NCBI RefSeq assembly: GCF_019097595.1
Contig: NC_080717.1
Coordinates: 965,001-1,029,000 of the forward strand
Source of the DNA: Hemibagrus wyckioides
Taxonomy: Eukaryota; Chordata; Actinopteri; Siluriformes; Bagridae
Direction of reading: 5' to 3'
DNA: 64,000 bases
In this document: piece after piece, positions 1 through 64,000 of the stretch
Numbering within the stretch: position 1 is the first letter of the stretch
Layout of the letters: each line of letters opens with the position of its first letter
Position numbers and translations under genes: made by a program
The notes under the pieces: generated by a model
Told to the model about the DNA's origin: nothing
Seen by the model: the letters and a program-made list of their open reading frames with translations, nothing else
The model's database searches: none

Positions 1-125
1 TGAAGAGAGAGAATAAAGAGAGACTGCTGAGGGGACGAGTGTTTATAGCTGAAGAGAGAGAGAATAAAGAGAGACTGCTGAGGGGACGAGTGTTTATAGC
101 TGAAGAGAGAGAATAAAGAGAGACT
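1..125 (-). repeat. Minisatellite, about 2.5 units, inverted relative to the 4.1-8.4 kb array
   Basis: The unit (GAGAGAATAAAGAGAGACTG core followed by CTGAGGGGACGAGTGTTTAT) is the reverse complement of the unit that fills 4.1-8.4 kb. The array probably continues to the left of the window. Two arrays of one family in opposite orientation about 4 kb apart suggest an inversion or an independent seeding. Confidence 0.9.
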
Positions 126-324
126 GATGGTTGTATATAAATTAAACTATAAACAGATAAAAAGTATAATTTTGTTTTATAATTAATAAAAATGTATAAT
201 TGTTTGTAAATCTCTGTAAAGCAACATAAATATTTTTTGTATTGTTATGTATTATATATCTGTATAATAATATGTACACCCTGGGCAGGTGGAGAGGTTA
301 TGTTTTCAGGTGGTCTGTCTCTCG

Positions 325-326
325 GT

Positions 327-368
<42 letters not shown>
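325..368 (+). repeat. (GT)n microsatellite
   Basis: Uninterrupted GT dinucleotides of about 44 bp. No gene is recognisable around it. Confidence 0.95.
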
Positions 369-369
<1 letters not shown>

Positions 370-514
370 TGTCCGAATTTCTCGTTAGTGTGATGTCTGA
401 AGAGCGAGAGGTTGCATGTATGCTGGGTTTAACTGATTAGGTTTTGGAATTGATCCAAACAGTCTGAAGGTCACAGTAAGGTCACGTTGCTACGTTACAG
501 TTTCCTAGAACAGC

Positions 515-1890
515 TTCCAATTCAAATTCAAATTTTATTTGTCACATCTACAAACACAGTACGACATGCAGTGAAATGTTTTTCACGACTGTCTGGCATG
601 TAAACATTTATAAAAAGTATGTGAGAAAGAGATCCATAAAAATAAAGATAAAAATAAAACTAGAGTATCTTAAAAGTATAAAAATAGAAAATAAAGTAAA
701 ATAAAATATAATATAGATAAATAAAATAAAATATGAAAATATAGGTGTAAATAACAATATAAAAATATAATATAAATAAAAAATAAAATATGAAAATAGG
801 TGTAAAAATATGAAAATATAGGTGCAAGTAGATAAATAAATATATATATACATATATACACTAACAAAGTGGTATACACACATATATATATACACATAAA
901 TGCAGACATGAACATGATGGGATGTTTGTGTATATGGCATATATTGAGGTGATCCAGTGTTTATCATTAAAGTGTCCATGTGCTGGAATAATTGTATAAA
1001 GTGACTTGGTGCCAGTCCAGTGTCAAGGTGTCAGTTTGTGTAAATGTGCGAGGTTGTGCAAAGTGATGAAAAGTGATGAAAAAAAGCAGACAGAGTCTCC
1101 GTATCTGTATCAGGTTCTAAGTGTTTCCTGGTTCAGACTCTGAATGGCCTGCGGGAAGAAGCTCCTCCTCATTCTCTCTGTGTTTGCCTTCATGGAGCAG
1201 AAGCGCTTCCCTGAAAACAACAGAGAAAAGAGTCCATTGTTGGGGTGGCTGAGGTCCTTCACAATCTTCTGGCCCTGATCCAGCACCGCTTGCTGTAGAT
1301 GTCCTGCAGGTCAGGGAGCTCGGTGTGGATGGTACGTTCAGCTGAATGCACCACTCTCTGGAGGGCTCACCTGTCCTGCATGGTGCTGTTCCCGAACCAG
1401 GAAGTGATGCTACCCGTCAGGACGCTCTCAGTGGTGCAGGTGTAAAAAGTCTTTAGCACCTGAGAAGATGATTTTAAGAAGTTTAAAGTCCCTAAAGCGA
1501 AGAAGTTTAAAGAAGAAGTTTAAAGTCCCTAAAGCGCCTCAGGTGGTATAGACGCTGCCGGGCCTTCTTCACCAGGGTGTTGGTATGACAGGACCAAGTC
1601 AAGTCCTGCGTGATGTGAACACCTAGGTACCGGAAGCTGTCCACTCTCTCCACTGGGGTTCCGCTGATCGTGGTCGATTGGTATGACCGCTCCTGCTTTG
1701 TACTGAAGTCCACTATTAACTCCTTAGTCTTGCTGATGTTCAGGAGTAGGTTGTTCACCTGGCACCAGCTCTCCAGGTTTTTAATCTCCCGTAGGTAGGC
1801 CGTCTCATCGTTGTTTGAGATCAGGCCCAACACAACAGTGTCATCAGCAAACTTCCTGTTCCTGCTGAGTTTGTGATGAAACAAAAACAC
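515..1890 (-). mobile_element. 5'-truncated LINE, reverse-transcriptase C-terminal part and 3' tail
   Basis: Read on the minus strand, about 1890-1507 encodes the end of a non-LTR retrotransposon reverse transcriptase. It has an FADD form of the catalytic YADD box, then the downstream blocks KTKELIVDF, VERVDSFRYLGVHITQDL and a KKARQRLYHLR tail. The 3' part is AT-rich and ends near 525 in TTTGAA-type short repeats, typical of the L2/CR1-like group of fish LINEs. The same family recurs in the same orientation at 54.2-57.1 kb. It is truncated at its 5' side and has no intact ORF2, so it is not autonomous. The clade assignment is by resemblance only. Confidence 0.8.
836..905. repeat. AT-rich TA/CATATA simple sequence
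   Basis: Imperfect TATATA and CACATA dinucleotide stretches lie inside the AT-rich 3' portion of the LINE copy. Confidence 0.7.
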
Positions 1891-2077
1891 ACGTATTTGC
1901 TTTATACAAGTTTAATAGCATTTTGAACAGGAAACAAAAAGCAAAAGACCCCTAACACCAGAGCCAAATAGAACTTCAGACATTAAAATTAAAATGAAAT
2001 CAGATGCCATCATATCTTTTCTAGGAAAACTCTTCTATGAAGAGAGAGAGAGAGAGAGAGAGATGATCAGATTCTGG
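1891..2077. other. Unique sequence with a GA tract
   Basis: No coding signal. A (GA)n tract of about 23 bp lies at 2041-2063. On the minus strand an ATTAAA-type poly(A) signal is possible near 1910, downstream of the candidate exon at 2078-2155. Confidence 0.4.
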
Positions 2078-2155
2078 TCAAGGTCGTTCCTCTACAGCCA
2101 TGAATAAAACATCAGCAGCCTTGGAGGAGGACAGAGAGAAACTGAATCCCTCCAT
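2078..2155 (-). CDS. Candidate terminal exon of an unidentified minus-strand gene
   Basis: On the minus strand a poly-T tract ending CCCAG (a good 3' splice site) is followed by 26 codons reading MEGFSFSLSSSKAADVLFMA and ending VEERP-stop. The composition looks coding rather than repetitive. I do not recognise the protein. The gene would run into or out of the window leftward of RNF130 on the opposite strand. If it joins the segment at 2870-2936 the phase would differ and give a shorter tail, so the pairing is unresolved. It may be chance open sequence. Confidence 0.3.
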   Translation of the reverse strand: MEGFSFSLSSSKAADVLFMAVEERP

Positions 2156-2730
2156 CTGGGAAAAAAAAAGACAGACAGAGAGAGAGAGATGGAGACAGTA
2201 AAATACATGATATTTAGTGTCACTGTTAGCATTTACTCTTTTACTGCATTTTATTATTTTTATTATTAAGTCTCAATTTACAAAAATATCAAGATAACTG
2301 AGAAAAAATAAAAATAAAAGTTGAAGTAAAACAAAATTCTAAACTTAAAGTTTTATCGCTTTTACCACTTCACATATTTTGGGACATTGTCTCAGCGGGA
2401 CCTTCAGAGCTCATTTCCATATATGGATCAGAGACACGCCCCCAGTAGGATGTGTTACTCACGGCACATGCCCATTTATAGTCATGGCACCTAAGAGTTG
2501 TTTTTATTTTGATATTTAAACTAAGTCACACCCACAATACCATACATGGTTACAGTGGCACACCCAAATTACCATATAGAATATTTGAGACACACCCACT
2601 AATCCCAGTCTTAATGTCACTGTGTTAGGGATCAGTTTCATAACAACAGAACCAGAAACCTGCTGACTATAAACACACACACTTCTGTGCAAATTTTTAT
2701 GCACTGAAATCTCAATAAATGCACTATAAA

Positions 2731-2732
<2 letters not shown>
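2156..2732. other. Unique sequence, nothing recognised
   Basis: AT-rich stretch with short poly-A runs and no conserved motif. It could be intron of the putative minus-strand gene. Confidence 0.4.

Positions 2733-2788
<56 letters not shown>
2733..2788 (+). repeat. (CA)n microsatellite
   Basis: About 56 bp of almost pure CA. Confidence 0.95.
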
Positions 2789-2792
<4 letters not shown>

Positions 2793-2869
2793 CACACACG
2801 CGCGGTCGATGGTGAAATGCTGAGCGAGAAACACCATTAGAAACCCAACACGTCTCCACACACGGTCAC

Positions 2870-2936
2870 CTTGGTCAGAGAGAAAACACAGGACATGACC
2901 AAGTGACGCAAATAGCATCATGAAAAGAGGAGCTTC
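2870..2936 (-). CDS. Weak candidate internal exon of the same unidentified minus-strand gene
   Basis: On the minus strand TTTTTCCAG precedes 22 open codons (EAPLFMMLFASLGHV...) ending CAAG|GTGACC, a plausible donor. Only one of the three frames is open. Flanking splice-like signals are the only support and no family is recognised. Confidence 0.2.
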
Positions 2937-3610
2937 CTGGAAAAAGAACAAAAAAAAACATCAGAAAAATGAGGAGAAAAAAGGCTGGTGTGTACAGCTG
3001 AGGTTCATCAGACAGACAGAGGGACAGACAGAGGGACAGACAGACGGTTCATCAGACAGACAGAGGGATGGTGTTTAATATATTGATGTGGGTTTTTTGT
3101 ATATTAAATATCTTCTTGGTGTTATTTAAACAAAACAACCAACAGTAATAATAATACAGTAATAATAATTAGAAATATCTGGAGTCTGACTGGGTGTAGA
3201 ACTGATGTCTGATTGGTTACAGAGGAATTGGGGGCGTGACTATGTTATATAGGTTAGAACCCTGTAAATATTCTGTCCAAAACAGAATGAATTCCGATCT
3301 CTGATTGGTCAGAAACACCTTTTCACTACAAATTGCAGCTAAATGAGTTTCTTCAGAGATATCCTGATATCTTCCTCAGTCTCTGTTTTTATTTGCTCTG
3401 TTTCACAGTGAGCTTGTGCATCGCATCACACACCCAAAAATTCCTGCATATCACATCATTCAGCTGTTGCTAGGCAACATGTTATGAAAAACTGCCGATG
3501 ATGTCATCACCCATGTCTGCTATTTAATCCGACCTGTGCACGAGCGACCTTATTCCTCCTCTCCAACCTTCTGTTCCATTACTGTAAATAACACACCCTT
3601 TGCCAATCTT
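2937..3610. other. Unique sequence with short GACA repeats
   Basis: Short tandem GACAGACAGAGG units lie near 3008-3065. The rest is unremarkable AT-rich sequence with no gene signal. Confidence 0.4.
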
Positions 3611-3611
3611 C

Positions 3612-3949
3612 ACAGAGTGTGTGTGAGTGTGTGTGTGTGAGTGTGTGTGAGTGTGTGTGAGTGTGATTGTGAGTGTGTGTGTGTGAGTGTGTGAGTGTGT
3701 GTGAGTGTGTGTGAGTGTGTGTGTGTGTGTGAGTGTGTGTGAGTGTGTGTGTGTGTGTGAGTGTGTGTGAGTGTGTGTGTGTGTGTGAGTGTGTGTGTGT
3801 GTGAGTGTGTGTGTGAGTGTGTGTGTGAGTGTGTGTGTGAGTGTGTGTGTGTGAGTGTGTGTGTGTGTGAGTGTGTGTGTGTGAGTGTGTGTGAGTGTGT
3901 GTGTGTGTGAGTGTGTGTGTGAGTGTGTGTGTGTGAGTGTGTGTGTGTT
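3612..3949 (+). repeat. GTGTGA/(GT)n compound array
   Basis: About 340 bp of GTGTGTGA-type units with variable GT number. The reverse strand reads as long His-Thr open frames, which are compositional artefacts. Confidence 0.95.
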
Positions 3950-4098
3950 TCACTGCAAAAGCACAGTGTGTTTAACTGGCAGCTTTTGCAGCACAGATCT
4001 CAGCAGTAAGAGCGCTCTAGATGAAGAGATTTACTCTCTGAACAGATTGACTCACTAATACATTATTCTGGTGAATAATTTGCTGGCTAACCTGCTAA

Positions 4099-7000
4099 CA
4101 GTCTCTCTTTATTCTTTCTCTCTTCAGCTATAAACACTCATCCCCTCAGCAGTCTCTCTTTATTCTTTCTCTCTTCAGCTATAAACACTCATCCCCTCAG
4201 CAGTCTCTCTTTATTCTTTCTCTCTTCAGCTATAAACACTCATCCCCTCAGCAGTCTCTCTTTATTCTTTCTCTCTTCAGCTATAAACACTCATCCCCTC
4301 AGCAGTCTCTCTTTATTCTTTCTCTCTTCAGCTATAAACACTCATCCCCTCAGCAGTCTCTCTTTATTCTTTCTCTCTTCAGCTATAAACACTCATCCCC
4401 TCAGCAGTCTCTCTTTATTCTTTCTCTCTTCAGCTATAAACACTCATCCCCTCAGCAGTCTCTCTTTATTCTTTCTCTCTATCAGCTATAAACACTCATC
4501 CCCTCAGCAGTCTCTCTTTATTCTCTCTCTCTTCAGCTATAAACACTCATCCCCTCAGCAGTCTCTCTTTATTCTCTCTCTCTTCAGCTATAAACACTCA
4601 TCCCCCCAGCAGTCTCTCTTTATTCTCTCTCTCTTCAGCTATAAACACTCCTCCCCTTACCAGTCTCTCTTTATTCTCTCTCTCTTCAGCTATAAACACT
4701 CATCCCCTCAGCAGTCTCTCTTTATTCTTTCTCTCTTCAGCTATAAACACTCATCCCCTCAGCAGTCTCTCTTTATTCTTTCTCTCTTCAGCTATAAACA
4801 CTCATCCCCTCAGCAGTCTCTCTTTATTCTTTCTCTCTTCAGCTATAAACACTCATCCCCTCAGCAGTCTCTCTTTATTCTTTCTCTCTTCAAGCCTATA
4901 AACACTCATCCCCTCAGCAGTCTCTCTTTATTCTTTCTCTCTTCAGCTATAAACACTCATCCCCTCAGCAGTCTCTCTTTATTCTTTCTCTCTTCAGCTA
5001 TAAACACTCATCCCCTCAGCAGTCTCTCTTTATTCTTTCTCTCTATCAGCTATAAACACTCATCCCCTCAGCAGTCTCTCTTTATTCTCTCTCTCTTCAG
5101 CTATAAACACTCATCCCCTCAGCAGTCTCTCTTTATTCTCTCTCTCTTCAGCTATAAACACTCATCCCCCCAGCAGTCTCTCTTTATTCTCTCTCTCTTC
5201 AGCTATAAACACTCATCCCCCCAGCAGTCTCTCTTTATTCTCTCTCTCTTCAGCTATAAACACTCATCCCCTCAGCAGTCTCTCTTTATTCTTTCTCTCT
5301 TCAGCTATAAACACTCATCCCCTCAGCAGTCTCTCTTTATTCTTTCTCTCTTCAGCTATAAACACTCATCCCCTCAGCAGTCTCTCTTTATTCTTTCTCT
5401 CTTCAGCTATAAACACTCATCCCCTCAGCAGTCTCTCTTTATTCTTTCTCTCTTCAGCTATAAACACTCATCCCCTCAGCAGTCTCTCTTTATTCTTTCT
5501 CTCTTCAGCTATAAACACTCATCCCCTCAGCAGTCTCTCTTTATTCTTTCTCTCTTCAGCTATAAACACTCATCCCCTCAGCAGTCTCTCTTTATTCTTT
5601 CTCTCTATCAGCTATAAACACTCATCCCCTCAGCAGTCTCTCTTTATTCTCTCTCTCTTCAGCTATAAACACTCATCCCCTCAGCAGTCTCTCTTTATTC
5701 TCTCTCTCTTCAGCTATAAACACTCATCCCCCCAGCAGTCTCTCTTTATTCTCTCTCTCTTCAGCTATAAACACTCATCCCCCCAGCAGTCTCTCTTTAT
5801 TCTCTCTCTCTTCAGCTATAAACACTCATCCCCCCAGCAGTCTCTCTTTATTCTCTCTCTCTTCAGCTATAAACACTCATCCACTCAGCAGTCTCTCTTT
5901 ATTCTCTCTCTCTTCAGCTATAAACACTCATCCCCTCAGCAGTCTCTCTTTATTCTCTCTCTCTTCAACTATAAACACTCGTCCCCTCAGCAGTCTCTCT
6001 TTATTCTCTCTCTCTTCAGCTATAAACACTCATCCCCTCAGCAGTCTCTCTTTATTCCCTCTCTCTATCAGCTATAAACACTCATCCCCTCATCAGTCTC
6101 TCTTTATTCCCTCTCTCTATCAGCTATAAACACTCGTCCCCTCATCAGTCTCTCTTTATTCTCTCTCTCTATCAGCTATAAACACTCATCCCCTCAGCAG
6201 TCTCTCTTTATTCTCTCTATCAGCTATAAACACTCGTCTCCTCAGCAGTCTCTCTTTATTCTCTCTTTCCACTATAAACACTCGTCTCCTCAGCAGTCTC
6301 TCTTTATTCTCTCTTTCCACTATAAACACTCATCCCCTCAGCAGTCTCTCTTTATTCTCTCTCTTCAGCTATAAACACTCGTCTCCTCAGCAGTCTCTCT
6401 TTATTCTCTCTCTTCAGCTATAAACACTCGTCCCCTCAGCAGTCTCTCTTTATTCTCTCTCTTCAGCTATAAACACTTATCCCCTCAGCAGTCTCTCTTT
6501 ATTCTCTCTCTCTATCAGCTATAAACACTCATCCCCTCAGCAGTCTCTCTTTATTCTCTCTCTCTATCAGCTATAAACACTCGTCCCCTCAGCAGTCTCT
6601 CTTTATTCTCTCTCTCTTCAGCTATAAACACTCATCCCCTCAGCAGTCTCTCTTTATTCTTTCTCTCTTCAGCTATAAACACTCATCCCCTCAGCAGTCT
6701 CTCTTTATTCTTTCTCTCTTCAGCTATAAACACTCATCCCCTCAGCAGTCTCTCTTTATTCTTTCTCTCTTCAGCTATAAACACTCATCCCCTCAGCAGT
6801 CTCTCTTTATTCTTTCTCTCTTCAGCTATAAACACTCATCCCCTCAGCAGTCTCTCTTTATTCTTTCTCTCTTCAGCTATAAACACTCATCCCCTCAGCA
6901 GTCTCTCTTTATTCTTTCTCTCTATCAGCTATAAACACTCATCCACTCAGCAGTCTCTCTTTATTCTCTCTCTCTTCAGCTATAAACACTCATCCCCCCA

Positions 7001-8446
7001 GCAGCCTCTCTTTATTCTCTCTCTCTTCAGCTATAAACACTCATCCCCCCAGCAGTCTCTCTTTATTCTCTCTCTCTTCAGCTATAAACACTCATCCACT
7101 CAGCAGTCTCTCTTTATTCTCTCTCTCTTCAGCTATAAACACTCATCCCCTCAGCAGTCTCTCTTTATTCTCTCTCTCTTCAGCTATAAACACTCATCCC
7201 CTCAGCAGTCTCTCTTTATTCCCTCTCTCTATCAGCTATAAACACTCATCCCCTCAGCAGTCTCTCTTTATTCTCTCTATCAGCTATAAACACTCGTCTC
7301 CTCAGCAGTCTCTCTTTATTCTGTCTTTCCACTATAAACACTCATCTCCTCAGCTGTCTCTCTTTATTCTCTCTATCAGCTATAAACACTCATCCCCTCA
7401 GCTGTCTCTTTATTCTCTTTCTCTATCAGCTATAAACACTCATCCCCTCAGCAGTCTCTCTTTATTCTCTCTCTTCAGCTATAAACACTCGTCCCCTCAG
7501 CAGTCTCTCTTTATTCTCTCTCTTCAGCTATAAACACTTATCCCCTCAGCAGTCTCTCTTTATTCTCTCTCTCTATCAGCTATAAACACTCATCCCCTCA
7601 GCAGTCTCTCTTTATTCTCTTTCTCTATCAGCTATAAACACTCGTCCCCTCAGCAGTCTCTCTTTATTCTCTCTCTCTTCAGCTATAAACACTCATACCC
7701 TCAGCAGTCTCTCTTTATTCCCTGTCTCTATCAGCTATAAACACTCATCCCCTCAGCTGTCTCTTTATTCTCTCTATCAGCTATAAACACTCATACCCTC
7801 AGCAGTCTCTCTTTATTCTCTCTATCAGCTATAAACACTCATCCCCTCAGCTGTCTCTTTATTCTCTCTATCAGCTATAAACACTCATCCCCTCAGCTGT
7901 CTTTTTATTCTCTCTCTCTTCAGCTATAAACACTCATCCCCTCAGCTGTCTCTTTATTCTCTCTATCAGCTATAAACACTCATACCCTCAGCAGTCTCTC
8001 TTTATTCCCTGTCTCTATCAGCTATAAACACTCATCCCCTCAGCTGTCTCTTTATTCTCTCTATCAGCTGTAAACACTCATCTCCTCAGCAGTCTCTTTT
8101 TATTCTCTCTATCAGCTATAAACACTCATCCCCTCAGCTGTCTCTTTATTCTCTCTCTCTTCAGCTATAAACACTCATCCCCTCAGCTGTCTCTTTATTC
8201 TCTCTCTCTTCAGCTATAAACACTCATCCCCTCAGCTGTCTCTTTATTCTCTCTATCAGCTATAAACACTCATACCCTCAGCAGTCTCTCTTTATTCTCT
8301 CTATCAGCTATAAACACTCATACCCTCAGCAGTCTCTCTTTATTCCCTGTCTCTATCAGCTATAAACACTCATCCCCTCAGCTGTCTCTTTATTCTCTCT
8401 ATCAGCTATAAACACTCATCCCCTCAGCTGTCTCTTTATTCTCTTT
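4099..8446 (+). repeat. About 49-bp minisatellite, roughly 90 units, resembling a 3' splice site
   Basis: The unit is CAGTCTCTCTTTATTCT, then TTCTCTCTTCAG, then CTATAAACACTCATCCCCTC. Every unit carries a long pyrimidine tract ending TTCAG or ATCAG, which on this strand looks like a canonical 3' splice acceptor. The array lies upstream of the first visible RNF130 exon, in its sense orientation. Variants (Y-tract ending TTCAG versus ATCAG, CCCC versus CTCC, GCAG versus GCTG) are arranged in blocks; left units are homogeneous, right units are more diverged and shorter. Confidence 0.95.
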
Positions 8447-8538
8447 ATGTGTGTGTGTGTGTTGGATGTTACAGTAAAATATAAATAAAATATATAATAA
8501 TAACTATAATAATAAAATGCAGGACAATAATATCAATG

Positions 8539-8830
8539 TGTTTCGGGACACACTGGAGGAGGCAGAGAGTTCACAACAACAGAACTTTACTAATGCTGGC
8601 AAACAGATAAAGAGAATCAGGAAGCAGAATGAACTCAGGCAGTCATAGAACCAAGGCATATTACGGAGATAATGGCAGGTATATGCACAGCAATCAGTCT
8701 CAATACTCACCACTGCCACTGGCGAGTGAAAGTCTTAAATAGGCGCTGGAGAATTAGGTGCAGGTGGCGCAATTAATGTTCCAGTGACAGAGAGCAGGGA
8801 AGTGTTGTAGTGGCTGGCATGTCCGTGACA
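8539..8830 (-). mobile_element. Solo LTR with 5-bp target duplication CAATG
   Basis: A 292-bp unit begins TG and ends CA and is flanked on both sides by CAATG, the hallmark of LTR-element integration. Read on the minus strand it begins TGTCACGGACATGCC and contains CCTATTTAAG, a TATA-like promoter box, which suggests minus orientation. There is no internal region, so this is a recombination-derived solo LTR, probably of Ty3/Gypsy type by resemblance. It sits in the right shoulder of the minisatellite, with diverged satellite units on its far side at 8850-8919. Confidence 0.75.
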
Positions 8831-8849
8831 CAATGAAGTGAGTTCCTTT

Positions 8850-8919
8850 CTGTAGTCTCTCTTTATCAGCTATAAACACTCATCTCCTCAGCAGTCTCTC
8901 TTTATTCTCTCTCTTCAGG
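8850..8919 (+). repeat. Detached units of the 4.1-8.4 kb minisatellite
   Basis: One to two diverged copies continue the array after the solo LTR and the unique spacer; the last ends CTCTTCAGGTTAATAAG. Confidence 0.85.
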
Positions 8920-9163
8920 TTAATAAGAGAAAATAAATCTCAGCTGCTCATGTTACTGAGAAACACACAGAAGTGTAAACTCCTCTGTTCTGAAGATCTG
9001 GAGAACTTCAAGTTCCAGCTTCACCTCTGACTGATACACACACACACACACTGATACACACACACACACACACACACACTGATACACACTAATGCACAGC
9101 ACTGACACTTTGACGTTAATGTTCAACTTTCAAACACTCTGACTTATTCATTTATTTTTCCAG

Positions 9164-9246
9164 GAAACAGAACCTGATTTTAATCATTGTGCCGTGTGCA
9201 TCGAGGGATACCAGCTGAACGACGTGGTCCGCATCTTACCCTGCAA
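9164..9246 (+). CDS. rnf130: RNF130 exon: first half of the RING-H2 finger
   Basis: The acceptor TTTTTCCAG precedes codons [20 protein letters not shown], then VVRILPC plus two bases. The donor is AA|GTAAGT. It supplies the first three zinc-ligand cysteines and the RING is split between PCK and HVFH. The donor is followed directly by (GT)n and (GA)n tracts. Confidence 0.95.
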
Positions 9247-9252
9247 GTAAGT

Positions 9253-9284
<32 letters not shown>

Positions 9285-12200
9285 TTTGTGTTGTTTACAT
9301 CTAGTGTAATAGTGTTTGACTGTAACTGTCGCTCCATGAATCTGCTCTGGATATTTTTAGCACCGATTTCAGTGACCTCCAGTCAGCACTACACATAATC
9401 TCCTCCACACACACACACACACACATTTTTATTCCTCCTAGGGTTTCAGGCACCATCTGCTGGATCTGCCCCGGTCACACAGCTGGAGTTTTGGCTGTCA
9501 GCTTTATAAGTCACCTTTCACAAGTAATCCTTTTCAAAACACACAAAGTGCCCTAGACATAACATTCTTTATATAACACACACACACATAATTTACGCTC
9601 ATATAACACACCCCCTGTAGTTTCCTGTATACACATGGCCTGTTCCTAACGCTCCCTAACCCTGACAAACGCTCCATTACAGCATCATGCTAATGCTGCT
9701 AATGGTTTGTGTCTGTGTGTGCGACTGTACCTGTTCTCTCTCTTAGGGGCGTGGCCTGGTGAGGATTATGAGTTTGTCGCTTTACAGAGTGATATATAAT
9801 TCTCATGACCGTGAATGTGTAGGTCAGGTGAGTGTGTGGGTCTGGTGAGTGTGTGGGTCAGGTGAGTGTGTGGGTCTGGTGAGAGTGTGGGTCTGGTGAG
9901 TGTGTGGGTCTGGTGAGAGTGTGGGTCTGGTGAGTGTGTGGGTCTGGTGAGTGTGTGGGTCTGGTGAGTGTTTAGGTCAGGTGAGTGTGTGGGTCTGGTG
10001 AGTGTTTAGGTCTGGTGAGTGTGTGGGTCTGGTGAGTGTGTGGGTCAGGTGAGTGTGTGGGTCTGGTGAGTGTGTGGGTCTGGTGAGTGTGTGGGTCTGG
10101 TGAGTGTTTAGGTCAGGTTAGTGTGTGGGTCTGGTGAGTGTTTAGGTCAGGTGAGTGTGTGGGTCTGGTGAGTGTTTAGGTCTGGTGAGTGTGTGGGTCT
10201 GGTGAGTGTGTGGGTCTGGTGAGTGTGTGGGTCTGGTGAGTGTTTAGGTCAGGTTAGTGTGTGGGTCTGGTGAGTGTTTAGGTCAGGTGAGTGTGTGGGT
10301 CTGGTGAGTGTTTAGGTCTGGTGAGTGTGTGGGTCTGGTGAGTGTGTGGGTCAGGTGAGTGTGTGGGTCTGGTGAGTGTGTGGGTCTGGTGAGTGTTTAG
10401 GTCAGGTTAGTGTGTGGGTCTGGTGAGTGTTTAGGTCAGGTGAGTGTGTGGGTCTGGTGAGTGTGTGGGTCTGGTGAGTGTGTGGGTCTGGTGAGTGTTT
10501 AGGTCAGGTTAGTGTGTGGGTCTGGTGAGTGTTTAGGTCAGGTGAGTGTGTGGGTCAGGTGAGTGTTTAGGTCAGGTGAGTGTGTGGGTCTGGTGAGTGT
10601 GTGGGTCAGGTGAGAGTGTGGGTCTGGTGAGTGTTTAGGTCTGGTGAGTGTGTGGGTCTGGTGAGTGTGTGGGTCTGGTGAGTGTGTGGGTCTGGTGAGA
10701 GTGTGGGTCTGGTGAGTGTTTAGGTCTGGTGAGTGTTTAGGTCTGGTGAGTGTGTGGGTCAGGTGAGTGTGTGGGTCTGGTGAGTGTGTGGGTCAGGTGA
10801 GTGTGTGGGTCAGGTGAGTGTGTGGGTCAGGTGAGAGTGTGGGTCAGGTGAGAGTGTGGGTCTGGTGAGTGTTTAGGTCTGGTGAGAGTGTGGGTCTGGT
10901 GAGTGTTTAGGTCTGGTGAGTGTGTGGGTCTGGTGAGTGTGTGGGTCTGGTGAGTGTTTAGGTCTGGTGAGTGTGTGGGTCTGATGAGTGTGTGGGTCAG
11001 GTGAGTGTGTGGGTCAGGTGAGTGTGTGGGTCAGGTGAGAGTGTGGGTCAGGTGAGAGTGTGGGTCAGGTGAGTGTGTGGGTCTGGTGAGTGTTTAGGTC
11101 TGGTGAGTGTGTGGGTCTGGTGAGTGTTTAGGTCAGGTGAGTGTGTGGGTCTGGTGAGTGTGTGGGTCAGGTGAGTGTGTGGGTCAGGTGAGTGTGTGGG
11201 TCAGGTGAGTGTGTGGGTCAGGTGAGTGTGTGGGTCTGGTGAGTGTGTGGGTCTGGTGAGTGTGTGGGTCAGGTGAGTGTGTGGGTCAGGTGAGTGTGTG
11301 GATCTGGTGAGTGTGTGGGTCAGGTGAGTGTGTGGGTCAGGTGAGTGTGTGGGTCAGGTGAGTGTGTGGGTCTGGTGAGTGTGTGGGTCTGGTGAGTGTG
11401 TGGGTCAGGTGAGTGTGTGGGTCAGGTGAGTGTGTGGGTCTGGTGAGTGTGTGGGTCTGGTGAGTGTGTGGGTCTGGTGAGTGTGTGGGTCAGGTGAGAG
11501 TGTGGGTCAGGTGAGTGTGTGGGTCAGGTGAGTGTGTGGGTCAGGTGAGAGTGTGGGTCTGGTGAGTGTGTGGGTCTGGTGAGTGTTTAGGTCAGGTTAG
11601 TGTGTGGGTCTGGTGAGTGTTTAGGTCAGGTGAGTGTGTGGGTCTGGTGAGTGTTTAGGTCAGGTGAGTGTGTGGGTCTGGTGAGAGTGTGGGTCTGGTG
11701 AGAGTGTGGGTCAGGTGAGAGTGTGGGTCTGGTGAGTGTGTGGGTCAGGTGAGTGTGTGGGTCTGGTGAGTGTGTGGGTCAGGTGAGAGTGTGGGTCTGG
11801 TGAGAGTGTGGGTCAGGTGAGAGTGTGGGTCTGGTGAGTGTGTGGGTCTGGTGAGTGTGTGGGTCTGGTGAGTGTGTGGGTCAGGTGAGTGTGTGGGTCT
11901 GGTGAGTGTGTGGGTCTGGTGAGTGTGTGGGTCAGGTGAGTGTGTGGGTCTGGTGAGTGTGTGGGTCAGGTGAGTGTTTAGGTCTGGTGAGTGTGTGGGT
12001 CAGGTGAGAGTGTGGGTCTGGTGAGAGTGTGGGTCTGGTGAGTGTTTAGGTCTGGTGAGTGTGTGGGTCTGGTGAGTGTGTGGGTCTGGTGAGTGTTTAG
12101 GTCAGGTTAGTGTGTGGGTCTGGTGAGTGTTTAGGTCAGGTGAGTGTGTGGGTCTGGTGAGTGTTTAGGTCTGGTGAGTGTGTGGGTCTGGTGAGTGTGT

Positions 12201-15200
12201 GGGTCTGGTGAGTGTGTGGGTCAGGTGAGTGTGTGGGTCTGGTGAGTGTTTAGGTCTGGTGAGTGTGTGGGTCTGGTGAGTGTGTGGGTCAGGTGAGTGT
12301 GTGGGTCAGGTGAGTGTGTGGGTCAGGTGAGAGTGTGGGTCAGGTGAGAGTGTGGGTCAGGTGAGAGTGTGGGTCAGGTGAGTGTGTGGGTCTGGTGAGT
12401 GTTTAGGTCTGGTGAGTGTGTGGGTCAGGTGAGTGTGTGGGTCTGGTGAGTGTGTGGGTCAGGTGAGTGTGTGGGTCTGGTGAGTGTGTGGGTCTGATGA
12501 GTGTGTGGGTCAGGTGAGTGTGTGGGTCAGGTGAGTGTGTGGGTCAGGTGAGAGTGTGGGTCAGGTGAGAGTGTGGGTCAGGTGAGAGTGTGGGTCAGGT
12601 GAGTGTGTGGGTCTGGTGAGTGTTTAGGTCTGGTGAGTGTGTGGGTCAGGTGAGTGTGTGGGTCTGGTGAGTGTGTGGGTCAGGTGAGTGTGTGGGTCAG
12701 GTGAGTGTTTAGGTCAGGTGAGTGTGTGGGTCTGGTGAGAGTGTGGGTCTGGTGAGAGTGTGGGTCTGGTGAGTGTGTGGGTCAGGTGAGTGTGTGGGTC
12801 TGGTGAGTGTGTGGGTCTGGTGAGTGTGTGGGTCAGGTGAGTGTTTAGGTCAGGTGAGTGTGTGGGTCAGGTGAGTGTGTGGGTCTGGTGAGTGTGTGGG
12901 TCAGGTGAGTGTTTAGGTCAGGTGAGTGTGTGGGTCAGGTGAGTGTGTGGGTCTGGTGAGTGTGTGGGTCAGGTGAGTGTGTGGGTCTGGTGAGTGTGTG
13001 GGTCTGGTGAGTGTTTAGGTCAGGTTAGTGTGTGGGTCTGGTGAGTGTTTAGGTCAGGTGAGTGTGTGGGTCAGGTGAGTGTTTAGGTCAGGTGAGTGTG
13101 TGGGTCTGGTGAGTGTGTGGGTCAGGTGAGTGTGTGGGTCTGGTGAGTGTGTGGGTCAGGTGAGTGTGTGGGTCAGGTGAGTGTGTGGGTCAGGTGAGAG
13201 TGTGGGTCAGGTGAGAGTGTGGGTCTGGTGAGTGTTTAGGTCTGGTGAGTGTGTGGGTCTGGTGAGTGTGTGGGTCAGGTGAGTGTGTGGGTCTGGTGAG
13301 TGTGTGGGTCAGGTGAGTGTGTGGGTCAGGTGAGAGTGTGGGTCAGGTGAGAGTGTGGGTCTGGTGAGTGTTTAGGTCTGGTGAGTGTGTGGGTCTGGTG
13401 AGTGTGTGGGTCTGGTGAGTGTTTAGGTCTGGTGAGTGTTTAGGTCTGGTGAGTGTGTGGGTCTGATGAGTGTGTGGGTCAGGTGAGTGTGTGGGTCAGG
13501 TGAGTGTGTGGGTCAGGTGAGTGTGTGGGTCAGGTGAGAGTGTGGGTCAGGTGAGAGTGTGGGTCAGGTGAGTGTGTGGGTCTGGTGAGTGTTTAGGTCT
13601 GGTGAGTGTGTGGGTCTGGTGAGTGTGTGGGTCTGGTGAGTGTGTGGGTCAGGTGAGTGTGTGGGTCAGGTGAGTGTGTGGGTCAGGTGAGTGTGTGGGT
13701 CTGGTGAGTGTGTGGGTCAGGTGAGTGTGTGGGTCAGGTGAGTGTGTGGATCTGGTGAGTGTGTGGGTCAGGTGAGTGTGTGGGTCAGGTGAGTGTGTGG
13801 GTCAGGTGAGTGTGTGGGTCAGGTGAGTGTGTGGGTCTGGTGAGTGTGTGGGTCAGGTGAGTGTGTGGGTCAGGTGAGTGTGTGGGTCAGGTGAGTGTGT
13901 GGGTCTGGTGAGTGTGTGGGTCAGGTGAGAGTGTGGGTCAGGTGAGTGTGTGGGTCTGGTGAGAGTGTGGGTCAGGTGAGAGTGTGGGTCTGGTGAGTGT
14001 GTGGGTCTGGTGAGTGTTTAGGTCAGGTTAGTGTGTGGGTCTGGTGAGTGTTTAGGTCAGGTGAGTGTGTGGGTCTGGTGAGTGTTTAGGTCAGGTGAGT
14101 GTGTGGGTCTGGTGAGAGTGTGGGTCTGGTGAGAGTGTGGGTCAGGTGAGAGTGTGGGTCTGGTGAGTGTGTGGGTCTGGTGAGTGTTTAGGTCAGGTTA
14201 GTGTGTGGGTCTGGTGAGTGTTTAGGTCAGGTGAGTGTGTGGGTCAGGTGAGTGTTTAGGTCAGGTGAGTGTGTGGGTCTGGTGAGTGTGTGGGTCTGGT
14301 GAGTGTGTGGGTCTGGTGAGTGTGTGGGTCAGGTGAGTGTGTGGGTCTGGTGAGTGTGTGGGTCAGGTGAGAGTGTGGGTCAGGTGAGTGTGTGGGTCTG
14401 GTGAGAGTGTGGGTCAGGTGAGAGTGTGGGTCTGGTGAGTGTGTGGGTCTGGTGAGTGTTTAGGTCAGGTTAGTGTGTGGGTCTGGTGAGTGTTTAGGTC
14501 AGGTGAGTGTGTGGGTCTGGTGAGTGTTTAGGTCAGGTGAGTGTGTGGGTCTGGTGAGAGTGTGGGTCTGGTGAGAGTGTGGGTCAGGTGAGAGTGTGGG
14601 TCTGGTGAGTGTGTGGGTCTGGTGAGTGTTTAGGTCAGGTTAGTGTGTGGGTCTGGTGAGTGTTTAGGTCAGGTGAGTGTGTGGGTCAGGTGAGTGTTTA
14701 GGTCAGGTGAGTGTGTGGGTCTGGTGAGTGTGTGGGTCTGGTGAGTGTGTGGGTCAGGTGAGTGTGTGGGTCAGGTGAGTGTGTGGGTCAGGTGAGTGTG
14801 TGGGTCAGGTGAGAGTGTGGGTCTGGTGAGTGTGTGGGTCTGGTGAGTGTGTGGGTCTGGTGAGTGTGTGGGTCTGGTGAGTGTGTGGGTCTGGTGAGAG
14901 TGTGGGTCTGGTGAGTGTGTGGGTCTGGTGAGTGTGTGGGTCAGGTGAGTGTGTGGGTCAGGTGAGTGTGTGGGTCAGGTGAGAGTGTGGGTCTGGTGAG
15001 TGTGTGGGTCAGGTGAGTGTGTGGGTCTGGTGAGTGTGTGGGTCAGGTGAGTGTGTGGGTCTGGTGAGTGTGTGGGTCAGGTGAGTGTGTGGGTCAGGTG
15101 AGTGTGTGGGTCTGGTGAGTGTGTGGGTCAGGTGAGTGTGTGGGTCTGGTGAGTGTGTGGGTCTGGTGAGTGTTTAGGTCAGGTGAGTGTGTGGGTCTGG

Positions 15201-17675
15201 TGAGTGTTTAGGTCAGGTGAGTGTGTGGGTCTGGTGAGTGTTTAGGTCAGGTGAGTGTGTGGGTCTGGTGAGTGTGTGGGTCAGGTGAGTGTGTGGGTCT
15301 GGTGAGTGTGTGGGTCTGGTGAGTGTGTGGGTCTGGTGAGAGTGTGGGTCTGGTGAGTGTGTGGGTCTGGTGAGTGTTTAGGTCAGGTGAGTGTGTGGGT
15401 CTGGTGAGTGTGTGGGTCTGGTGAGTGTGTGGGTCAGGTGAGTGTGTGGGTCTGGTGAGTGTGTGGGTCAGGTGAGAGTGTGGGTCTGGTGAGTGTGTGG
15501 GTCTGGTGAGTGTGTGGGTCTGGTGAGTGTGTGGGTCAGGTGAGTGTGTGGGACTGTGGGGATTTAAACTCATCCTCCTGAGAGCTCTGAATATTACAAA
15601 CACATCGCACCTGCAGTGAAGAAGATTCCTGTTCCTGCTGAAATCTTTATTTACACCTGAGTGAAGGTAGTGCAGGAGAAGGTTCAGAGTGAAGGTAGAG
15701 CAGGAGAAGGTTCAGAGTGAAGGTAGAGCAGGAGAAGGTTCAGAGTGAAGGTAGAGCAGGAGAAGGTTCAGAGTGAAGGTAGAGCAGGAGAAGGTTCAGA
15801 GTGAAGGTAGAGCAGGAGAAGGTTCAGAGTGAAGGTAGAGCAGGAGAAGGTTCAGAGTGAAGGTAGAGCAGGAGAAGGTTCAGAGTGAAGGTAGAGCAGG
15901 AGAAGGTTCAGAGTGAAGGTAGAGCAGGAGAAGGTTCAGAGTGAAGGTAGAGCAGGAGAAGGTTCAGAGTGAAGGTAGAGCAGGAGAAGGTTCAGAGTGA
16001 AGGTAGAGCAGGAGAAGGTTCAGAGTAGAATAGTTACAGGTACAGGACTTCTGATCTAGGAAACGTATCTGGAAATCACACAGCTGGGTGGACGTTTATA
16101 GTGCTGTACACACTCCTGACTCTAATACTCTACACACTCCTGACTCTAATACTCTACACATTCCTGACTCTAATACTCTACACATTCCTGACTCTAATAC
16201 TCTACACATTCCTGACTCTAATACTCTACACATTCCTGACTCTAATACTCTACACACACCTGACTCTAATACTCTACACACTCCTGACTCTAATACTCTA
16301 CACATTCCTGACTCTAATACTCTACACATTCCTGACTCTAATACTCTACACACACCTGACTCTAATACTCTACACATTCCTGACTCTAATACTCTACACA
16401 TTCCTGACTCTAATACTCTACACATTCCTGACTCTAATATTCTACACATTCCTGACTCTAATACTCTACACACACCTGACTCTAATACTCTACACATTCC
16501 TGACTCTAATACTCTACACATTCCTGACTCTAATACTCTACACATTCCTGACTCTAATACTCTACACATTCCTGACTCTAATACTCTACACACACCTGAC
16601 TCTAATACTCTACACATTCCTGACTCTAATACTCTACACATTCCTGACTCTAATACTCTACACATTCCTGACTCTAATACTCTACACACACCTCAGTCTA
16701 ATACTCTACACACACCTGACTCTAATACTCTACACATTCCTGACTCAAATACTCTACACATTCCTGACTCTAATACTCTACACACACCTCAGTCTAATAC
16801 TCTACACACTCCTGCCTCTAATACTGTACACACACCTCAGTCTAATACTCTACACACACCAGACTCTAATACTCTACACATGCCTGACTCTAATACTCTA
16901 TACACACCTGACTCAGATACTCTACACACACCAGACTCTAATACTCTACACATGCCTGACTCTAATACTCTATACACACCTGACTCAGATACTCTACACA
17001 CACCTGACTCTAATACTCTATACACACCTGACTCAGATACTCTACACACACCTGACTCTAATACTCTATACACACCTGACTCAGATACTCTACACACACC
17101 TGACTCTAATACTCTACACACACCTGATTCTAATATTCTTCACACTCCTGACTCTAATACTCTACACACACCTGACTTTAATACTCTCTGATTGCTCTGA
17201 TCATTATCATAAGTGTCTGTTGTAGGGGGCGTGGTCAGGTTTGAGCACATCTGTAGTGTGTACCTGTACCTGTGCAGTAACACAAACACGTCCTACTCCG
17301 CCACGCCCTTTTACTCCTCCTCTAAATTTTATAATGCTGTATTTGAAATGTTTGAAGAAAAGATAAACAAGTGAGTGCTTTTCGGATTAAAAACCAAGCC
17401 CCGCCCACTCAGACATGTAATTTGAATAAAATTAATATACAGCATTCTCATTTAGATTCTGATCTATGTTTCATGATATCTGTGAGAATCGAATTCTTAC
17501 TTTCTTACATTTAGATTTAAAATATAGATTTGTGAGACGTCTTTATTTTTCCTTTATTGTTTTTCCACTTCTCCTCCTCAGTGCTTCAGTGATCAATAGG
17601 CCAGAGCTGAGCTAATGCACATCACTTAACCCAGTCAGAGCCATTCAATTTACGTTCTTCTGTGATCCACTTTAT

Positions 17676-17710
<35 letters not shown>

Positions 17711-17980
17711 ATCTTCTATATGAGCTGCCATTTTTCTTCATTATGATGATGTGAACAACATGCATGTCTGTTCATATACGGATAAAGAGCGATAGCTTAT
17801 CTCAAGTAGCGGTCTCACACACACACACACACACGCACAGTCTCAGTTATACACACAAACACAAGCACATACACACGTACACACACCACATCTTGTTAGA
17901 TATATATATTTGCACTCTTTGGTAAATAGTGAGAGAGTGGTTGTCAGTATCACACTCAGACTGTTTGATCTTATCAGTGA

Positions 17981-18022
<42 letters not shown>

Positions 18023-20150
18023 TGTGTGTGTTCTCTAAACACACTCATTACTAATTCATGCCTCTCTCATCATTTGCTTCACCAAGGAAAATAAATGACC
18101 AGTTTTTCTCATTGGATCACATTAACTCTTGGCTCTGAAGCTTCACTGCAGCAAAACATAAATCTGTAGCAGGAGGAAAACATTAACAGATTGTCAAGAT
18201 CACTTTATACAGCGAGGTTTACAGGAGGAGGAGCTTATAGAGCTCAGGAGGATGAGCTTATAGGTCTCAGAAGGAGGAGCTTGTAGACCTCAGGAGGAGG
18301 GGCTTATAGATCTCAGGATCTCAGGAGTAGGAGCTCATAGATCTCAGGAGTAGGAGCTCATAGATCTCAGGATGAGGAGCTTATATCTCTCAGGATCTCA
18401 GGGGGAGGAGCTTGTAGATCTTAAGATCTCAGGAGGAAGAGCTTATAGATTTCAGGACCTCAGGAGGAGGAGCTTATAGATCATATATAGATTATAGTTG
18501 TAGAATTTAACTGTTTTAAAGTGAGAATGTGAGAATGTTCTGATTTTTTGTGTAGAATATGAAAATCCGTGGAATAAAATAAAACCATGCATGTGTCAGT
18601 CGTAGAGCTCTGGAGCTGTCAGGCTTCACACCTGCAGATCTCTAAACTGACAGCCGGTTCTTCGGGAGTGAACGTCATCTCTCAGTCATGCTTCTGTAAA
18701 CCTGAAGGAGAACGGAGCGTGGAGCTTTAATGTTCCTCAGCTTGCTGTGGAGACACTGAGATGTTCCTGTGATTTGTCACATACACAATCGCACACAGAA
18801 AAACACAGTGACACACTCTTCACCACTGAGATGAACAATAGAGCTTTAATAGAGAACACTAATGTAATAGAACATTTAGTGAAAATCTGGTGTGAGGTTT
18901 TGTTTCCGTGATGTTCAGGAGTTCTTTACCTGGTCAGTGTTAACTAATCCACTCACACTGGAATCCTCAGCGTCTGCAGCTGTAATTAGCACTGCAGTCC
19001 TGTGTGAAGAGACGGTGCAGTAATGGAGTGCAGAATGTGGTGTTAGTGTGGGTCATGAGGAGAGGCCTGCTGCTAGAACATCAGAGATCCAGTTGCGTAT
19101 GGAATTACACAGAGCCGAGTGCCAGAGTGGGATAATCCGATTAAAGCGGAGCTGCAGTCTACAAATAATATTCCTGCAGAAGGGTTTCTGTTGTCTAAGT
19201 GTTCAAGATCTCAGGAGGAGGAGCTAGTGGATCTATAGATATCAGGAGGAGGAGGAGCTTATGGATCTCAGGATGTCAGGAGGACAAGCTTGTAAACCTC
19301 CAGATGTCAGGAGGAGGAGCTTGTAGAGCTCTAGATATATGGAGGAGGAGATTATAGAGTTCAGAATGTCTAGAGGAGGAGCTTGTAGAACTCCAGATGT
19401 CAGGAGGAGGAGCTTATAGAGCTCTAGATTATATAGAGGAGGAGCTTATAGATCTCAGGATGTCTAGGGGAGGACCTTATAGAATTCCAGATGTAAGGGG
19501 GAGGAGCTTATAGAGCTCTAGATGTAAGGAGGAGGAGCTTATAGAGCTCTAGGTATAAGGAGGAGGAGCTTATAGAGCTCAAGATGTAAGGGGGAGTTTA
19601 TAAATCTCAGGATGCCTAGAGGAGGAGCAGCTAGTAGATCTGTAGATCTCAGGAGGAGGAGGTTGTAAATCTGTAGATCTCAGGAGGAGGAGCTTGTAGA
19701 TCTTAGGAGGAGGAGCTTGTAGATCTTAGGAGGAGGAGCTTATAGATCTGTAGATCTCAGGAGGAGGACCTTGTAGATCTGAAGATCTCAGGAGGAGGAG
19801 CTTGTAGATCTGTAGATTTCAGGAGGAGGAGCTTGTAGATCTGTAGATCTCAGGAGGAGGAGCTTGTAGATCTGTATATCTCAGGAGGAGGAGCTTGTAG
19901 ATCCTTAGATCTCAGGGGGGGGGCTTGTAGATCTGTAGATCTCAGGAGGAGGAGCTTGTAGATCCTTAGATCTCAGGAGGAGGAGCTTGTAGATCTGTAG
20001 ATCTCAGAAGCACGGCAGTGATCGAATGTTTTTGTCTTTTCTGTTCTTCAGACATGTTTTCCATAAGATGTGTGTGGATCCGTGGCTGAACGAACACTGC
20101 ACCTGTCCCATGTGTAAACTCAACATCCTCAAAGCTCTGGGCATCATGGT

Positions 20151-20188
<38 letters not shown>

Positions 20189-21453
20189 ATTTTATAAAGA
20201 TGACTAAAACGCCTTAAACTCAAGAATAAAATACTGAGTGTGTCACAGGATGTGTACTACTGACCCATAAACACTACACACTACACAACACATTAAACTC
20301 TACCGCCCTCTGGTGGACACTCTGAGAAATAAAATAACCAAAATCATTTATAAATCAAATAAATTCATCCGCAAATATTACACACTTTGTCAGAAAGTGT
20401 AGACTAATGACTAGAATATAATGAAATATAAAGATCTTATGTTTATGATAATATTAAATTCTACTCCACTCTCAGACATTACAGAGTGATTTTTATAATT
20501 ATTCAGATTATCAGGTTTTTTTTTTTTCTTTATGGAGTGGATTTTATACATTTCTGTAAACAAGTCTTAGAAATCTATTAGTCAAGTAAACACATAATAA
20601 CAACAGGATATTTACTGAGGACTGAATTTCCGTTTGGGATGAATAAAGTATCTATCTATCTATCTGAAAGACCCCACGTTGTGTTGAGTACTCAGAGTTT
20701 GACTCTGTTGCCCTCTAGTGGTGAAGTGACTCACTGCAGCTGAGAGATATTCCTGTTGTGTGTTTATTAAAATCGCTATTAAGTGGTTATTATTGTTATT
20801 CTTATGACTGCAGACATTAGCATCAGTTAAAGACTCTTTTAAATGAGGAACTTGTAGTTTATTGTCTTTACTGGATTTCTGAGTTTATTTGAACTGTCAT
20901 GAATAAATGTAATACGTAAAAGAGAAAAACATAAAGTAAAACAAAAGTTTCCATACAAAACACTGACAAACTCAATAACTCCAGTAAACATGTCTTTATT
21001 TTACAAAAGATATACAAAAAGACAATAAATATTAAACACGAAATGGCCTCAGAGCATAATAAACACTGTACTACACACTGTACTGTTTATTTGTTTTTGT
21101 GATCATGAAGGAAAATCATTGAATAGCAGAAAAACTTGTCAGATTCATTTCATTACATTCACTCTCGTGCTAACTTTTGCACTTTGTGTGTGTGTGCGTA
21201 TGTGTGCGTGTGGGGTGTGTGTGTGTGTGTGTGCGTATGTGTGTGTGTGTGTGAATGTGTGCGCGTGCGTGTGTGTGCATATGTGTGCGCGTGCGTGTGT
21301 GTGTGTGTGTGTGCGCGTGCGTGTGTGCGCGTGTGTGCGTGTGCGCGCGCGTGTGTGTGTGTGCGTGTGTGTGTGCGCGTGTGTGTGTGCGCGCGTGCGT
21401 GTATGTACGCGTGTGTGTGTGTGCGCGTGTGTGTGTGTGTGTGTGTGCGTGTG

Positions 21454-21496
<43 letters not shown>

Positions 21497-24400
21497 CCAG
21501 CCAAACCTGCAGTGTGTAGATAATGTGGCGTTTGATATGGAGCGGATGACACGCACTCACTCCTCCAGCCAGCGGGTGGCGCTGATGGACGTGTCATCTG
21601 AGACCAGCGTCAGTGTGGAGCCGCTCACACGCTCCGGCTCGTCTCAGCTGCTGTCCGAGTCAGAGCTCACACACACACACACACACCGTAGCGGGGAGAT
21701 CAACATCGCCGTCACCAGTAAGATACACCTCATTCTTCATCATCATCATAATAATAACAAAAATAATAAAAGTGATGCTCAGTTCTCATTTCTGATCATC
21801 AGACAATTTATGTTTTCACTTTCAGTTGTTTACTTTTAAATAAACACACACACAACTGAGTAACTCAAATCATTTAATTAATTATAAATTAATTACACTT
21901 TAATCGTTTTAATTTAATGTTATCATTTCAGTGATTTATTTATCTTGATGAATTCCAATTTCTCTTCCTTCCTTTACTTTTTCCCTCGCTCTTACAAACA
22001 AACACCCCCCCCACACACACACACCCCCACACCCCCCCCCACATACACACACACCCCACATACACACACAGCATGCTGCAGCACTTGTCTGTGCTTTTCT
22101 CTCTCTCCCTCAGTAATGTCTGTCTGTTCTTCATCAACTTCAGCACATGTTGTACTCCGGTGGTGACGGTTTCTATGGTAACGTGAGCGATTTGCTGAAC
22201 CGACAGGTTTCTGTGTGAAAAGAGTGAAAACTTGTAGCTGGTGGGCGTGTCGGAGGCGGGGCTTGTTGGGCTGCATGTGGGAAGTTCATAAACACACCAC
22301 AAGGACCCTGGATTTCTTGTGGGTGTGTTTGTGGGTGGGGTTTGATGCAGTCTCTGATTGGTTGAGGTGCGGTTACTGGACCTGTCGAGATGTTTGTAAC
22401 GAGCTCACACACTGCTCTGTTAAACCTTTTCACCCCACCACGGAGACACGTTGCAGGCTAACTTCGTGCGCTAATGGTCCGTTCTGATTGGCTGTTGGAG
22501 GAGCTTTTTGATTGGTGGACTGTTTCCCACTCCAGCAGTGGGAAACAGCTGGAGGAAACCCTTTCTCTCCTTTCTGCACTTTGTCTGCTTTTCCTCCTCG
22601 CTTTCTCTCTGCTTCAATGATTGGGCCCTTTCTCCGCTCAAGACTCCACCCACTCCCAAAGTGACCCCGCCTCCTTTTACTCTGTTAACAGAAGAGTGGT
22701 TTATTGTGGGCAGCTTCGCCGTCCTCAGTGTTTTAACGCTGTGCTACATGATCATCAGAGCCACCGGCAACAACTACGACAACACCGCGTGAGTAGAGCT
22801 TTAAATTATCTTACAGTTTTTATCTTAAAGCAGGATTTTTATCTGCTTAAAATAAACAGAAGCATAAGGTGGACACATGAAGGTCCATTTCAGTCAGGAT
22901 CGTTATTTTTAAACATCAGCTGAGATGAAGAGAAAACAGACGTTTATACTTCAGTCCTTCAGCACAGCTCATTACCGAACAGCAAACTTAAAGCAGCGAT
23001 GTGTGATATTTAGTGTCCCTGTGACCATGCCCCTCCTGTGGTAATAAATGTGTTTAATGAGTTAGTTGCCTTTTAAGGAAACGGGAGGATCTGAGAGCAG
23101 CTCTGTTCCTGTGTGTGTGTGCGCCGGGGGGGGGGGATTTGATTCAGGGCCAGAAAAAAACTAATTAAAATATTTTAGATAAATCATAACAAAAGAATTT
23201 GTATTTTTTATTCCATAAATATTCCATAAACCTTTAGTGATTTGTAACAAATAAAATGATGTAATATTTAGGGTTTTTTATTTCTACAGAGTGAGAGATG
23301 AGATCAGTTTAAACGTTATTTGTCTATGATATTTGTCAATATCACACGCTGTTGTATTTTTTTTTCTTTTAAAATCTTCTGGCTTTTTGGAATTCCTTAA
23401 TTAATTAATTAATGTGAGAGATTAAAAGATTTCAAAACCTTGTCCATCATCTTCAGCTGAAATTCCCTCACACTTCTTTAAAATCTGTAAAAGAGAAATA
23501 AAAATAAAGATCACGTTGTTCCATCGGTCAGCAGTGTTCCTGTAGCGCTGAACACGTTGTGTACTTTATTATGAATTATTTCAATCTGCAGTCCTTCTCT
23601 GTGTTTCAGATCGGAGCTGGTGTGAAGACGGACATCGCATTTCCAGATTAAATCGTTAGTCCGTGACGGGATTTTCCTCACAGGAGCGTCCGGCACTTTG
23701 TTTCTGAAGCTGTTTGTTTTTTGCTTTTGAGAGTTCATCATCGATTTTCTGTCAGTTTAAAACTCCATGTTTTAGCCTTATTCTGTAAGGAGACTTCTTC
23801 ATGTACAGTGTTTTATTTTACGTCTTTGCGCAGTGTTATGAAGCGTTTCTATTTTTTTCCTTTTTATTTGCACCAAAGTGCAATTTTAAAACATTCCGAA
23901 TCTCTCTGAAACTAAATCACCTCCCCACAACCTGCATAAAAACATGTAGAAAGCAATAAAAATGAAATAAAATCAAAGTAAAAAGGTAATTAAAATAAGA
24001 ACCAGAGTCACGCTAATGAATTTTCCTCATTTTAATTCTGTTAAAAATTTAGTATTTAAATGAAAGAATTCTGAGTATTTAAACCAGAACAGGTTAAGAA
24101 AGGGATTTGATCTGGTTGCCAGGTCTGTATAGACCCCTCTTAACCTCTTCTTTGTCAGAAACTGATAAATGATAAATATACACAGTTTACAGTATTTTGT
24201 ATTATTTAAGCTACCTAAACTCATTTAGGCCAAATTCCACACAGTGTTATAGTCACAGTGATCAGTACACACACACACCCACACCCACACACACACACAT
24301 TAGAATTGTTTCTATTTAAGATAAACAGAATATTTCAGGACTCTTCAGCTCAGAAACCCCACACATTGGATTAAACTCCACGTCATTATTGGGTTTAAAG

Positions 24401-27400
24401 ATATTTCGGAAATAATCACCTCTTTATTATTTATTGTTTTTTTTTCCGGTCATGAATTAGTTTGGGGTTAATTGAGAAGCTCAGCTGAGGTTTATTTAAA
24501 CTTCTGCACTGTTTTACTTTTTAAAGCATTTCTTCTTTTGTATTTTGTATTTCTGTCTGTTCTTTTACATTTTAGTTAAGCATTAAACAACTTAAATCAG
24601 AGGAATAAACGATTAAGCCAGCAGCAGCAGGTAGCAGTAAAGAGCTTCACAGCTCCTGGACTTTAGGTTCCTGAAGATCTCAGAAGATCCTGTGAAGATC
24701 TTGCTGTTTTTCCTCTTTAACTTTAAGCTCTCAAATCCCCCTGGATTCTATACACTTTATTTTCGTTTTTTTTTACTTTAAAACGTATATTGGTTCATGT
24801 CAGGTAAACACACACACACAGACACACACACCCTTCATCTCTCTATAGTCGAGGTGTTTTCTCTTAAACTGATTTGCACTATTGGAATAAATCTTCTTTA
24901 AAACCTTGTGTCTGGTGTGAACTTTATTTTCTCTCTTTTTTATGGTTTTAGCTGTGTGAGTTTCTCTCCAGGATCAATACACACATCTGCAGACCCAGAG
25001 ATAGACAGATAGATAGAGAAATAGATGGACAGAGAGACATATAGAGAGCTAGACAAAAAGACAGACAGAGAGATAGACAGATAGACAGATAGATAGATAG
25101 ACACAGAGATAGAGAAATAGACAGACAGAGAGATAGAAAGATAGATGCAGTCTATCAGAGCTTCCTGCAGACTTACACACACTTTTATTATTATTGATAA
25201 AGCAGGGTGAATTATTTTGAGGTCACTTCCTGTTCAATCAGCTCTGAAAAGTCTATAACTTCTTCTCTGTAAACTCATGACGTTCATTCTGAATCATCGA
25301 AAACAATTCAGTCTGTTTTAATATTCAAAACTCCTGCTTAAGCCCCGCCCTCTCAGCTCACCGAGGTAGCACTTTGGCCACGCCCCTTAAAACCCTTCTT
25401 CTTGTATGTTTTGGTGCTGAATCTGTAGACTGGAACTCAACACATCACATCAAACTTCACATCATCATCACATCACCACATCAACACATCACATCACCAC
25501 AACACATCACAACATTATCACATCACATCAGATCATCACAACATCACATCACCACATTATCACATCACCACATCATCACCACATCACATCAGATCATCAC
25601 AACATCACATCACCACATTATCACATCACCACATCACATCAGATCATCACATCACAACATCACATCACCACATTATCAGATCACCACATCACATCAGATC
25701 ACCACATCACATCATCACCACATCACATCACCACATCACATCATCACAACGTCACATCACCACATCACATCATCACCACATCACATCATCACATCATCAC
25801 AACACCACATCACATCATCACATCACCACATCACATCATCATCACATCACATCATCACATCACCACATCACATCATCACCACATCATCACATCACCACAT
25901 CACATCATCACCACATCACATCACATCATCACATCACCACATCATCACATCAGATCACCACATCACATCATCACAACGTCACATCACCACATCACATCAC
26001 CACATCACATCGTCACATCATCATCACATCATCACCACATCACAACACCACATCATCACATCACCACATCACATCACATCATCACCACATCACATCACCA
26101 CATCATCACAACGTCACATCATCACATCACATCATCACCACATCACAACACCACATCACAACACCACATCACATCACCACATCACATCATCACCACATCA
26201 CATCATCACAACGTCACATCATCACATCACATCATCACCACATCACATCATCACCACATCACAACGTCACATCATCACATCACATCATCACCACATCACA
26301 TCATCACCACATCACAACACCACATCACATCACCACATCACATCATCACCACATCACATCATCACAACGTCACATCATCACATCACATCATCACCACATC
26401 ACATCATCACCACATCACATCACAACACCACATCACCACATCACATCACCACCACATCACATCATCACATCACCACATCACATCACATCACCACATCACA
26501 TCACATCGTCACATCATCATCACATCACATCATCACCACATCACAACACCACATCATCACATCACCACATCACATCACCACATCACATCACATCATCACC
26601 ACATCACATCACCACATCATCACAACGTCACATCATCACATCACATCATCACCACATCACATCATCACCACATCACAACACCACATCACATCACCACATC
26701 ACATCATCACCACATCACATCATCACAACGTCACATCATCACATCACATCATCACCACATCACATCATCACCACATCACATCACCACATCACATCATCAC
26801 AACGTCACATCACCACATCACATCATCACCACATCACATCACAACACCACATCACATCACCACATCACATCACCACCACATCACATCACCACATCACATC
26901 ACCACATCACATCACCACATCACATCACCACCACATCACCACATCACATCACCACCACATCACATCACCACATCACATCACCACATCACATCATCACCAC
27001 ATCACATCACCACATCACATCACCACCACATCACATCATCACATCACCACATCACCACATCATCACATCACCACATCACATCATCACCACATCACATCAT
27101 CACATCACATCACCACATCACATCACCACATCACATCACCACCACATCACATCATCACATCACATCATCACATCACCACATCACATCACCACATCACATC
27201 ACCACCACATCACATCATCACATCACCACATCACAACACCACATCATCACATCACAACATCACATCATCACCACATCACATCACAACATCACATCACATC
27301 ACATCATCACATCACCACATCACAACATCACATCACAACATCACCACATCACATCACAACATCACATCACATCACAACATCACATCACATCATCACCACA

Positions 27401-30400
27401 TCATCACCACATCAAATCACATCATCACATCACCACATCACAACATCACATCACATCATCACCACATCACATCATCACATCACCACATCACATCACAACA
27501 TCACATCACATCATCACCACATCACATCACCACATCACAACATCACCACATCACATCATCACATCACCACATCACATCACATCATCACAACATCACATCA
27601 CCACATCACATCACATCACCACATCACATCACCACATCACATCACAACATCACATCACCACATCACAACATCACATCACCACATCACATCACCACATCAC
27701 ATCACATCATCACCACATCATCACCACATCACATCACCACATCACAACATCACATCACCACATCACATCATCACATCACCACATCACATCATCACCACAT
27801 CACATCACATCATCACAACACCACATCACATCACATCAACACCACATCATACCATCATATCACATCACCACATCACATCACATCATCACCACATCATCAC
27901 ATCAACATCACATCATCACCACATCACATCATCACATCACCACATCACATCACATCATCATCACATCATCACCTCATCACATCACCACATCACATCATAT
28001 CACATCACCACATCATCACATCACCACATCACAACACCACATCACATCATCACATCACCACATCATACCATCATATCACATCACCACATCATCACCACAT
28101 CACATCATCACCACATCACATCACATCATCACATCATATCACATCACATCATCATATCACATCACATCATCACCACATCACATCACCACATCACCACATC
28201 ACATCATCATCACATCATCACCTCATCACATCACCACATCATCACATCACCACATCACAGCATCACATCATCACATCACCACATCATCACATCACCACAT
28301 CACATCATCACCTCACCACATCATCACATCATCACCTCATCACATCACCACATCACATCATCATCACATCATCACCTCACCACATCATCACCACATCACA
28401 TCATCACATCACCACATCATCACATCACCACATCACATCATCACATCATCACATCACCACATCATCACATCACCACATCACATCATCATATCACATCACA
28501 TCATCACCACATCACATCATCACATCACCACATCACATCATCATCACATCATCACCTCACCACATCATCACCACATCACATCATCACATCACCACATCAT
28601 CACATCACATCATCACATCACCACATCATCACATCACCACATCACATCATCACCTCACCACATCATCACATCATCACCTCATCACATCACCACATCATCA
28701 CATCACCACATCACATCATCACATCACCACATCATCACCACATCACATCACCTCACCACATCATCACATCACATCATCACATCACCACATCATCACATCA
28801 CCACATCACATCATCACCTCACCACATCATCACATCATCACCTCATCACATCACCACATCATCACATCACCACATCACATCATCACATCATCACATCACC
28901 ACATCATCACATCACCACATCACATCATCACCTCACCACATCATCACATCATCACCTCATCACATCACCACATCACATCATCATCACATCATCACCTCAC
29001 CACATCATCACCACATCACATCATCACATCACCACATCATCACATCACCACATCACATCATCACATCATCACATCACCACATCATCACATCACCACATCA
29101 CATCATCACCTCACCACATCATCACATCATCACCTCACCACATCATCACATCATCACCTCACCACATCATCACCACATCACATCATCACATCACCACATC
29201 ATCACATCACCACATCACATCACCACATCATCACATCACCACATCATCACCACATCACATCATCACATCACCACATCATCACATCACCACATCACCACAT
29301 CACATCATCACATCACATCATCACATCACCACATCACATCACCACATCATCACCACATCACATCATCACATCACCACATCACATCACCACATCATCACCA
29401 CATCACATCATCACATCACCACATCACATCACCACATCATCACCACATCACATCATCACATCACCACATCACATCACCACATCATCACCACATCACATCA
29501 CATCATCACCACATCACATCACCACATCACCACATCACCTCATCACCACATCACATCATCATCACATCACCACATCATCACCACATCATCATCACATCAC
29601 CACATCACATCATCACCTCATCACCACATCACATCATCACCACATCACATCATCATCACATCACCACATCACATCACATCACATCACCACATCACATCAT
29701 CACCTCATCACATCACCACATCATCACCACATCACATCATCACCACATCACATCATCACCACATCAAATCACCACATCATCACCACATCAAATCACATCA
29801 CCACATCAAATCACATCATCACCACATCACATCATCACCACATCACATCACCACATCATCACATCACATCATATCACATCACCACATCATCACCACATCA
29901 CATCATCACCACATCACATCACATCATCAAATCACCACATCACATCAAATCACCACATCAAATCACCACATCACATCATCATCACATCACATCATCACCA
30001 CATCACAGACGTTAAACCTTCCCTCACAGCGACACACTCTGGAGTTTATTAAGTTAACATTTCATCATTAAATTTATTTATAATCATTCTCCTCAGTGAT
30101 GGAGCTGTGTACACACAGAGTTTCAGAGTTTATTACAGGACTTTATTTATACTTCATATATAAATGATATTTTTTATTATCAGTGACTTTATAATCTTAT
30201 TAATCTAAGTTAGTAATATTATTAGTATTAGTATGGTTGTTGTTGTTGTGTTAATTATTTGATTACATCATAATTAATGATTTATGCTTCTTTAATGTTG
30301 CTGGTAATTTTATTTACTTAACTTTAATTAATTATATCATTTTCCTGTTGGTCTGTTATACTGTTCCCCTTAATAATTTTATATAACTATTTTATTTAAC

Positions 30401-30669
30401 ATTTTATTAAATATTTTTTATTTTATTTTTTTATTTTCAGGCTTATTGCATTTCTGCAGAGTTTGTTTGTTTGTTTGTGAGACAGATAACAGTTGATTTT
30501 CATGATTAGATTTTTTTGACCTAGGTCACCGACTCTTTTCCTCCTCTCTCCTCTCACAGGTGGCCATTTTTTCGGCCGGACCTCGGGGTCTCCTCGCAGT
30601 GTGGTGTGTGAGATGGAGCTGCCCGACATTCAGACGTCTTTGGACATGTTCGATGAGAACAAATCCTGA
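9164..30669 (+). CDS. rnf130: RNF130 (goliath) RING-H2 E3 ubiquitin ligase, 3' exons
   Basis: This is the 3' part of a PA-TM-RING E3 ubiquitin ligase; the signal peptide, protease-associated domain and transmembrane segment are on exons outside the window. The visible exons spell the RING-H2 finger: CAVC, ILPCK, HVFH, MC, then CTCPMC, all eight zinc ligands present. They continue with [13 protein letters not shown] and [17 protein letters not shown], followed by a hydrophobic segment ([15 protein letters not shown]). The match to vertebrate RNF130 is closer than to RNF150 by these blocks. Exons are 9164-9246, 20052-20148, 21501-21717, 22692-22788 and a tentative last exon near 30560-30669. 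The phases of the first four join without gaps. The family attaches ubiquitin to membrane or endosomal substrates. The introns carry several large minisatellites. The family call is firm; the C-terminal exon is uncertain. Confidence 0.9.
9247..9824 (+). other. RNF130 intron, proximal part
   Basis: (GT)n from about 9253, (CA)n near 9404-9424, otherwise unique intronic sequence up to the 17-bp array. Confidence 0.6.
9825..15551 (+). repeat. 17-bp minisatellite, roughly 335 units, each with a 5' splice-donor-like core
   Basis: The unit is GTGAGTGTGTGGGTCWG, where W is A or T. Variants at three sites (GTGAGT/GTGAGA/GTTAGT, TGTGG/TTTAGG, TCTG/TCAG) combine in higher-order blocks. Junctions of the TCAG type read CAG|GTGAGTGTG, a near-consensus 5' splice site on the RNF130 sense strand. 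The array lies about 580 bp inside the RNF130 intron that splits the RING domain. Reverse-strand open frames here are repeat artefacts. Confidence 0.97.
15655..16026 (+). repeat. 28-bp purine-rich minisatellite, about 13 units
   Basis: Near-identical units of GAAGGTAGAGCAGGAGAAGG followed by TTCAGAGT. Very low divergence between copies indicates recent expansion or ongoing homogenisation. Confidence 0.95.
16108..17187 (+). repeat. 24-bp minisatellite, about 45 units
   Basis: The unit is CCTGACTCTAATACTCTACA plus four variable bases (CATT, CACA, CACT or CATG). Because 24 is divisible by three and the unit has no stop in several frames, both strands show long octapeptide-repeat frames of about 200 to 370 codons (for example SNTLHIPD). 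These are not convincing proteins. The array is intronic to RNF130. Confidence 0.97.
17188..18224 (+). other. RNF130 intron, unique sequence with GT/CA microsatellites
   Basis: GT tracts lie at about 17677-17708 and 17984-18030, a CA tract at 17815-17834. No exon or element is recognised. Confidence 0.6.
18225..18485 (+). repeat. Degenerate GGAGGAGCTTATAGATCTCA repeat, distal block
   Basis: About nine diverged copies of the unit that also fills 19.2-20.0 kb. Lengths vary (about 25-35 bp) and many substitutions show it is older than the neighbouring arrays. Confidence 0.85.
18486..19199 (+). other. RNF130 intron, unique sequence
   Basis: Non-repetitive intronic DNA between the two blocks of the AGGAGGAGCTT repeat; no gene signal seen. 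Confidence 0.5.
19204..20010 (+). repeat. Degenerate about 30-bp purine/AGATCT repeat next to the second RING exon
   Basis: About 25 copies of GGAGGAGGAGCTTGTAGATC then TGTAGATCTCA. BglII-type AGATCT and GGAGGAGGAG blocks recur. The last copies end about 40 bp before the exon at 20052 and are the least diverged. Confidence 0.9.
20052..20148 (+). CDS. rnf130: RNF130 exon: second half of the RING-H2 finger
   Basis: The acceptor TTCTTCAG completes the split Lys codon. The exon then reads [20 protein letters not shown], followed by [12 protein letters not shown], giving the two His/Cys and the final CPMC zinc ligands and the conserved DPWL motif. The donor ATG|GTAAGTACAC leads straight into (AC)n. 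Confidence 0.97.
20155..20182 (+). repeat. (AC)n at the 5' end of an RNF130 intron
   Basis: The donor GTAAGT is followed immediately by about 28 bp of AC. The other end of this intron has a (GT)-rich tract, so the two could base-pair in the pre-mRNA. Confidence 0.9.
20183..21184 (+). other. RNF130 intron, AT-rich unique sequence with a (TATC)n tail
   Basis: ATGAATAAAGTATCTATCTA near 20640 resembles the 3' tail of a short L2-type retroelement or SINE. Nothing else is recognised. Confidence 0.5.
21187..21494 (+). repeat. About 310-bp GT/GTGCGC alternating tract directly before an exon
   Basis: Alternating purine-pyrimidine sequence with GTGCGCGCGCGTG blocks reaches to within seven bases of the splice acceptor TTTCCAG at 21500. 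It replaces the usual pyrimidine tract and gives overlapping open frames on both strands (Cys-Val, His-Thr), which are artefacts. Confidence 0.95.
21501..21717 (+). CDS. rnf130: RNF130 exon after the RING, with a coding CA repeat
   Basis: 72 codons plus one base run from [20 protein letters not shown] to GEINIAVT. The segment [16 protein letters not shown] contains an in-frame (CA)n run where, from memory, mammalian RNF130 has a shorter GELTPRTGEINI. The donor CCA|GTAAGA leaves phase 1 and the next exon restores a Lys codon. Confidence 0.95.
21718..22691 (+). other. RNF130 intron with C-rich/CA tract and a perfect hairpin
   Basis: Contains CCCCCC/CACACA simple sequence at 22004-22072 and an 11-bp-arm inverted repeat at 22524-22550. 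Otherwise unique. Confidence 0.6.
22524..22550. other. Perfect inverted repeat (11-bp arms, 5-base loop)
   Basis: TGTTTCCCACT, loop CCAGC, then AGTGGGAAACA. It can form a stable hairpin in RNA about 140 bases upstream of the next RNF130 exon. Confidence 0.85.
22692..22788 (+). CDS. rnf130: RNF130 exon: C-terminal hydrophobic segment
   Basis: The acceptor GTTAACAG precedes the rest of the Lys codon, then [20 protein letters not shown] and [11 protein letters not shown]. At the end, GC|GTGAGT is a donor, but reading straight on gives Ala then TGA, so an alternative short C terminus by intron read-through is possible. Confidence 0.9.
22789..24994 (+). other. RNF130 intron, AT-rich unique sequence
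   Basis: Poly-G at 23127-23135, (TTAA)n near 23398, short CA tracts near 24270 and 24810. No exon found. Confidence 0.5.
24995..25148 (+). repeat. GATA/GACA tetranucleotide repeat
   Basis: Mixed AGATAGAC and AGAGAGAT units of about 150 bp. Confidence 0.9.
25437..30006 (+). repeat. 4.6-kb C/A/T satellite made of CACAT and CAC/CAT steps
   Basis: The array is a string of CACATCA, CACCA, CATCATCA and CACAACA words with almost no G on this strand. The rare G occurs in recurring CACAACGTCAC and CAGATC variants that mark higher-order copies. The words contain no stop in any forward frame, so a single open frame of about 1500 codons (His/Thr/Ser/Ile) exists; it has no start context and no domain and is an artefact. 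It lies in the last RNF130 intron. Confidence 0.97.
30560..30669 (+). CDS. rnf130: RNF130 tentative last exon
   Basis: A strong acceptor (CTCCTCTCACAG at 30559) precedes an open frame that includes [22 protein letters not shown] at 30613-30669. Joining the previous exon (two leftover bases, GC) at 30560 puts a different frame in use with a stop at 30609-30611. Joining at a second acceptor, CTCGCAG ending at 30599, restores the MELPDIQ frame as [12 protein letters not shown]. Which is used is unresolved. The tail looks like genuine coding sequence, but I cannot align it to a remembered RNF130 C terminus. Confidence 0.45.
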
Positions 30670-33560
<2,891 letters not shown>

Positions 33561-33761
33561 ATGCAGCACACGCAATTCTACACGTTTACCGCCTTCCTCT
33601 CGTACAGTTTCCTGATGTTTAAAGTGACACACGGAGCTTTAAGGGATTTCCCTGAGGAGCTTCTCCACACCACAGGAGAGATGTCCGGTGTGTTAAAGCC
33701 GCGGTTTAATCAGAGCTCTCACACTGAGGCAGATTATTTACAGACCTGGATTAATCTACAA
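33561..33761 (+). CDS. ctso: CTSO exon 1: signal peptide and start of propeptide
   Basis: ATG opens [20 protein letters not shown], a signal-like hydrophobic stretch, and runs 67 codons to the donor CAA|GTATGT. This is the first Met in frame after non-coding sequence, so it is the likely start. Confidence 0.9.
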
Positions 33762-33830
33762 GTATGTGTGAACACAAACACTCTGACTCCTTTATTCACA
33801 CCGAATTCACTCCGAGATAAGTATATGTGA

Positions 33831-33861
<31 letters not shown>

Positions 33862-36800
33862 CCTTTATTTACACCGAATAGATCTTCACTCAGAGATAAG
33901 AGCCTTCAGGTTGTCTGTCACGAGCTCTTGTTCTTCACTTCATGGTGTTTATGAATGATTCATATTTTATTACTGCAGATTATTTTATGTGTTAATCCAT
34001 ATCTTTTAATAAGCTTTTATTATCTATTTGGTTTATACACCAATCACGCATAACATTATGACCACCTGCCTAATATTGTGTTGGTCCCTTTTGCTGCCAG
34101 AACAGCCCTGACCCGTCCTGCACTGTGTATTCTGACCCCTTTCTATCAGAACCAGCATTAACTTCTTCAGCAGTTTGATCAACAGTAGCTCGTCTGTTGG
34201 ATCGGATCACACGGGCCAGCCTTCACTCCCCACGTGCATCAATGAGCCTTGACCGCCCATGACCCTGTCACCGGTTCACCACTGTTCCTTCCTTGGACCA
34301 CTTTTGATAGATACTGACCACTGCAGACCGGGAACACCCCACAAGAGCTGCAGTTTTGGAGATGTTCTGATCCAGTGGTCTAGCCATCACAATTTGGTCC
34401 TTTTGGTCAAACTCGCTCAAATCCTTACACTTGTCCATTTTTCCTGCTTCTAACATCAACTTTGAGGACAAAATGTTCACTTGCTGCCTAATATATCCCA
34501 CCCACTAACAGGGGCCATGATGAGGAGATACTCAGTCTTATTCACTTCACCTGGAGCTGGTCATAATGTTATGCCTGATCAGTGTATAGTGTGTTCCAGA
34601 AATACTACTGCTACTAATAATCATAATAATAATGAAAAAAGTAGGAAGGTTTTTCTGTGTTGTATTTAAATCTCTCTTATTCTGAGAGATTGATATATTT
34701 CCTGATTTTTCCGTAAATCAGGACTCGATAAAGCGCCAGATTTTTCTCAATTCACACCGGAAGGATTTGAGGCACTCGGCTGTGTACGGAGTCAATCAGT
34801 TCTCCATCCTCTCCTCTCAGCAGTTTAAAGGTGATGTAAAAAATCTACTTTTTCAGCACTTAATCACTTCCAGACTGGTTTAGATGTGAGAGAGGAGTTT
34901 AAATCTGTGAATTTCATCATAATTAATTAGTTAAATTAAGTTGTCTTTATTTATCACATATACATTACTGCACAGGGAAATTCTTTCTTCACATATCCCA
35001 TCCTTGGAGGTTGGGGTCAGAGTGCAGGGTCAGCCATGATGCAGTGCCTCTGGAGCAGGGTGGGTTAAGGGCCTTGCTTAAGGGCCCAACAGTGGCAGCT
35101 TGGCAGTGCTGATGGTTCTGATGAATGACTCAGAGCCATAACCACTTGAGCCACCACTGGTAATAACTTTTCACTGATGTTTGTTTGTTTGTTTTTCCAG
35201 ATCTGTATCTCCGAGCTCGTCGAGAAAAAGTGCCCAGGTATAAACCTTCACAACACGGACACTTCGGGACATCACCTTATCCTCGGAAGTTCGACTGGAG
35301 GGATCGTAGAGCAGTCGGTCCTGTCCACGATCAGAGATCGGTAAGCGTGTCCAAACAGGAAGTGATGTCTAGTATTGTCAGTGTGCAGGGTGAATGACTT
35401 GGAGTGTTTATTGTGTGTGTGTGTGTGTTGAGGGCAGTGTGGAGGATGCTGGGCGTTCAGCGTGGTCTCTGCAGTCGAGTCGGTGCGAGTGAAAGATGGA
35501 GGGACGTTTCAGGAGCTCAGCGTCCAGCAGGTTGTAGACTGTGCATATAAAAGTCAGGGATGTGACGGAGGGTCACCTGTCAGTACGCTGGCCTGGCTGA
35601 AACAGGTACTGTCACCAGATGGTGCAAAAGTATTGCCGCCACCCCCCCCCCCCTTTTAATAACAGAGATTTTTACTGAATTTAGTCATATCTGGTCATAA
35701 ACACAAAAATCGAAACTTTATATTTGGTCAGAGACATCAGATAACTTCCTCTCAATGCAATTAATAATGACTGTGTCCAGTTTGTTTTATTTAAATATTA
35801 TTGGAGGATGGCAGTAATTTTGGCAGAGGAAATGAGAGGAATATGATTATTTAGTTTCATTATCCGTCTCAGTGAAAGTGTGTTTAAAGGGGGATTATAA
35901 TCATTTTATATTGTATGGAGAAATAATCACAACGTTTATAAAAAATCTTTTTCTGCAACACTTAGGTCACTTTTAAAAAATAAAACCTAGGCAGTAAAAA
36001 GAGTGTATTAATAACGAATCAATAAAATTAATTAATAAATTAATTGTGTTAAAAATGTATTTATTCAAACTGAGGTTTTATCTGCTGCTTCAGTTACCAG
36101 ATATATTTTTTCATGATTTATTTTTTTGTTGTTTTTTCTTTCAATGTTCTCGTGGTCAGAGTGGGGAGAAGCTGGTGAACGAGACGGAGTATCCGTACGA
36201 AGAGAAGACCGGAGTGTGTCGTGTTTTCCCTCGGGGTCACGGTGGCGTGGCGGTGAAGGACTATGCCGCCTTCGACTTCAGGTACAGAGTGAAGAGAAGA
36301 AAGAAGACAGTTTTTACAGGGTTCTTTGCAGGAAGAAGATTTTACAGGGTTCTAAAACTCTGTCCTGAAATCGTGCTTCATTTTTACACAATATTTATAT
36401 TTTCAGTTGTTTTATAACCTGTTCATTGCTGCAGTGTCCAGTAGGGGGCGATAGTGTGATGTCAGCAGTGCAGGTGAAATATCGCCAAGAGTTAATACTG
36501 TAACTGTCACATTAATCATCACAGAGGAATCCAGATCAGGCATGAAACAACTAAAGTAACATTAGGTCCAAATTAACCATAAATAATCAATAATACTTCT
36601 TAAAAATATTAATTAGATTTGGTGTAAAAATATTTTCTCCATGTTGTTTTATATTTATTGCACTCAGATTCAGAGACACTCATGCGTCTTGGATATAGAG
36701 CAGCACATGAACCAGGTCACATGACCAGGAAGTCGTCTGTGATTGGGTGTATCCCAAATCAGTTTATTGTATAGTAGCACAGGTTTATATGAACAAACTT

Positions 36801-38069
36801 GCTCTAATGTTATCATTTGTATAGTAACAGCTGATTCACAGGGACGTGTGTGTGTGTGTGTAGTGGACAGGAGGAGGAGATGAGCCGGAGGTTAGTGGAC
36901 TGGGGGCCATTGGTGGTGATAGTGGATGCAATGAGCTGGCAGGATTATCAGGGAGGAATTATTCAACACCACTGTTCTGCTGAACACGCTAATCACGCTG
37001 TGATTATCACCGGCTACGACACTACAGGTAACACACACACACACACACTGTACTGATACTACAGGTAACACACACACTGTACTGATACTACAGGTAACAC
37101 ACACACACACTGTACTGATACTACAGGTAACACACACACACACTGTACTGATACTACAGGTAACACACACACACACTGTACTGATACTACAGGTAACACA
37201 CACACACTGTACTGATACTACAGGTAACACACACACACTGTACTGATACTACAGGTAACACACACACACACACTGTACTGATACTACAGGTAACACACAC
37301 ACACACTGTACTGATACTACAGGTAACACACACACACACACACTGTACTGATACTACAGGTAACACACACACACACACACTGTACTGATACTACAGGTAA
37401 CACACACACACACTGTACTGATACTACAGGTAATACACACACACTGTACTGATACTACAGGTAACACACACACACTGTACTGATACTACAGGTAACACAC
37501 ACACACACACACACTGTACTGATACTACAGGTAACACACACACACACACACTGTACTGATACTACAGGTAACACACACACACACACACTGTACTGATACT
37601 ACAGGTAACACACACACACACACTGTACTGATACTACAGGTAACACACACACACACACTGTACTGATACTACAGGTAACACACACACACACACACACACA
37701 CTGTACTGATACTACAGGTAACACACACACACACTGTACTGATACTACAGGTAACACACACACACACACTGTACTGATACTACAGGTAACACACACACAC
37801 ACACACTGTACTGATACTACAGGTAACACACACACACACTGTACTGATACTACAGGTAACACACACACACACACACTGTACTGATACTACAGGTAACACA
37901 CACACACACACTGTACTGATACTACAGGTAACACACACACACACTGTACTGATACTACAGGTAACACACACACACACACACTGTACTGATACTACAGGTA
38001 ACACACACACACACTGTACTGATACTACAGGTAACACACACACACACACACACTGTACTGATACTACAG

Positions 38070-38100
<31 letters not shown>

Positions 38101-39235
38101 TGTACTGATACTACAGGTAACACACACACACACTGTACTGATACTACAGGTAACACACACACACACACACACTGTACTGATACTACAGGTAACACACACA
38201 CACACACACTGTACTGATACTACAGGTAACACACACACACACACACTGTACTGATACTACAGGTAACACACACACACACACACTGTACTGATACTACAGG
38301 TAACACACACACACACACACACTGTACTGATACTACAGGTAACACACACACACACACACTGTACTGATACTACAGGTAACACACACACACACACACTGTA
38401 CTGATACTACAGGTAATACACACACACACACACACTGTACTGATACTACAGGTAACACACACACACACACACACTGTACTGGTGCTACAGGTAACACACA
38501 CACACACACACACTGTACTGATACTACAGGTAACACACACACACACACACACACTGTACTGATACTACAGGTAACACACACACACACACACTGTACTGAT
38601 GCTACAGGTAACACACACACACTGTAGTGATACTACAGGTAACACACACACACACACACTGTACTGATACTACAGGTAACACACACACACACTGTACTGA
38701 TACTACAGGTAACACACACACACACACACTGTACTGATGCTACAGGTAACACACACACACTGTAGTGATACTACAGGTAACACACACACACACACACACT
38801 GTACTGATACTACAGGTAACACACACACACACACACTGTACTGATACTACAGGTAACACACACACACACTGTACTGATACTACAGGTAACACACACACAC
38901 ACACACACACTGTACTGATACTACAGGTAACACACACACACACACTGTACTGATACTACAGGTAACACACACACACACACTGTACTGATACTACAGGTAA
39001 CACACACACACACTGTACTGATACTACAGGTAACACACACACACACTGTACTGATGCTACAGGTAACACACACACACACTGTACTGATGCTACAGGTAAC
39101 ACACACACACACACTGTACTGATACTACAGGTAACACACACACACACACACACTGTACTGATACTACAGGTAACACACACACACACTGTACTGATACTAC
39201 AGGTAACACACACACACACTGTACTGATACTACAG

Positions 39236-39266
<31 letters not shown>

Positions 39267-42200
39267 TGTACTGATACTACAGGTAACACACACACACACT
39301 GTACTGATGCTACAGGTAACACACACACTGTACTGATGCTACAGGTAACACACACACACACACACTGTACTGATACTACAGGTAACACACACACTGTACT
39401 GATGCTACAGGTAACACACACACACACACTGTACTGATACTACAGGTAACACACACACACACTGTACTGATGCTACAGGTAACACACACACACACACTGT
39501 ACTGATACTACAGGTAACACACACACACACACACTGTACTGATACTACAGGTAACACACACACTGTACTGATGCTACAGGTAACACACACACACACACTG
39601 TACTGATACTACAGGTAACACACACACAAACACACTGTACTGATACTACAGGTAACACACACACACTGTACTGATACTACAGGTAACACACACACTGTAC
39701 TGATGCTACAGGTAACACACACACACAAACTGTACTGATACTACAGGTAACACACACACACACTGTACTGATGCTACAGGTAACACACACACTGTACTGA
39801 TGCTACAGGTAACACACACACACTGTACTGATACTACAGGTAACACACACACACACTGTACTGATACTACAGGTAACACACACACTGTACTGATGCTACA
39901 GGTAACACACACACACAAACTGTACTGATACTACAGGTAACACACACACACACTGTACTGATGCTACAGGTAACACACACACTGTACTGATGCTACAGGT
40001 AACACACACACACACACACACTGTACTGATACTACAGGTAACACACACACTGTACTGATGCTACAGGTAACACACACACACACACTGTACTGATACTACA
40101 GGTAACACACACACACTGTACTGATGCTACAGGTAACACACACACACACACACACTGTACTGATACTACAGGTAACACACACACTGTACTGATGCTACAG
40201 GTAACACACACACACACTGTACTGATACTACAGGTAACACACACACACACACACTGTACTGATACTACAGGTAACACACACACACACACACACTGTACTG
40301 ATACTACAGGTAACACACACACACACACACACTGTACTGATACTACAGGTAACACACACACACACACACTGTACTGATACTACAGGTAACACACACACTG
40401 TACTGATGCTACAGGTAACACACACACACAAACTGTACTGATGCTACAGGTAACACACACACTGTACTGATGCTACAGGTAACACACACACACACTGTAC
40501 TGATACTACAGGTAACACACACACACACACACTGTACTGATACTACAGGTAACACACACACACTGTACTGATACTACAGGTAACACACACACACTGTACT
40601 GATACTACAGGTAATATACACACACACACACACACACACACTGTACTGATACTACAGGTAACACACACACACACTGTACTGATACTACAGGTAACACACA
40701 CACACACACACACTGTACTGATACTACAGGTAACACACACACACACACACTGTACTGATACTACAGGTAACACACACACACACTGTACTGATACTACAGG
40801 TAACACACACACACTGTACTGATACTACAGGTAACACACACACACTGTACTGATACTACAGGTAACACACACACACACACACACTGTACTGATACTACAG
40901 GTAACACACACACACAAACACACTGTACTGATACTACAGGTAACACACACACAAACACACTGTACTGATACTACAGGTAACACACACACACACACACACT
41001 GTACTGATACTACAGGTAACACACACACACACTGTACTGATACTACAGGTAACACACACACACTGTACTGATACTACAGGTAACACACACACACTGTACT
41101 GATACTACAGGTAACACACACACACACACACACTGTACTGATACTACAGGTAACACACACACACACTGTACTGATACTACAGGTAACACACACACACACA
41201 CTGTACTGATACTACAGGTAACACACACACACACACACACTGTACTGATACTACAGGTAACACACACACACACACACACACACTGTACTGATACTACAGG
41301 TAACACACACACACACACTGTACTGATACTACAGGTAACACACACACACACACACACTGTACTGATACTACAGGTAACACACACACACACACACACTGTA
41401 CTGATACTACAGGTAACACACACACACACTGTACTGATACTACAGGTAACACACACACACACTGTACTGATACTACAGGTAACACACACACACACTGTAC
41501 TGATACTACAGGTAACACACACACACACACACTGTACTGATACTACAGGTAACACACACACACACTGTACTGATACTACAGGTAACACACACACACACAC
41601 TGTACTGATACTACAGGTAACACACACACACACACACACTGTACTGATACTACAGGTAATACACACACACACACACACTGTACTGATACTACAGGTAACA
41701 CACACACACACACACTGTACTGATACTACAGGTAACACACACACACACACACTGTACTGATACTACAGGTAATACACACACACACACACTGTACTGATAC
41801 TACAGGTAACACACACACACACTGTACTGATACTACAGGTAACACACACACACACACTGTACTGATACTACAGGTAACACACACACACACACTGTACTGA
41901 TACTACAGGTAACACACACACACACACACTGTACTGATACTACAGGTAACACACACACACACACACTGTACTGATACTACAGGTAACACACACACACACA
42001 CACTGTACTGATACTACAGGTAACACACACACACACACTGTACTGATACTACAGGTAACACACACACACACTGTACTGATACTACAGGTAACACACACAC
42101 ACACACTGTACTGATACTACAGGTAACACACACACACACACACTGTACTGATACTACAGGTAATACACACACACACACACTGTACTGATACTACAGGTAA

Positions 42201-45200
42201 TACACACACACACACACACACTGTACTGATACTACAGGTAACACACACACACACTGTACTGATACTACAGGTAACACACACACACACACTGTACTGATAC
42301 TACAGGTAACACACACACACACACTGTACTGATACTACAGGTAATACACACACACACACTGTACTGATACTACAGGTAACACACACACACACACTGTACT
42401 GATATAAACACACACACACACTGTACTGATACTACAGGTAACACACACACACACTGTACTGATACTACAGGTAACACACACACACACTGTACTGATACTA
42501 CAGGTAACACACACACACACACTGTACTGATACTACAGGTAACACACACACACACACTGTACTGATACTACAGGTAACACACACACACACTGTACTGATA
42601 CTACAGGTAACACACACACACACTGTACTGATACTACAGGTAATACACACACACACACTGTACTGATACTACAGGTAACACACACACTGTACTGATACTA
42701 CAGGTAACACACACACACACTGTACTGATACTACAGGTAACACACACACACTGTACTGATACTACAGGTAACACACACACACACTGTACTGATACTACAG
42801 GTAACACACACACACACACACTGTACTGATACTACAGGTAACACACACACACACTGTACTGATACTACAGGTAACACACACACACACACACTGTACTGAT
42901 ACTACAGGTAACACACACACACACACTGTACTGATACTACAGGTAACACACACACACACTGTACTGATACTACAGGTAACACACACACACACTGTACTGA
43001 TACTACAGGTAACACACACACACACACTGTACTGATACTACAGGTAACACACACACACACTGTACTGATACTACAGGTAACACACACACACTGTACTGAT
43101 ACTACAGGTAACACACACACACACACTGTACTGATACTACAGGTAACACACACACACACTGTACTGATACTACAGGTAACACACACACACACACACTGTA
43201 CTGATACTACAGGTAACACACACACACACTGTACTGATACTACAGGTAACACACACACACACTGTACTGATACTACAGGTAACACACACACACACTGTAC
43301 TGATACTACAGGTAACACACACACACACTGTACTGATACTACAGGTAACACACACACACACTGTACTGATACTACAGGTAACACACACACACTGTACTGA
43401 TACTACAGGTAACACACACACACACACACTGTACTGATACTACAGGTAACACACACACACTGTACTGATACTACAGGTAACACACACACTCTACTGATAC
43501 TACAGGTAACACACACACACACACACTGTACTGATACTACAGGTAACACACACACACACACACTGTACTGATACTACAGGTAACACACACACACTGTACT
43601 GATACTACAGGTAACACACACACACACACACTGTACTGATACTACAGGTAACACACACACACACACACTGTACTGATACTACAGGTAACACACACACACA
43701 CACACACTGTACTGATACTACAGGTAACACACACACACACACTGTACTGATACTACAGGTAACACACACACACACTGTACTGATACTACAGGTAACACAC
43801 ACACACACACACTGTACTGATACTACAGGTAACACACACACACACACTGTACTGATACTACAGGTAACACACACACACACTGTACTGATACTACAGGTAA
43901 CACACACACACACACTGTACTGATACTACAGGTAACACACACACTGTACTGATACTACAGGTAACACACACACACACACACTGTACTGATACTACAGGTA
44001 ACACACACACACTGTACTGATACTACAGGTAACACACACACACACTGTACTGATACTACAGGTAACACACACACACACTGTACTGATACTACAGGTAACA
44101 CACACACACACACACTGTACTGATACTACAGGTAACACACACACACACTGTACTGATACTACAGGTAACACACACACACACACACACACTGTACTGATAC
44201 TACAGGTAACACACACACACTGTACTGATACTACAGGTAACACACACACACACACACTGTACTGATACTACAGGTAACACACACACACACTGTACTGATA
44301 CTACAGGTAACACACACACACACTGTACTGATACTACAGGTAACACACACACACACACTGTACTGATACTACAGGTAACACACACACACACTGTACTGAT
44401 ACTACAGGTAACACACACACACACTGTACTGATACTACAGGTAACACACACACACACTGTACTGATACTACAGGTAACACACACACACACACACACTGTA
44501 CTGATACTACAGGTAACACACACACACACACTGTACTGATACTACAGGTAACACACACACACACACACACTGTACTGATACTACAGGTAACACACACACA
44601 CACTGTACTGATACTACAGGTAACACACACACACACTGTACTGATACTACAGGTAACACACACACACACACACACTGTACTGATACTACAGGTAACACAC
44701 ACACACACACACACTGTACTGATACTACAGGTAACACACACACACACTGTACTGATACTACAGGTAACACACACACACACACACACTGTACTGATACTAC
44801 AGGTAACACACACACACTGTACTGATACTACAGGTAACACACACACACACACACTGTACTGATACTACAGGTAACACACACACACACTGTACTGATACTA
44901 CAGGTAACACACACACACTGTACTGATACTACAGGTAACACACACACACACACACTGTACTGATACTACAGGTAACACACACACACTGTACTGATACTAC
45001 AGGTAACACACACACACACACACACTGTACTGATACTACAGGTAACACACACACACACACACTGTACTGATACTACAGGTAACACACACACACACACACA
45101 CTGTACTGATACTACAGGTAACACACACACACACTGTACTGATACTACAGGTAACACACACACACACACACTGTACTGATACTACAGGTAACACACACAC

Positions 45201-48200
45201 ACTGTACTGATACTACAGGTAACACACACACACACACTGTACTGATACTACAGGTAACACACACACACACACACTGTACTGATACTACAGGTAACACACA
45301 CACACACTGTACTGATGCTACAGGTAACACACACACACACTGTACTGATGCTACAGGTAACACACACACACACACTGTACTGATACTACAGGTAACACAC
45401 ACACACACACACACTGTACTGATACTACAGGTAACACACACACACACTGTACTGATGCTACAGGTAACACACACTGTACTGATACTACAGGTAACACACA
45501 CACACACTGTACTGATACTACAGGTAACACACACACACACACACTGTACTGATACTACAGGTAACACACACACACAAACTGTACTGATACTACAGGTAAC
45601 ACACACTGTACTGATGCTACAGGTAACACACACACTGTACTGATGCTACAGGTAACACACACACACACACACACACTGTACTGATACTACAGGTAACACA
45701 CAAACTGTACTGATGCTACAGGTAACACACACACACACTGTACTGATACTACAGGTAACACACACACACACACTGTACTGATACTACAGGTAACACACAC
45801 ACACACTGTACTGATACTACAGGTAACACACACACACACTGTACTGATACTACAGGTAACACACACACACTGTACTGATACTACAGGTAACACACACACA
45901 CTGTACTGATACTACAGGTAACACACACACACACACTGTACTGATACTACAGGTAACACACACACACACTGTACTGATACTACAGGTAACACACACACAC
46001 ACACACTGTACTGATACTACAGGTAACACACACACACACACTGTACTGATACTACAGGTAACACACACACACACTGTACTGATACTACAGGTAACACACA
46101 CACACTGTACTGATACTACAGGTAACACACACACACTGTACTGATACTACAGGTAACACACACACACACACACACACTGTACTGATACTACAGGTAACAC
46201 ACACACACACACACTGTACTGATACTACAGGTAACACACACACACACACACTGTACTGATACTACAGGTAACACACACACACACTGTACTGATACTACAG
46301 GTAACACACACACACACACTGTACTGATACTACAGGTAACACACACACACACACACTGTACTGATACTACAGGTAACACACACACACTGTACTGATACTA
46401 CAGGTAACACACACACACACACTGTACTGATACTACAGGTAACACACACACACTGTACTGATACTACAGGTAACACACACACACACACTGTACTGATACT
46501 ACAGGTAACACACACACACACTGTACTGATACTACAGGTAACACACACACACACTGTACTGATACTACAGGTAACACACACACACACTGTACTGATACTA
46601 CAGGTAACACACACACACACTGTACTGATACTACAGGTAACACACACACACACACACACTGTACTGATACTACAGGTAACACACACACACACTGTACTGA
46701 TACTACAGGTAACACACACACACACACACTGTACTGATACTACAGGTAACACACACACACACACACTGTACTGATACTACAGGTAACACACACACACACA
46801 CACTGTACTGATACTACAGGTAACACACACACACACTGTACTGATACTACAGGTAACACACACACACACACACTGTACTGATACTACAGGTAACACACAC
46901 ACACACACACTGTACTGATACTACAGGTAACACACACACACACTGTACTGATACTACAGGTAACACACACACACACACACTGTACTGATACTACAGGTAA
47001 CACACACACACACACACACACACTGTACTGATACTACAGGTAACACACACACACACTGTACTGATACTACAGGTAACACACACACACACTGTACTGATAC
47101 TACAGGTAACACACACACACTGTACTGATACTACAGGTAACACACACACACACTGTACTGATACTACAGGTAACACACACACACACACACTGTACTGATA
47201 CTACAGGTAACACACACACACACTGTACTGATACTACAGGTAACACACACACACACTGTACTGATACTACAGGTAACACACACACACACACTGTACTGAT
47301 ACTACAGGTAACACACACACACACACACACTGTACTGATACTACAGGTAACACACACACACACTGTACTGATACTACAGGTAACACACACACACACTGTA
47401 CTGATACTACAGGTAACACACACACACACTGTACTGATACTACAGGTAACACACACACACACACACTGTACTGATACTACAGGTAACACACACACACACA
47501 CACACTGTACTGATACTACAGGTAACACACACACACACTGTACTGATACTACAGGTAACACACACACACACTGTACTGATACTACAGGTAACACACACAC
47601 ACACTGTACTGATACTACAGGTAACACACACACACACACACACTGTACTGATACTACAGGTAACACACACACACACACACTGTACTGATACTACAGGTAA
47701 CACACACACTGTACTGATACTACAGGTAACACACACACACACACTGTACTGATACTACAGGTAACACACACACACACACACACTGTACTGATACTACAGG
47801 TAACACACACACACACTGTACTGATACTACAGGTAACACACACACACACTGTACTGATACTACAGGTAACACACACACACACACTGTACTGATACTACAG
47901 GTAACACACACACACACACACTGTACTGATACTACAGGTAACACACACACACTGTACTGATACTACAGGTAACACACACACACACACTGTACTGATACTA
48001 CAGGTAACACACACACACACACACTGTACTGATACTACAGGTAACACACACACACTGTACTGATACTACAGGTAACACACACACACACTGTACTGATACT
48101 ACAGGTAACACACACACACACACACTGTACTGATACTACAGGTAACACACACACACACTGTACTGATACTACAGGTAACACACACACACACTGTACTGAT

Positions 48201-49725
48201 ACTACAGGTAACACACACACACACTGTACTGATACTACAGGTAACACACACACACACACACTGTACTGATACTACAGGTAACACACACACACACTGTACT
48301 GATACTACAGGTAACACACACACACACTGTACTGATACTACAGGTAACACACACACACACTGTACTGATACTACAGGTAACACACACACACACACTGTAC
48401 TGATACTACAGGTAACACACACACACACTGTACTGATACTACAGGTAACACACACACACACACACACACACACTGTACTGATACTACAGGTAACACACAC
48501 ACACACTGTACTGATACTACAGGTAACACACACACACACACACTGTACTGATACTACAGGTAACACACACACACACACACTGTACTGATACTACAGGTAA
48601 CACACACACACACTGTACTGATACTACAGGTAACACACACACACACACACACACTGTACTGATACTACAGGTAATACACACACACACTGTACTGATACTA
48701 CAGGTAACACACACACACACACTGTACTGATACTACAGGTAACACACACACACACTGTACTGATACTACAGGTAACACACACACACACTGTACTGATACT
48801 ACAGGTAACACACACACACACACTGTACTGATACTACAGGTAACACACACACACACTGTACTGATACTACAGGTAACACACACACACTGTACTGATACTA
48901 CAGGTAACACACACACACTGTACTGATACTACAGGTAACACACACACACACACTGTACTGATACTACAGGTAACACACACACACACACACACTGTACTGA
49001 TACTACAGGTAACACACACACTGTACTGATACTACAGGTAACACACACACACACTGTACTGATACTACAGGTAACACACACACACTGTACTGATACTACA
49101 GGTAAGTATGTGAAGTCTACTGGAGCTTTTTAGATCTTCAATAAATACTAAATAAAACGTAAATAAACGTGTGTTTGTGTGTGGGAGTGTGTGTGTGTGT
49201 GTGGTCAGTTAATAGATTGTGGTGTATAATAGTGTGTATTTTGTAGGTGAGGTGCCGTTTTGGATAGTGCGTAATTCCTGGGGGACGGCGTGGGGTGATG
49301 AGGGATACGCCTACATTAAAATGGGGGAGAACATCTGCGGTGAGTAAACAACACTGACTGTAGTATCTAATGTTGATCCTTTTAATGAAGTGTTATGTGT
49401 AAATAAATATAATCCACACATTTATAAACACAAAGAATAAATAATGATATCTTTAGTGTTAGATGACATTCTGAATGATATTTTTCTTTTTTATCATTTT
49501 TTTCCATTTGAAGGCGAACCATGACATGTCTCTCTTTATCTTTAACTCGACCACTAACGCTGTCTCAGCCGTTTAATGTCCAGTATACACTAATGTCCAG
49601 TAGTACGCGGTCACTAAGGGAATGTGATTTAAACCTGGGGTCATGTCCTTGATCTGTTTCCTGTGTGTGCTCCTCCTCTTCCTCCTCCAGGCGTGGCTGA
49701 CAGCGTGGCTGCGGTGTTTCTCTGA
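33561..49725 (+). CDS. ctso: Cathepsin O, complete eight-exon gene
   Basis: A papain-family (C1A) lysosomal cysteine protease. Exons 33561-33761, 34722-34830, 35201-35340, 35438-35605, 36160-36281, 36864-37027, 49247-49339 and 49691-49725 join in phase into 343 residues; I recall about 321 for human. Order: hydrophobic signal peptide (residues about 1-25); propeptide; mature start near FDWRD; catalytic Cys in [15 protein letters not shown]; catalytic His in [10 protein letters not shown]; catalytic Asn in IVRNSWG; end [10 protein letters not shown]. The blocks [15 protein letters not shown] and GGIIQHHCS are cathepsin O-specific to my knowledge. It is tail to tail with TDO2, which I recall also being so in human. 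Intron 6 is 12.2 kb, nearly all a tandem array derived from the exon 6 end. All three catalytic residues are intact, so the gene looks functional. Confidence 0.96.
34038..34584 (-). mobile_element. Internally deleted Tc1/mariner-type transposon with TA target duplication
   Basis: Terminal inverted repeats of about 27 bp (core GCATAACATTATGACCA at the left, its complement at the right) are flanked by TA on both sides. On the minus strand 34501-34268 encodes the N-terminal DNA-binding helix-turn-helix of a Tc1-like transposase ([20 protein letters not shown]). The catalytic DDE part is absent, so the copy is non-autonomous. It lies in CTSO intron 1. Confidence 0.85.
34722..34830 (+). CDS. ctso: CTSO exon 2: propeptide
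   Basis: Acceptor AAATCAG; reads [20 protein letters not shown] then [16 protein letters not shown]; donor AAAG|GTGATG. The YGVNQFS motif is the propeptide ERFNAQ/GNFD-type region typical of C1A proteases. Confidence 0.92.
34938..35162 (-). mobile_element. tRNA-derived SINE, minus orientation, in CTSO intron 2
   Basis: Minus strand: GGTGGCTCAAGTGGTTATGG (box A region), then CCACTGTTGGGCCCTTAAGC, ending in an A/T-rich AAATAAAGACAACTT tail. It is the same family as the copy at 56.2 kb, though the box B region is eroded here. Confidence 0.8.
35201..35340 (+). CDS. ctso: CTSO exon 3: propeptide end and mature N terminus
   Basis: Acceptor GTTTTTCCAG; reads [15 protein letters not shown] through [17 protein letters not shown]; donor TCG|GTAAGC. 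FDWRD marks the start of the mature protease. Confidence 0.93.
35438..35605 (+). CDS. ctso: CTSO exon 4: catalytic cysteine
   Basis: Begins [20 protein letters not shown] with the nucleophile Cys at the second Cys of CGGC. Ends with [20 protein letters not shown]. The acceptor GAGGGCAG is preceded by (GT)n rather than a pyrimidine tract. Donor CAG|GTACTG. Confidence 0.95.
35606..36159 (+). other. CTSO intron 4, AT-rich, no element recognised
   Basis: Poly-C at about 35641-35652. Otherwise unremarkable. Confidence 0.5.
36160..36281 (+). CDS. ctso: CTSO exon 5
   Basis: Reads [20 protein letters not shown] then [24 protein letters not shown] and KDYAAFDF match the cathepsin O central region. 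Donor TTCAG|GTACAG. Confidence 0.92.
36282..36863 (+). other. CTSO intron 5, unique sequence ending in a short GT tract
   Basis: The acceptor is GTGTGTGTGTGTAG, again GT instead of pyrimidines. No element is recognised. Confidence 0.5.
36864..37027 (+). CDS. ctso: CTSO exon 6: catalytic histidine; its 3' end seeds the intron 6 array
   Basis: Reads [20 protein letters not shown] and on to [12 protein letters not shown] with the catalytic His in NHAV. The last bases are TACGACACTACAG|GTAACAC. This donor has C at +5, a weak site. The exon end plus donor is the template of the tandem unit that follows at once. Reading on into the array gives [13 protein letters not shown]. Confidence 0.96.
37028..49101 (+). 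repeat. 12-kb array of splice-donor modules in CTSO intron 6, on the order of 390 units
   Basis: Unit: TACTGATACTACAG then GTAACAC(AC)n then ACTG, about 25-45 bp depending on CA number. TAC-GA-ACTACAG|GTAA copies the end of exon 6 with its donor. Each unit keeps CAG|GTAACA. Variant blocks: GATGCTACAG (concentrated at 38.5-40.5 kb and 45.3-45.7 kb) and GTAATAC (41.6-42.7 kb). One unit (about 42402) has lost the donor. The last unit changes to CAG|GTAAGTATG. Many open frames on both strands ([21 protein letters not shown]) are artefacts. Confidence 0.98.
49099..49109 (+). promoter_or_regulatory. Full-consensus 5' splice site ending the array
   Basis: CAGGTAAGTAT matches the U1 snRNA complement at every position, unlike all array units. 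It is probably the original intron 6 donor context, now 12 kb from its exon. Confidence 0.7.
49169..49204 (+). repeat. GT-rich tract near the 3' end of CTSO intron 6
   Basis: Interrupted GTGTGTTTGTGTGTGGGAGT followed by GTGTGTGTGTGTG, 40-80 bases before the acceptor. It is complementary to the AC tracts of the array. Confidence 0.85.
49247..49339 (+). CDS. ctso: CTSO exon 7: catalytic asparagine
   Basis: Acceptor ATTTTGTAG; reads [20 protein letters not shown] then [11 protein letters not shown]. The Asn of RNSWG completes the triad. Donor G|GTGAGT. Confidence 0.97.
49340..49690 (+). other. CTSO intron 7
   Basis: AT-rich, no element recognised; ends in a good TTCCTCCTCCAG acceptor. Confidence 0.5.
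49691..49725 (+). CDS. ctso: CTSO exon 8: C terminus
   Basis: Completes the Gly codon and reads [14 protein letters not shown], equivalent to the end of mammalian cathepsin O. Confidence 0.92.
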
Positions 49726-49817
49726 GCTGTGTTCTCCACACTGTTCCATTCTCCAGGCAGGAAAACACACACACACACTCTCACACTCTCACACACTCTG
49801 TCTCTCACACACACACA

Positions 49818-49850
<33 letters not shown>

Positions 49851-50034
49851 ACAAGGTTAAGATTATTTTACCAAAAAAGAAAAGAGGAATTATTTTTATT
49901 TAATTTCTCATTCATTCATTTCTTTTATTAAATTTCTGGATTATTATTTTCATGGATGAAATATTCAGTGTTTAGAGTTTGGTTTGTGGTGTCATCATTA
50001 TACACACACACACACTTTTTAATATTCAGTAAAT

Positions 50035-50040
50035 TTTATT
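50035..50040 (-). terminator. tdo2: Candidate TDO2 poly(A) signal
   Basis: TTTATT on the plus strand is AATAAA on the minus strand, 156 bases downstream of the TDO2 stop. Confidence 0.5.
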
Positions 50041-50049
50041 ATATATTTT

Positions 50050-50055
50050 AATAAA
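50050..50055 (+). terminator. ctso: Candidate CTSO poly(A) signal
   Basis: AATAAA lies 325 bases after the CTSO stop and is followed by a U-rich/CT-rich stretch. Confidence 0.55.
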
Positions 50056-50195
50056 GATTTTCTCAAAACTTTCGTCTCTCTCTTTCTCTCTCTTTTTGTC
50101 TCTCTCTCTCTTTTTTTGTCACTCACTCACTCTCTCACTCTCTCTCACTCACTCTCTCTCTCTCTCTCCATTCCTCTTTTCAATCTACATGCTCT

Positions 50196-62013
<11,818 letters not shown>

Positions 62014-64000
62014 CGTGTTGTGGTGTGGTGTGGTGTGTTGTGATGTGTTGTGTTGTGATGTGATGTGTTGTGGTGTGATGTGTTGTGTTGTGATGTGATG
62101 TGTTGTGGTGTGATGTGGTGTGGTGTGTTGTGATGTGTTGTGGTGTGATGTGATGTGGTGTGGTGTGGTGTGTTGTGTTGTGATGTGATGTGTTGTGGTG
62201 TGATGTGTTGTGTTGTGATGTGATGTGTTGTGGTGTGATGTGGTGTGGTGTGTTGTGATGTGGTGTGTTGTGGTGTGATGTGATGTGGTGTGGTGTGGTG
62301 TGTTGTGTTGTGATGTGTTGTGTTGTGGTGTGATGTGTTGTGTTGTGGTGTGGTGTGTTGTGATGTGATGTGATGTGTTGTGATGTGATGTGATGTGGTG
62401 TGATGTGATGTGATGTGATGTGTTGTGGTGTGGTGTGTTGTGATGTGATGTGTTGTGTTGTGTTGTGGTGTGATGTGTTGTGATGTGATGTGATGTGATG
62501 TGTTGTGGTGTGATGTGATGTGTTGTGGTGTGATGTGGTGTGGTGTGTTGTGGTGTGTTGTGATGTGATGTGTTGTGGTGTGATGTGATGTGTTGTGGTG
62601 TGATGTGATGTGGTGTGGTGTGTTGTGGTGTGATGTGATGTGTTGTGGTGTGATGTGATGTGTTGTGGTGTGATGTGGTGTGGTGTGTTGTGTTGTGGTG
62701 TGTTGTGATGTGGTGTGATGTGTTGTGATGTGTTGTGGTGTGGTGTGATGTGGTGTGTTGTGGTGTGATGTGATGTGTTGTGGTGTGGTGTGATGTGTTG
62801 TGGTGTGATGTGTTGTGGTGTGATGTGATGTGATGTGTTGTGGTGTGATGTGATGTGATGTGGTGTGATGTGTTGTGGTGTGTTGTGGTGTGGTGTGATG
62901 TGGTGTGATGTGATGTGTTGTGATGTGATGTGTTGTGGTGTGATGTGTTGTGGTGTGGTGTGATGTGGTGTGATGTGGTGTGATGTGATGTGTTGTGATG
63001 TGATGTGTTGTGGTGTGTTGTGGTGTGTTGTGATATGATGTGTTGTGGTGTGATGTGTTGTGGTGTGATGTGGTGTGATGTGTTGTGGTGTGATGTGATG
63101 TGTTGTGGTGTGATGTGGTGTGGTGTGATGTGTTGTGGTGTGTTGTGGTGTGATGTGTTGTGGTGTGGTGTGATGTGTTGTGGTGTGATGTGATGTGTTG
63201 TGGTGTGATGTGTTGTGGTGTGATGTGTTGTGGTGTGATGTGTTGTGGTGTGATGTGTTGTGGTGTGTTGTGGTGTGATGTGTTGTGGTGTGATGTGATG
63301 TGATGTGTTGTGGTGTGATGTGTTGTGGTGTGGTGTGGTGTGTTGTGGTGTGATGTGTTGTGGTGTGATGTGATGTGGTGTGATGTGGTGTGTTGTGATG
63401 TGATGTGATGTGTTGTGGTGTGATGTGATGTGATGTGGTGTGGTGTGGTGTGTTGTGTTGTGTTGTGGTGTGATGTGTTGTGATGTGATGTGATGTGATG
63501 TGTTGTGGTGTGATGTGATGTGTTGTGGTGTGATGTGGTGTGGTGTGTTGTGGTGTGTTGTGATGTGATGTGTTGTGGTGTGATGTGATGTGTTGTGGTG
63601 TGATGTGATGTGGTGTGGTGTGTTGTGGTGTGATGTGATGTGATGTGTTGTGGTGTGATGTGATGTGTTGTGGTGTGATGTGATGTGGTGTGTTGTGATG
63701 TGGTGTGTTGTGATGTGGTGTGATGTGTTGTGGTGTGTTGTGGTGTGATGTGTTGTGGTGTGATGTGGTGTGGTGTGATGTGTTGTGGTGTGTTGTGGTG
63801 TGATGTGTTGTGGTGTGGTGTGATGTGTTGTGGTGTGATGTGATGTGATGTGTTGTGGTGTGTTGTGGTGTGATGTGTTGTGATGTGTTGTGGTGTGATG
63901 TGTTGTGGTGTGTTGTGATGTGATGTGGTGTGTTGTGATGTGATGTGTTGTGGTGTGATGTGATGTGATGTGTTGTGTTGTGGTGTGATGTGATGTGGTG
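62014..64000 (+). repeat. Pentamer satellite TGNTG (TGATG/TGTTG/TGGTG), runs off the window
   Basis: A strict 5-bp period where only the third base varies (A, T or G), with no C on this strand. Higher-order words such as TGTTGTGGTGTGATGTGATG recur. Its complement (CACCA/CATCA/CAACA) uses the same words as the 25.4-30.0 kb satellite. Confidence 0.97.

What the first reader, a model, noticed from the sequence alone, without database searches (positions are those of the whole stretch)
37015..49109. A 12-kb tandem array of about 390 splice donors grown from the end of a cathepsin O exon
Seen: CTSO exon 6 ends TACGACACTACAG|GTAACAC and the intron consists at once of repeated TACTGATACTACAG|GTAACAC(AC)n units up to 49.1 kb. 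The unit therefore contains the exon's last codons, the 5' splice site and a CA tract. Nearly every unit keeps CAG|GTAAC. Established: only use of a donor that leaves phase 1 right after GYDTT joins correctly to exon 7 ([13 protein letters not shown]). Reading into the array gives a stop within about nine codons, losing the catalytic Asn. Inference: the spliceosome must pick the first of hundreds of near-identical donors, or use the array as a redundant landing zone with variable isoforms. I know of no described case of a donor module amplified to this scale.
Basis: partly seen in the sequence, partly recalled or inferred. Interest (0 to 1): 0.92.

Follow-up and report, generated by a model that had tools for sequence, protein, structure and literature searches.

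The report
Fish intron built of splice donors
In a catfish, the intron after one exon of the cathepsin O gene is a 12,000-letter tandem repeat in which nearly every copy carries the same cut-here signal, so the cell must pick the right one or erase the array stepwise; the repeat itself looks like an ordinary runaway minisatellite, but it would be a clean natural test of how splice sites are chosen.

Summary
The window is from the catfish Hemibagrus wyckioides (protein match plus assembly size). Exon 6 of CTSO (36864-37027) ends CTACAG and is followed at once by 347 tandem units bounded by 348 CAG|GTAA donors, not about 390. The last, a perfect CAG|GTAAGT at 49102, leaves an ordinary-looking 145-nt intron before exon 7. 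Only the first of 348 donors, used in one step, keeps the catalytic WIVRNSWG block. The eight exons joined this way give exactly the annotated 343-aa protein.

Best reading: a minisatellite grown from the donor edge of a short intron. Every unit is AG|GT, so it could act as acceptor and donor, and the two stepwise orders tested on the letters give the same mRNA as one step; use in cells is untested. Motif conservation does not prove selection (P about 0.10). The unit sequence is found only here in the assembly, but donor-rich minisatellites are not rare: a neighbouring intron holds 316 donor-like sites.

Known relatives: the IFI6/6-16 donor minisatellite and AGGT tandem-duplication intron gain. 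New here: the scale, the exon contact and the perfect distal donor. No RNA reads or related species' DNA were available.

The parts
36864..37027 (+). CTSO exon 6 (164 nt; ends phase 1 with CTACAG)
   Evidence: eight joined exons equal P0001 letter for letter; splice sites
37028..37033 (+). first donor GTAACA, the only one of 348 that in one step gives an intact enzyme
   Evidence: U1 duplex -8.0 kcal/mol, same as the typical unit
37028..49101 (+). array: 347 units, consensus GTAAC(AC)nTGTACTGATACTACAG, 27-62 nt, mean 34.8
   Evidence: 26-mer probe only here in the assembly
49102..49107 (+). terminal perfect donor CAG|GTAAGT at the far end of the array
   Evidence: U1 duplex -14.0; only strict CAGGTAAGT in the window on either strand and only GT in this intron at -12 or below
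49102..49246 (+). residual 145-nt sequence with ordinary intron ends (GTAAGT...TTTTGTAG), inferred original intron 6
   Evidence: ancestry is inference
49247..49339 (+). CTSO exon 7 (93 nt, phase 1 to phase 1; encodes WIVRNSWG with the catalytic Asn); starts GTGAGG
33561..49725 (+). CTSO coding gene, exons 33561-33761, 34722-34830, 35201-35340, 35438-35605, 36160-36281, 36864-37027, 49247-49339, 49691-49725
   Evidence: translation equals P0001, 'cathepsin O [Hemibagrus wyckioides]'; Pfam Peptidase_C1 E 3.4e-59 for the exon 2-8 part

Best explanation
This is intron 6 of CTSO in the catfish Hemibagrus wyckioides. An originally short intron (the 145 nt from 49102 to 49246) was enlarged about 85-fold when a segment spanning the exon-intron boundary (the last ~10 nt of exon 6, GTAAC and a CA tract) was duplicated in tandem again and again. 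Because each unit ends CAG and begins GTAA, adding or losing whole units leaves the mature mRNA unchanged, which is why growth was tolerated. The array is removed with the intron. Most likely the donor next to the exon is used: donors further in would make ever larger exons (201, 230, 263, 296 nt and so on to 12,238 nt), and the CA tract directly behind the donor may recruit an hnRNP L-type activator. Shown: anatomy, frame, copy number, restriction to this locus in the assembly, identity with the annotated protein. Inferred: ancestry of the 145-nt intron, exon definition, CA-tract help, neutrality.
For: Unit end matches exon end 9 of 10, with 0 of 114 other GTAA sites reaching 7 of 10. Array runs from the exon without a spacer and ends 145 nt before exon 7 in CAG|GTAAGT. 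Joined exons equal the annotated protein P0001 over all 343 residues. First donor's U1 duplex (-8.0) lies within the range of the gene's other donors measured, exons 2, 3, 4, 5, 7 (-7.1 to -11.0). Units with the GATGCT variant are clustered: none of 2000 shuffles was as tight; units departing from the consensus are 3 of 43, 44 of 206 and 1 of 98 along the array, as local duplication would give. In the alignment, 11 of the 12 relatives of P0001 keep G(E/D)VP(F/Y)WI at this junction; the twelfth, P0012, lacks the exon 7 segment. Exon sizes. CA repeats and hnRNP L: title of Hui 2003 in a reference list and one citing passage only.
Against: The first donor is not stronger than its look-alikes and is much weaker than the last one (-8.0 against -14.0). 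When equal donors compete, the one nearest the acceptor is often preferred (recalled), which would favour the harmful last donor. Predicted pairing hardly sets the first donor apart (unpaired probability 0.57 against 0.51-0.53 for the next ten). -8.0 is not rare: 384 of 5,285 GT sites outside the array reach it. The annotated protein may rest on homology rather than on reads. No related species' DNA was available to show a short intron.
Confidence: 0.6

Rival explanations
1. Stepwise or recursive removal. Each unit is an AG|GT ratchet point. The strong last donor is spliced first to exon 7, or exon 6 is first joined to the last unit's AG; the rest of the array is then removed from the first donor to a unit AG. 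Any order that finishes gives the normal mRNA.
For: All 347 units end CAG before GT, by the way units were cut. On the letters both two-step orders tried give exactly the one-step product. 344 of 347 units hold a CTRAY-type branch motif CTGAT, 8 nt before their own AG, so it could serve only the next unit's AG; only 2 of 347 units have an extra AG. Pyrimidine content before the unit AG (0.56; four units looked at) is no lower than before this gene's own acceptors of exons 4, 6, 7 (0.44, 0.50, 0.56). The last donor is the best U1 match in this intron and its 145-nt intron suits intron definition. Recursive splicing occurs over a range of intron sizes in human (PMC10156609, abstract and passages).
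Against: No pyrimidine-rich tract: U content 0.31 before unit AGs against 0.44-0.81 at this gene's seven acceptors measured; acceptors of exons 2, 3, 5 and 8 have pyrimidine 0.63-1.0. Drosophila ratchet points need a cryptic RS-exon with its own donor (PMC8605326, abstract and passages). A single unit is too short for an intron (recalled limit). In human introns under 1,000 nt conventional lariats outnumber recursive ones.
Confidence: 0.22
2. The array is a burden: the perfect distal donor wins, most transcripts keep array sequence, hit the stop at once and are degraded, or skip exon 7, so CTSO output is low in this species.
For: Last donor -14.0 against -8.0. 347 of 348 donors used alone lose the catalytic block. 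Exon 7 skipping is in frame and an annotated Neoarius graeffei isoform lacks exactly this segment (P0012).
Against: A 12-kb exon is unlikely to be recognised as one (recalled). The reading frame of CTSO is intact over all 343 residues, so the gene is not visibly decaying.
Confidence: 0.1
3. Assembly artefact: the true array is much shorter, or its unit number and CA lengths are unreliable.
For: Assembly rests mainly on nanopore reads (74.9 Gb against 6.7 Gb HiFi) polished with short reads; such reads err in CA tracts (recalled). Unit lengths show no neighbour correlation (-0.02).
Against: Seed reads of 32 kb or more can span 12 kb. No repeated block longer than 7 units, within the range of 100 shuffles (mean 5.6, max 8), so no sign of a falsely duplicated stretch. 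Variants form coherent clusters.
Confidence: 0.05
4. An unrelated minisatellite happened to arise or insert exactly at the exon edge; its likeness to the exon end is chance.
For: I saw no source in exon 6 for the rest of the unit (TGTACTG and the CA tract; by eye); two CACACTGATAC copies lie at 9047 and 9075. Donor-like units are common in this window's repeats (316 sites of 8/9 or better in the array 9811-15552).
Against: 9 of 10 match to the exon end directly before GTAA; 0 of 114 control sites reach 7.
Confidence: 0.03

Closest known systems
Minisatellite of the human interferon-induced gene 6-16 / IFI6 (Turri, Cuin and Porter 1995)
   Same: A repeat whose units serve as splice donors: two downstream repeat units used as donors give three mRNA species (one citing passage and the title in reference lists seen; the paper itself is not held).
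   Different: There the extra donors yield mRNAs named as isoforms. Here 347 of 348 donors used alone lose the catalytic block, units carry CA tracts and there are 348 donors over 12 kb. Copy number, unit and exact position of the 6-16 repeat are recalled, not checked.
Intron gain by tandem duplication of an AGGT segment (Rogers 1989; ATP2A1, Hellsten 2011; fission yeast 24-bp multi-duplicates, Zhu and Niu 2013)
   Same: Repeating AG|GT supplies both splice sites, so the mRNA is unchanged; introns across two and four duplicates exist (passages in PMC4974935; the cited papers not seen).
   Different: Here an existing intron seems to have been enlarged instead of a new one made, and the copy number is in the hundreds.
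Recursive splicing / ratchet points (Drosophila Ubx, kuz, Bx; human introns)
   Same: AG|GT juxtaposition that regenerates a donor after splicing (passages).
   Different: No evidence of use here; no pyrimidine-rich tract; hundreds of sites about 35 nt apart.
Internal tandem repeats that modify gene structure at exon-intron boundaries (PMC2812944)
   Same: Minisatellites at boundaries can make new introns (passages).
   Different: Reported repeats average 30-bp units in about 4 copies; the present array has 347.

Membership tests
Minisatellite (tandem repeat of units of roughly 10-100 bp; range recalled) | head-to-tail near-identical units | tested here: met
   TRF 348.3 copies of period 33, 89% matches; 347 units
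Donor-bearing boundary minisatellite (6-16 / IFI6 kind) | array touches an exon end and units contain donors | tested here: met
Donor-bearing boundary minisatellite (6-16 / IFI6 kind) | several units used as donors in mRNA | not testable with these tools
   no reads available; frame makes donors 2-348 harmful if used alone
AGGT tandem-duplication intron | every unit offers AG|GT so the mRNA is unchanged | tested here: met
   all 347 units; product identity for the two stepwise orders tried
AGGT tandem-duplication intron | intron absent before the duplication | tested here: inconclusive
   145-nt intron-like remainder suggests an existing intron; no relatives' DNA
Recursive splicing ratchet point | acceptor and donor dinucleotides juxtaposed | tested here: met
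   CAG|GTAA in all 348
Recursive splicing ratchet point | pyrimidine-rich acceptor | tested here: not met
   pyrimidine 0.56, U 0.31 upstream of the four unit AGs measured
Recursive splicing ratchet point | use in cells (lariats, intermediates) | not testable with these tools
   no RNA data held
Cathepsin O (papain family C1) | Peptidase_C1 domain, intact frame, match to cathepsin O | tested here: met

The most novel reading that the evidence does not exclude
A self-erasing intron: 347 consecutive AG|GT ratchet units let the spliceosome start anywhere, in any order, and always converge on the same mRNA, with the strong terminal donor clearing the short original intron first and the array then removed from the first donor. 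If so, this is the largest ladder of recursive splice sites I know of (from memory), and whole-unit changes in array length would be neutral.
Probability: 0.18. Interest if true: 0.82.

Novelty: new variant of a known kind. Interest (0 to 1): 0.52.

Why it matters
Donor choice is usually studied with a few competing sites (recalled). Here one gene offers 347 near-identical donors in a row (337 identical 9-mers, 10 with one change) plus one perfect donor at the far end, with a frame that makes every wrong one-step choice visible as a stop codon. Reads from one species would show whether position, strength or stepwise removal decides. It also suggests how an intron can grow about 85-fold without changing the mRNA, because the repeat unit carries both splice dinucleotides.

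Tried and rejected
Selection for the donor motif: 5 of 21 core positions vary and none of the 7 in CAGGTAA, but P of that by chance is 0.098 (the 62-nt unit left out); homogenisation explains it, so no claim of selection. Higher-order repeats: longest repeated block 7 units, 100 shuffles mean 5.6, max 8. RNA structure exposing the first donor: 0.57 against 0.51-0.53 (first eleven donors only), too small to use. Donor-unit arrays as a genome-wide habit: three CAGGTAAGT within spacing limits gave 14 matches against 49 for the reversed control (the tool says counts of repeats are lower bounds), so no enrichment. I fetched 6 stretches holding all 14 listed places and read the three frames ahead of the first CAGGTAAGT of each by eye: I identified no exon. 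One, L012, has a 42-codon open frame running into its first unit; it has no Pfam match up to E 0.1 and stays unresolved. Two further genome patterns (donor plus CA; CAGGTGAGT) never got an answer. Another window array as a boundary array: the one at 9811-15552 lies about 560 bp inside an intron of a RING-finger gene, not at the exon edge. One row ('RNF ex a') used a wrong coordinate and is dropped; the exon set was off by one or more bases at several ends, and that script stopped with an error; redone. PDB search gave other papain-family proteases in the 60 rows shown of 176 and was not used. A papers search for recursive splicing with tandem repeats or minisatellites found 7 papers, all with 0 occurrences of 'recursive splicing'. 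Searches for donor-minisatellite terms, repeated-donor phrases (20 of 62 listed) and fish minisatellites (15 of 47 listed) showed me no donor array of this size in titles and abstract starts; the library lacks most subscription journals.
Full report
What it is in. The window is G000:C8:965001-1029000 of a 789.7-Mb assembly. The published H. wyckioides assembly is 789.8 Mb (PMC8546334, parts 1 and 2 of 4 of the text read). The eight CTSO exons joined from the window equal, letter for letter over 343 residues, the protein named 'cathepsin O [Hemibagrus wyckioides]' (P0001). The species label rests on these two agreements.

Anatomy. Exon 6 is 36864-37027, 164 nt, ending phase 1 in CTACAG. The next base starts an unbroken array of 347 units with the consensus GTAAC(AC)nTGTACTGATACTACAG, first GT 37028, last GT 49102, mean 34.8 nt, 32 distinct unit types. 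The 9-mer at the donor is CAGGTAACA 337 times, CAGGTAATA 10 times and CAGGTAAGT once, at the very end. From that last donor 145 nt with ordinary intron ends lead to exon 7 (49247-49339).

Is it more than chance? The last ten bases of the unit match the last ten of the exon at nine positions, directly before GTAA; none of 114 GTAA sites outside the array reaches seven. A 26-base unit probe occurs 305 times in the whole assembly and 305 times in this window, and three shorter probes of the core were not found in the window outside the array.

Consequence of each donor. With one-step splicing to exon 7, only the first of 348 donors keeps WIVRNSWG. Donors 2 to 348 all give the same product, ending [14 protein letters not shown], because the first unit already brings a stop. 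U1 pairing by RNA.duplexfold, which does not force the register, is -8.0 kcal/mol for the first and the typical unit and -14.0 for the last. The gene's other donors measured (exons 2, 3, 4, 5, 7) lie at -7.1 to -11.0. Of 5,285 GT sites outside the array, 384 reach -8.0 and 114 reach -14.0, 113 of the latter in the repeat at 9811-15552; in this intron only 49102 reaches -12 or below. So the useful donor is ordinary and the best donor in the intron is one that, used alone, would ruin the product.

Why the array is nonetheless harmless on paper. Each unit ends CAG and is followed by GT. If exon 6 is joined to the AG of the last unit the junction regenerates CAG|GTAAGT, and the 145-nt intron can follow. 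If the last donor is joined to exon 7 first, the remaining array again starts with the exon 6 donor and ends in an AG directly before exon 7. Both orders give exactly the one-step product. Acceptor quality of the units is doubtful: pyrimidine fraction 0.56, similar to this gene's exon 4, 6 and 7 acceptors (0.44, 0.50, 0.56) but below those of exons 2, 3, 5 and 8 (0.63-1.0), and U only 0.31. A branch-like CTGAT is in 344 of 347 units, 8 nt from the unit's own AG, so it could serve only the next unit's AG about 43 nt away (and inference).

Origin. The most economical history is a short intron whose donor edge was duplicated with a CA tract and kept growing by local duplication. The GATGCT variant units are tightly clustered (0 of 2000 shuffles as tight), and units departing from the consensus are concentrated in the middle (44 of 206, against 3 of 43 and 1 of 98 at the two ends; boundaries chosen after seeing the data). 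Unit length is uncorrelated between neighbours, from fast slippage or nanopore error. That the 145-nt remainder is the ancestral intron is inference; no relative's DNA was available. The zero variation in CAGGTAA among 21 core positions has a chance probability of about 0.10 and is not evidence of selection.

How special is it? Donor-like minisatellites are not rare here. In a 10.8-kb intron of the neighbouring RING-finger gene an array at 9811-15552 has 316 sense sites matching MAG|GTRAGT at 8 or 9 of 9, closer to consensus than the CTSO units, but it does not touch an exon. Genome-wide, three strict CAGGTAAGT in tandem occur 14 times, fewer than the reversed control pattern (49). In the six stretches holding those 14 places I identified no exon running into the repeat, by eye and only ahead of the first CAGGTAAGT; one 42-codon open frame (L012) without a Pfam match is unresolved. 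The CTSO array stands out by contact with the exon and by number, not by carrying donors.

Mechanism. I commit to intron removal with the first donor chosen by exon definition as most likely (0.6): later donors make exons of 201, 230, 263, 296 nt up to 12,238 nt (the exon-size limit is recalled), perhaps helped by the CA tract, since GT/CA repeats are reported to regulate nearby splice sites (title of Hui 2003 and one citing passage seen). Stepwise removal is next (0.22), a burden on CTSO output third (0.1). The annotated protein fits the first two and cannot separate them.

Relation to known systems. The 6-16/IFI6 minisatellite (title and one citing passage), AGGT tandem duplication including multi-copy fission-yeast cases (passages), boundary minisatellites in human paralogs (passages) and ratchet points (passages) cover the principles. 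What my searches of the held library did not show (listings, partly capped) is an array of hundreds of AG|GT units in contact with an exon and capped by a perfect donor.

Assembly. The array was built mainly from nanopore reads with a 32-kb seed cut-off, with 6.7 Gb HiFi added. Length is credible, exact CA counts less so. Nothing in the unit order suggests false duplication.

Noticed in passing
window 9811-15552: 169-copy, 34-bp array (GTGAGTGTGTGGGTCAG type) in the intron of a RING-finger gene (exons near 9164-9246 and 20052-20148) with 316 sense donor-like sites of 8/9 or better, 113 of them 9/9 to MAG|GTRAGT.
   Followed up: partly
window 49247: Exon 7 starts GTGAGG, so the spliced exon 6|7 junction reads CAG|GTGAGG, itself a donor-like sequence (U1 duplex -11.6), as in recursively spliced exons; skipping exon 7 is in frame.
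   Followed up: partly
P0012 (Neoarius graeffei cathepsin O isoform X2): This annotated isoform lacks exactly the exon 7 segment, including the catalytic Asn region.
   Followed up: no
window 1-126 and 4099-8444: What looks like the same 51-bp minisatellite lies in opposite orientations at the two places (by eye).
   Followed up: no
window 52099-53323: Short AG|GT-type repeats such as CCCCTCCAGGTGAGTACAATTACC, with both a pyrimidine stretch and a donor match, interrupted by about 700 bp of other sequence.
   Followed up: no
window 54513-57085, minus strand: Long open stretches resembling retrotransposon reverse transcriptase and endonuclease fragments (by eye).
   Followed up: no
L012 1438-1563: A 42-codon open frame runs into a 3.6-copy, 36-bp repeat whose unit carries CCCCAGGTAAG; no Pfam match.
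   Followed up: partly
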